The notes below the pieces were generated by a model. That model saw nothing but the letters and a program-made list of their open reading frames with translations. It did no database searches and was not told where the DNA came from. Below, piece after piece: positions 1 through 64,000 of a DNA stretch of 64,000 bases. The translations under genes and the position numbers were made by a program. Position 1 is the first letter of the stretch. Each line of letters opens with the position of its first letter. The DNA lies in NCBI GenBank assembly GCA_014155875.1, contig JACEFZ010021729.1:434001-498000 (forward strand), written 5' to 3'. The DNA is from Cepaea nemoralis. Its lineage: Eukaryota > Mollusca > Gastropoda > Stylommatophora > Helicidae.

Positions 1-520
1 CTTAACCTCTGCCTCTCTGTTTTTCTCTTGACCTCGGCCTCTCTATTTCTGCCTTTACCTCTGCCTCTTTGTTTCTCCCTTGACCTCTGCCTGTCTGTGT
101 CTCCCTTGACCTCTGCCTCTCTGTTTCTTCTCCCCTTTACCTCTGCCTGTCTGTTTCTCCCTTGACCTCTGCCTGTCTGTTTCTCCCTTTACCTCTGCCT
201 CTCTGTTTCTCCCTTTACCTCTGCCTCTCTGTTTCTCCCTTTACTTCTGCCTCTGTTTCTCCCTTGACCTCTTCCTCTCAGTTTTCTTCCTTGACCTCTG
301 CCTCTCTATTTCCCCCTTGACCTCTGCATCTCTGTTTCTCCTTAACCTCTGCCTCTCTGTTTCTCTCTAGACCTCAGCCTCTCTATTTCTGCCTTTACCT
401 CTGCCTGTTTGTTTCTCCCTTGACCTCTGCCTGTCTGTTTCTCCCTTGACCTCTGCCTCTCTGTTTCTCCCTTTACCTCTGCCTGTCTGTTTCTCCCTTG
501 ACCTCTGCCTCTCTTTATTA
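1..520. repeat. 26-bp CT-rich minisatellite in COG5 intron
   Basis: The unit is close to ctttacctctgcctctctgt plus ttctcc, almost purely pyrimidine on the + (sense) strand. It continues off the left edge and ends about 75 bp before the exon acceptor at 594. Confidence 0.9.
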
Positions 521-593
521 GACTGCTTGTTACTGAAGCCTTGTTGGCTTTTTCATGAACTTTTGTCTTGTGTGTGTTTCTGTGTCTATCCAG

Positions 594-693
594 TGAGCTG
601 AATGTATCCAGCGTGGACACCAAGTTGAGCATCACTATTGCAAAAAATGTGGCCAAAACAGTCAAACTGTTCTGCGTGAAGAGTGAGCAGTTG
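594..693 (+). CDS. COG5: COG5 exon (first in window)
   Basis: The acceptor is ctatccag before 594 and the donor is gtaagt at 694. One leading T completes a codon from the previous exon, followed by 33 codons (ELNVSS...VKSEQL, phase 0 at the end). A pyrimidine-rich 26-bp tandem array lies upstream, ending about 75 bp before the acceptor. Confidence 0.93.
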
Positions 694-3600
694 GTAAGTT
701 ATTTACATTGGTCGCATGTTTTATAACATTCTCCCATCATTGATCAACAGTTGTTGTATTCTTTCTCAGATTCTGTCCTTACATTCGCTGTTTGTTGTAT
801 AACATTCTCTGGTATATTCTTCTCTTGTTTATCTCTAGTTGTCTATTGTATAGCATTCTCTAATATATTCTTCTCTTGTTTACCATTAGTTATCTATTGT
901 ATAACATTCTCTGGTATATTCTTCTCTTGTTTATCACTAGTTATCTATTGTATAGCATTCTCTGATATATTCTTCTCTTGTTTATCACTAGTTGTCTATT
1001 GTATAGCATTCTCTGATATATTCTTCTCTTGTTTATCACTAGTTGTCTATTGTATAACATTCTCTGGTATATTCTTCTCTTGTTTATCACTAGTTGTCTA
1101 TTGTATAGCATTCTCTAATATATTCTTCTCTTGTTTATCACTAGTTATCTATTGTATAGCATTCTCTGATATATTCTTCTCTTGTTTATCACTAGTTATC
1201 TATTGTATAGCATTCTCTGATATATTCTTCTCTTGTTTATCACTAGTTATCTATTGTATAGCATTCTCTAATATATTCTTCTCTTGTTTATCACTAGTTA
1301 TCTATTGTATAGCATTCTCTAATATATTCTTCTCTTGCTTATCACTAGTTATCTATTGTATAGCATTCTCTAATATATTATTCTCTTGTTTATCACTAGT
1401 TATCTATTGTATAGCATTCTCTGATATATTCTTCTCTTGTTTATCACTAGTTGTCTATTGTATAGCATTCTCTGATATATTCTTCTCTTGTTTATCACTA
1501 GTTGTCTATTGTATAGCATTCTCTGATATATTCTTCTCTTGTTTATCACTAGTTGTCTATTGTATAGCATTCTCTGATATATTCTTCTCTTGTTTATCAC
1601 TAGTTGTCTATTGTATAGCATTCTCTAATATATTCTTCTCTTGTTTATCACTAGTTATCTATTGTATAGCATTCTCTGATATATTCTTCTCTTGTTTATC
1701 ACTAGTTATCTATTGTATAGCATTCTCTAATATATTCTTCTCTTGTTTATCACTAGTTATCTACTGTATAGCATTCTCTAATATATTCTTCTCTTGTTTA
1801 TCACTAGTTATCTATTGTATAGCATTCTCTAATATATTCTTCTCTTGTTTATCACTAGTTATCTATTGTATAACATTCTCTGATATATTCTTCTCTTGTT
1901 TAATCACTTGTTGTCTATTGTATAGCATTCTCTGATATATTCTTCTCTTGTTTATCACTAGTTGTCTATTGTATAGCATTCTCTGATATATCTTCTCTTG
2001 TTTATCACTAGTTTGTCTATTGTATAGCATTCTCTGATATATTCTTCTCTTGTTTATCACTAGTTATCTATTGTATAGCATTCTCTAATATATTCTTCTC
2101 TTGTTTATCACTAGTTATCTATTGTATAGCATTCTCTGATATATTCTTCTCTTGTTTATCACTAGTTGTCTATTGTATAGCATTCTCTGATATATTCTTC
2201 TCTTGTTTATCACTAGTTGTCTATTGTATAGCATTCTCTAATATATTCTTCTCTTGTTTATCACTAGTTGTCTATTGTATAGCATTCTCTAATATATTCT
2301 TCTCTTGTTTATCACTAGTTGTCTGTTGTATAGCATTCTCTGATATATTCTTCTCTTGTTTATCACTAGTTATCTATTGTATAACATTCTCTGGTATATT
2401 CTTCTCTTGTTTATCACTAGTTGTCTATTGTATAGCATTCTCTGATATATTCTTCTCTTGTTTATCACTAGTTGTCTATTGTATAGCATTCTCTGATATA
2501 TTCTTCTCTTGTTTATCACTAGTTATCTATTGTATAACATTCTCTGGTATATTCTTCTCTTGTTTATCACTAGTTGTCTATTGTATAACATTCTCTGGTA
2601 TATTCTTCTCTTGTTTATCACTAGTTGTCTATTTTATAACATTCTCTGGTATATTCTTCTCTTGTTTATCACTAGTTATCTATTGTATAGCATTCTTCAA
2701 TCATTGGTCTTTAGTTATTTATTGTATCATTGAATGCTAGTTATTTATTGTATCATTGAATGCTAGTTATTTATTGTATCATTGAATGCTAGTTATTTAT
2801 TGTATCATTGAATGCTAGTTATTTATTTTATCATTGAATGCTAGTTATTTATTGTATCATTGAATGCTAGTTATTTTTTGTATCATTGAATGCTAGTTAT
2901 TTATTGTATCATTGAATGCTAATTATTTATTGTATCATTGAATGTTATTATTTCTTGTATACAATTCTCCCATCATTGATTGCTATAATAATGATTATCT
3001 AACTTGGAAAGTTGATGATCAGCATCAGTTTTTATTTGGTCCAAGTGGCCTTTTGCCCATTTTGTCCTGTAAGAATTTTGTGTGGGTTATGTATTCATGT
3101 CATAATTTCAAGGAGAGAGTACTGAAATATTATGTTGATAGAACCAGTTATGCTATTTGGCAGTCAATCTCGAAATGTGAACATAGAACCAGTTATGCTA
3201 TTTGGCAGTGAATCTTGAAATATGAACAAACAACACAGGAAGAGATTGGAGGCAGGATAGATGAAGTTTTTGAGCTGAATTTTGCAAATACCTTGAATGA
3301 TCAGTGCTTGCTTGCTTGCGTTTGTTGGCTTGAGCTCCAGCACAAAGTCCTGTATGTCGGATGAAGGCATCCTGTTGTCCAACATCAGTGTGATGTCATA
3401 CTGGCCCTGAGGTTTACATGAGTATCCGTTGTCCCATGTCTGGCTTATTGGTGTGCAGAGTGGTGGTTCCTCGCCGTACAGGCAGACACTCTCCGACTTC
3501 GGAGGAATCGGCGATCCTACTGACTTTAGCCAGGACCCTGAAGGGACCTGTTGCCCAGGACGCTCGACGAGGACGCGTCAATAGGTCTTGGCCAGTATAT

Positions 3601-6600
3601 AACCCGGCCCTGGTGCCTTGGAAACACCTCTGCGTCCCGAATGATTAGTGTAATTAATAACTATAGCCTGGAAAAGGCTAATGAAAATTAAACATTATAC
3701 ACAGCTATAAGAAAGAGACAGTGTTCTTTCATAACATAATGAGAAGAGGGGCATTGGAGCACATTAATATGTAACATAATGAGAAGAGGGGCATTGGAGC
3801 ACATTATGACGTAACATAATGAGAAGAGAGGCATTGGAGCACATTATGATGTAACATAATGAGAAGAGGGGCATTGGAGCACATTATGACCAGTAGAAAG
3901 ATCAGTGGTAGAAGAAGTAGAAGCCGACCACGATAAATGATGCTGGAGGATCTAGATGATCTGTTAGAGAAATACCGTCAACAGAACTGATCCAGAACAC
4001 CAAGGACTGAGATCTTTGGAGAGACATGAATGCCTATGCCACTTTGCAGGGCACATAGTGATAATGCCAGTTGATGTCAGATTTGAATACATCAGATTGT
4101 TGGATGTTTTTCTAGGATGTATTTGAATGCATCAGATTGTTGGATGTTTTTCTAGGGTGTATTTGAATGCATCAGATTGTTGGATGTTTTTTCTAGGATG
4201 TATTTGAATGCATCAGATTGTTGGATGTTTTTCTAAGATGTATTTGAATGCATCAGATTGTTGGATGTTTTTCTAGGGTGTATTTGAATGCATCAGATTG
4301 TTGGATGTTTTTCTAGGATGTATTTGAATGCATCACATTGTTGGATGTTTTTCTAGGATGTATTTGAATGCATCAGATTGTTGGATGTTTTTCTAGGATA
4401 TATTTGAATGCATCAGATTGTTGTATGTTTTTCTGGGGTGTATTTGAATGCATCAGATTGTTGGATGTTTTTCTAGGATGTATTTGAATGCATCAGATTG
4501 TTGGATGTTTTTCTAGGGTGTATTTGAATGCATCAGATTGTTGGATGTTTTTCTAGGATGTATTTGAATGCATCAGATTGTTGGATGTTTTTCTAGGATG
4601 TATTTGAATGCATCAGATTGTTGGATGTTTTTCTAGGATGTATTTGAATGCATCACATTGTTGGATGTTTTTCTAGGATGTATTTGAATGCATCAGATTG
4701 TTGGATGTTTTTCTAGGATATATTTGAATGCATCAGATTGTTGGATGTTTTTCTGGGATGTATTTGAATGCATCAGATTGTTGGATGTTTTTCTAGGATG
4801 TATTTGAATGCATCAGATTGTTGGATGTTTTTCTAGGATGTATTTTAATGCATCAGATTGTTGGATGTTTTTCTAGTATGTATTTCAGTAGCTAGCCTAA
4901 AGGTTAGCAAGACCAAATGGATAAGAGTGCTCTAAAACTTCCGGTGTGTTGATGCCAAGTTAGCAGGTTCAACTCCTCTTGTCCTTGACCTGGGGATGTA
5001 AGTTACAAGTACCTCAGAAGTCAAGAGTGGGTCCTCCTGATGGTGAGGAACACTGGTAATAGGGAAAGCTAATCCACATCACAAAAATCAGTCCAGTGTA
5101 CTAGAAGCACATGTATGGACTACGTTTGAGTTCAGAGCGAGTGAACGCAACAACAAAAAACCCCAAAAAAGTAGCTAGTCTGTTGAGCATTTCTGTTTGT
5201 GTCCTGCAGTTGTCCACTGATGGTGAAGCCAGTCAGGTTATTGGGCCTCAGTCTCCCGGTCAGATTCGTAATGTTGGGATTGTCAATATCTTGTACCACT
5301 TCCATCAAGCTGTGTTCAAGGTTAGTCTCTCCCCCTCTGTTCCTTTGTCTGGTTATCTCTCACTGTTTCTCTATGTACATTTATTTCTCTATTTATCTAT
5401 CGCAGTCTCTATGTATATTTATTTCTCTATTTATCTCTCATGGTCTCTTTCATGTATATTTACTTCTATGTCTGTCTGTCATCATCTGTTGTATTTCTCT
5501 TTGACTGCTTATCTATTTTTATTTTTATCCCTCCACCATTACCTCACTGTGTGTGTATTTTACTTATACCTCTGTCTTTCTGTGTATGTTTATTCTTTTA
5601 CCTTTTTATGTTTATCCAAATTTATGTGTGCATGGTTATCCATTTATTTCTACGAATTTTTATCCCTTTATGTCTGTCTTGCTGTGTATATTTATCCTTT
5701 TACCCATCTGTCTGTGTATGTTTATCCCTTTACCTCTTTCTGTCTGCTTGTTTATCTCTTTACCCCTGTGTCTCTGTGTATGTTTATCTTTTTACCTCAG
5801 TGTATGTTTATCCATGTATGTCTGTCTTTCTCTATATTTTTATCCCTTTAACCCTGTCTCTGTATAAATATGTATCCATTTACCTCTGTCTCTCTATCCC
5901 TTTACCTTCTCTGTGTTTGTTTACTCCTCTGCTTCTGTGTATTCCTCTGTTTCTGTTGATCCCTCTGTTATCTGTGTATGTTTACCCCTTTATTTCTCTG
6001 TCTCTTGTGAGGGTTTAAACACCTCTTCTTCTCCCTCCACCCATCACAAATCATTGCAACACTTGATTAAACCCCAGGTTCTGACTGGTGTCTCCCATTT
6101 CCCTGACGAAGCCAAAGAAAGCATAGAAATGGCCCTAGAGTCTGTAGTTCAGCTGATGAGAACTGCCATCCAGCCGCTGCTGTCGTCCATCTCTGATGCC
6201 CTGGAGGCCATTATCTTAACCATCCACCAGGAGGATTTCTCAGGGTGAGCTTTGTGTTGCTGTTGTTGATGTACAGAGCAAGGTCAGTGGAAGCAGGCTC
6301 TGGTCAGACCTGGTACACATTGTGTAACAGTAACACCCTTTTTTACACACCTTAAGGTTCATTGGACATATGGTGCTAAACCCATATTTGTATAGACCAA
6401 TTGCCACTCAATGGGTGCTGTGGTCAGTATCATACCAGCTGCCTTTGTTTCCCTGGACATTTCTGAGTACCTATTTTAGGCTGGGTCAGCCTGGGAGCCC
6501 GGTTTAAACAATTAGAATCCACCCAGAAGTGGATTGCATCCATAAACACTGGGCCAGAAGGTGAGTGTCTAGCCACTATGCTACTGCAGCTCCCAGACAC

Positions 6601-9600
6601 AGTTCATGAAATGTTTTCATCTCAATGATTTTGCTCATCTATTACTAGTCTTAAAGATTGGAATCGTGTGAGAGATTCCCGCATTTTTGGATTGTACATA
6701 TTGTAACTTAACTACCAGAGACCACATATATTGTGCCACATATATTGAAAGGCAGAAGATCAAATGGTTTGGCCATGTCGTTAGAATGCAACACCATCAA
6801 CTACCAGCACTGGCGCTACATCAAAGAAGATCTCATATGAGAACAAGAGGACGCCCAAGAAGAAAATGGATTAATGACATCAAAGACATTGTACAATCAC
6901 ATGGAATGACACTATCCAGTACCAACCATCGGGCGCTGGAATTTCAACTATTCCTCCCCATGATGCTTGATGGCAAAAACAGAAGATTATGATGGCTTAC
7001 TGTATCACAAATGTGTTCATGTTGATTGTATAATTGTTTCTACAGCCCAGCACCAAGCAAGCAGGATGCGGATCCACCTTGCTCCCTGTACATGAGAGAA
7101 CTGCAGAGTTTCATCTCTCGCTGCCAGACTGATTACCTGTCTCATTTCCGATGTCAGAATTTTATCATGGACAGGTGTGTTGTTTGTTTATTTAACATTG
7201 ATCTTGGACAGGTGCGTTGTTTCGTTATTTAACATTGATCTTGGACCGTTGTGTGTTTTTTAACATTGATCTTGGACAGGCGTGTTGTGTATTTAACACT
7301 GATCTTGGCGCATTGTTTGTGTCATTAAAATTGATCTTGGACAGGTGTTGGTTGTACAATACACAACGTATGTGCTGTACATCATCATATTTCCTGCCAA
7401 TTGCCGTAGGCGTTTATGTCTCACCAGAGATCTCGGTCCTTGGGGTTCTGGATCAATTCGACTGATGATATTCCTCTATCCATCATCTCAGAACATCAAG
7501 CATTATTTCTCACTGTTTGCTTCTGCCACCTTTGGTTTTTCAGTCACGATATTCTTCAATGCCTCTCTCCTCATTATATGACCAAAGAACACTTTTTATC
7601 TCTTTCTTATTGTTCTCATTAGCCTCTTGCAGGCAACAGTTGTTAGTTTCTCTGACTGTATTCTCAACATTTGCCTCAGAAACCACATCTCCATTGCCCC
7701 CAAACTGTTCCTAGTTTATTCATCCACATTTCAAGATTCACTGCCTTACAGTAAAACAGATTCAGTACAATTCAGTAAGCTCTTTCTGAGATTCAGTGAA
7801 GTGATTTATTACACCAGATATTTTTCATCTTCTGAGATGCAGCTTTTGCTTGAATACTGTATGTAGTTGTATAAAAAAAGCATTTGTCCCATTTATTATT
7901 GTAGAATGTGTAGAGTAAATCACTGGCTTACCTACCCAATGGCCCGGGTTCAATCCTATGCAGTGATAAAATTCTCTTTTCTAACCAGTTCAGCTCTGAG
8001 GCTGACACAGGTTCATAAAAATGGCTACCAGGTAATTATCATATTCTGTGAGGTGTCTGGGAAAGAACTGGTCACCTCATTTCATTATGCACTTGTGTTT
8101 ATATAAGCCTGTGACCACACCCCAATGGCAGTAAGTATCTGCCATAGTATTACCTTTATAGAGTATGTATGGTACGTTTTTTTGTGTTTGCTCGCTTTGA
8201 ACTCAAGCGTTTGCTCGCTTTGAACTCAAGCGTAGTCCATACAAGTGCTACTATTTCTAGTGCACTGGACTGGTTTTTGCATGTGGATTAGAATTCCCTA
8301 TTACCAGTGTCCCCTCGCCATCAGGCGAACCCACTCCGACTTCTGAGGTACTTGTAATTTATGTCCCTAAGTCAAGGATGAGAAATCAAAATTTTAGTTA
8401 GCTGACTGGTGTAGGGGTTGAACCCAGTACCTTGACATCAGCACACTGGAAGTTTAAGAGCAAGTGCTCTTATCCATCCAGCTGTGCTCACCTCCAATAT
8501 ATAGTTTATATACATAGCTCAGTGTTGTACATGGTTGTACAGTATTGTTTCGTCTATAATGTGTAATGATGACTAGATTTGCCTTTGTCCTTCTACAGCA
8601 TTCTTCCTCTGGCCATTCGTTGTGTTGATCTGTTTGTTCGACATGCCAGTTTGGTTCGACCAATTGGAGATGGTGGAAAAATGCGACTGGCTGCAGACTT
8701 TGCACAGATGGAACTGGCAATTTCCCCACTTTGTCGACGAGCGACTGACCTGGGGAAAACGTACAGACTTTTACGTGCCTTCAGGTATGCATAATTTACC
8801 TGTTTCTGCTGAAAGTGAATTATTTATTGCTTCCCACCAAGGTGTGCAACTTGTAATGACATGCACACTTGAAGTGCCACATTTATTGAAAGTTATTTTT
8901 TTTTCTCCATTTTTTTCATATGGTATCTTCTTTCTGTGAAAGAATAGAAGCCTTGGAAATGTGGATATATAGAAGAATATGTCGTATTTCATGGAAACAA
9001 AAATAATACAGAGGTTCTAGAAAAACTGGGAAGGAAAAGAAACTTGATGAAAGAAATAAAAAAGAGGCAAGTGAAATATTTTGGCTACGTTAAAAGACAT
9101 AACACTCTTATAAAAACCATACTGGAGTGTAAGGTTGAAGGCAAATGAGCAAGAGGTAGACAACGATACAAGTGGAGAGATAACATCAAGAGGTGGATGA
9201 ACAACAATTTGACAGAATTTACAGTCATGGCGAGAGACAGAGTGTTGGAGATCCATTGCAGCCAACCTTCATTGTGGAGATGGCACCTGATTGATTGATT
9301 GTCAGGAGAGTTTTTAAAGAATTGTAGCAATAGAAGTCACTTGCTCAAGTAGTCGTCAAACAGTTCAGGCTAAGAATTTTGTTATTTTACTTCTGTCAAA
9401 CTGTCATTTACTGCCAATATATTATCTTGAGGTGTATGGCAGAGGGGTCTTTAAGCCTGAGGAATAAAGGCCGCCTGGCTAATGCAGTCGCCGTGAACTG
9501 TGCAGGTTAGGATTATCTTTTAGTCCCTGACAGAAAAAAATTCCCAAACCTTACCGAAGGATCGAACCAGGGTCTCCCAAAGGAGAGTCCGGCATTCTAG

Positions 9601-12600
9601 CCACTCGGCCAGCCGCTCCTCCTAACATTGGTTGGTCTTACTGGGGATCAGAACCTGGGTTAGGCTGCCTGTCCTCATTATCCTTGATGTGATGTTTTTT
9701 TCAGGTCACTCATTATTATCATTGATGTTGTGTGTATAGGCCATGCCTCATTATTATCATTGCTGTTGTGTGTACAGGCCATGCCTCATTATTATGATTG
9801 ATGTTATGTGTACAGGCTTATCCTCATTATTGTCATTGATGTTAAGAGTATATAGCTATCCTCATTATCATTGATGTTATGTGTACTGGTCTCTCCTCAT
9901 TATTGTTACTGCCAAGTGCCAAATTCATGCCACATGGCGGAATCATTCCAACTGGTCCGACATCTTGGGACTTGTCCAGGGTGAAATATTTCTAATGGCT
10001 CGTACAAACACATTACGATGTACAGATCTACTATGCACACAACTCACAAGTCCGTTGCGTCCTTAGACAACACAGTCACTTTTATTGTAGAACAGTTATC
10101 ACCCGTGGCTGTCATACACCGCCGGCTTCCTGCCGTTCAGCGTTCTGCATATGACCAGCACACCCACTGACTACCAATATACAATGCATGGTTAATCTAA
10201 TCGTCAGTAGGAACTTTAGTTGATACATCTTATAGATCGTACGATTGTACTCATGCATCTCAGTTGTGACCAACAAGGCTTTGTCACATCGTGTTTCTGC
10301 CCGCTATTTCTGGTCGAGGTGTTTTCAAAACTGTGTCAGCTATCTCGCCACCGCTTGTCGGCATTTACAGCCCCATTGTCAGGTGTCAGCTTCAATGTGT
10401 TGCGTTATAATCGCCAACTTTCTCAACAGGAACATTCTTTAACTTTTGGACTGCGGTTTGAATGACTTCCCAACACTTTCATCGACCTTTCTCTCTCATG
10501 TCCCAGCTCCGTCTCCCGAACACTCGCTTTCCGGCTTTGGCCTGGGTGCAATCATGTGACCACACTAACTCCGCCCACTCGTGCCCCGGTGTTCACTTGA
10601 TTTCTCAACCGTGTGTCTTAGTGACATCGTTTTACACACTTGCTCTGTTTCTCGTATCCATCTCATGGCAGTTACTAATGATGTTTTCAGGCCATTCTTC
10701 ATTATTATCATTGATGTGATGTTCTCAGACCACTCCTCATTATTGTGACTGATATTATGTGTACATACCACACCTCATTATTTTGACTGATGTTACATGT
10801 ACTGGTCACCCCTCATTATTGTGACTGATGTTACGTGTACTGGTCAACCCTCATTACTATCACTGATGTTATGTTCTCAGAACACTCCTCATTATTGTCA
10901 CTGATGTTGTTTTCAGGCCACTCCTGTTCCAGACGCCGGAGCATATTTCTAACAGCCCAGCCTTGGGAGAGATACTTCCATACAGTGTCACACTTCACTT
11001 TCTGTTTGCTAGAGCTCCCCCAGAACTGAAGTCTCCACACCAGGTGAGGGGCACACCTACATTACACATACACACCAGATGAGGAGCAGTTGCACATATG
11101 ATCTTAGCCTTAAGCATTCACAGACCTACATTACACATACACACCAGATGAGGAACAGTTGCACATATGATCTTAGCCTTAAGCATTCACAGACCTACAT
11201 TACACATACACACCAGGTGAGGGACACGTCTACATTACACATACACACCAGGTGAGGGACACGTTTACATTACACATACACACAAGTCAAGTAGCACTTG
11301 CACATATACACCTAACATTAAACATTCACACACCTACATTACACATACACACCAGGTGAGGGACACACCTACAGTACACATACACACCAGTCAAGGAGAA
11401 CTTGCACATATACACATAAAATTAAACATAAACACCAGGTGAGGGACACGTGCACATATGGGGTCTGTTCAAAGTTTCAAACTACCTAGAAATCTGAACC
11501 CCTAATTATCTTCAAAGTTCTCAACTCAGTACTGTTGTTTACCCAGCATTGTTGGAAGCAATTAAGAAAGGCCATAGAAGACAATGAATACCTGGTTTAT
11601 GGTGTCAAGGGTAGACTACAAAATCACATCAATAAGCCAGTTGAACCTAATATGCATAAGATACAATATAAACATGAATACAACAGATATGAAAGTGGTG
11701 CAGATCAGCAGATCTCCTGGATCACTAAATGAACAATAAAAAGTACATCTCTGAAGCTAGTTAAAGAATTTAAATATTTAGGAAGCATGATCACAGAGGA
11801 TGGCAGAATGGAGTACAGTGTGGCCGTCACATGCTGCATAGTTTCTTCTCATGGCTCAAAGCGGGTCCCTTTCAGGGCATTGTCACCTTGGGGAGCAGCT
11901 ACAAATTGCGAGGAGTCTTGTTTGAGTGATTAGGAAACCTGACGAACCAAAGGAATATTGTGTTTGGCTAAGAAAGTCTGTCAGAGTGAGGTTGGTTATA
12001 GAGACATTCCTCCTGAGGTACCATTTCTGCAGGGACTGTACAGAGCTCTCCTCCCCCTCTCCAAGTGTAGAAATCAGTGGGGATGCAAGACTAGTACTGG
12101 AACATCACATCTGTGGAGAAGTATGGTGATCACTAGAATGTTAGCCAAACTGGGAACCACGCCTGTAGATGCTCTATGAAGTGATGCCCCAAAGTTTTGG
12201 CCATTGTGATACCTGGTCCAGGTATTGTGGCATTACTCACCTGGATGTACGCACCTGGGCATACCGGAATCTCATCGTGTTCCTCTTGTACCTTGCGGTG
12301 TCGAGGTGAAGTATAAACATCGTGAGAGTGCCCAATTATGGGCTTTATGTATTGATATTCCCATGGACTCTACTATTCCCTCCGTCCAACCTTTCGTGGT
12401 CGGCCTCTTTCTCTGTTTCCATCTGGTCTGTACATCATTGCTTGTTGTGGTATGCTGTTGACTGGCCAAACCATTTGACTTGCTGCCTTCTAATAAAATA
12501 TAGTGCTGCTATAACTCCCACTTTAGTCCTGATTTCTTCATTTCTGATCTTATCTCTTCTTGATATGTTGAGTATTCTTCTCAGGAATCTCATTTCTGTT

Positions 12601-15600
12601 GTTGTGATTTTTCTTTTCTCTTTTTCTGTCATTCTCCAGGTTTGGCATTGGTAGCATAGAGTTGGCAGGAAGATTATGCTGTAAAGTGCTTTCTTAGTAG
12701 TTATTGATACATGTTTGTTCTTTAGTATTGTTGCCAATTGTCCAATGAGTTGGTTTGCCTTATTGCACCTATTTTCAATCTCGTCTTCTGATCTGCCAGA
12801 CCAGCTGGAAAATAACGGACCAATACAAATGGGAAGAAACGTGGACAGGGCTGATATAGTCAGTGCAGTGCAGAGTTGGCTAATGGATAACGGTGAGACT
12901 GATGCCAGCCCAACTACATGACCAGGCACGCCCTTGCGGGTGGTTGCTGCCTTAGAGGACCTAGCAAGTTTGAGACCAGGGAGTGAAGCCTGGCCAAGCA
13001 TATCCTTACAGACTAAAATGTTGATATGTCAGTTTTATAAACTAAAATTAGATAAGTCAGAATTTTATAGACCAAAATGTAGATGTGTCAAAATTGTGTA
13101 GATTACAATGTAAACATGGTCAACTTATCTGTGACTAAGATTGTTCAGGGAGACCTGCTCACTGTGATAAGTCATGATGTTGTGGCATGTTGTATTATTT
13201 ACTTCATGCCTGTGTGCTTGTTTTAAGAAGAGCTAAGATGTTTCCCCCACTAGCACAGAAAGTTGTCATTACTTTCCTTTCCTTGCAGGTTTCGGACTGG
13301 TCAGTTAGTCGATACTCTCAGTGGCTGGACGACCATCCTTCAGAGAGTGATAGGCTCAAGGTTATCAAGTAAGTGTCATTTTCATTGAAACATCCACTTG
13401 TATCTGTGTGTTTTTTTCCTTTCATCAAGCTCCAAAGTCATATTTTGTGTTTTATTGGGATATTTGTGCCATGGCGTCAACAGCTGTGTTCATTTCATAA
13501 ACTGGGATATTATTCGGTGTATATAGTATTAACAGTTTAATTTAGTTAGTAAAATGGAGTATTGAATGTGCATGGCACATTGAGTAAAATGGGACATTTA
13601 GTGTATATGGCACTGACAACTGTAGATTGGATATGTGTGGGTAGGTCAGAAAATTATGCACCACAATTATTATCTCAGCTAATAATAAAGATAGAAGCAT
13701 TAAATTTGCACCAATTTAAGTTTATAATCTCTTGAAGGTGTATACCAAATTGCACCTATGTAAATCAATTCTAACCGCGACACAAAACTGTTGAAATGGC
13801 AGATATTAATGACGTACGTTACAAGCAGAGGATTGTTATTCTTGTTAATGTGCTGCCGAAAGGTGTAAACGATATGAAATGACACAAAGTATTGCAGCTT
13901 TACATAACAGAATTACGACACATACAGGACGTTGCGGCGTCTAGCCTTCATCAGCAAACAAATACACAAAACACAACACATAGCCGCAGAGAAGACCCTC
14001 CGGTAACTACAACATCCTGTATGTGTCATAATTCTTTTATGTAAAGCTGCACTACTTTATGTCATTTTATATTGTTTACATTTTCACAGCTTTACCGCAG
14101 TTCCACCAAATTTTATTCATATTTTTCTATGCCGAAAGGTGGAACCATCAGTTCGGAAATTTACATCAAAACACTCACAAAACTCAAGCGTCATTACTGC
14201 AGGGTTAGACCTCACAAGAATTGAAAGCAACTGCTACTCCTTCATGATAACCGGCATCCTCACACAGGTTTGCAAACAAGGGAGGCAATCGACACAATGT
14301 GGTGGAGTGTACTGCCCCATCCACCTTACAGTCTGGACCTGGCACCATCTGATTTCCATCTTTACGGTCCCCTTAAGAATGCTATCCATGGGACAAAGTT
14401 TGAAGACAGCGAGGGACTGGTTAATGCAGTGAAGAAATGGCTACGAGAAAGATAATTTGATACAGTAGGTGAACTGGCAGGATTATATTTGATACAATAG
14501 GTGAACTGGCAGGATTATATTTGATACAATAGGTGAACTGGCAGGATTATATTTATACAGTAGGTGAACTGGCAGGATTATTATATTTGATACAATAGGT
14601 GAACTGGCAGGATTATATTTGATACAATAGGTGAACTGGCAGGATTATATTTGATACAGTAGGTGAACTGGCAGGATTATTATATTTGATACAATAGGTG
14701 AACTGGCAGGATTATATTTGATACAATAGGTGAACTGGCAGGATTATTTTTGATACTCTAGGTGAACTGGCAGGATTATATTTGATACAGTAGGTGAACT
14801 GGCAGGATTATATTTGATACAATAGGTGAACTGGCAGGATTATTTTTGATACTCTAGGTGAACTGGCAGGATTATATTTGATACAGTAGGTGAACTGGCA
14901 GGATTATATTTGATACAATAGGTGAACTGGCAGGATTATATTTGATACTCTAGGTGAACTGGCAGGATTATATTTGATACAATAGGTGAACTGGCAGGAT
15001 TATATTTGATACAATAGGTGAACTGGCAGGATTATATTTGATACAATAGGTGAACGGGCAGGATTATTATATTTGATACAATAGGTGAACTGGCAGGATT
15101 ATATTTGATACAATAGGTGAACTGGCAGGATTATTATATTTGATACAATAGGTGAACTGGCAGGATTATATTTGATACAATAGGTGAACTGGCAGGATTA
15201 TATTTGATACAATAGGTGAACTGGCAGGATTATATTTGATACAGTAGGTAAACTGGCAGAATTATATTTGATACAGTAGGTGAACTAGCAGAATTATATC
15301 TGATACTTCTTCTTCTTCTTCTTCGTTCATCCGGATTTTTTTCCGGATGTGACTGCGTTGTGCCTGTTTACTGCAGAGCTGCGTTCTTGCGCCGTTAGGC
15401 CGACACATCCGACTTCTGCGGGCATTTGTTGACCGGGTTAACCTTCCCAGGATATCTGATACTTCTTCTTCTTCTTCTTCGTTCATCCGGAGTTTTTTTT
15501 CGGATGTGATTGCGTTGTGCCTGTTTACAGCAGAGCTGCGTTCTTGCGCCGTTAGGCCGACACATCCGACTTCTGCGGGCATTTGTTGACCGGGTTAACC

Positions 15601-16696
15601 TTCCCGGGGGATATATCTGATACAATAGGTGAACTGACAGGATTATATTTGATACACTCCTACACACTAGTTGATTAGGTCGACAGATTTCTAGTGTTTA
15701 GCCTGACAGACACTGACAGGAGGAGAGATGTGTCCACATACTTCTGGAGAGGAGATACTTCTGCTGGAGGGGAGATATTACCAGTGACTGACTGTAGGAG
15801 AGATTTCCACTGACAGACTGGAGGAAAAGTGTTTATAAAGACAGACTGGATTTAGATGTTGTCAAAGACTGACTGAAGGGGAGTTGTTTAACTGAATGGA
15901 ATAGAAGAGTTTATAAAGACAACTGGAGGAGAAATGTTTTCACTGACTGACTATCACCCATACTGAAACATCCAAATATACCCATGTCTGCAAAACGACA
16001 GATAATAAACAGCATATTCACACCAACCCTATGCTACCAATCTCAAACTTGGACTTTTATCCAAATCACACTTTCGCAAAATCAACACCTGCGAGATGAG
16101 ATGCCTGAGGAGAGCTGCCATAATCCGAGACTGAGTAAGAAATACTATTATCAGACATACAGTGGGATCAACACCTTGTGCCACATTTGTTGAAAGACAG
16201 AAGATCAAGTGGCTTGGCCATGTCATTAGAATGCAACACCATCAACTACCATCACTGGCCCTACATCAAAGATCATCTGCGATGAGACCAAGAGGATGTC
16301 CAAGAAGAAAATAGATTGACGACATCAAAGACATCACATGGAATGACACTATCCACTGCCGCCTATCTGACGCTGGAGTGCAAATTATTCCTCCCCATGA
16401 CGCTTGACGGCAGAAATGGAAAATGATGATGATGACAGGCTGACTGAGGTGAGATGTTTTCACAGACTGACTGGAGGGGAGATTTTCCCATCGACTGGTT
16501 TGAAAGGTGGAATATTTGTATTGTCACCCTGACCAGCAGAACCACTGACTGACCAACTAAACATATTTATCTGTGTGTGCTTTACAGGGGTGCTCTGGAA
16601 GCTTATGCCAAGCTGGTGCGTCAGAGGCAGTGCAAGGAGTATGCAGCCGTGTATCCTGTGATGTTGGATATGTTACAGAAAGGCTTACAGCAATAG
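594..16696 (+). CDS. COG5: COG5, C-terminal part in eight exons (5' part outside window)
   Basis: Subunit 5 of the conserved oligomeric Golgi (COG) complex, lobe B, a cytosolic tether for retrograde vesicles within the Golgi. Exons: 594-693, 5210-5320, 6078-6244, 7046-7174, 8599-8784, 10917-11043, 13289-13368, 16588-16696. All have AG/GT borders and phases that join without a break, giving about 336 codons to a TAG at 16694. Recognisable COG5 blocks in order are [69 protein letters not shown] and [12 protein letters not shown]. The identification rests on recall of the vertebrate protein, to which these blocks align collinearly to the C-terminus. The N-terminal half lies upstream of the window. 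I see no frameshift or lost exon. Confidence 0.95.
780..2700. repeat. 51-bp minisatellite
   Basis: About 37 copies of a 51-bp unit (ttgtataacattctctg, gtatattcttctcttg, tttatcactag). The unit length is divisible by three and lacks stops in one frame, which produces a spurious 394-codon hydrophobic ORF at 751-1935. Confidence 0.95.
2700..2945. repeat. 26-bp minisatellite
   Basis: About nine copies of a unit made of attgaatgctagttattt plus attgtatc, immediately after the 51-bp array. The flank at 2945-2985 resembles 716-748, so both arrays grew within one ancestral intron segment. Confidence 0.9.
3307..3638. mobile_element. ~330-bp retroposon-like element, copy 1, with 12-bp target duplication
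   Basis: Near-identical to 39440-39768. It is flanked by 12-bp direct repeats (gaatgatcagtg at 3295-3306, gaatgattagtg at 3639-3650). It begins cttgcttgcgtttgttgg and ends cacctctgcgtccc, with no terminal inverted repeats and no A-tail. A 76-codon frame inside it is also open in the other copy, but no protein family is recognised. Confidence 0.8.
3736..3893. repeat. 40-bp minisatellite, four copies
   Basis: Four copies of gtaacataatgagaagaggg plus gcattggagcacattatgat. Confidence 0.9.
4079..4880. repeat. 40-bp minisatellite, about 20 copies
   Basis: The unit is tgtatttgaatgcatcagat plus tgttggatgtttttctagga, with few substitutions (aggatg/agggtg variants). Confidence 0.95.
4896..5170 (+). 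mobile_element. tRNA-derived SINE (family 1) just upstream of a COG5 exon
   Basis: A tRNA-like head (aaatggataagagtgctct, then a gcaggttcaactcct B-box) is followed by the family body (gtaagttacaagtacctcag ... tggactacgtttgagttc) and an A-rich tail. The flanking repeat agtagctag (4887-4895 and 5170-5178) is a target duplication. Other copies are at 8177-8494, 40173-40470 and 54740-55033. Confidence 0.8.
5210..5320 (+). CDS. COG5: COG5 exon
   Basis: 37 codons, phase 0 at both ends: [13 protein letters not shown] ... HQAVFK. The acceptor is gtcctgcag and the donor gttagt. A tRNA-derived SINE with its target duplication ends only about 31 bp upstream of the acceptor, so the branch point lies in a very short stretch of original intron or inside the SINE. 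Confidence 0.94.
5330..6010. repeat. Degenerate ~35-bp pyrimidine-rich repeats
   Basis: Irregular copies of tctgtgtatgtttatccctt plus tacctctgtctgtc fill the intron between two COG5 exons. Overlapping ORFs here are low-complexity artefacts. Confidence 0.75.
6078..6244 (+). CDS. COG5: COG5 exon
   Basis: 55 codons plus two bases: [20 protein letters not shown], then an alpha-helical stretch rich in L/I/E, ending HQEDFS+GG. The acceptor is aaccccag and the donor gtgagc. The predicted helical character fits the rod-like COG subunits. Confidence 0.94.
6340..6600 (-). mobile_element. tRNA-derived SINE (family 2), - strand
   Basis: It shares a body (acccatatttgtatagacca, complementary to ggtctatacaaatatgggt) with copies at 20640-20847, 29735-29900, 40712-40945 and the split copy at 54692-55250. 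The tRNA-like head is at the high-coordinate end. Confidence 0.65.
6740..6990 (+). pseudogene. LINE reverse-transcriptase C-terminal tail fragment
   Basis: The + frame reads [20 protein letters not shown] ... [20 protein letters not shown], the hallmark KWxGHVxRM...RGRPRxxWxDDI tail of RTE/CR1-like LINE ORF2. It lies in a COG5 intron; no upstream RT domain is adjacent. The same subfamily recurs at 15955-16435. Confidence 0.8.
7046..7174 (+). CDS. COG5: COG5 exon
   Basis: One base, 42 codons and two bases: [20 protein letters not shown] and on to QNFIMDR. The acceptor is gtttctacag and the donor is acag|gtgtgt. The last nine to eleven exon bases and the donor are repeated several times in the intron downstream (see the array at 7165-7350). 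Confidence 0.94.
7165..7350. repeat. ~39-bp array copying the COG5 exon donor junction
   Basis: About five copies of a unit containing atcttggacaggtgtgttgt. The first copy is the real exon end plus donor (atcatggacag|gtgtgt). Intact GT copies recur at 7212 and 7345, with a gcgtgt version at 7280. Confidence 0.85.
8177..8494 (-). mobile_element. tRNA-derived SINE (family 1), - strand, full length
   Basis: Read on the - strand it starts gtgagcacagctggatggat (A-box-like), has a gggttcaacccct B-box at about 8410-8425, then the family body and a terminal A-run (T-run at 8177). The last 23 bp before the tail are tandemly duplicated. Confidence 0.8.
8599..8784 (+). CDS. COG5: COG5 exon
   Basis: The longest coding exon in the window: one base, 61 codons and two bases. 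It carries the most conserved block, [20 protein letters not shown] then [15 protein letters not shown] and [12 protein letters not shown]. The acceptor is ccttctacag and the donor gtatgc. Confidence 0.96.
9000..9295 (+). pseudogene. LINE ORF2 tail fragment, frameshifted
   Basis: The + strand reads [20 protein letters not shown], then a stop, then [18 protein letters not shown], a degraded form of the LINE KWxGHVxR...RGRxRxxWxDDI tail. Confidence 0.6.
9465..9630 (-). mobile_element. tRNA-like SINE fragment
   Basis: On the - strand, ggctggccgagtggctagaa (A-box) and ctggttcgatcc (B-box) have tRNA-Ser-like spacing, but I see no paired acceptor stem; it is read as SINE-derived rather than a working tRNA. 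Confidence 0.5.
9690..10925. repeat. ~40-bp array copying a COG5 exon acceptor junction (interrupted)
   Basis: Units read gatgttgttttcaggccact plus cctcattattatcatt and run into the real acceptor at 10916. The first exon bases (gccactcct) are part of the unit. Acceptor-like copies are seen near 9704, 9778, 9817, 10691, 10729 and 10880. The array is split by unrelated sequence at about 9905-10680. Confidence 0.85.
9905..10680. other. ~780-bp GC-richer insert inside the acceptor array
   Basis: Unique sequence that interrupts the 40-bp array and is GC-richer than its surroundings. Its ends carry short inverted matches (actgcca near 9907, tggcagt near 10668), suggesting a DNA-type element, but no transposase or clear target duplication is seen. 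Confidence 0.4.
10917..11043 (+). CDS. COG5: COG5 exon flanked by copies of its own splice sites
   Basis: One base plus 42 codons: [20 protein letters not shown] ... [13 protein letters not shown]. The acceptor is gttttcag|gccactcct and the donor cacaccag|gtgagg. Both junctions are embedded in tandem arrays whose units copy them, so pseudo-acceptors lie upstream and pseudo-donors downstream. Confidence 0.95.
11036..11460. repeat. Array copying a COG5 exon donor junction
   Basis: Units combine ctacattacacatacacacc with agrtgagggacacg. The real donor is cacaccag|gtgagg at 11044, and cacCAG|GTGAGG recurs with GT at 11217, 11252, 11356 and 11439. A longer-period block (cacatatgatcttagcctta) is also duplicated. 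Confidence 0.85.
11470..12200 (+). pseudogene. LINE RT remnant
   Basis: The + frame near 11755-11835 reads [20 protein letters not shown], the FxYLGSxITxDG motif after the RT catalytic domain. The rest of the interval shows short broken frames without recognised motifs. Confidence 0.6.
12440..12810 (-). pseudogene. LINE RT C-terminal remnant, - strand
   Basis: The - frame reads [20 protein letters not shown] ... [20 protein letters not shown] ... [20 protein letters not shown] ... QVKWFGQ, collinear with the C-terminal part of RTE/CR1-like ORF2. It is opposite in orientation to the remnant at 11755. Confidence 0.75.
13289..13368 (+). CDS. COG5: COG5 exon
   Basis: 26 codons plus two bases: [20 protein letters not shown] then DRLKVI. 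The acceptor is tccttgcag and the donor gtaagt. The motif [11 protein letters not shown] is characteristic of the COG5 C-terminal region. Confidence 0.95.
13640..14458 (+). pseudogene. Internally deleted mariner (DD34D) transposase with an insertion
   Basis: It starts [15 protein letters not shown] at 13796, jumps to [16 protein letters not shown] (N-terminal domain and first catalytic Asp deleted), then has one stop, LLLHDN with the second Asp, and [19 protein letters not shown] with the third. The last two Asp are separated by 34 residues, as in mariner. The reading is split by a foldback insert at 13866-14128, flanked by 12-bp repeats tgccgaaaggtg. It ends WLRER, stop, directly before the 32-bp array. 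A possible 5' inverted terminus is the sequence near 13645 (aggtcagaaaattatgcacc). Confidence 0.75.
13866..14128. mobile_element. Foldback/MITE-like insert inside the mariner
   Basis: Long imperfect inverted repeats of about 60-70 bp: the left arm at about 13865-13934 (taaacgatatgaaatgacac ... aattacgacacatacaggac) pairs with 14009-14079. It is bounded by 12-bp direct repeats tgccgaaaggtg at 13853-13864 and 14129-14140. Confidence 0.65.
15307..15451 (-). mobile_element. GAA-tailed SINE (family 3), copy 1
   Basis: On the - strand it runs from cctgggaaggttaacccggt to ccggatgaac and a (GAA)n tail. The 11-bp target atatctgatac occurs before, between and after this copy and the next, at 15296-15306, 15452-15462 and 15613-15623. 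Confidence 0.8.
15463..15610 (-). mobile_element. GAA-tailed SINE (family 3), copy 2
   Basis: Nearly identical to the preceding copy, same orientation, sharing the duplicated target atatctgatac. This is either a second insertion at the same site or a tandem duplication of the first. Confidence 0.8.
15955..16435 (+). pseudogene. LINE ORF2 C-terminal remnant
   Basis: The + strand reads [20 protein letters not shown], then shifts frame to EMRCLRRAA and [20 protein letters not shown] ... RPRGCPRRK, stop, IDDIKDI. It is the same subfamily as 6740-6990, with one frameshift and stops. It lies in the last COG5 intron, ending about 150 bp before the terminal exon. Confidence 0.75.
16588..16696 (+). 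CDS. COG5: COG5 terminal coding exon
   Basis: One base, 35 codons and a [38 protein letters not shown], stop. The acceptor is ctttacag. Two overlapping AATAAA signals follow about 240 bp after the stop. Confidence 0.95.
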
Positions 16697-16935
16697 CCTT
16701 CGATGAGAGCTATCTATGTTCATGGTTGCCATTGATTGTTACAGGCATATAGTGTATCTACCAAACTGTACATACAACTCAGTCTTGATAGCGTCTGTCT
16801 GTACAACTCAGTCTTGATAGTGTCTATCTGTACAACTCAATCCTTTGAATTATGAAGATACATACAATAGGTTGCAGAATTTCTTGCCTGGCTTATTTCA
16901 CCACGTCTCAGGCACATACTGCAGAAGTCGGTCAG

Positions 16936-16948
16936 AATAAACAATAAA
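16936..16948 (+). terminator. COG5: Candidate COG5 polyadenylation signals
   Basis: Two AATAAA hexamers (16936-16941 and 16943-16948) lie about 240 bp after the COG5 stop codon in unique AT-rich sequence, a plausible 3' UTR length. No transcript evidence is available. Confidence 0.45.
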
Positions 16949-18040
16949 TTCCTAAAGCTGAAAAACATAACACACATATTACCATGGTAATTTTAAACTC
17001 ACTGTCATGCTGTTGTGTCTGGTTTTACCGAGTGCCATATGGATCACAACAAATTTTAACATTGTGTGTTTATTACAGCACACCTGATGAAATACAGTGA
17101 AATATGCCAAGCATTAAATTGTGCAACATATTTGTCTTCATTATCCAAATTCAAAACAGGAAAACATTGTCTACAATTTCTGAAATTATTTATGGGTCAT
17201 TATTTATATTTGTTTCTTCTTTGTGATGGCTGGAGCTAATGTCTGCTGTGTGATATTCTTGTTGTATTCTGTTTATTTTACTTGGCTCATATTGTTTTCT
17301 TGCTTCAGTTTTGATTTGTGTTTTCCTTGGTTAGTCCTGATAAGGACTGTTTATTTTAATTGACTCATATTGTTTTCTTGCTTCAGTTTTGATTCTTGCA
17401 TTCCATGGTTAGTCCTGATAAGACTGTTCTTCTTCTTTCATCTCCCAGTGGAGCATAGGCTCTCAACCCACTCTCACCAGGCCTTTTGTAGACTTGCTCA
17501 TGATTGATCAGATTTCGCAACTTAAGTTTTTGTACCATATGAGAAGGTCAGTCTCACACCAACCCTCTGTATTCGCCTCCTACAACATGTGTGACATATA
17601 CAGTGTTGTTATTTTGTGCTTCCCTTATGGACCCCAGGTGGATTGTTCTACTGTGTGTGATTGCTGTCTTTTTTTGCTTCCTGGTCTTGGTAGTTTGCTG
17701 AAATTTTGGTTGGTATTGACTTGTCTTGGACCTGACTCACTTTAATGCAATATTTGCTTTATTGTGGTAGTTAGTCTGAACCACAATACCTCAGAGGTGT
17801 ATCTGTATTTATTTCCTGTTAGCTGATCTATGGAACTGGGTTTTCAGTTGAAATATTTTGTCCCAAGATTCACTCTGTTATTCTGACAACTCCAAGACCT
17901 CAATTAAGTTACTGTTTTGTCATTTTTAATGTAGTTGTATTGAGTGTCGTTTTGTTTCTTTCTGTGCTGATGAAAGCTTCCTAGCCACAACTTTCATTTT
18001 GTCACTTGAGTTAAGTTGACTTGAGTTGTGTTGAAATGAG
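16949..18040. other. COG5-COQ2 intergenic strip
   Basis: No coding signal. 17060-17150 resembles the right part of the foldback element at 35560-35735 (cctgatgaa, gtgcaacatat). 17403-17650 is a dispersed repeat also at 24190-24410 and 37225-37395 (caacttaagttttt / gaccccaggtgg region). A short tttgattc/attgactcatattg segment is duplicated at 17275-17420. Confidence 0.5.
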
Positions 18041-18129
18041 TTGTGTTGAGTTGAGTCAAGAACTGACATTACAGCACTCAGGACATTTCCATAGTGCTAA
18101 CACTGGGTTGTGAGTGCAGAGAATGGGCA

Positions 18130-18830
18130 GCGGGCCAGAGTAACACACATCAAGGTGACATCGTGATCAATACTGATGGTCAGTGGTGAGAAACAGACAA
18201 TAGTGGTTGGGGTTTTATTGCAAAGGCTAATGGCCGATTCTTAAAAAAAAGCGAGCCAGACATATGAGGCTACGACCTCCAGCATGATAATGGAGGTGGA
18301 AGCAGTCATGGCGGCATTCCACTGGTTAGAGAGGAGCCTACATTGTCTTCATTGTGGACTCGAGGAGTATGCTTGGTGAGGTGGAGAAAGGAATGTTTCG
18401 TGTGGAATGGTTCACCTAGCTTCAGAGGTCACAGATTGTGAGAATTGTATGGATTTTTTGCCCTGGCCATGCAGGAGTGCGGAAGGAATGAACAGGCTGA
18501 TAGGCTGACAGGGAATGCACCTCTTTGTGGTAGATTGCTTATGGACAAGGGGGAAGTGGTCGTGCGCCTTTGGGACCAGGTGGAGAAGGTGGGGGGAAAG
18601 ATCGAGAACCCGTATGTGGAAAGGATGAGATTACAGAGGATTGGCAGGGTTCTGGTAGAATCTCAAAACTGAGAGGGAAGACCAGGAAAACTTTCAATCA
18701 GACAGCGGTGGGAACGATTAGTTGTGTGACTCTTCGCTGGCTGTTGAACGAGGGGGCGGAGCGCGTATGGGAATGTCCTGAGTGCAGTGATGTCGGTTCT
18801 TAGCTTAACTCAACACAACTCAACCCATAG
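18130..18830 (+). pseudogene. LINE RNase H and C-terminal region, + strand
   Basis: The + strand reads, with shifts, NSGWGFIAKANGRFLKK, then MEVEAVMAAFHWLER (RNase H), CGRNEQADRLTGNAPL, and a tail TLRWLLNEGAERVWECPECS ending at a TAG near 18800, followed by actcaacacaactcaac. The order and the GNExADxLxG motif identify the RNase H domain of a LINE. Confidence 0.7.
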
Positions 18831-19341
18831 TGCTCCGTCCTCATCTTCAACAGCCAGCGAAGAGTCCCAATACTAATGGTACAGTAGCAGTCTGATTATG
18901 TGTCCGTCTGGCCTTTCCTCGAGTCCTGAGTGTCGGCCAGATCCTCTGGTCACTCCCTGCAGAACCATTCTCTCCAGGCCGTGTGATGATCTATTTGTTC
19001 TTCCACATTATAAACACAATCCTAAAGGGCCCAACCATGTCTGCATTATCATGTACCAGTCCCCCACCTGGCAATGCAGACCCAACCAATATGTCCGCCT
19101 GCTCTTTTCCAACCACACCAGCATGTCCTGGAGAAAAAGAAATCAGATGCTCACTGTTTTTTATTGTTGAATTGAAGTCTGCTACTCTACCCGAAGCATG
19201 TCTGTCTTTACCTTTCTCATCATACTTTGTGAGCCTGTTACAATCACATGTGTGTGCTGTTTGTCCTCCAGTCTCCTCCGCTTGTGATTGTGTTGCTGTA
19301 AAGCTGACCAGTTCCACTATCTGTTTTCTGTATTTACTCAC
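18831..19341 (-). pseudogene. LINE RNase H remnant, - strand, tail-to-tail with the previous one
   Basis: The - strand reads FSPGHAGVVGKEQADILVGS (RNase H), and downstream TISIGTLRWLLK, a homologue of the + copy's tail. The two copies meet 3' end to 3' end at about 18831. Confidence 0.65.
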
Positions 19342-19568
19342 TGTGTTTATAAATGTGAAGTATCACAACTGTGTGTGATTTATTCTAAGTGAACAAAATC
19401 AACAGTTGGAATATATTTAGTGGTATTCACCAGGACATCAAATGTATGTTGCTGTTGATATTGTTTCTCAAACAGAAATATGGGTTTGTTGACTTTTATA
19501 TTTGGTTGTTATTCAAATAGACATAAATGTGGGTTTGACATTTTATATTTGGTTATCATTAAACTGTG

Positions 19569-19810
19569 ATCATCACCATCGAGTCGAGTTGCACTGTTTT
19601 GTCAAGCCTTAAGTTCAGTACATGTGACTTCAACAAGCACTTTTGATTTGTGTATTTCTTCATCTGGTCCCTATCCCTTGACCTGTCCAAAATGGAAGAC
19701 CCTACCAGTAGCTGTGTTACCATCAGCATAGCTCTTAGTATGGTCACTGGTACACACAAAACCCTTCTACCAGTGTAAGGTGGAGCAGAGGGGAAGCTGT
19801 GATTATAACA
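19569..19810. repeat. Dispersed repeat, also at 59828-60100
   Basis: The shared block ctggtccctatcccttgacc, taccagtagctgtg, gcatagctctt occurs in both places with the same spacing. The - strand frame (DRSRDRDQ...KYTN) is similar in both, probably a LINE 3' end. Confidence 0.55.
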
Positions 19811-19979
19811 ATAAACCACATTGGTATCAACCAATCATATCTCTTTAAATGTTCGTTAATATACTGGTCACAATATAAACGGTTTGATGTGTTTGTCATT
19901 TACCTGTGCTGGTTTAATATAACATTCTAAGACTTATGGTGCTATTTCAATGATTAGATACAAATTCTGGCCATATTCC

Positions 19980-20340
19980 ATAGTTGTGGGTTCAGGTGGC
20001 TAACGAAGACACTTTTTTAGGGGTGTCCAGTTGGTCATGTGTCGAGGTATCCATGTTCCCACAGCAAGGTGCAATCATCATGTGGAGGTGACAGGTTCGA
20101 ATCTGGGTGGGGGTAATTATAGCTTTCAATTTGTGTGTTATCTAATGCGTCTTATAGTTTCTCCTTCTGTCTTCTATTTCTATAGGCACCAAAACTATAT
20201 GCAAATGTACGTATGAACTGCAACAGTTGGAGTTGTTTATTACATGGACACGTGGCAGTGCCTAGATTCTATTGACATGATGAAGTCTGGCTTGCTTACA
20301 TGAGACACCAGGATTTAATGATTGTTTTTGTGTTTTTTGC
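19980..20340. other. Possible tRNA-like SINE fragment
   Basis: gtgacaggttcgaatctggg near 20090-20110 is B-box-like. No full tRNA fold and no second copy was found. Confidence 0.3.
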
Positions 20341-20344
20341 ATTA

Positions 20345-20455
20345 CTTTGGTTTGAACTACTATTTCTAGTGCACTGGACTAATTATATTTGCGTGTGGAT
20401 TAGCTTTCCCTATTACCAGTGTCCCTTGCCATCAGGTGAACACCACTCTGACTGG
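20345..20455 (-). mobile_element. SINE family 1 fragment
   Basis: Only the 3' body is present (ctagtgcactggact ... ccctattaccagtgtcccttgccatcagg). The tRNA-like head is lost. Confidence 0.65.
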
Positions 20456-20534
20456 CAGAGAGCAGGGTTGGAACTCAGGTCATGCCACACTCATGTCCAC
20501 TACAGTGTGCAAGATGTTCATGATATGAGTGTTT

Positions 20535-20847
20535 TTCTTCCCTCCATGGTGAAGTGGTTAAGTCAACAACCTCATGCTCCAAAAGTTGTGGATTTGATTT
20601 GCGAGTGCTATTTTCTCTGAGACTCCAGGGGATCGTCACTGGAGCTCTGCCTTGAATTATATTGGGTATATGATATTAGTCTCATGTTTATATAGACTAA
20701 TCGATGGGTCATGTGGTGAATATCACACTAGCTGCTTTTACAACTCAAGTCATTTTCTGGTAGTTATCTCTGGCTAGATCAATGTGAAAAATGGTTTCCT
20801 CAATGTGAATTTAAACCTTGACCACCAGGCCTGTGTGCTAGCCACTG
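20535..20847 (-). mobile_element. SINE fragments (families 2 and 5)
   Basis: 20640-20847 is a family 2 body on the - strand (tgtttatatagactaatcg; head near 20820-20847). 20545-20640 (tggtgaagtggttaagtcaa, tctgagactccagggg) is related to sequence at 35333-35480 and 63830-63985. Confidence 0.5.
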
Positions 20848-20849
20848 CC

Positions 20850-21180
20850 CGGGGGATCTGTGGCTGAAAGGGTAGAGTGAATGCCTCCGTAGATACCGGG
20901 TTCGATCCTTGAATAGGGCTTGGAATTTTTCCCAAAATCATTGGTATCTAACGATATCAATGTCTCTTTGATCTCTTGGGTAGTGATCTGATACCTAGAC
21001 TTCTTAGGTAAGAGTGAAAAACAGGGAGTGTCTCGTGTGCATGTTAAAAATCCCATGGCAGCTAGAAACCACAAAGAGTAGGCCATGAGGTCAATGTCTT
21101 GGCAAAATTTGTTAGGAATAGTAAAGCCCACCTGAGGGCAGATAGAGCCTGTTTACCTTGGATAGAGTTTGTCTAGGGAA
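20850..21180 (+). mobile_element. tRNA-derived SINE (family 4 relative)
   Basis: The head is gatctgtggctgaaagggta with a ccgggttcgatccttg B-box. The body has aaaaatcccatggcagctag, shared with the SINE at 57141-57549. Confidence 0.65.
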
Positions 21181-21189
21181 AGTAATCCT

Positions 21190-21440
21190 TCATTTATTTG
21201 AAATTTATTATCTGTATCTGCAAAGTTGTCTCTTGTATGAACTTCTGTCTTTTTTTAGTTCACACAGTGGTTCTTGGAGTTTATCTGCCACTGTTGTTTC
21301 TCTGGGCCAGAAGGTTTGCCTAGGTATGGATCTGGAGCAGTCTTGGAGTATGTGATCGGCTGCCTGCAATGCCAATCCACAAGTGCACATGGCTGATTTG
21401 CCAATCTTGAACTGTGTACACATGTGGTTGCAAACTCAAC
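21190..21440 (-). mobile_element. LINE C-terminal zinc-finger fragment in COQ2 3' flank
   Basis: The - strand reads FKIGKSAMCTCGLALQAADH, ILQDC, SRSIPRQTFWP, the Cys/His tail found after RNase H in Jockey-type LINEs. It lies about 100 bp after the COQ2 stop on the same strand, so it may be part of its 3' UTR. AATAAA hexamers on the - strand (21204-21209, 21193-21198) lie at its edge. Confidence 0.6.
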
Positions 21441-21535
21441 TATGTCCTGTTCTGTATTCAGGGTATGGTATATCATACACTTTTACGTTTCACTATCACA
21501 TGTGTCCATACTCTTGGGTCATCTCTCTCCATCTC

Positions 21536-21715
21536 CTACAGTTGCTGCACATCAAGCTGGCCAGCTGGTGACTCATCATGTCCTGACTCCAGCTGCTCCT
21601 GGGACCTCAATAAGTTTGCCATGACAATCCCAGCAAATATCAGAGCTCCCAGGTAAAAGTGTTCACGGAACGCATTACCGCACTCTTCCGGGTTCTTCAG
21701 ATCAATAGTGTATAG
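21536..21715 (-). CDS. COQ2: COQ2 terminal coding exon
   Basis: 59 codons plus [23 protein letters not shown], a final membrane helix ([15 protein letters not shown]), then a hydrophilic tail ending DVQQL. The acceptor is cctcatccag. The YTxDxxxPEdC...F pattern is typical of the COQ2 C-terminus. Confidence 0.93.
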   Translation of the reverse strand, partial: LYTIDLKNPEECGNAFREHFYLGALIFAGIVMANLLRSQEQLESGHDESPAGQLDVQQL

Positions 21716-24700
21716 CTGGATGAGGATGAAAAATGGAACAGTTTGAACTGCGGTACAGCAGTAATGCATGTAATAAATCAAAAACAATCCGACAATGGAA
21801 AGAAGAGTCGGCTGATATTTTTTTCTTAGTCAGTGACATTGTGTACAGTCAGTAAATCAGAGACTACAGGTTGTAAATCAGTGATATTGGGTACAGTCAG
21901 TAAATATTGATTTTGTGTAAAGCCAGTTAATCAGTGATATTGTAAAGCCGGTAAATCAGGTATACTGCGTAAAGCCAGTAAATTGATGATACTGCGTAAA
22001 GCAGTAAATCAGTGATATTGTTTACAGCCAGTAAATCGGTGATATTGTGTAAAGCCAGTTAATCAGTGATATTATGTAAAGCCAATAAATCAGTGATACT
22101 ATGTAAAGCCAGTAAACCAGCGATATTGTGTGCAGTCAGTAAATCGGTGATATTGTATAAAGCCAGTAAATCAGTAATATTGTGTGCAGCCTGTAAATTA
22201 GTGATATTTGTGTATAGCCAGTAAACCAGCGATATTGTGTGCAGCCAGTAAGTCAGTCTTCTTCTTCTGTCACGTTCATCCGGAGTGTTTTTCCAGACGT
22301 AATTGCGTTATGCCAATTTTATTTGCACCCTTAGGCCGGCACATCCAACTTCTGTGGGCGTTTGTTGACCGAGTTAGCCTTCCCGGGTGTTTCAGAGAAC
22401 TTTCAACTCTCATTGTGGTGCCATCCACATCCCAGCTGGTCAAGTTAAAATGACTGAAGACATCACGGGAAGGCAGGGGCAGTCCATGGACATTATCCTC
22501 CACCCAAGGAGGCTTCCATAATTGCAGAGTCGACACATAGCGCTCTGGTACTGGGCTCACCCAAGGAATCGCCACATCCTGCACATGGCTGCTTTAATTC
22601 CTCACTTCCATGTATTGGGCATTTCATTCACAACAGGCCGCTCCCCATGCAAACCAACGACAGTCAGTCTGCAGACGACGTCCACTCAGCAAGCTTTCGG
22701 TTCGGACTTTTCACAAAGGACTTTCCACTCTCACTCTGACATATTTGCACCCTTAGGCAGGCACATCCAACTTCTATGGGCGTTTGTTGACTGGGTTTGC
22801 TTTCCCGAGAATAAATTAATGATACTATGTAAAGTCAGTCAGTGATATTGTGTGCAGATAGTAAATCAGTGACTGTACAGCTAGTAAATTAGTGACTGTT
22901 TACAGCTTTTAATGCAATTCGCAACCTGGCATACCACATTCGAAACACAGCTGCAGGCCATTTGAAGCAAATCAACTTGTGTTGGTTCCATACAATGGTA
23001 TGAGTGCCCGTATTCAGAAGGCAGTGGCAAACCTACTGAACGTAAACTTGTCCAGGAATCTCAAACAGCCAAAAAATGCTGCAGTTAACTGCAACCTCCT
23101 GTAAAGGATATGCAACTAACTTTCTTTACAGCTTTAATCAGTGATAGTGTGTACATACTGTAAATAGGTTATATTGTGTATATCTGTAAGGCTGGTAATT
23201 TGGTGACTGTATAGTTTAGGTCGTTTGACGGTCGTTGGATCAACATCACGGCACAACGGTTTAAAACCCATAAGTGCTCCGTTTTCCTCCTAACTCAAAC
23301 CTGAGTCTGGAGAAACTCAGCTCAATGCACGAACTCTGTTGCATCGGCGAGGATCCTGAAATACTTTGGGTAGATTTTTACCACGAAATTTTGCCCGGGC
23401 AGCGCCGTTAGGCTACTGGTGACTGTATACATCGACTAAAGCAGTGGTATTGTTTACATATAGTAAATCAGTGATATTGTGTACATCTAGTAAACCAGTG
23501 ATACTGTGTACATCTTGTAAATCAGTGATATTGTGTACATCTAGTATACCAGTGATACTGTGTACATCTTGTAAATCAGTGATATTGTGTGCAGGTAGTA
23601 AATCACTTTATATACAGATTGTAGTGTCCATGGTGTTTCTCTTGAAGATCTCTAACTGTTAATTTTATTGACTAAACATAATTTATCAATCGGACTAGAC
23701 GTATAGGAACAGTAATAAATTCAATGTTTAGCTACAATTGCTTTATAAATCACATGACATACCTGCTGGGCTATTTTGGTTGCCGTGAGACCAATAGCCA
23801 AATAATACGGCCACGTCATGTGGCACAGGTGGCCAGTGTATGCCATGCCTCCAGCCATAGCAGTGGCAAATACAGACAGCCAGGGTTTGGTATTATCTCC
23901 AAACAAGATGGCTGTTGACTTGATCCCAATTTTTATGTCGTCTTTGATGTCCTGCCAACAATTAACAACAAACATTAATAACGGTTATTTCTACCAATGA
24001 AATAAATGAGAACATTTATCATGTGAATGAAAAACATGAAGAAAGAGGGAACAAAGACATAAAGATAGGAAAAGATAGGACATAAGGCAGAAAGAACTGA
24101 GACAGACAACCAGAGAACTTAATAAATATATGGCATCAATATTTAAAAATGTAAATTAATGTACAATAAAATTACAGAGAAAACTGATTCTTCTGCTGCT
24201 GCCATTTCTCTGCCGGTGCAGCAAAGGCCCTCAACCAAGTCATGACTTGCTCATTCTTGGTTGGATTTTGCAGCTAAAGTTTTATATGGGATGGGGAAGC
24301 CAGTCCCATGCCAACCCTCCTTAGTTGCCTATTATGACATGCATGGCAGGTTACAGTGTAACTATTCTTTGCTCCCCTTATGAGCCCTGATAGCACATGG
24401 ATGGAACACAGCAAACTAACAATACATTTAAGTACATAACAAATTGAATACTGACAGTAGAAATATAAATTATACAAACACATGTGTTAATCTGATACAG
24501 AATGAAGAGACTGAACTACTGATACCAATCAATATACCAAGACATACAATTAGAATCTTCTGCCAAAGTATTTCTTTATGCATTTACAAAAACACCTGCC
24601 AGCTTATAAACTCTATTGACCACAGAGTTTACTAAAACAGACAATGAAGTTCATACAATAGACAATATTGCAGATATAGACAAGTAAATGACAGAAAAAC

Positions 24701-27700
24701 CTGCCAGCATCATGATAAACTAAACTAAGGGAAGCAGAAATTATTCCAAATTCACAGCCGAGCCTCTTGTGCAGGAATCTTTAGAACAACAGTGAAGAAC
24801 AAGGAGACTCCACCATTACAGTAGTACCAAGATTTTTTTACAAAATACTGTTGCTGCAATTTCCTCATTTTATAAAATACTGCTGCTGCAATGACCTACC
24901 TAAACAATACTACCTGGTTTAAAAGTACTGCTGTTGCAATGTCCTGCTTTTAAAAAAAAATACTGCTGTTGCAATGTCCTGATTTTAAAATAGTGCAACT
25001 GCAATGCCTTGATGTTAAAAAAATACTGCTACTGCAAATTCCTATTTTAAAAAAATACTGCTACTGTAATGACCAACTTTTAAAAAAATACAGTTGTTGC
25101 AATGTCCTGGGGTTGTTTTTTTCTAAAGATAGCTGCTGAGGAAATATCCCAATTTAAAAAATACTTGTGCTATAATGTTCTTGACAACAACCAAAACCTG
25201 CTATTGCTGCAATGTCCTGATTTTTAAAAAAAATTCTGCAACTGCAATGTTTGATTTCACTTCGGCGATTTGCCAGATGATCTGACAACCTGAAGCCTCT
25301 ATACAACAGACAAGATGATCTGACAACCTGAAGCCTCTATACAACAGACAAGATGATCTGACAACCTGAAGCCTCTATACAACTAACAGATGATCACAAC
25401 CTGAAGCCTCTATACAACTAACAGACAAGATGATCTGACAACCTGAAGCCTCTATACAACAGACAAGATGATCTGACAACCTGAAGCCTCTATACAACTA
25501 ACAGACAAGATAATCTGCCAACCTGAAGCCTCTATACAACTAACAGATGATTATCTCACAACCTGAAGCCTCTATACAACTAACAGACAAGATGATCTGA
25601 CAACCTGAAGCCTCTATACAACCAACAGATGATTATCTCACAACCTGAAGCCTCTATACAACCAACAGACGATTATCTCACAACCTGAAGCCTCTATACA
25701 ACTAACTGACAAGATGATCTGACAACCTGAAGCCTCTATACAACTAACAGACAAGATGATCTGGCAACCTGAAGCCTCTATACAACTAACAGATGATTAT
25801 CTCACAACCTGAAGCCTCTATACAACCAACAGACAAGATGATCTGACAACCTGAAGCCTCTATACAACCAACAGATGATTATCTCACAACCTGAAGCCTC
25901 TATACAACCAAGAGACGATTATCTCACAACCTGAAGCCTCTATACAACTAACAGACAAGATGATCTGACAACCTGAAGCCTCTATACAACAGACAAGATG
26001 ATCTGACAACCTGAAGCCTCTATACAACTAACAGACAAGATGATCTGACAACCTGAAGCCTCTATACAACTAACAGCAAGATGATCTACAACCTGAAGCC
26101 TCTATACAACTAACAGACAAGATGATCTGACAACCTGAAGCCTCTATACAACTAACAGACAAGATATCTGACAACCTGAAGCCTCTATACAACTAACAGA
26201 CAAGATGATCTGACAACCTGAAGCCTCTATACAACTAACAGACAAGATGATCTGACAACCTGAAGCCTCTATACAACTAACAGACAAGATAATCTGCCAA
26301 CCTGAAGCCTCTATACAACAGACAAGATGATCTGGCAACCTGAAGCCTCTATACAACTAACAGACAAGATAATCTGACAACCTGAAGCCTCTATACAACT
26401 AACAGACAAGATGATCTGACAACCTGAAGCCTCTATACAACTAACAGACAAGATAGATCTGACAACCTGAAGCCTCTATACAACTAACAGACAAGATGAT
26501 CTGACAACCTGAAGCCTCTATACAACTAACAGACAAGATGATCTGACAACCTGAAGCCTCTATACAACTAACAGACAAGATGAATCTGACAACCTGAAGC
26601 CTCTATACAACTAACAGACAAGATGATCTGACAACCTGAAGCCTCTATACAACTAACAGACAAGATGATCTGACAACCTGAAGCCTCTATACAACAGACA
26701 AGATAATCTGCCAACCTGAAGCCTCTATACAACTAACAGACAAGATGATCTGACAACCTGAAGCCTCTATACAACAGACAAGATGATCTGACAACCTGAA
26801 GCCTCTATACAACTAACAGACAAGATGATCTGACAACCTGAAGCCTCTATACAACTAACAGACAAGATGATCTAACAACCTGAAGCCTCTATACAACTAA
26901 CAGACAAGATATCTGACAACCTGAAGCCTCTATACAACTAACAGACAAGATGATCTGACAACCTGAAGCCTCTATACACTAACAGACAAGATGATCTAAC
27001 AACCTGAAGCCTCTATACAACTAACAGACAAGATGATCTAACAACCTGAAGCCTCTATACACTAACAGACAAGATGATCTAACAACCTGAAGCCTCTATA
27101 CAACTACAGACAAGATGATCTACAACCTGAAGCCTCTATACAAACTAACAGACAAGATGATCTAACAACCTGAAGCCTCTATACAACTAACAGACAAGAT
27201 GATCTAACAACCTGAAGCCTCTATACAACTAACAGACAAGATGATCTGACAACCTGAAGCCTCTATACAACTAACAGACAAGATAATCTGACAACCTGAA
27301 GCCTCTATACAACTAACAGACAAGATGATCTCACAACCTGAAGCCTCTATACAACTAGACAAGATGATTATCTGACAAACCTGAAGCCTCTATACAACTA
27401 ACAGATGATTATCTCACAACCTGAAGCCTCTATACAACTAACAGACAAGATGATCTGGCAACCTGAAGCCTCTATACAACTAACAGACAAGATGATTCTG
27501 GCAACCTGAAGCCTCTATACAACTAACAGATGATTATCTCACAACCTGAAGCCTCTATACAACCAACAGGACGATTATCTCACAACCTGAAGCCTCTATA
27601 CAACTAAACAGACAAGATGATCTGGCAACCTGAAGCCTCTATACAACTAACAGACAAGATGATCTCACAACCTGAAGCCTCTATACAACTAACAGATGAT

Positions 27701-30700
27701 TATCTCACAACCTGAAGCCTCTATACAACCAACAGATGATTATCTCACAACCTGAAGCCTCTATACAACCAACAGATGATTATCTCACAACCTGAAGCCT
27801 CTATACAACTAACAGACAAGATGATCTGGCAACCTGAAGCCTCTATACAACTAACAGACAAGATGATCTCACAACCTGAAGCCTCTATACAACTAACAGA
27901 CAAGATGATCTCACAACCTGAAGCCTCTATACAACTAACAGACAAGATGATCTAACAACCTGAAGCCTCTATACAACTAACAGACAAGATGATCTCACAA
28001 CCTGAAGCCTCTATACAACTAACAGACAAGATGATCTAACAACCTGAAGCCTCTATACAACTAACAGACAAGATGATCTGGCAACCTGAAGCCTCTATAC
28101 AACTAACAGACAAGATGATCTCACAACCTGAAGCCTCTATACAACTAACAGACAAGATGATCTAACAACCTGAAGCCTCTATACAACTAACAGACAAGAT
28201 GATCTAACAACCTGAAGCCTCTATACAACTAACAGACAAGATGATCTGGCAACCTGAAGCCTCTATACAACTAACAGACAAGATGATCTCACAACCCTGA
28301 AGCCTCTATACAACTAACAGACCAGATGATCTAACAACCTGAAGCCTCTATACAACTAACAGACAAGATGATCTCACAACCTGAAGCCTCTATACAACTA
28401 ACAGACAAGATGATCTCACAACCTGAAGCCTCTATACAACTAACAGACAAGATGATCTCACAACCTGAAGCCTCTATACAACTAACAGACAAGATGATCT
28501 ACAACCTGAAGCCTCTATACAACTAACAGACAAGATGATCTCAACCTGAAGCCTCTATACAACTAACAGACAAGATGATCTGACAACCTGAAGCCTCTAT
28601 ACAACTAACAGACAGATATCTACAACCTGAAGCCTCTATACAACTAACAGACAAGATGATCTGCAACCTGAAGCCTCTATACAACTAACAGAAGATTATC
28701 TCACAACCTGAAGCCTCTATACAACTAACAGACAAGATATCTACAACCTGAAGCCTCTATACAACTAACAGACAAGATATCTGACAACCTGAAGCCTCTA
28801 TACAACTAACAGACAAGATGATCTCACAACCTGAAGCCTCTATACAACTAACAGAATTATCTCACAACCTGAAGCCTCTATACAACTAACAGAAAGATTA
28901 TCTACAACCTGAAGCCTCTATACAACTAACAGAATTATCTACAACCTGAAGCCTCTATACAACTAACAGATGATTATCTCACAACCTGAAGCCTCTATAC
29001 AACTAACAGACAAGATGATCTGGCAACCTGAAGCCTCTATACAACTAACAGATGATTATCTCACAACCTGAAGCCTCTATACAACTAACAGACAAGATGA
29101 TCTGGCAACCTGAAGCCTCTATACAACTAACAGATGATTATCTCACAACCTGAAGCCTCTATACAACTAACAGACAAGATGATCTGGCAACCTGAAGCCT
29201 CTATACAACCAACAGATGATTATCTCACAACCTGAAGCCTCTATACAACTAACAGACAAGATGATCTGACAACCTGAAGCCTCTATACAACTAACAGACA
29301 AGATGATCTGACAACCTGAAGCCTCTATACAACTAACAGACGATTATCTCACAACCTGAAGCCTCTATACAACTAACAGACAAGATGATCTGACAACCTG
29401 AAGCCTCTATACAACCAACAGACGATTATCTCACAACCTGAAGCCTCTATACAACTAACAGACAAGATGATCAAGGCAGCACAAACAGCTGACAATCTAG
29501 GTATACATACAGGGTTCCCCCAGGCAGGACTTACAGACCTGTTTCCTCAACTAGTTTATCTGAGTCTTCCCTACCTTACATGGAAATTGTCTGTGAACAG
29601 AACAATGATGGGAGCAACCGAGACAGTAATCAACAGATGGCATGAATAGCTGAGCTGCGGCAACACAGTGACTAGACACACGTCTGCCAGTCAGGGATTC
29701 CATCTGCATCAGGGTGAGGCAAAATTTTGTATTGACCTGACTCCCCGATTATCACAACCTAGAATGAGTACCAGAAAATGTCTTGGGAAGACAAGGTGGC
29801 CGGCCTGACACTGCCTACATCACCCACTTAGTTGTTAGGTCTATACAAATATGGACCCTGCAACATATGTCCAATGTGGCTATGGCGTGAACAAGGGTCT
29901 GTTACTTTTTATTTATGAATAACTGATTGCATAACATAATTCTGGCACTGACGAGTAATTTCTGACTGAAATAATGTTCGCTTATATACTGGAACACCTC
30001 CTCTCCTTTTCACCAAATGAGAAACTGGGATAAGGAACAGCCAGAAAAATCTGTGTAGAAAAGGTAACAGCACTGACCAATAACATGTTCCACTAAGAAA
30101 TCAGTTGGGGAACCCTTTGAGACCACTAAAACAGTTCACAAATAAACACATGTGTTATTGCTTGGTGCTCATAGAAGTGAGGAGAAGGAAGTAGAGATTA
30201 TAGGACACACTAGACATCATAAAATTGGAAAGCCTTCAAATGTTATGTTGTACAGTGCGTCCTCTAATCTCTACTTCCTTTTTCTCCTTCTATAAGCACT
30301 AAACAATAATGTGTGTGTTTTATTTGTCTACTAAGAAAACTAATTAACTGCTGGCTTTCAGTCACAAGACATAATGACAGCTAACCTAACCTCATGACTA
30401 GAGGATGATCAACAGCTAACACTAACCTCATGACTAGAGGATGATCAACAGCTAACACTAACCTCATGACTAGAGGATGATCAACAGCTAACACTAACCT
30501 CATGACTAGAGGATGATCAACAGCTAACACTAACCTCATGACTAGAGGATGATCAACAGCTAACACTAACCTCATGACTAGAGGCATCAACAGCTAACAC
30601 TAACCTCATGACTAGAGGATGATCAACAGCTAACACTAACCTCATGACTAGAGGCATCAACAGCTAACACTAACCTCATGACTAGAGGATGATCAACAGC

Positions 30701-33700
30701 TAACACAAACCTCATGACTAGAGGATGATCAACAGCTAACACTAACCTCAAGACTAGAGGATGATCAACAGCTAACACTAACCTCAAGACTAGAGGCATC
30801 AACAGCTAACACTAACCTCATGACTAGAGGATGATCAACAGCTAACACTAACCTCAAGACTAGAGGCATCAACAGCTAACACTAACCTCATGACTAGAGG
30901 ATGATCAACAGCTAACACTAACCTCAAGACTAGAGGCATCAACAGCTAACACTAACCTCATGACTAGAGGATGATCAACAGCTAACACTAACCTCTTGAC
31001 TAGAGGATGATCAACAGCTAACACTAACCTCATGACTAGAGGATGATCAACAGCTAACACTAACCTCATGACTAGAGGATGATCAACAGCTAACACTAAC
31101 CTCATGACTAGAGGCATCAACAGCTAACACTAACCTCATGACTAGAGGATGATCAACAGCTAACACTAACCTCATGACTAGAGGCATCAACAGCTAACAC
31201 TAACCTCATGACTAGAGGATGATCAACAGCTAACACTAACCTCATGACTAGAGGCATCAACAGCTAACACTAACCTCATGACTAGAGGCATCAACAGCTA
31301 ACACTAACCTCATGACTAGAGGCATCAACAGCTAACACTAACCTCATGACTAGAGGATGATCAACAGCTAACACTAACCTCATGACTAGAGGATGATCAA
31401 CAGCTAACACTAACCTCATGACTAGAGGCATCAACAGCTAACACTAACCTCATGACTAGAGGATGATCAACAGCTAACACTAACCTCTTGACTAGAGGAT
31501 GATCAACAGCTAACACTACCTCATGACTAGAGGCATCAACAGCTAACACTACCTCATGACTAGAGGCTGATCAACAGCTAACACTAACCTCTTGACTAGA
31601 GGATGATCAACAGCTAACACTAACCTCTTGACTAGAGGATGATCAACAGCTAACACTAACCTCATGACTAGAGGCATCAACAGCTAACACTAACCTCTTG
31701 ACTAGAGGATGATCAACAGCTAACACTAACCTCATGACTAGAGGCATCAACAGCTAACACTAACCTCTTGACTAGAGGATGATCAACAGCTAACACTAAC
31801 CTCATGACTAGAGGCATCAACAGCTAACACTAACCTCATGACTAGAGGCATCAACAGCTAACACTAACCTCATGACTAGAGGATGATCAACAGCTAACAC
31901 TAACCTCAAGACTAGAGGCATCAACAGCTAACACTAACCTCATGACTAGAGGATGATCAACAGCTAACACTAACCTCTTGACTAGAGGATGATCAACAGC
32001 TAACACTAATCTCATGACTATAGCATGATCAACAGTTAACACTAACCTCATGACTAGAGGCATCAACAGTTAACACTAACCTCATGACTAGAGGCATCAA
32101 CAGTTAACACTAACCTCATGACTAGAGGCATCAACAGTTAACACTAACCTCATGACTAGAGGCATCAACAGTTAACACTAACCTCATGACTAGAGCATGA
32201 TCAACAGCTAACACTAACCTCATGACTAGAGCATGATCAACAGCTAACACTAACCTCATGACTAGAGGCATCAACAGCTAACACTAACCTCATGACTAGA
32301 GGCATCAACAGCTAACACTAACCTCATGACTAGAGCATGATCAACAGCTAACACTAACCTCATGACTAGAGGATGATCAACAGTTAACACTAACCTCATG
32401 ACTAGAGGCATCAACAGCTAACACTAATCTCATGACTAGAGGCATCAACAGCTAACACTAACCTCATGACTAGAGGCATCAACAGCTAACACTAACCTCA
32501 TGACTAGAGGATGATCAACAGCTAACACTAACCTCATGACTAGAGGCATCAACAGCTAACACTAACCTCATGACTAGAAGATGATCAACAGCTAACACTA
32601 ACCTCATGACTAGAGGATGATCAACAGCTAACACAACCTCATGACTAGAGGATGATCAACAGCTAACACTAACCTCATGACTAGAGGATGATCAACAGCT
32701 AACACTAACCTCATGACTAGAGGATGATCAACAGCTAACACTAACCTCATGACTAGAGGATGATCAACAGCTAACACTAACCTCATGACTAGAGGATGAT
32801 CAACAGCTAACACTAACCTCATGACTAGAGGATGATCAACAGCTAACACTAACCTCATGACTAGAGGATGATCAACAGCTAACACTAACCTCATGACTAG
32901 AGGATCAACAGCTAACACTAACCTCATGACTAGAGGATGATCAACAGCTAACACTAACCTCATGACTAGAGGATGATCAACAGCTAACACTAACCTCATG
33001 ACTAGAGGATGATCAACAGCTAACACTAACCTCATGACTAGAGGATCAACAGCTAACACTAACCTCATGACTAGAGGATGATCAACAGCTAACACTAACC
33101 TGGCGACTAGAAGCTGATTAACAGCAAATGCTAACCTGGTAGTAAGATCTAAATAATATTCTAACCATTCACTACAGTCATTGTTGAACCTTATTCACAT
33201 ATAAAAAATATTCTAAACATCCACTACAATCATGGTTGAATCTCATTGAGATATCAATAACAGTTATACATTCACCATAATCATGGTTAGACCTCATTCA
33301 CATATCAATAACATTCTAAACATTCACTGCAGTCATGGTTGAACCTTGTTCACATAGCAATGATATTTGAAACATTCACTGCAGTCATGGTTGAAACTCA
33401 TTTATATGTGTCAATAATATTCTAAACATTCAGTGCAAATACATACTGACCATTTTTCACACATCAATCATTTACTAAACATTCACCATAATCCTGGCTG
33501 ACCCACTTTCAGATATAAATAATATTCTAAACATTCACTGTAATCATATTTGAACCTTGTTTACATATCAATAACATTCTAAACATGCAATGCAATCATT
33601 GTTGAACATCTTTCACATATCAATTATCTGACATTATTTATTATGATTATTTTCACTCTAATCATGGTTGAACCTTGTTCGCATACCAATAACATTCTAA

Positions 33701-36700
33701 ACTTTCACTGTAATTATGGTTGAACCTCATTCACATATCACTAATATTCTCTAAACATTCACTGCAAGCATGGTTTAACCTTGTTTACCAATCAATAGTA
33801 TTCTAAACATTTAGTGCAATCATAGTTGAAGATCTTTTAGATATCAATGATACTCTAAACATTTCCGTGATCATGGATGAAGGGAAGATATTCCTATGTA
33901 ACTTAACTATTCATACCATAACCACTTTAAGAGACCATTTCAATCATAAACTGACATTATGGCAAAAACTGTATATGGAATCTCAGCTACCCAGCAAAGA
34001 TCTGCAGTGACTGCCTCTATCTCCATTCTCATACCAGTTGTAGTGCAATCCACAATCAACATTGGGGCAATCAATATCGTTTGGGGAAGACTGGACATTG
34101 CAGTCAACACCAGCACATTTCTGCTGCTGTTGATGTACTAGGCAAGTTTTATGTTCAGTAGTTTGCCATTGCTTTCTGACCTTTCTGAATGACATGGGTG
34201 TGTTAGGAGTGTTGTTAAACTGATTCTGGTTAACAGTTATGAGTGTTATTACATAGATTCTGGTTAATAAATCAGTCAATTCTAGTCACAAAAACTATTA
34301 TCATCCAGTCTACAAACAACCTACCACACAAAGGGATTGGGAGAATACACATTTAGTTCCATAAAAACATTACATCCACTAAATGTCCAGTTCTACAGAA
34401 TTCATCACACTCACTACATGTCCAGTTGTACAGAACATCACTACATGTCCAGCTCTACAGAAGCATCACTAAATGCTACATTTACAGATTCCATGTCCCC
34501 ACATTTACAGATTCCATCTTCCCACATTTACAGATTCTCCCCACATTCATAGATTCCATGTCCCCACATTTACAGACCCTACATGTCTGTTATCAGTCAC
34601 CATGTGAAAAAAAAAGGCCACAAGCTGCAAATTAACAGTGTTATGTAACGTACGCTAAGCTTTTGTGAGTGAGCAACACACATTAACACAGCAGGCAAAC
34701 AGTTGCATAGATAAAAACTACAGCTGTCTTTTTCTGAAATATATATATATATATATATATACTGCACAGAAGAAAACAGCTCATAAACATGCTGAAATAC
34801 TGTTGATTACAAGCACTGGGTAGTAAATGTTCCATTATATATGAAAGGCTGTGAGAAGCCATTCACATATAAATGTGAGATCATATGAGATATTTGAATG
34901 GCTGTGAGAATATGCATTGGTTGCAACCACATTGCAAACATAAATTTTATCTCATACCACAATTTTTCATGGTTGGTTAGATTTTGCAACTGTGCAGCAA
35001 AATGTTGCACAGCATGTTTAAAAATTAATTTTTTTACTGAAAATTTGTTATTTCATTTATAATGAGTTTACAAAAATGTTTTGTAATATCCCCTTATATT
35101 TCAAGAGAAGACTATAGACAAATTTAAATGGTTGGACACTCTCAACTGATTAACAAATAGGAAACTTACTATTTATGCAAGAAGCAGAAATAGCAGGTAA
35201 TTGTGAAACAAGGAACAAGTAATTATCTGGGATGCCTTTAAGTATTCAATCCATCTATTCGTGTGATCTTTAATGTTGATGAGTCGAGTTGAGTCAAGAA
35301 CCGATATCACAGCATTCAGGACATTCACAACAATGTATTCCCTTCAAAGTTGTGGGTTCGATTCCGGGCTGCATCCTTCGGTTCATGAGTGCATTTTTTC
35401 TGAGACTCCTGGAGGTCGTCGCTGGAGCTATGGAGTTCATGCTTTGTGTGACACTTTTGGCAGCCCGTGCTGTGGAAAGAGACTGAGCCATATGGGATAA
35501 GACCCGGTGTAATGAAGTCAATCCTGTCGACTTTTAAGTGACTTTTTTATTCCCTTAGTGAATTTAAACACAGAAACCACAAACAATATGTTGCACCATT
35601 TATTGCCTTTCAGCTGAAGTATTATTCACTTCAAATGATATATAACTCTGCAGTATGCACCTGATGAATGCAGCGAAATATGCCAGGTAATAAATCACGC
35701 AACATATTGTTTGTGGTTTCTGTGTTTAAACTTGGGATATTCTCATATGTGCTCCATCCGTATCTTCATAGCCAGCGAAGAATCCCAATACTAATGATAC
35801 CAGTAGCGGTTTAATTATGCTCCATCTTCTTTCCTCGGAGTCCTGAGTGTCGGCTTGATCCTCTGGTCAATCCTGCAGCACCATTCTCTCCAGGCTTATA
35901 TGAAAACATAATGTTGATGAAAAGTATCTCATTGCTATATATGACCATTCAAAGTGGTTGATTGTATTTTCCTACTAATTTTCTTGTGATACTGTAAAGG
36001 TCTTCTGCAGTCTCCTTCCACTGCTGCATCATCTGCCCTTCCTACAAGGTCATCTAAATATTGCTTTTTATCTGCCCTTATCCAGTGTTTAATATCTTTA
36101 TTAGCTTCTGTGTATTTTTCATGGGTACTAACTTTTTAGCTCTGCTTTTGCTTCTGCTTAAATCTGCATTTTTATTCTTCCTTTCTTATATTATTAAAGG
36201 TTCTGTCATTATCCATGTTTTTGTTTTCATTCCTTTTTTCCAAGGACTTCTTTACATGATTTATTCTAAATTCTTTCAAACTGCTGCCAGTAGCTTTATG
36301 TACTCATCTTGTCTACTAACTGTTGCAGGATCCGGAATTTATTAGAATCTGACCAAACATTGTTCCTTAGTTTCTATATTTCTGAGATAGCCTACACTGA
36401 ATTCTTATTATTTTGTTCACTACCCAACACCATATTAATTTCCATGTTTATACGATCTTGAGGTTCAAATTAACTTTACTTATCAGCAGATGGTGCATTG
36501 AATCTACATCTGCACACTTAAAACTGTTATGACATGTAGAGATGATGTAAATTTCTTGTTTGATTTTCTGTATTGTAGACTAGTGATACCCAATTGCTTT
36601 ACATATTCTTTTATGTGGAAACACACAAAACCTTTGACATATTGATTCATTGCACAAACATTGGTGAATAAGTTTCCATCTTTGTTCATGACTTCAGATC

Positions 36701-39700
36701 CGTGTTTTCCATTGATCTCTTCACAACCCATGTTATCTGATCCAATCTTGGCCCATGGAAATTGTGATAATGACATTTCTTTGATGACCTATAGTTATTT
36801 ATAGTTTTGTGTAAAATTCCTCCTAAAGTGGTTCACCCTTATCTAAAAATCACAGCCTCCAACTCTATTAGTGCTTCCTCTGCCTTTTTAGACAGCATTA
36901 GGGTCCCTCCTTCACTGTAAGTGGCATTTTCCTCTGCATAGCTTAAGAACAGCACTATTTCACCTGTGTTAAGAAGCTTTTTGCCAGCTCCATTCCATCT
37001 TCTTTTGCATAATCTCAGAATGCTGATATTATTTTTAATTTAACCCACCACTCGTACCGCCTGTCCCAAATGATAATAATTTCAACACTCCAGGTGCTCA
37101 TTCTGGAGATTTTCCTAGGAGAAAGGAGATAATCCAGCGACCCAGACTCCTTACAGCTTTCTCCACATCGTATCATACTCCTTCCAGAAGAAGAGCCTCC
37201 TTTCATCTTGGTTGGCTGAGTTAATGTTTCTTTCCTTTTCGTGAGACTTGTTCACAGTTGGTTGATTTTCTAACTGAAGTTTTATATGATGTGAGGTAGC
37301 CAATCCCAAGCCAATCCTGGCTAGCTGCCTCTTACAACATGCATGTAGATTGCAGTGTTATTATTCTATGCTTCCTTTAAAGGCCCCAGTAACACATGGA
37401 GCATTGACTTCAATTGAATCTACACACATATGATGCTTATCTACAATGTAATGTGGACAAATTATGCTGGACTTTAACTAAACTAAATAAAGGTTTTATT
37501 TTCTTCAATATAATCTTTACCACTTATGTTGTCCTCAATCTAATTCACGAGTGTGTTGGTGTAACAGTTAGGATGTTATGCTGACAATGGCAAGAGATGA
37601 GAGTTCAATGTCAGCTCTCCTTGTTCGCTATGGGACGAAAAGACTGACCACTTACTCCATTGAGCACTCAGCCTACAATCTAATCTGGACTCATTTCTGT
37701 CTCCAATCTAGTATAGACTACGCCTGTCTTCAGTCTACTTTGAACACAATTATGTCTGTCTTCAATCTACTTTGAACATAATTACATCAGTCTTCGATCT
37801 ACTCTGAACACAATTACATCTGTCTTCAATCTACTTTGAACACAATTATGTCTGTCTTCAATCTGCTCTGAACATAATTACGTCTGTCTTCAATCTCCTT
37901 TGAACACAATTATGTCTGTCTTCAATCTACTCTGAACAGAATTATATCTGTTTTCAATCTACTTTAAACATAATTACATCTGTCTTCAATCTACTTTGAA
38001 CATAATTATGTCTGTCTTCAATCTACTTAGAACATAATTACATCAGTCTTCAATCTACTTTGAACATAATTATGTCTCTTCAATCTATTCTGAACACAGT
38101 TAACTGATAACTGAACACAGCTGTAGATGATCTTCCTAGCATCGATAGGTTCTGCCCAGACAATCTCCTGTGCACACATTAAGACACTCCAACAAGCTGC
38201 ACTAGCTACCGTCTACTATAGAAGCAAGTAAAGCCAAACACAACAAAAGTGCATCCTTCTGGCAGAGAACATGTCACAGTCTGGGGGTAGAGGCTTACCT
38301 GATGGGCATACAGTGTATCATAAACTAAGGTCCACAGGATACACGAGCTATATAAAGGCAGGCACACCAGCCAATCAACAGAACCCGCCACGGCAGACCA
38401 CCCTAATAAAGCACCATAGTTGAATGCAAAGCCTGGTAGAAAGGAAAATGATGCCAAGCATGTATTTTAAGTGTCATGTCTTCTCTTTCTTTCACAAACA
38501 AAACAAGGGTTGGGGGTGTCTTAGGTGCGTGGCTTTGTCTGCTTTGTGACATCTTCTAGTCAATAATGTTGGCTGGGGTTAATAGGATGAGATCGCATAG
38601 TAACAGCTTCAACAACTCAACAGTCACACCTTCGTTAAAATGTTGTGATCAGGTGACATGCACAGCTATGGACCCCAAACACAGTAACAGCTGCAGTAAC
38701 TCAACACTCAAACCTTCATTAAAATGTTGGGATCAGGTGACATGCACAGCTGTGGATCCCACACACAGTAACACCTGCAACAACTCAACACTCAAACCTT
38801 TATTAAAATGTGATTAAGTGACATGCACAGCTGTACACCCCACACACAGTAACAGCTGCAACAACTCAACACTTGAACTTTCATTAAAATGTTGTGATCA
38901 GGTGACATGCACAGCTGTGGACCCCACACAAAGTAACAGCTGCAACAACAACTAAACACTCAAACCTTCATTAAAATGTTGTGATCAGCTGATACGCACA
39001 ACTGTAGACCCCACATACAGCAACAGCTGCAACAATTCAAGACTCAAACCTTCATTAAAATGTGATTGGGTGACATGCACAGCTGTGGACCCCACATACA
39101 GTAACAACTGCAACAACTCAACACTCGAACCTTCATTAAAATGTTGTGATCAGGTGACATGCACAGCTGTGGACCCCACACACAGTAACAACTGCAACAA
39201 CTCAACACTCGAACCTTCATTAAAATGTTGCAGTCAGTAACAAGATGAGTTCATGTATTAACAGATGCAACAACTCAACCCTCAAACCATCTTTAAAACA
39301 TTGCAGTCAGTAACTCAATGAGTTTATGTAGTAACACTGCAACAACTCAACACTAAAACTGTCATTAAAACATTGCAGTCAGTAACACAATGCATTTAGT
39401 TTTGTGTTTATGTAGTAACACTACAACAACTCAATACTTGCTTGCTTGTGTTCGTTGGCTTGAGCTCCAACGTGAGGTCCTGTATGTCAGATGAAGGCAT
39501 CCTGTTGTCCAACATCAGTGTGATGTCATACAGGACCTGAGGTTTGCGTGAGTATCCGTTGTCCCATGTCTGGCTTATTGGTGTGCAGACTGGTGGTTCC
39601 TCGCCGTACAGGTAGACACTCTCCGACTTCGGAGGAATCGGCGATCCTATTGACTTTAGCCAGGACCCCGAAGGGACCTGTTGCCCAGGACGCTCGACGA

Positions 39701-42700
39701 GGACGCGTCAATAGGTCTTGGCCAGTATATAACCCGGCCCTGGTGCCTTGGAAATACCTCTGCGTCCCAACTCAATACTTAAACTGTCATTAAAACATTG
39801 CAGTCAGTAACACAATGAATTCATGTAATAACAACTGAACATTAAAACCATCGTTAAAACATTTCTGTAAGTAACAAGATGAGTTCATGTAGTGACAGCT
39901 GCAACAATTCAGCAAGCAACCCTTTGTTACAATATTTCAGTCAGGTTAACAGGTTGAGCTCATGTAGCAACAACTCAACACTTCATTAAAACATTGCAGT
40001 CAGGTGGCATGTGCAACTCTCAACCCACACACACAGTAATAGCTGCAACAATTTAACACTCAAACCTTCATTGCATTCAGGCAACATGCTCAGTTGTAGC
40101 CACACGCACAGCAACAACTCAACACTGTCATATTAACTCTTTCTGTACTTATCACATATTTAATATTTCTTCTGGAGGCCAGTATGGCTGAATGGATAAG
40201 AACACACATTCTTAAACATCCGGTGCGCTGATGCCGAGGTAAGGGGTTTAACCCCTACATTGGACAGTTGGACTAAAATGCTGACCTCTCATCCTTGCCT
40301 TGGGGATGTAAATTACAAGTACCTGTGAAGTCGTAGTGGGTTCGCCTGATGGCGAGGGACACTGGTAATAGGAAAAGCTAATCCACATGCAAAATTCAGT
40401 CCAGCACTACTAGAATTAGCGTGTATGAACTATGCTTGAATTCAAAGCGGGCGAGCGAGAATCAAAAATGTTCTCATAACCAACTGCTATATTATCGCAC
40501 TTTATCCTAATTATTACTTTAACTGTTTCTGTCCCATACAAGTGTTAATACTTCACACCCACACTTGACAAGCTGTTTCTTTAACCCCTGTCTTAAACAG
40601 TTCTTCAGTTATCTCCTACAGCATCTGTTTTAGAATAACAGTTGTTTAGGAATAGGATGAGTTAAAACAATGGAATGGAACTCAAACCTTTACCATTCTA
40701 TGTGTACATGCAGCCAGGGAGCGAGCCATGCCGGTGAGGTGGCTAGCATGCTTGTTTACAGGTCAGAGGTCCTGTGTTTAAATCTTTAAGGCAGGTACTA
40801 TTTTTCACTGACTTGGGATAGACCTAGCCTAAAATATATTCTAGGAGAGAGCCTGGGAAGTAAACACAGCCTGATTTGACCATATAACCCATCAAGTGCT
40901 GATCAGTCTACAAATATGGGGGTGGCACCATATATTCAAAGACATGAAAAGAAGTCCTCACATGTAGTCAAGTAACATGAGGTCAAGTGACATGTGGTCA
41001 AGTGACATGAGGTCAAGTGACATGTGGTCAAGTGACATGAGGTCAAGTGACATGTGGTCAAGTGACATGAGGTCAAGTGACATGAGGTCAAGTGACATGT
41101 GGTCAAAGTGACATGTAGTCAAAGTGACATGTAGTCAAAGTGACATGTAGTCAAGTGACATGTGGTCAAGTGACATGTGGTCAAAGTGACATGTGGTCAA
41201 GTGAGTGATATGTGGTCAAGTGACATGAGGTCAAGTGAGTGATATGTGGTCAAGTGACATGTGGTCAAGTGACATGAGGTCAAGTGACATGTAGTCAAAG
41301 TGACATGTAGTCAAGTGGCATGTGGTCAAAGTGACATGTGGTCAAAGTGACATGTAGTCAAAGTGACATGTAGTCAAGTGACATGTGGTCAAGTGACATG
41401 AGGTCAGTGACATGTGGTCAAGTGACATGTGGTCAAAGTGGCATGAGGTCAAGTGACATGTGGTCAAGTGACATGTGGTCAAGTGACATGTAGAGCTCCA
41501 GCCCTCAGACAAATATTGTTCTACACCTACAGTATGAGTCTATGACAAATAATGGATGACCAAAAAGTAATGCTGGGAATTAAATATGAATAAAAGCATG
41601 CAAATAGGAAAAGTGAGACTACATAATATATGTGCTAGGGTTGTAGTGTCACATATCATATGTATCATATGTCACATGTCTTCTGCATGTCAGTTACATC
41701 TTGGTGCAGCAAAGTTACACGTAAGGGGGACGGAGCATGTGTGGGTATGCCCTGAGTGGATAGATGTTGATATATACAAGGAAGATTCAGTTAAAACAAC
41801 CAGGAGTAGAAACATGCAGCTAGAAAGAACCAGGAAGAAGTTACCCCCATGTATTGTAACCTAATAATAATCATGACAGAATCAATCTAAAACATTGTAG
41901 AAATAACCAAACAGCAATCATGTATGTCAACATTAAGTCTCTAAAATTATAAACAGTCCATATAGCAATCATCATGTCTATCAACGTTATAAACAGAAAG
42001 AACACATCAGCATTCATCATGTACATCAACAATATAAACAGAAGCAGTCATATGGCAATCATCATGTCTAACAAAATCATAAACATAAACATTAACACAG
42101 CATCATGTCTATCAACATTCATCAACAGAAACATTCATACAGCATCATGTCCATCAACATTCATCAACAGAAACAACACAACGGCATTGATAATGTATCT
42201 CAACATTATAAATATAAGCAATTACACAGCAACTGGCATGTCTACCAACATTACAAACATAAACAAGCACATGGCAAATGTCATGTCTATCAACATAAAC
42301 AGAAACAAATGTCATGTCTATTAACATAAACAAATGTCATATCTATCAATATGAACAGAAACAACAACTGTCATGTCTATCAACATAAACAGAAACAAAT
42401 GTCATGTCTATTAACATAAACAGAAACAAATGTCATATCTATCAACATGAACAGAAACAACAACTTTCATGTCTATCAACATAAACAGAAACAAATGTCA
42501 TGTCTATCAATATGAACAGAAACAACAACTGTCATGTCTATCAACATAAACAGAAACAAATGTCATGTCTATCAACATAAACAGAAACAAATGTCATATC
42601 TATCAACATGAACAGAAACAACAACTGTCATGTCTATCAACATAAACAGAAATAAATGTCATGTCTATCAACATGAACAGAAACAACTACTGTCATGTCT

Positions 42701-45700
42701 ATCAACATAAACAGAAACAAATGTCATATCTATCAACATAAACAGAAACAAATGTCTTATCTATCAACATGAACATAAACAAATGTCTTATCTATCAACA
42801 TGAACAGAAACAACAACTGTCATGTCTATCAACATAAACAGAAACAAATGTCATGTCTATCAACATGAACAGAAACAAATGTCATGTCTATCAACATGAA
42901 CAGAAACAACAACTGTCATGTCTATCAACATAAACAGAAATAAATGTCATGTCTATCAACATGAACAGAAACAACTACTGTCATGTCTATCAACATAAAC
43001 AGAAACAAATGTCATATCTATCAACATAAACAGAAACAAATGTCATGTCTATCAACATGAACAGAAACAAATGTCTTATCTATCAACATGAACAGAAACA
43101 ACAACTGTCATGTCTATCAACATAAACAGAAACAAATGTCTTATCTATCAACATGAACAGAAACAAATGTCATGTCTATCAACATGAACAGAAACAACTA
43201 CTGTCATGTCTATCAACATAAACAGAAACAAATGTCATATCTATCAACATAAACAGAAACAAATGTCATGTCTATCAACATGAACAGAAACAAATGTCTT
43301 ATCTATCAACATAAACAGAAACAACAACTGTCATGTCTATCAACATAAACAGAAACAAATGTCATATCTATCAACATAAACAGAAACAAATGTCTTATCT
43401 ATCAACGTGAACATAAACAAATGTCTTATCTATCAACATGAACAGAAACAACAACTGTCATGTCTATCAACATAAACAGAAACAAATGTCATGTCTATCA
43501 ACATAAACAGAAACAAATGTCATATCTATCAACATGAACAGAAACAAATGTCTTATCTATCAACATAAACAGAAACAAATGTCATATCTATCAACATGAA
43601 CAGAAACAAATGTCTTATCTATCAACATAAACAGAAACAAATGTCATATCTATCAACATAAACAGAAACAAATGTCATATCTATCAACATGAACAGAAAC
43701 AAATGTCTTATCTATCAACATTAACAGAAACAACAACTGTCATGTCTATCAACATAAACAGAAACAAATGTCATGTCTATCAACATAAACAGAAACAAAT
43801 GTCATGTCTATCAACATGAACAGAAACAAATGTCTTATCTATCAACATGAACAGAAACAACAACTGTCATGTCTATCAACATAAACAGAAACAAATGTCT
43901 TATCTATCAACATGAACATAAACAAATTTCTTATCTATCAACATGAACATAAACAAATGTCTTATCTATCAACATGAACAGAAACAACAACTGTCATGTC
44001 TATCAACATAAACAGAAACAAATGGCATGTCTATCAACATAAACAGAAACAAATGTCATATCTATCAACATGAACAGAAACAAATGTCTTATCTATCAAC
44101 ATAAACAGAAACAAATGTCATATCTATCAACATGAACAGAAACAACAACTGTCATGTCTATCAACATAAACAGAAACAAATGTCATATCTATCAACATGA
44201 ACAGAAACAAATGTCTTATCTATCAACATGAACATAAACAACAACTGTCATGTCTATCAACATAAACAGAAACAAATGTCTTATCTATCAACATAAACAG
44301 AAACAAATGTCTTATCTATCAACATGAACATAAACAAATGTCTTATCTATCAACATGAACAGAAACAACAACTGTCATGTCTATCAACATAAACAGAAAC
44401 AAATGTCATGTCTATCAACATAAACAGAAACAAATGTCATATCTATCAACATGAACAGAAACAAATGTCTTATCTATCAACATAAACAGAAACAAATGTC
44501 ATATCTATCAACATGAACAGAAACAAATGTCTTATCTATCAACATAAACAAATGTCATATCTATCAACATAAACATAAACAAATGTCATATCTATCAACA
44601 TGAACAGAACAAATGTCTTATCTATCAACATGAACAGAAACACAACTGTCATGTCTATCAACATAAACAGAAACAAATGTCATGTCTATCACATGAACAG
44701 AAACAAATGTCTTATCTATCAACATGAACAGAAACAAATGTCTTATCTATCAACATGAACAGAAACAAATGTCATATCTATCAACATGAACAGAAACAAC
44801 AACTGTCATGTCTATCAACATAAACAGAAATAAATGTCATGTCTATCAACATGAACAGAAACAAATGTCATGTCTATCAACATGAACAGAAACAAATGTC
44901 TTATCTATCAACATAAACAGAAACAACAACTGTCATGTCTATCAACATAAACAGAAACAAATGTCATATCTATCAACATAAACAGAAACAAATGTCTTAT
45001 CTATCAACATGAACAGAAACAAATGTCTTATCTATCAACATGAACAGAAACAACAACTGTCATGTCTATCAACATAAACAGAAACAAATGTCATGTCTAT
45101 CAACATAAACAGAAACAAATGTCATATCTATCAACATGAACAGAAACAAATGTCTTATCTATCAACATAAACAGAAACAACAACTGTCATGTCTATCAAC
45201 ATAAACAGAAACAAATGTCATGTCTATCAACATAAACAGAAACAAATGTCATATCTATCAACATGAACAGAAACAAATGTCTTATCTATCAACATAAACA
45301 GAAACAAATGTCATATCTATCAACATGAACAGAAACAAATGTCTTATCTATCAACATAAACAAATGTCATATCTATCAACATAAACATAAACAAATGTCA
45401 TATCTATCAACATGAACAGAAACAAATGTCTTATCTATCAACATGAACAGAAACAACAACTGTCATGTCTATCAACATAAACAGAAACAAATGTCATGTC
45501 TATCAACATGAACAGAAACAAATGTCTTATCTATCAACATGAACAGAAACAAATGTCTTATCTATCAACATGAACAGAAACAAATGTCATATCTATCAAC
45601 ATGAACAGAAACAACAACTGTCATGTCTATCAACATAAACAGAAATAAATGTCATGTCTATCAACATGAACAGAAACAACTACTGTCATGTCTATCAACA

Positions 45701-48700
45701 TAAACAGAAACAAATGTCATATCTATCAACATAAACAGAAACAAATGTCATGTCTATCAACATGAACAGAAACAAATGTCTTATCTATCAACATGAACAG
45801 AAACAACAACTGTCATGTCTATCAACATAAACAGAAACAAATGTCTTATCTATCAACATGAACAGAAACAAATGTCATGTCTATCAACATGAACAGAAAC
45901 AACTACTGTCATGTCTATCAACATAAACAGAAATAAATGTCATGTCTATCAACATAAACAGAAACAACAACTGTCATGTCTATCAACATAAACAGAAACA
46001 AATGTCTTATCTATCAACATGAACAGAAACAAATGTCATGTCTATCAACATGAACAGAAACAACTACTGTCATGTCTATCAACATAAACAGAAACAAATG
46101 TCATATCTATCAACATAAACAGAAACAAATGTCATGTCTATCAACATGAACAGAAACAAATGTCTTATCTATCAACATGAACAGAAACAACAACTGTCAT
46201 GTCTATCAACATAAACAAACAAATGTCATATCTATCAACATAAACAGAAACAAATGTCTTATCTATCAACATGAACATAAACAAATGTCTTATCTATCAA
46301 CATGAACAGAAACAACAACTGTCATGTCTATCAACATAAACAGAAACAAATGTCATGTCTATCAACATAAACAGAAACAAATGTCATATCTATCAACATG
46401 AACAGAAACAAATGTCTTATCTATCAACATAAACAGAAACAAATGTCATATCTATCAACATAAACAGAAACAAATGTCATATCTATCAACATGAACAGAA
46501 ACAAATGTCTTATCTATCAACATGAACAGAAACAACAACTGTCATGTCTATCAACATAAACAGAAACAAATGTCATGTCTATCAACATAAACAGAAACAA
46601 ATGTCATGTCTATCAACATGAACAGAAACAAATGTCTTATCTATCAACATGAACAGAAACAACAACTGTCATGTCTATCAACATAAACAGAAACAAATGT
46701 CATATCTATCAACATAAACAGAAACAAATGTCATATCTATCAACATAAACAGAAACAACAACTGTCATGTCTATCAACATAAACAGAAACAAATGTCATA
46801 TCTATCAACATAAACAGAAACAAATGTCTTATCTATCAACATAAACAGAAACAACAACTGTCATGTCTATCAACATAAACAGAAACAAATGTCATATCTA
46901 TCAACATAAACAGAAACAAATGTCTTATCTATCAACATGAACATAAACAAATGTCTTATCTATCAACATGAACAGAAACAACAACTGTCATGTCTATCAA
47001 CATAAACAGAAACAAATGTCATGTCTATCAACATAAACAGAAACAAATGTCATATCTATCAACATGAACAGAAACAAATGTCTTATCTATCAACATAAAC
47101 AGAAACAAATGTCATATCTATCAACATGAACAGAAACAAATGTCTTATCTATCAACATAAACAGAAACAAATGTCTTATCTATCAACATGAACAGAAACA
47201 ACAACTGTCATGTCTATCAACAAAAACAGAAACAACCACACAACAGTGATCACTGTAAATAGAAATCCTGGCCTGGCTGTGATACTGCAAATTCTGGACA
47301 TCTTATAAAATTGTCAGTTTGATTTACTGATGCTATAATTCTACAAAGACTTTGGGGGATATTTATTTTCCTCACATATAATGATGCTTCTAGTTTGAAA
47401 TACTGACCATGTACTGCCAATTAAAACCTAGATAATTATGATAAGAACAATAACAAAAATACTTGTAATACAACAAAATCAAACATTTCTCTAGTGAAAA
47501 ACCTGTACCACCTATGCAAGGAATTATTTTGATTTTGATTAACCAAAAGACTACTTGTATCCTGATTAAAAAACTTACTACTTTTATTTTGATTAACAAA
47601 AAGACTACTTTTATTTAAATTTACCAAAAGACTTAGCAGTTTATCCCACAATAAATGTAAAAATGTCAAGAAAAAGAAAGAATCTTTCAACGTTCAATGG
47701 TTACATATATTTAACAAATATGATAACTAAAGTTTCTGTTATCCAATTTGAGTTAGAAGGCTCAATCTTGTCCACCTTGTCAGCTCCATCACTCTCCTGG
47801 TTGTCATCTCTGCTGCTGCTATGATCACCACTTTGTAAGTTTAAAATCTAACCTTGTCATTTTCAATTTATCATGTCAAGATACTACTACACAAACTATT
47901 CACAGCACAGCATTACTATTATGTTAAGATTTTGTAAACCAATCACAGTTAGCCCTACCATCATGCCAAGATACTACTAACCAATCAAAGTTCAGCACTA
48001 CCATCATGCCAAGAAACTACTGACCAATCAAGTCCTACCATCATCCAAAGGTACTACAAACCAATCACAGTATAAACCTTTCATCATGTTAAAATACTAC
48101 AGAACAATCAAGACAGCACAACCTACCATCATATCAACATACTACAGACCAATCACAATAGTCCTATCATGTTTTAAATATTACAGACCAATCACAGTAA
48201 AGCCCTACCATCATAAAACACTATAGTCCAATCACAGTACAGCCATATAAACATGTCAGGAGACTACCGACCAATCACAGCCCTAACATCCACTCAGTGC
48301 AAATGGAATCATCTGTAAAATAAGTTTGCTTAATAAACATCATAGAAGACCCAACAACCAGACCACAGCCAGAACCAAAGGGAAAACAGCAGAAGGGAGG
48401 ACATTCACTGTAACAAAACTCAGTACCCAAAGCAAGAAAAGTAATGGCCAAGTAACTGCAATATTTTAACTAAATAATGCAATATTTTTATAATAAAATA
48501 ACAGCAATAACATACTAGCAATTATTGTTTTTGGCGAACAATTTATGAGATGTCTGCTGACGTGTAAAAGATGTTTCCCAAGAGGACAATCTCAAAGATG
48601 TGTCCTGGCGAGTCTATACATTTCTTCCAAAGCTGGCAGTGTGACAGCAGGGACTCACAGTGTCAACCTTTGAGCTCATGTGTTGCATTATGAATTGACA

Positions 48701-51700
48701 ATTCTATCTTGTAAACTGACAATGTCACATAAGTCACAACAGTGTCATATCATGAACAGTGTCAAAGCATAGGCAGTGTCACATCATAAACTGAGAGTGT
48801 CACATTATTCACAACAGCATCACACCATGAACTGACAGTGTCACATCATAAAATGACAGTCACATCATAAACTGAGTGTCACATTATAAAGTGACAGTGT
48901 GACATCATGGACAATATCACATCATAAACTGACAATGTCACATCATAAACTGACAGTGTCACATCATGGACAACATCATGTCCTGAACTGTCATATTATG
49001 GATAATGTCATGGAATGACACAACTGTCCAATCATGAACTGACAGTATCACATTTTGAAGTGACAATTCCATCTAGTGGACAATCTCACATCATTCACAG
49101 TGTCACATGATGAACAGACATCACATTATGCACACACAGCATCACATTGTGGGTTAACAAGTGTCATATTTTGGACAGACAGTGATATCTATTAAGCTCA
49201 CAATATTTACACAACACACTAACAATGTCACATCACTGACATTACCTGACTGGCACCTTGCTAACTTGATAGACGGTAGTTTGTAAAATGGAGTTATACT
49301 CCTCCATAACACAAAGTGTGGACTAAATTTAGATACCATGTGTTGCCCATGAAGCATGATCCCATCAGCCTGGCTAGTTTACTCCAGAGGAAAGGTAACA
49401 CCAATATGTCTGGAATAAGACAAGCTGCAGAAGCTGCAGGATCAGCCAAGCAATGCTCTAACTATCCGCTTGTCCTAGACCAGTTGCCTACCAAGGCTTA
49501 GGGCCTGGTCTGCCCTGCCATCACATTTAGTCTTTAAGTTACATTTCCTCGCACTAGGGTAAGGCTTGTACCTGCCCAATTGCGCTCCTCTGCCCAAAGC
49601 AGTTGGCACAATATGGGATGTTGGGTTTGGTGAGGGCCTCCTAAAATTTGGCGCTAATAAAAAGCAGGTAGTATTGTTTACTGTCATAAGGTAGCTCAGT
49701 CATATGTGACTATACTTATCGACATTACCACACACAAAAACAAAAGACTAACAGTATCACATCATAGACGGACAGTGTTGGATAACTTGTGTCACACAAT
49801 GGACTGACTCATGGAATGACAGTGCTATATATGGACTGACAATATCATGTTGTGGACTGATTTATGGACTGACAGTGTCACATCATGGACAATGCCACAC
49901 CACAAAAGTGTTAACCAGGGACTAGAAGTGTCACTTATTAACAGTGTCACACTATGTACTGACAGTGTCACACCATGGACTGACAGTGTCACACCATGTA
50001 CCAACAGTGTCACACTATGGACTGACAGTGTCACTTCATGAACTTAAAGCATCACACCATGTACTGACAGTGTCACACTATGGATTGACAGTGTCACATT
50101 ATGGATTGACAATGTCAGATTATGGACTGTCTGTCTCACATAATGGACTGACAGTGTAACATCATGGACAATGCCACATCATGAAAGTGTCACACTATGG
50201 ACTTAAGCGTCACACTATAGATTAACAATGTCACACTGGGGACTTACAATGTCATATAGTGAACTGGCAGGGCCACATCATGAACTGAAAGCAGTCTCAC
50301 TGCATGACTGACATTGTGAAAATTATGAAGTGGTAGTGGTACCTGGCAGTGTCACACAAAGGATATGATAATGTCACTGAAGTGACAGTATCAAATAATT
50401 AGTTGACAGTACCATCATGAATGGACTGCGCCTCATCTCAAATCAACAGAATCACATCATAATTATGTCACCATGGACTGACAGTATTGTATTGTCAAAT
50501 AACTGCCACACCTATGAAATGCAGTGTCATCTAGTGAAGTGACAATATCACAACTCGGACTGTGAGCTGACACTGTGGAGACATTATGAACTGACCGTGC
50601 CCTTCATGCAAGGACTGATAGTATTGTACCGCCAGCCGACTGTCACACCAGTGACTGGCAGTTACATTGTGGACTGACAGAAGAACTGTCATCTGAATGT
50701 ATGTACCTGGTGTGCGTAAATCGTGTCATATATGACTGTTTGCAAGGAACAGGTGAGGTATAAGACGATGGCTGGCAGCTCCACTGATCCCATTAGAGAT
50801 GACCAAGCCATCAGGACACCCCAGTTTAGTGTCAGGCCTGAAACAGAAGTAGGTTATCGTTTCCTTCACATCATACAATTTCGGCAACTGTAACCATCAT
50901 GATATGAGTGATCCATCACTATTACACTTATAACAATTACACACAGTGATATAAGGGGACTATCATTCTTACATTGACATCAATCATTTATCCAGGTGAA
51001 CCCACTGCAACATCTGAGATACTTGTAATTTACAACCCCAAGTCAAGGATGACAAGTCACACATTTTAGTCTAGCTGACTGGTATAGGAGTTAAACCCGC
51101 TACCTCTGTATCAGCAGACTGGAAGTTTAGGAGTCAGACTCTTATAATTTGGGCATGCTGACCTCAAACACTGATATAATCACACCATTCCTACACTGAT
51201 ATCAATCACACCATTCCCACACTGATATCAATCACACCATTCACACACTGATATCAACCACACCATTCACACACTTATATCAATCACACCATTCACACAC
51301 TAATATCAATCACACCATTCACACACTAATATCAATCACACCATTCACACACTGATATCAACCACACCATTCACACACTTATATCAATCACTGAAGTGAT
51401 ATGGTGGAACCATTACTGATACACTGATTACACTGGTATGACTCACTTAAATGAAATTAAGAGATTATCACTTTCACAATGACATTAATAACTCAACTGC
51501 AATATCTTCACTGTTACACAGACGACATCAATCATTCAAGTGACACAAGAGGAACATCCCCGTTAGGTGAAATGAGGGGAAAATCATTCACATGCTGACA
51601 TCAATTAACTCAGTAGTATGAGGGAACCATTACTCACAGACTGACAGAAATCATAAAGTGACATGAGGAGAACATCATTCACACTATGACACCAATGACT

Positions 51701-54700
51701 CAAATGATATGAGGAGTGTAAGTAGGAGTGTGTAAATGAGCTCAGGTGAATCCTGGCTGAGAGTCACTTCATCATCATCATGTGCCATACTGATAATCAT
51801 GGGTGATCATGTTTTGCTATCTCATACCATCACCAGAATCTTGGATAATCATGGGTGGTCATGTTGTGATATCTCATACCATCATCAGAATCTTGGATAA
51901 TCATGGGTGGTCATGTTGTGATATCTCATAACATCACCAGAATCTTGGATAATCATGGTGGTCATGTTGTGATATCTCATACCATCACCAGAATCTTGGA
52001 TAATCATGGGTGGTCATGTTGTGATATCTCATAACATCACCAGAATCTTGGATAATCATGGGTGGTCATGTTGTGATATCTCATACCACTACAAGAATCT
52101 TGGATCAGCTGTGTTCTTGTCTTGATTATGCCATGAGGCCAAACTATCCAAATATTTATCTCTGCTTTCCCTTGCTCTTTTCTCATAAATCTTCCCAGTT
52201 TGTCCACTAAGTTTTCCAGTATTTCTCCACATAATGTGCAACTGCAGGGTTACATTTGTGAATTAGAATACTGGGTTGACAGACATTTGCAGACTGTACA
52301 GTTAATTGCATGAATTAGAATAGGGTGTTGACTGAAATCTGCAGACTGTACTGTTAATTGGGTGAATTAGAATAGGGGGTTGACTGAAATCTGAGGTAAT
52401 TGTAGGGTTAGATGTGTGTGTGAATTAGAATCATGAATTATGAAGCAGCTGGGGGGTTAGATGCATGAACATAATGGGTTGGCTGAAAACAGTAGATTTA
52501 TGTCAGTATCAACAGTGAGTGATGAAACAATTGCTGCACTAGAGGATGCATACTCCCACAAATATATATATATTTACACACCTACCTGTCTGTCAGTATT
52601 AATTGTGAGTGATAAGACAGACACTAGCTAGAAGCTGTAATGTTTCCACAAATACAGGTATACCTTTGTCAAATGTCAACAGTGAATACGGAACAATCAC
52701 ATCTATTATGCGTTTTTTGCCCTGAGTAAACATTTTTTTCTCAGCAAGTCTTCTGTCCCACAGCAAGTAAGCCTGAGTGTTCCCACAACTACACAATATA
52801 ATCATGCAATACAGTCACACAACATAAGTACACAGTATAAAGACACAAAACACTCACATTATACAATCATATAAAAATGAAATTCATGTCATCACAGGAG
52901 ACCATTGGGTAAGTAGAGAACTTTCACTTCATACCTCAGCTGACCGGTTATAACCAGCTCTAGATGTACAATGTATAATGTGACCAGTTATCACCAGCTG
53001 TAGGTGTGCAATGTATTTGTACAATATGACCGGTTATCACCAGATGTAGGTGTTCAATATATATGTACAATATAACCGGTTATCACCAGCTGTAGGTGTA
53101 CAATGTATGCAAACAATATGACCGGTTATCACCAGCTGTAGGTGTACAATGTATGCGAACAATATGACCGGTTATTACCAGGTACAGATGTACAACGTGT
53201 ATGTGGGGTCTGGGGTGTCAGGCATTGGTAGCACCTTTGGTAAGGATGACTGTCACTCCCTTTTCAGGGACCATTCCCCACTGGTCCAAGCCTGACATCC
53301 AGCTCACGCCTGTGGCTCCTAGTGGCTGTCAGCATATGATAGTGGCCATCCCCCCGGGGCAACAGCTGCGACAGGCTGGCTAAACCAGGCTTGGTTAACT
53401 GAATTTTGTGTCAAACCAAGCAGTGAACTAGGGTATGCCTACCTAGCATGTGAAGACAGGATTTGGCAGACTGCGCAGAAGAAATCATTGATGATTCAAG
53501 GGGCAAGAAGGCATTTACCTGCAAAGTGTTGTGGAACGTAATGAGCACAGCAAGGCACATAGAGTGCCCTGGTCACCCACTGCACCTGTATCCGTCTCCA
53601 GTCGTCTTGACTTGTCTTGCCACTGGACTCAGATGAACTCAGGCGAGAGAGTGAGGTCGACGAATTGCGCAACTCTTCCTCACTTTAATCCAATTCACTG
53701 CGCAAGTCATTCTTCATTCAACTTCATATATCACCTTCAAGCCCTGTGGTGATTAGTGAGCGGACAAGCGGCAAGCGTGGGTTAAGATCAGATTCGCTGG
53801 GCTGGTCACTTAACTCGTATGCCAGATCACAGATTATCTAAACAAATTTTTTACGGCAAGCTGCGTTGTGGTAAATGCTCTGAAGGCGGCTACAGGAAAC
53901 GCTTTAAAGACACTCTGAAAATCTCACTGAAAGCTTTTGGAATTAATCATGACACCTGGAAGACTGCTGCCAAAGACCGAAATTCGTGGCGTACATCATT
54001 ACACAAGGGTGCAGTCACTCGTGAAGCAACCAGAACTGCAAGAGCTGTGAAGAAAAGACTGGACAGAAAAACCACTGCAGGAGATCCTCCTCCAGAAACG
54101 TCAAGCATTCTTTGCCCACATTGACAAAGAACAATTTGAGCCATAAAAAGGCCTTATGAGCCATCTTAGAACTCTCTTGATGGACAAACAACATAATATG
54201 ATCATTATGTGTACACAATGTACACATAAACACATAAAGATAATACAGACACAATGTAATGCACATATTAACATACAGAGACAACAAACACACATAAAGT
54301 ACACAATATATAGACAATGAACATACACATGTAATGTACACATTAATATACATCAACAAATCATTCAGAACATTAATGCACAGATTAATATAGAGACAAA
54401 ACATATGTAAGCAATCCACATATTCATGTACAGAAACCACCACAGTTAAATAATGCACACATTAATTTATGTGCTGTGTCATTACATATGAGGGCAGTCC
54501 AAAAAGAAACTAGACTATTTGAAAAAAAAATTGGTTTGCTATACTTATAAATTCTCTCCTTTGAAATAGTTCCTTCCACGGTTGATACATAGCTCCCAAA
54601 ATGTGTTCCAGCTTTGAAATGTATCCTGGAAATCAATTTCTGGGATAGCATACTTGTCTTGCATTATATTGTCCAGGACCTATTCTATGGTAGGAGGCTG

Positions 54701-57700
54701 CGGTAGCATAGTGGCCAGAAGACCCAGGGGTCAAGGATCTTTTTTTTTTGCGCACGCTCGCTTTGAACCCAAGCATAGTCCATACACACTACTTCTAGTA
54801 GTGCTGGACTGGATTTTGCGCTTGGGTTAGTTTTTCCTATTAACTGTGGCTCTCATCATCAGGCAAACCCACTTCGACTTCAGAGGTACTTGTAATTTAC
54901 ATCCCAAAGTCAAGGATGATAGGTCAACATTTTAGTCCAACTGTCCAGTGTAGGGGATGAACACCTTACCTCGGCATCAGCACACTAGATGTTTAAGAAC
55001 ATGCATTCTTATCCATTCTGCCATGCTGACCTACAGGTCAAGAGTTTGATCTGTACTGAGGTGGATTTTGTTGATTTTTAATGACCTGGGTTCCAGGTGG
55101 GTCCAGCCTAAAATGGGTACCCAGAAACGTCTGAGGAAGTAAAGGCAACAGGTACGATACTAACACCAGCACCCACCAAGTGCTGATTGGTCTATACAAA
55201 TATGGGTCGAGCGTCATGTGTCCGATGTGCCATAATTAGTACAAAAGGGGACTTAACTTTTTGACTTGACTTCATCTATGGTATGAAACTGGCGATATTT
55301 AAGGGTAGATGTCAACTCTGGTAGCAATAAAAATATCTGCAGGGGCCAAATATGTAGAGTTATGACAGCTGTGGGGACAACAGTTGTCTTGAGCTTTGTT
55401 AAAAACTCAAAATTAAGTCGTGATGTGTGCGCTGGTGCCTTGTTGTGGTGCAGCATTTTGCTAGTCCATGATTCAGACCTTTTTTTAAAAATAAGCCATG
55501 TGCACATGTGACAGATCACATATTTCAAGACTGCTCGAAATACAACATATCTAGGCAAATCTTCTAGCCTAGAGAAACAACACAAGAAGATAAAATATAT
55601 GGGCCACTGAGTGAATTAAAAAAGACTGAAGTTCATAGTTCTTCTGCGTTCATCCGGAGAGTTTTTTCGGATGTGATTGCATTGTGCCTGTTTACAGCAG
55701 AGCTGCGTTCTTGTGCCATTAGACCGACACATCCGACTTCTGTGGGCATTTGTTGACCAGGTTAACCTTCCCGGGGGAAGTTCATACAAGAGACAACATT
55801 GCAGCTATAGACAGATTTCAAGCAAATGAAAGAAAACGGTCATGAGACATATCTAAAAGATTCCATGACATTAAGTTTGAACTCTTTGTTGATTGTCTGA
55901 CAGCATGGAACTCATTATAAATGGTTACTTTCCAAACTAAAAAGACATCAACAAAACCTTCACATTTGAGCAACTCAGACGTGCTTTTTGTTGATTGCAG
56001 TGATGACATTCTGACCCAATGTGATGACTGCCTCTTAGTTTTGACATCATAGCCGTAAACCTAGGTTTTGTTACCTTTCATATCATTTTTCAGAGTGTGG
56101 CTGCTGGTTTTCTATGACTGCCGCTTCCATCGATGATGAACTGTATTTTTTGTGAAGGACTTTTGTGTTGGCATTCTGGCGGCGGCGTTATGCACAGTGA
56201 AATGCTTTGACTTCTGTCCACGGTTGTTTGTAACGTGAATTGCATGTTCGGAATAATGACAGCCGGCTTTGTCACAGAACTGAGTGGATTGCCTTATGCA
56301 GTAATGTGTGGCTGCTGGTTTTCTAGTGACTGCCACTTCCATCGACGATGAACTGTATTTTTCATGGAGCACTTTTGTGTTGAGGGCTGTTGGTTTCTCG
56401 AAACTCCTGTCTGTTCCACTTTTCACATGGGGCAGTGAGAAGCATTTTGTGTGATATTCACTGGCACAGGAATGGAGCATAATGAGGACGACCCGTTGCC
56501 ATGAAGTTGGAACAGCGACTAATGACTAATGACTAATTTTTCAGAAAGTTTTTGTCAGCATTTGATTGATCTAATAGCGCCAGACTGTGTATGAGATTTC
56601 TTTTTGTTCATCATTAAGCAGATTTAGCACTAATTTTGATGAATGTTTTAAAAATTGCCAAGTGTACTACATGTACATGAACGACTAACCACCAGGCTGT
56701 GATCCCGTTACTATTAGACTAAAAGTAAACATCACAGGCACACAAATATGTAGTTGCTATCTCGCTGACCCACTTACTCGTAACACTGTTTTAAAAGTCA
56801 GGTTTCTTTTGTGGACAGCTCTCGTATGTAAATCAATTTACTAATTATTGTGCTAGAACAACACATACCTATGTGCATAAGCACAAATACACAACACAAA
56901 TACAATGCACACAAATATAAATTGATGAGAAGCCCCTGAGGAGACTGAGACAGCATAAGAAATAAACTCACATATTGATGGGTCATGTAACGTATCTCAT
57001 TAATAACTGAGACAGCATGAGAAATAAACCCACATATAGATGAGTCATGTAACGTATCTCATGAATAACTGAGACAACATGAGAAATAAACCCACATATA
57101 GATGGGTCATGTAATTCATCTCATGAATAACTGAGGCAGCGGGGGGCTGAGTGGTCTCGAAGTATGGTGTCCGCCTCGAGTGCTGGAGGTGCCGGTTCAG
57201 GCCCATATGAGGACCGGGATTTATTTAAAAAATGCACCTGGGCTTCCAGTAATAAAATTTGCCCTGGTCTCTGGGTAGTGAGATCGGACACCCGTGTGTA
57301 TTGTTGCGCACGTAAAAAATCCCATGGCAGTTGGAAATCGAAAAAGAGTAGCCTAACGGCGCTGCCAAGGCTAAATTTCGAGTTAAAAATCTACCCAAAG
57401 TATTTCAGGATCCTTGCCGCTGCTAACAGAGTTCGTGCATTGAGCTGAGTTTCTCCAGACTCAGGTTTGAGTTAGGAGGAAAACGGAGCACTTATGGGTT
57501 AAATCATGTGCTGTGATGTTGATCCAAAGACTAAACTAAACTAAACTAACTGAGACAGCTTGAGAAATAAACTCACATATAGATGGGTCATGTAATGTAT
57601 CTCATTAATAACTGACACAGCATGAGAAATAAACTCACATACAGAGGGTCAAGTAACATATCTCATGAATAACTGAGACAGCATGAGAAATAAACTCACA

Positions 57701-57975
57701 TATAGATGGGTCACATTACGTATCTCATGAATTACGTATCATGAATTACTGAGGCAGCATGGGAAATAAGCTCACATATTGATGGGTCATGTAATGTATC
57801 TCATAAATAACTGAGACAGCATGGGAAATAAACTCACACAGATGGGTCATGTAACGTATTCCATGAATAACTGAGACAGCAAAACTTACCCAGTATAAAC
57901 TGTGGCCAATAGGTGACACGTTTAAACAAAGGATATGTGACGACTATACCCAGGGATGCAGCACCAAGAATTATG
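21536..57975 (-). CDS. COQ2: COQ2, 4-hydroxybenzoate polyprenyltransferase, C-terminal part with two alternative exons
   Basis: UbiA-superfamily membrane prenyltransferase of the mitochondrial inner membrane; it attaches the polyprenyl tail to 4-hydroxybenzoate in ubiquinone synthesis. Exons in transcription order: 57975-57890, then either 50837-50707 or 38432-38299, then 23951-23763 and 21715-21536. All have GT/AG borders and compatible phases. The second Asp-rich, diphosphate-binding motif is formed across a splice junction, YDTx[18 protein letters not shown]. The first Asp-rich motif (NDxxD) and the mitochondrial targeting region must lie upstream of the window; I searched 58-64 kb on this strand and did not recognise them. 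The paired homologous exons match the mutually exclusive arrangement known for helminth coq-2, where they select ubiquinone or rhodoquinone synthesis. Introns are large (2.0, 14.3, 12.3 and 7.1 kb) and full of arrays. Confidence 0.93.
22258..22387 (-). mobile_element. GAA-tailed SINE (family 3), diverged copy
   Basis: cttcttcttctgtcacgttc ... ccttcccggg; it has lost part of the middle relative to 15307-15610. A second fragment of only the distal half lies at 22743-22807. Confidence 0.7.
23216..23419 (-). mobile_element. SINE family 4, 5'-truncated
   Basis: It matches the 3' half of 57141-57549 in reverse (aagtgctccgttttcctcct, gaaatactttgggtagattt). Confidence 0.7.
23763..23951 (-). CDS. COQ2: COQ2 exon with second half of Asp-rich motif 2
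   Basis: 63 codons, phase 0 at both ends: [26 protein letters not shown], then a transmembrane stretch ending TKIAQQ. DxxDDxxIGxKSTAxxFG is the COQ2/UbiA second motif binding Mg-diphosphate. The acceptor is gttggcag and the donor gtatgt. Confidence 0.95.
24190..24410. repeat. Dispersed repeat shared with 17403-17650 and 37225-37395
   Basis: The three intervals share tgctca.g.ttgattttgca, agttttatatg, cagtcccatgccaaccctc and gcttccctta-like blocks in the same order. No coding potential; probably an old SINE/LINE 3' segment. Confidence 0.5.
24820..25255. repeat. Degenerate ~32-bp repeats
   Basis: Units of tactgctgctgcaatgtcct plus gattttaaaaaa, highly variable. Confidence 0.75.
25262..29470. 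repeat. 4.2-kb array of a 42-bp unit in COQ2 intron
   Basis: About 100 copies of acctgaagcctctatacaac plus taacagacaagatgatctgaca. The core acctgaagcctctatacaac is nearly invariant, while the spacer varies in length (deletions in -agacaagatgatc-). Interleaved variants (gatgattatctcac) recur in runs, indicating block duplication. Confidence 0.97.
29470..30130. other. Non-array intron segment with SINE family 2 fragment
   Basis: 29735-29900 matches the SINE family 2 body (gtctatacaaatatggaccc, atatgtccaatg). The remainder shows nothing recognisable. Confidence 0.5.
30137..30328. mobile_element. Foldback (MITE-like) element, ~190 bp
   Basis: Imperfect inverted arms of about 72 bp: 30140-30211 (aaggaagtagagattatagg) pairs with 30254-30325 (cctctaatctctacttcctt), with a loop of about 42 bp. 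No transposase; a transcript would form a long hairpin. Confidence 0.75.
30370..33112. repeat. 2.7-kb array of a 36-bp unit in COQ2 intron
   Basis: About 75 copies of acctcatgactagaggatga plus tcaacagctaacacta, with a shorter variant (gaggcatcaac) interspersed. The 36-bp length gives spurious 12-residue-repeat ORFs on the - strand (30381-30590, 32628-33095). Confidence 0.97.
33130..33890. repeat. Degenerate ~52-bp repeats
   Basis: Units of attctaaacattcactgcag plus tcatggttgaaccttgttca and catatcaataac, with strong divergence. Confidence 0.8.
33900..35270. other. Intron sequence without genes
   Basis: 34370-34590 has loose repeats of a-catttacagattccatg and tgtccagttctacag. 34740-34761 is an (AT)n microsatellite. 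No coding or element signature was recognised in the rest. Confidence 0.5.
35275..35897 (-). mobile_element. LINE 3' fragments around a foldback element
   Basis: 35275-35330 (- strand CPECCDIGS) matches the LINE tail at 18770-18800. 35735-35897 matches the - strand LINE tail at 18831-18985. Between them, 35333-35500 is tRNA-like SINE sequence (gtgggttcgattcc) and 35559-35733 is a foldback element. Confidence 0.6.
35559..35733. mobile_element. Foldback (MITE-like) element, ~175 bp
   Basis: Near-perfect inverted termini of about 33 bp: tttaaacacagaaaccacaa + acaatatgttgc (35563-35594) against gcaacatattgt + ttgtggtttctgtgtttaaa (35699-35730). The interior (cctgatgaatgcagcgaaat) resembles 17085-17145. 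Confidence 0.75.
35950..37210 (-). pseudogene. LINE ORF2 5' part (endonuclease to start of RT), decayed
   Basis: On the - strand, in order: [20 protein letters not shown] (endonuclease start, near 36980), [40 protein letters not shown] with MNKDGNLF (endonuclease core, near 36700), then [20 protein letters not shown] (linker before RT, near 36060). Several frameshifts. No RT catalytic motif is adjacent, so the copy is 3'-truncated or interrupted. Confidence 0.65.
37545..37690 (+). mobile_element. tRNA-like SINE fragment (shared with 63614-63760)
   Basis: Both intervals have a tRNA-like head (ttggtgtaacagttaggatg / ttggccgagtggttaggaca), ctgacaatgg, and then actccat..actcaggcctac. Confidence 0.6.
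37670..38110. repeat. 32-bp minisatellite, about 13 copies
   Basis: The unit is tctgtcttcaatctactttg plus aacacaattatg. It lies about 190 bp downstream, in COQ2 sense, of the alternative exon at 38299. Confidence 0.9.
38299..38432 (-). CDS. COQ2: COQ2 alternative exon, canonical type (candidate ubiquinone exon)
   Basis: 134 nt: two bases plus 44 codons reading [20 protein letters not shown] ... [14 protein letters not shown]. The acceptor is ctttctaccag|GC and the donor catcag|gtaagc. [15 protein letters not shown] and WTLxYDTxYAHQ follow the ordinary animal COQ2 pattern, and the length agrees, so this is the likely housekeeping ubiquinone-type exon. It joins in phase to 57890 upstream and 23951 downstream. 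Confidence 0.93.
38580..40135. repeat. ~84-bp repeats (interrupted by the 330-bp element)
   Basis: Units contain agtaacagctgcaacaactc, aaccttcattaaaatgttg and acatgcacagctgtggaccc. The array degrades rightwards and is split at 39428-39780. Confidence 0.85.
39440..39768. mobile_element. ~330-bp retroposon-like element, copy 2, with perfect 12-bp target duplication
   Basis: Same element and orientation as 3307-3638, differing by few bases, here interrupting the 84-bp array. Perfect 12-bp direct repeats aactcaatactt occur at 39428-39439 and 39769-39780, showing a clean, recent insertion. Confidence 0.85.
40173..40470 (+). mobile_element. tRNA-derived SINE (family 1), full length
   Basis: The head is ggccagtatggctgaatgga; the B-box region is aaggggtttaacccct; the body is gtaaattacaagtacctgtg ... 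actatgcttgaattcaaagc. This is the clearest copy of the family for consensus building. Confidence 0.85.
40712..40945 (+). mobile_element. tRNA-derived SINE (family 2)
   Basis: The head is gaggtggctagcatgcttgt with gaggtcctgtgtttaaatc. The body is gacctagcctaaaatat ... cagtctacaaatatgggggt. Confidence 0.75.
40960..41490. repeat. ~15-bp minisatellite
   Basis: About 35 copies of gtcaagtgacatgtg with aggtc/tagtc variants. Confidence 0.95.
41640..41800 (+). mobile_element. LINE tail fragment
   Basis: The + frame contains [17 protein letters not shown], related to the ERVWECPECSDVG tail at 18750-18800. Confidence 0.5.
41930..47240. repeat. 5.3-kb array of a ~31-bp unit between the COQ2 alternative exons
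   Basis: About 165 copies of atgtctatcaacataaacag plus aaacaaatgtc, with a 34-bp variant (acaacaactgtc) at semi-regular intervals forming higher-order blocks. It occupies over 40% of the intron separating the two alternative exons. Confidence 0.97.
47240..48660. other. AT-rich intron segment with degenerate repeats
   Basis: 47930-48290 has about eight degenerate ~45-bp units (ccaatcacagt, ctaccatcatgccaag, atactac). 47705-47836 is a short acidic open frame on the - strand (see findings). Nothing else is recognised. Confidence 0.5.
48680..50680. repeat. ~21-bp degenerate minisatellite downstream of the divergent COQ2 exon
   Basis: Units of actgacagtgtcacaccatg. They start within about 30-60 bp of the donor of the exon at 50707 (in sense orientation) and extend 2 kb, broken by a dispersed element at 49245-49690. 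Confidence 0.85.
49245..49690. repeat. Dispersed repeat, also at 58215-58540 and 60508-60720
   Basis: The three copies share caccttg..a.cttga.agac, accatgtgttgcccatg.ag, gatccc and gacaagctgcagaagctgca / cagaagctgcag blocks in order. No ORF of note. Confidence 0.65.
50707..50837 (-). CDS. COQ2: COQ2 alternative exon, divergent type (candidate rhodoquinone exon)
   Basis: 131 nt: two bases plus 43 codons reading [20 protein letters not shown] ... [13 protein letters not shown]. The acceptor is tctgtttcag|GC and the donor caccag|gtacat. It encodes the same segment as 38299-38432, with the same phases and termini, but is one codon shorter and departs from the usual animal COQ2 consensus (GVLMAWSS where GALLGWSA is usual). 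It encodes transmembrane sequence and the first half of the second Asp-rich motif. By analogy with helminth coq-2e I infer that it biases the enzyme to the rhodoquinone precursor; this is not shown by sequence alone. Confidence 0.88.
50993..51165 (-). mobile_element. SINE family 1, truncated
   Basis: The head (ggtcagcatgcccaaattat on the -) and the proximal body (acttgtaatttacaacccca on the +) are present; the distal part is missing. It lies about 155 bp upstream, in sense, of the divergent COQ2 exon. Confidence 0.7.
51170..51395. repeat. 26-bp minisatellite
   Basis: About eight copies of atatcaatcacaccattcac plus acactg. Confidence 0.9.
51775..52110. repeat. 52-bp minisatellite
   Basis: About six copies of atcttggataatcatgggtg, gtcatgttgtgatatctcat, accatcaccaga. 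Confidence 0.9.
52240..52480. repeat. Degenerate ~55-bp repeats
   Basis: About four units containing gaattagaatagggtgttga, ctgaaatctgcagactgtac. Confidence 0.7.
52930..53195. repeat. 48-bp minisatellite
   Basis: About five copies of gaccggttatcaccagctgt, aggtgtacaatgtatgtaca, atat. Confidence 0.9.
53200..54130 (+). pseudogene. LINE ORF2 tail with flanking 3' sequence
   Basis: The + strand reads FAGLVT, then [60 protein letters not shown]. This is the WAGHxxRMPDxRLPKQxFYGEL...KRFKDTLK tail of a second LINE family, different from 6740-6990. The tail frame runs about 100 codons without a stop to a stop at 54122; no RT domain upstream. Confidence 0.8.
54692..55250 (+). mobile_element. SINE family 2 inside the mariner, itself split
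   Basis: The head is aggctgcggtagcatagtgg (54692 on). It is interrupted at 54740-55033 by a family 1 SINE and resumes at caggtcaagagtttgatctg; the body is gtacccagaaacgtctgagg ... ggtctatacaaatatgggtc. Confidence 0.75.
54740..55033 (-). mobile_element. SINE family 1 inside SINE family 2
   Basis: Full length, - strand, with a T-run at 54740-54749 (A-tail) and the head at 55033. The flanks ggtcaagga and ggtcaagag look like a short target duplication. Confidence 0.8.
55638..55776 (-). mobile_element. GAA-tailed SINE (family 3)
   Basis: It runs from cttctgcgttcatccggaga to ccttcccggg. The 10-bp target duplication gaagttcata lies at 55628-55637 and 55777-55786. Confidence 0.85.
55780..56930. other. 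Intron segment with an ~80-bp duplication
   Basis: 56096-56175 and 56308-56382 are two copies of a ~75-80-bp segment (gtgtggctgctggttttcta, tgactgccgcttccatcgat). 55777-55850 resembles 24648-24720. No gene is recognised. Confidence 0.5.
56935..57885. repeat. 62-bp array copying a COQ2 donor junction
   Basis: About ten copies of a unit aactgagacagcatgagaaa, taaactcacatatagatggg, tcatgtaacgtatctcatg. In COQ2 sense each unit carries GTGAGTTT ... GCTGTCTCAG, matching the real intron start GTAAGTTTTGCTGTCTCAG at 57889. It is interrupted by a SINE at 57141-57549. Confidence 0.9.
57141..57549 (+). mobile_element. tRNA-derived SINE (family 4) with ACTAA tail
   Basis: The head is ggggggctgagtggtctcga with ggtgccggttcaggccc; the body is gcacgtaaaaaatcccatgg ... 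gaaaacggagcacttatggg; the tail is actaaactaaactaa. It interrupts the 62-bp array and is flanked by array-derived ctgaggcagc / ctgagacagc. Confidence 0.75.
57890..57975 (-). CDS. COQ2: COQ2 exon upstream of the alternative pair
   Basis: 86 nt: one base, 28 codons ([20 protein letters not shown] then TYWPQFIL) and one base, matching the conserved TYPLxKRxTYWPQ loop of COQ2. The acceptor is gtcttacag and the donor ctgg|gtaagt. The last G joins GC from either alternative exon to form Gly. A 62-bp tandem array abuts the donor and its units carry donor-like copies. Confidence 0.93.
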
Positions 57976-58084
57976 CTGTAAGACAAACAGGTAAACAGAG
58001 ATGAAGATACGTATGTATTAGCACATAAACACGTGTGTGTATTATTTGTTTGTTTCTTCTCTTTTATTATTTTTTGTTCGAAGC

Positions 58085-58170
58085 GAGTGCACTCACTGAC
58101 TGACTGACACCTCACTCCTGACTGACACCTCACTCCTGACTGACACCTCACTGACTGACTGACACCTCAC
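58085..58170. repeat. Short ctgactgacacctcact repeat
   Basis: Five or six imperfect copies of gactgacacctcactcct. Confidence 0.8.
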
Positions 58171-58859
58171 CGTCTTGACCGACTATAGTTTGTTACATTG
58201 TGCTTCTAATAAGGCATAATAAATATAACACATGGTGGTAGCAAAGTTTATTCCTCCCACAGCACAAAGCCTCGGCTGAATTATAGAGACCATGTGTTGC
58301 CCATGCAGTACAATCCCTTACTCAGCCTGCCTAGTTAACTACAGAGGGAAGGTTAACAACTATTCATCTGGAACAAGACAAGATGCAGAAGCTGCAGCTT
58401 CAGCAAAGCAATGCTCTGTCAGAGCTTCGATCCTAGACCAGTTGCTGACCATGGCTTACTTAGAGCTTGGTCTGCCCTGCCATGACATTTAATATTTAGG
58501 TTGCATTTCCTTGCACCAGGATAAGGACCACCTTTATAAGAGGTTTGTGTAAAGCGAGTGAATAACATCTTGCTATACAACTCTGAGGTCAGTGTGTCCA
58601 ACTTTGGCATGTACTTGTGTCAAGTTTGCTTCTTCTAAAGATTCCATCCAAACTAACGGGACCTATATATCCATAGGTAGGTTTTCTTTCCTAGCAAACA
58701 GAAATGAACATATGTATGTATTAGCATAATATATGTGTGTATATTATTTGCTTCTTCTCCCTTTTAGTTGCTTTTTCAAAGAGAGTGCACAGACCTTGCT
58801 ATACACCTCAAAGGTCAGTGTGTCCAACTTCGATGTGCATTTGTATCAAATGTGCTTCC

Positions 58860-59660
58860 TGAGATTAAACCAAGCACACAATGACCCAATCTTCCTTGGT
58901 GAAACCTCACTTCAAGACGTGGAATCATACACCCATTTAGGCAGCAATGTAGAAACAGATGGTGGAACTGATAAAGATATTTAACAAAAGAATGCAAAAA
59001 GTAAGAGAAGCTTTCACAGCAGTAGGAAATGTGTGGAAGTCAAAAGAAATTAAACCGAGCATCAAACTTAGAATATATAACTCCAGTGTTAAACCAGTAC
59101 TGCCATATGGATCAGAACATAGAGAATAATTAAAAGAAATACTAATGCACTACAAATATTCATTAATTGACGGTGCTGCGCAGAATAGTATGACGAAAAT
59201 GGTATAACAGAATCACCAATGTAGAGCTCATGGAGAGAACTAAACAAATTCTAGTGGATTAAGAGGTGAGGAAAAGATGCAGGCACTGGGTGGGACACAC
59301 TGAGAAAACCTGAAGATAGTATATCTAGACACTCCCTTATCTAGAACCCACAAGGCAAATGAAATAGTGGGAGACTTAAAAACACATGTAGAATAGAATT
59401 AAAGACAGAAATAAATATGTGGAGAACATGGACAGAGCTGCAGGAGATAGCAAAAGATAGGCTGACTTGGTGTTGATTGAAGGTCCACGCCCCAATGAAG
59501 GATACAAGGCAGAAGAAGAGAACGAGAGGAAGGAGGAAGAAGAAGAAGAAGAAGAAGAAGAAGAAGAAGAAGAAGAAGAAGAAGAAGAAGAAGAAGAAGA
59601 AGAAGAAGAAGAAGAAGAAGAAGAAGAAGAAGAAGAAGAAGAAGAAGAAGAAGAAAAGGA
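58860..59660 (+). pseudogene. LINE ORF2 tail ending in a long (GAA)n
   Basis: The + strand reads DPIFLGETSLQDVESYTHLG SNVETDGGTDKDI, then frameshifted remnants of the RT tail, and near the end VLIEGPRPNEGYKAEEENER running directly into the GAA tract. The 3' microsatellite tail is typical of RTE-like LINEs. Confidence 0.7.
59536..59656. repeat. (GAA)n microsatellite, ~120 bp
   Basis: About 40 uninterrupted GAA triplets at the 3' end of the LINE fragment. Poly-Glu, poly-Lys and poly-Leu ORFs here are artefacts. Confidence 0.97.
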
Positions 59661-59827
59661 GTTGCTAAACTTGAAGACTTTATAAAGGACAAAAGAAAAT
59701 GTGAACCAATACTAAACTGGTGTGATCAGCTGTCACATGCTCGTAGAAATTCTGAAGGGGAGACTTGTGCATCTATGGGCTTGATGTGTAATGGTAACAT
59801 TTCATTGTAATATTTCATCATCATAGT

Positions 59828-60100
59828 CAAGTGAATTGTGTTGCACTGTTGTCAAGCCCGTGGCTCAATACATCCAACTTCGACAAGTATTTCTGGGGGT
59901 TTGTTTTCCCCAAGCTTTTGACTGTGCCCAGTCTACCTACGAGACAGTAGGTTTGTGTACCGCTTTATCTGGTCCCTATCCCTTGACCTGTCTGACATGG
60001 GAGACCTTACCAGTAGCTGTGCTACTGTCGGCATAGCTCTTGGGTCATTGGAACATGCAAGCACCTCTACCGCTACAAGGCAACCTAGGGGAATGGGATA
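59828..60100. repeat. Dispersed repeat, copy of 19569-19810
   Basis: Shares ctggtccctatcccttgacc and taccagtagctgtgctac with the copy at 19.6 kb. Confidence 0.55.
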
Positions 60101-60149
60101 ATCTGATGTGTTAAGCTTCAGATGCAACAGTGGCAGAGTAGTGTTGGTT

Positions 60150-61310
60150 ATAGAGCTCTCTATATATGTTCACTGTAGTTGTTATGGTGGAAATAGAAGC
60201 AGCAGAAATAATATTACCTATATCTATATGTTTTAAACTGTAGTCGCCGTAGTGGTGGTGGTGGTAGTTATGATAAAGGCAAACAGAGGTAACTTCACCT
60301 ATTTGTGTTAAGCTGTAGTGGTGATGGTATAAATGGTAAAGACAACAATAGAAAGAATTGTACCTATATGTGTTAAGCTGTAGTGGTATAGATGGTAAGG
60401 GCAACAATAGAAGTCACTTTACCTATATGTGTTAAGCTGTAGTGGTGATGGTATAGTGGTAAGGGCAACAATAGAAATAACTTTACCTATATGTGTTCAG
60501 CTGTAGTGAGTGGCACCTTGCAGTCTTGACAGACTAAAGTATGTGAGTTGGAATGTGGCCAATATTCCATCACAATGCCTGGGCAGAGCTTCAGAGAAAC
60601 ATGTGGTGCCCAAACGACATGATCCCTCTCTCGGCCTAATTCTTGTGTATTCCAGAGGAATGGGTAACCAATACGTCTGGCACAAGGTAGGCTGCAGACG
60701 CTGGCGGCACAGCGTCAAAACCTCCAAGACCTCGCCACCACGAGCAGGTGGCGAGTGATGGCCAGACCCTGACACCCAAGGGACCCGGCTTAGAGGCGTT
60801 CAGCCAAGTCCCACAGGTGAGGGCCTCGTACGAGCCCGGACCATAAGGGCGCGCACATCTGTCAATCACAAGTGTCCGGGCCTGTGTAAAGCGTGCACTA
60901 TCGTCAGACTCTCCACCTGACTTTAGCGGACCCCGCGACCAGCGGGAATAGGCCCGCCAGAGCTACCGCAGGAGATATTGCTTGTCTATTGCGAGCAATA
61001 TCTCCCATCCTTCCACTGTGCGGCTCTCGCGACCGGCGAGAATAGGCCCGCCGGAGATTATGCTCGTCTGCTGCGAACAAATCTCTACCGAGACTGAATA
61101 AGTAAAGAAACGATAAAAGTAGTGGTATTTCAATTGCGCTTGCGCTCCCACCTATGCTACACCCTTCATGTGTCTTCAAGCTGTAGTGGTATAGATGATA
61201 AAGGCAACAATATAAGTCACTGTACCTATATGTGCTAAGCTGTAGCGGTGATTGTACAGATGGTAAAGGCAACAATATAAGTCACTGTACCTTTATGTGT
61301 TAACTTTACC
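60150..61310. repeat. ~64-bp array split by a GC-rich insert
   Basis: Units of ctatatgtgttaagctgtag, tggtgatggtatagatggta, aaggcaacaatagaagtcac at 60150-60507 and 61169-61310. The middle (60508-61168) is inserted sequence. Confidence 0.85.
60508..61168. other. GC- and CpG-rich insert with internal duplication and hairpin
   Basis: The left third matches the dispersed repeat at 49245 and 58215. The rest (60720-61165) is much richer in G+C and CpG than its surroundings. It has a ~93-bp spaced duplication (gcgaccagcgggaataggcc at 60935, gcgaccggcgagaataggcc at 61030) and a hairpin at 60972-61004 (gagatattgc ... gcaatatctc). No coding frame or RNA family is recognised. Confidence 0.6.
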
Positions 61311-61432
61311 TATATGTGTTAACTTTACCTATATGTGTTAACTTTACCTATATGTGTTAACTTTACCTATATGTGTTAACTTTACCTTTATGTGTTAACT
61401 TTACCTATATGTGTTAACTTTACCTATATGTG
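61297..61432. repeat. 19-bp minisatellite
   Basis: Seven copies of ctatatgtgttaactttac. Confidence 0.95.
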
Positions 61433-61559
61433 TTAAGCTGCAGCAGAATGGCCAGAGCACAAGAGAGCTGCGTACTCAGACAAACCAGTGCCTGAAATTG
61501 AGTGATCTCCCCTGAAACTAGAGGCCTGGTCCTGGTTCTTGCAACCTGTTCATGCCCAG

Positions 61560-62893
61560 AATGCAAGTGACAGTGTTAACTAACACAACCATAACTATAC
61601 ACAATCACATGGATAGAAGTGACACAATGTTAACTATCACAGACATCACTATATACAATCACAGGGATACAAGTGACACAATGTTAACTATCACAGACAT
61701 CACTATACACAATCACATGGATAGAAGTGACACAACGTTAACTATCACAGACATCACTATATACAATCACAGGGATACAAGTGACACAATGTTAACTATC
61801 ACAGACATCACTATACACAATCACAGAAATACAAGTGACACAATGTTAACTATCACAGACATCACTATACACAATCACAGGGATACAAGTGACACAATGT
61901 TAACTATCACAGACATCACTATACACAATCACAGGGATACAAGTGACACAATGTTAACTATCATAGACATCACTATACACAATCACAGGGATACAAGTGA
62001 CACAATGTTAATATCACAGACAGCAATATACACAATCACAGGGATACAAGTGACACAATGTTAACTATCACAGACATCACTACACAATCACAGGGATACA
62101 AGTGACACAATGTTAACTATCACAGACATCACTATACACAATCACAGAAATACAAGTGACACAATGTTAACTACCACAGACATCACTATACACAATCACA
62201 GAAATACAAGTGACACAATGTTAACTATCACAGACATCACTATACACAATCACATGGATAGAAGTGACACAATGTTAACTATCACAGACATCACTATACA
62301 CAATCACAGGGATACAAGTGACACAATGTTAACTATCACAGACATCACTATACACAATCACAGGGATACAAGTGACACAATGTTAACTATCACAGACATC
62401 ACTATACACAATCACAGGGATACAAGTGACACAATGTTAACTATCACAGACATCACTATACACAATCACAGGGATACAAGTGACACAATGTTAACTATCA
62501 CAGACATCACTATACACAATCACAGAGATACAAGTGACACAATGTTAACTATCACAGACATCACTATACACAATCACAGGGATACAAGTGACACAATGTT
62601 AACTATCATAGACATCACTATACACAATCACAGGGATACAAGTGACACAATGTTAATATCACAGACAGCAATATACACAATCACAGGGATACAAGTGACA
62701 CAATGTTAACTATCACAGACATCACTACACAATCACAGGGATACAAGTGACACAATGTTAACTATCACAGACATCACTATACACAATCACAGAAATACAA
62801 GTGACACAATGTTAACTATCACAGACATCACTATACACAATCACAGAATACAAGTGACACAATGTTAACTATCACAGACATCACTATACACAA
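61560..62893. repeat. 54-bp minisatellite with higher-order duplication
   Basis: About 24 copies of gacacaatgttaactatcac, agacatcactatacacaatc, acagggatacaagt. A variant run (aatatcacagacagcaatat) occurs at 62008 and again at 62655, showing a ~650-bp block duplication. ORFs at 61552-62064 and 62110-62709 exist only because 54 is divisible by three. Confidence 0.97.
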
Positions 62894-62974
62894 TAAAGTC
62901 AATATCACTCCGGCCACTTATACATGTCCTGCTTTCCATTTCAGGCTGGCTCAACTAGACAGCCCAGGTCAATG

Positions 62975-63165
62975 TTAAAATTTGCCTCAGTGGAGATCCG
63001 TATACATGACCACCAGGCCAGCAGGTAAATTTGCCTCCGTGGAGATCCGTACACATGACCACCAGGCCAGCAGGTAAATTTTCCTCCGTGGAGATCCGTA
63101 CACATGACCACCAGGCCAGCAGGTAAATTTGCCTCTGTGGAGATCCGTACACATGACCACCAGGC
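62975..63165. repeat. 49-bp array derived from a tRNA-like SINE head
   Basis: Four copies of catgaccaccaggccagcag, gtaaatttgcctccgtggag, atccgtaca. The right flank (cagccactgcacttctgcag) is the complement of a SINE family 2 head. Confidence 0.85.
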
Positions 63166-63308
63166 CAATAGCAAGCATGCCAGCCACTGCACTTCTGCAG
63201 CTACCACATAAAATATATGTTGTGATTATCCTATCCTACAGCTCATTCGTGATGATTCTTGATGTCACAAATGTTTGTTTCTTCTGAAAGCTTTTTAGCT
63301 ACTGCGAT

Positions 63309-63454
63309 TCTTCTTCTTCTTCTTCTGCGTTCATCTGGAGTTTTTTTCAGACGTGATTGCATTGTGCCTGTTTACAGCAGAGCTGCAATATTGCGCCTTT
63401 AGGCCGACACATTCAAATTCTGCAGGCATTTGTTGACCGGTTAACCTTCCCGGG
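63309..63454 (-). mobile_element. GAA-tailed SINE (family 3)
   Basis: It runs from ttcttcttcttcttctgcgt to ccttcccggg; the whole element is present. A target duplication is not evident. Confidence 0.8.
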
Positions 63455-63477
63455 ACTATGACTCTATATCTTATTTT

Positions 63478-63990
63478 AGGTTATTCTTCCACATGTTTGC
63501 CATTTCAATGGCAAACTACTGAACGTGTAAACTTGACAAGAAGTCACAAACAGCCCAAATATGCTGGGGACAACTGCGACGTCCTGTAAGGGACATGCAA
63601 CTAACTTCCTCTTGTGAACATGTTGGCCGAGTGGTTAGGACACTGACAATGGAATGGCGATAGTAGAAGGGTTCTATGCCAGATCTTGTCGTTCACTGCT
63701 GCAGGGAAAGATTGGCCACCTACTCCATACACTCAGGCCTACAAATCCGTGATGGTCCTGTGTATGTTTTACATACCCACAGTAGGTGCCTGTTGTGGTT
63801 TTGTTTAAGCTTCTTATTTGTCTTTTTCTCCCTAGAGCCATTTTGGCAAAGAGGTTAAGCCATTTGCCTTGCTCCCAGAAGGTCATGGTTTCTTCTTTCA
63901 GGCTCCGTCATTAATTTCGTGAGAACTTTTTTTTTCAAAGACACCTGAAGGTCATCACCAGAACAACGGAGTCGTGTTCTAAACAATGCT
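63478..63990 (+). mobile_element. Cluster of SINE-like fragments at window edge
   Basis: 63478-63612 matches 22916-23112 (atggcaaactactgaacg, gacatgcaactaact). 63614-63760 matches the tRNA-like fragment at 37545. 63830-63985 (gttaagccatttgccttgct, acacctgaaggtcatcacca) matches 20545-20640 and 35333-35480. Confidence 0.55.
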
Positions 63991-64000
63991 TGCAGCAGGC

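Follow-up and report, generated by a model that had tools for sequence, protein, structure and literature searches.

The COQ2 locus and its alternative exon slot

The window (the whole stretch of 64,000 nt from Cepaea nemoralis that was analysed) carries on its reverse strand a COQ2 gene in which a single slot, lying between shared flanking exons, holds two homologous exons of equal phase, here called e and a. With human COQ2 as query, a search of the 178 kb of two contigs gave E = 3.2e-9 for e and 2.4e-16 for a; judged by sequence similarity, these are not chance matches. The UbiA domain (PF01040) is recognized in the corresponding pieces of both forms (E = 1.1e-26 for the a form, 3.7e-25 for the e form), the best protein matches of the gene are COQ2, and a structural model of the protein of a related land snail (P0001) matches UbiA structures. 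The COQ2 matches and gene tree indicate a land snail rather than a bivalve as host; the mitochondrial gene order, bivalve-like at first sight, agrees with the euthyneuran one as well. The features are as follows.

61424..61545, reverse strand: COQ2 coding exon x3, 122 nt, located by tblastn with human COQ2
57890..57975, reverse strand: COQ2 coding exon x4, 86 nt, upstream flank of the slot, ending in phase 1
50707..50837, reverse strand: e-type exon of the slot, 131 nt, coding for 44 residues including a split Gly, typed by tree and profile
50827..50829, reverse strand: codon CTA (Leu) of the e exon at C. elegans place 204, the e-type state
50713..50715, reverse strand: codon GCA (Ala) of the e exon at C. 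elegans place 243
38299..38432, reverse strand: a-type exon of the slot, 134 nt, coding for 45 residues, typed by tree and profile
38422..38424, reverse strand: codon TTC (Phe) of the a exon at place 204
38305..38307, reverse strand: codon GCC (Ala) of the a exon at place 243
23763..23951, reverse strand: COQ2 coding exon x6, 189 nt, starting in phase 0
21536..21715, reverse strand: last COQ2 coding exon x7 with the stop codon, 180 nt

Every splice site of the slot exons and their flanks is AG/GT, and both e and a are entered in phase 1, through a split Gly codon, and left in phase 0. The initial annotation had already described two exons of identical phase between the same flanks (57890 upstream, 23951 downstream), and its positions proved exact to the base; it made no mention of the 3-nt difference in length between e and a, nor of residue 243.

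When the gene is spliced in silico, x4-e-x6 and x4-a-x6 each remain open through to the stop codon, while x4-e-a-x6 and x4-x6 both run into stops. A full protein would therefore come only from transcripts that include either e or a but not both, and we infer from this reading-frame logic a one-exon-only rule that is enforced at the level of the protein. Other ways of keeping the exons apart were considered and set aside. The intron between e and a (12.3 kb in the window, 9.0 kb on the second contig, C3006) is too long for steric exclusion, and U12 introns do not account for it either, given that every site is GT-AG and none has the U12 donor form. A Fox-type motif, TGCATG, is found 97 nt past the e donor and again 230 nt ahead of the a acceptor. 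It was rejected as a candidate switch, since 10-13% of the 300-nt stretches of the gene contain it, six motifs had been tried, and its second copy sits in an 84-nt minisatellite.

Exon type and marker residues

In a tree of the exon peptides there is one split, separating 34 e from 31 a exons with support of 98/86, and the e exon of the window adjoins those of Bradybaena and P0001 within the e side. The initial annotation had likened the pair to coq-2a/coq-2e and had asked for such a tree, which bears out the homology and places the exon at 50.8 kb with the e type and that at 38.4 kb with the a type. On whether the pair arose once or several times, the single e/a split is ahead by about 24 log units, but the AU test retains trees that unite a with e within molluscs (p-AU 0.078) or within nematodes (p-AU 0.099), and both histories stay candidates. 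An e/a profile trained without land snails gives the e exon +38.4 bits and the a exon -60.3 bits; among its twelve strongest columns, the e exon is a-like only at column 44, which is Ala243.

Exon pairs of this kind, in which the e type is the one used by worms for making rhodoquinone, a carrier suited to life at low oxygen, were described by Tan et al. (2020) for C. elegans and helminths. These authors characterized e exons by Leu204 plus Ser243, which they called invariant (PMC7434440), and their sample included Crassostrea virginica and Biomphalaria glabrata; the a/e pair in molluscs is already published, which makes the land-snail case a modified form of an established switch. As with exons 6a and 6e of coq-2 in those worms (PMC7434440), homologous exons share one slot and the same flanks in the snail, with Leu204 in e and Phe204 plus Ala243 in a. 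Unlike there, the snail e exon has Ala rather than Ser at place 243, and alternative splicing and rhodoquinone are predictions for the snail; moreover, both C. elegans exons measure 134 nt, compared with 131 nt for e and 134 nt for a in the snail. Across the database, residue 243 is Ser in 34/37 readable e exons and Ala in all of the 96 F204-type exons read.

Exceptions at the second marker residue are also known outside molluscs. For annelids (Alvinella, siboglinids) the first residue was reported to be the most diagnostic and the second to be without clear pattern (PMC12403961); compared with that paper's description, the land-snail change is uniform (3/3) and nested in a Ser background. Among the nemertean e-type exons (Tubulanus P0042, Lineus P0051), that of Tubulanus likewise combines Leu204 with Ala243; it is otherwise close to the a type, with a profile score of +0.2 bits as against +38.4 bits in the snail, and on the gene tree it is an independent case. 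At the aligned place, the archaeal structure 4OD4, a named 4-hydroxybenzoate transferase, has Ser, so that this residue is no marker of rhodoquinone in the wider family.

The e exon in land snails and other molluscs

In the gene tree the window, Bradybaena, P0001 and Candidula form one group (100/100). The e exon could be compared between the window and the proteins of two of its relatives, where it is also in frame, and Leu204/Ala243 is common to all three. By contrast, in the gene tree the e exons of other molluscs have Ser243 in 18/18 rows, even though those exons cluster with the snail e exon and are, among the e-forms listed, likewise 44 residues long. The simplest history is that Ser reverted to Ala once, on the branch leading to the land snails. 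The e-form of P0001 (503 residues) comes from a 1,656-nt contig that is likely a spliced transcript. Exon-restricted protein searches, whose candidates were limited to those sharing exact words, returned 10 and 11 proteins and no further land-snail e exon.

Precursor supply and rhodoquinone

Three enzymes of the route to 3-hydroxyanthranilate are represented in the genome. TDO has exon matches, kynureninase is found as five exons in order on one contig (C10379), each of them below the whole-protein cut-off, and KMO, searched with a human sequence, as four exons in order on another (C20786), with weaker pieces on C9538 and C9543. The only Pfam PF01494 match (L051) was not counted as KMO, as a motif makes it look like squalene monooxygenase. 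With TDO, KMO and kynureninase all encoded, the precursor of rhodoquinone is likely to be available in the snail.

As for the quinone itself, no report on rhodoquinone or on COQ2 exons in land snails was found among the open-licence papers searched, mostly by title and beginning of the abstract. For Lymnaea, a related pond snail, expression of the pathway enzymes is reported, but 3-hydroxyanthranilate itself was not found in hemolymph (PMC9481534). Rhodoquinone is now reported in mammals (PMC13174367), a group in which Tan et al. found the e exon to be missing (PMC7434440); the link between exon and quinone is therefore not a strict one.

Interpretation and alternative explanations

Our preferred reading, to which we assign a probability of roughly two in three, is that the COQ2 slot holds homologous a and e exons, likely one per mRNA, and that the e form is predicted to serve rhodoquinone synthesis despite having Ala where most others have Ser. 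Genetic work in C. elegans suggests how the two forms would act: COQ2a would prenylate 4-hydroxybenzoate on the way to ubiquinone, and COQ2e would in addition take 3-hydroxyanthranilate, supplied by the kynurenine pathway, on the way to rhodoquinone. In the stem lineage of the land snails, Ser at place 243 would then probably have given way to Ala again, with Leu204 and the remaining e signature kept; after this reversal Leu204 would be the chief determinant and COQ2e would be less selective. The initial annotation's proposal that the animal makes rhodoquinone and changes its splicing under low oxygen is a prediction of the same kind. With Ser243 replaced, what was found in C. elegans does not apply to the snail without further proof. 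That test altered both residues at once (PMC8659336), which leaves Leu204 alone unproven and counts against the explanation. Further points against it are the absence of Ser243, the lack of a land-snail rhodoquinone report in the literature covered, the Lymnaea hemolymph finding and the mammalian rhodoquinone.

The serious competitor, though on balance an unlikely one, is that the land-snail e isoform has been retuned: with Ala243 it would have lost its preference for 3-hydroxyanthranilate and would yield mainly ubiquinone precursor, or serve some other need, with the exon under selection and the need for rhodoquinone relaxed by terrestrial life. The uniform Ala243 of the three land snails amid Ser in the other molluscs speaks for it, as do the invariable Ala of F204-type exons and the fact that recovery from cyanide in C. 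elegans was restored by the double change F204L;A243S (PMC8659336). However, the snail e exon retains the other e-type columns, the kynurenine pathway enzymes are still encoded, annelids show no clear pattern at residue 243, and Ser occurs in 4OD4, a named 4-hydroxybenzoate transferase. A further reading, less likely than not, is that Leu204 was kept and Ala243 restored on the move to land, yielding a dual-substrate or ubiquinone-leaning COQ2 that is maintained by selection.

That splicing has abandoned the e exon, leaving it as a mere relic, is very improbable. Its donor does deviate from consensus at +4 and +5, where that of a does so only at +6, but the open frame, AG/GT sites and length are preserved both in the window and on C3006, the exon is in frame in the two other land snails, and the P0001 contig is likely a transcript. 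Nor does it change faster than in other molluscs: the ratios of change in the e exon to that in the rest of the protein are 1.04, 1.24 and 1.13 in land snails, against a median of 1.09 (range 0.50-3.17) in 153 other molluscan pairs, a pace about that of the remaining protein and without sign of decay. A second exon stemming from another gene or from a misjoined copy, already disfavoured, hardly deserves credence. The assembly does retain uncollapsed haplotypes and has the COQ2 gene on two contigs, yet the order x4-e-a-x6 is identical on the window's contig (C20150) and on C3006, and models of the gene from several nematodes and from Mytilus coruscus likewise place e before a. In a search of the 3.47-Gb assembly, e and a were each found once per contig, with no further copy among the 17 candidates scored. 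Between the contigs there are 0/131 base differences in e and 0/134 in a; since the collinear blocks that hold them mismatch at only 0.6% and 1.0%, about two differences would be expected, and exon identity alone is not a strong sign of constraint.

Significance

The e exon serves as a genomic sign of a rhodoquinone-making animal, a use that rests on two residues, and in the one direct test found both were altered together (PMC8659336). Land snails separate Leu204 from Ser243 in nature and would thus allow the weight of each marker to be judged from a natural case. If the two-residue code is indeed split, the switch would be evolvable residue by residue, and rhodoquinone could no longer be deduced from an e exon. 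Should rhodoquinone be absent from land snails, the e exon would not be a safe marker; should it be present, land snails would count among animals that use anaerobic quinone chemistry, a point of relevance to dormancy.

The COQ2 locus and its two alternative exons

Six coding exons of COQ2 lie within the window, as obtained by exon reading.

COQ2 coding exons in the window
61545-61424, minus strand, coding exon
57975-57890, minus strand, coding exon
50837-50707, minus strand, e exon (rhodoquinone-type), 131 nt, phase 1 in, phase 0 out, AG/GT
38432-38299, minus strand, a exon (ubiquinone-type), 134 nt, phase 1 in, phase 0 out, AG/GT
23951-23763, minus strand, coding exon
21715-21536, minus strand, last coding exon, with stop

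Two further coding exons are located upstream, outside the window, and the first exon (with the start codon) was not found. The initial annotation had described two homologous exons of identical phase on this strand, and phases, AG/GT sites and frame logic bear this out: when exons are joined in silico, the frame is kept with exactly one of the e and a exons, and both or neither lead to stops.

The same gene, with the same exon order, is carried by a second contig (C3006), likely the other haplotype of this locus; the published Cepaea nemoralis assembly is described as keeping some haplotypes apart (PMC8022989). The two contigs differ at 3 of the 1,084 coding bases read, and both alternative exons are identical in sequence, which is within chance expectation because mismatches in the collinear blocks reach only 0.6% (block with e) and 1.0% (block with a). 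Beyond these two contigs, no extra copies of either exon were found among the 17 candidates scored in the assembly (26,579 contigs, 3,472,891,610 bases in all).

The introns and flanks of the gene are filled with long arrays of minisatellites whose units measure 31 to 127 nt, and intron lengths are unequal between the two contigs. Three open frames resemble, by their motifs, pieces of reverse transcriptase or other LINE proteins.

Other elements in the window
795-2696, 25275-29472, 30377-33137, 42275-47235 and 61570-62894, minisatellite arrays, COQ2 introns and flanks
12435-13028, minus strand, open frame, presumed LINE-like fragment
6672-6992, plus strand, open frame, presumed LINE-like fragment
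53786-54124, plus strand, open frame, presumed LINE-like fragment

Elsewhere in the assembly, a 284-kb contig begins with mitochondrial genes on one strand (G000:C25837:1-12622), presumably nad2, cox1, nad6, nad5, nad1, nad4L, cob and cox2; the contig is therefore chimeric or else holds a large nuclear copy.

Exon type and relatives

The nearest database proteins come from Bradybaena similaris (81%) and Candidula unifasciata (73%), both of the order Stylommatophora, with P0001, which groups as a land snail, at 79%; a gene tree without the alternative slot groups all three with the window (100/100). The proposed homology to the coq-2a/coq-2e pair is supported by a tree of exon peptides (65 rows, made up of 34 e and 31 a exons; besides the two of the window they come from 57 of 125 proteins), where e and a part in one split (98/86). 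There the 50.8-kb exon joins Bradybaena and P0001 inside the heterobranch e exons and the 38.4-kb exon stands beside Candidula among a exons, in a tree of only 45 columns with 35 of 61 inner branches unresolved and a bootstrap that had not fully converged. On a residue profile built from 36 e and 95 a rows, no land snail among them, the e exon scores +38.4 bits and the a exon -60.3 bits.

In public gene models the e exon is sometimes followed by the a exon in one fused protein (P0010, P0045, P0059, P0060, P0072, P0115, P0121-P0125), probably since automated annotation makes no provision for such an exon pair.

An alanine at residue 243

In the description of Tan et al. (2020), who sampled the molluscs Crassostrea virginica and Biomphalaria glabrata, the marks of an e exon are Leu204 and Ser243, numbered as in C. 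elegans (PMC7434440), and residue 243 is placed third from the exon end (PMC12403961). In C. bovis, too, positions 204 and 243 lie 39 residues apart. In the window, the e exon has Leu204, with Ala243 instead of Ser; the equivalent Ala of human COQ2 is residue 252 of 371 (302 in a longer numbering). Since Ser243 is missing, the window's pair is a variant of the known a/e switch, not a plain member.

Residue 243 is readable in the e exon of 37 of the 125 proteins (leaving out P0115, P0124 and P0125, whose e-exon ends are spoiled in the gene models), with Ser in 34, including near-copies (Mytilus coruscus, two; Ruditapes, two; Trichinella, three), and Ala in three: P0001 and P0002, which group as land snails, and the nemertean P0042 (Tubulanus). 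Among the 21 molluscan gene-tree rows with a readable e exon, 18 have Ser and three, all land snails, Ala. At least two changes are needed over the 23 rows with a state, one of them in nemerteans, and a single Ser-to-Ala reversal on the land-snail stem is the simplest history, on the basis of three species (Candidula is represented by an a-form, its e exon lying outside the sequences compared).

E-type exons are also seen in nemertean COQ2, as Leu204/Ala243 in Tubulanus polymorphus (P0042) and Leu204/Ser243 in Lineus longissimus (P0051). Helminths, annelids and molluscs are the only groups listed in the relevant text of Tan et al. (PMC7434440), and no paper joining rhodoquinone with nemerteans was found among the open-licence papers searched.

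Judged by pairwise sequence differences, the land-snail e exon shows no sign of decay (e exons 20.5%, rest of protein 16.5-19.8%; ratios 1.04, 1.24 and 1.13), the ratio in 18 other molluscs (153 pairs) having a median of 1.09 and a range of 0.50-3.17. P0001, an e-form of 503 residues, is encoded on a 1,656-nt contig, and because the gene spans more than 46 kb in the window animal we infer a spliced transcript as its source. Its AlphaFold2 model (mean pLDDT 70.6) matches UbiA structures, 4OD5 included, and scores 83-93 in blocks over e-exon residues 321-360, 63 in block 361-370, where residue 361 is the Ala, and below 50 over most of the first 164 residues.

Choice between the exons

Deviations from the donor consensus fall at +4 and +5 in the e exon and at +6 only in the a exon, and this weaker match of the e donor would fit the a exon being the default choice. 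UGCAUG, a Fox-type motif, occurs twice on the minus strand: at 50610-50605 it follows the e donor by 97 nt, and at 38662-38657 it precedes the a acceptor by 230 nt. This layout would favour e and disfavour a, but it is a weak signal, as 10-13% of 300-nt stretches of the gene contain a copy. The motif near the a acceptor falls within an 84-nt minisatellite that has additional copies of it on C3006. Low-oxygen control of the choice, also proposed initially, is an extrapolation from parasites.

Predicted rhodoquinone function

In C. elegans, rhodoquinone is essentially undetectable without exon 6e and ubiquinone is greatly lowered without exon 6a (PMC7434440), and F204L plus A243S in COQ-2a restores cyanide recovery with 6e absent (PMC8659336). 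The snail's COQ2e is expected to retain part of its role in rhodoquinone synthesis, thanks to Leu204 and the other e columns, but to be less selective. Retained function is favoured by the annelid study, in which Leu204 is called the more diagnostic residue (PMC12403961). Against it, Ser occupies the place aligned with 243 in 4OD4, an archaeal enzyme that goes by the name of 4-hydroxybenzoate transferase. We also know of no single-residue test of 204 or 243. Further against it, mammals, described by Tan et al. as having no e exon (PMC7434440), have now been reported to contain rhodoquinone (PMC13174367).

Exons of TDO, kynureninase (every one below the whole-protein cut-off) and KMO were matched in the snail genome, as were those of HAAO, AOX and ETFDH. 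TDO, kynureninase and KMO form the route to 3-hydroxyanthranilate, which HAAO consumes. In Lymnaea the kynurenine pathway is reported as expressed, 3-hydroxyanthranilate being the sole metabolite not found in hemolymph (PMC9481534).
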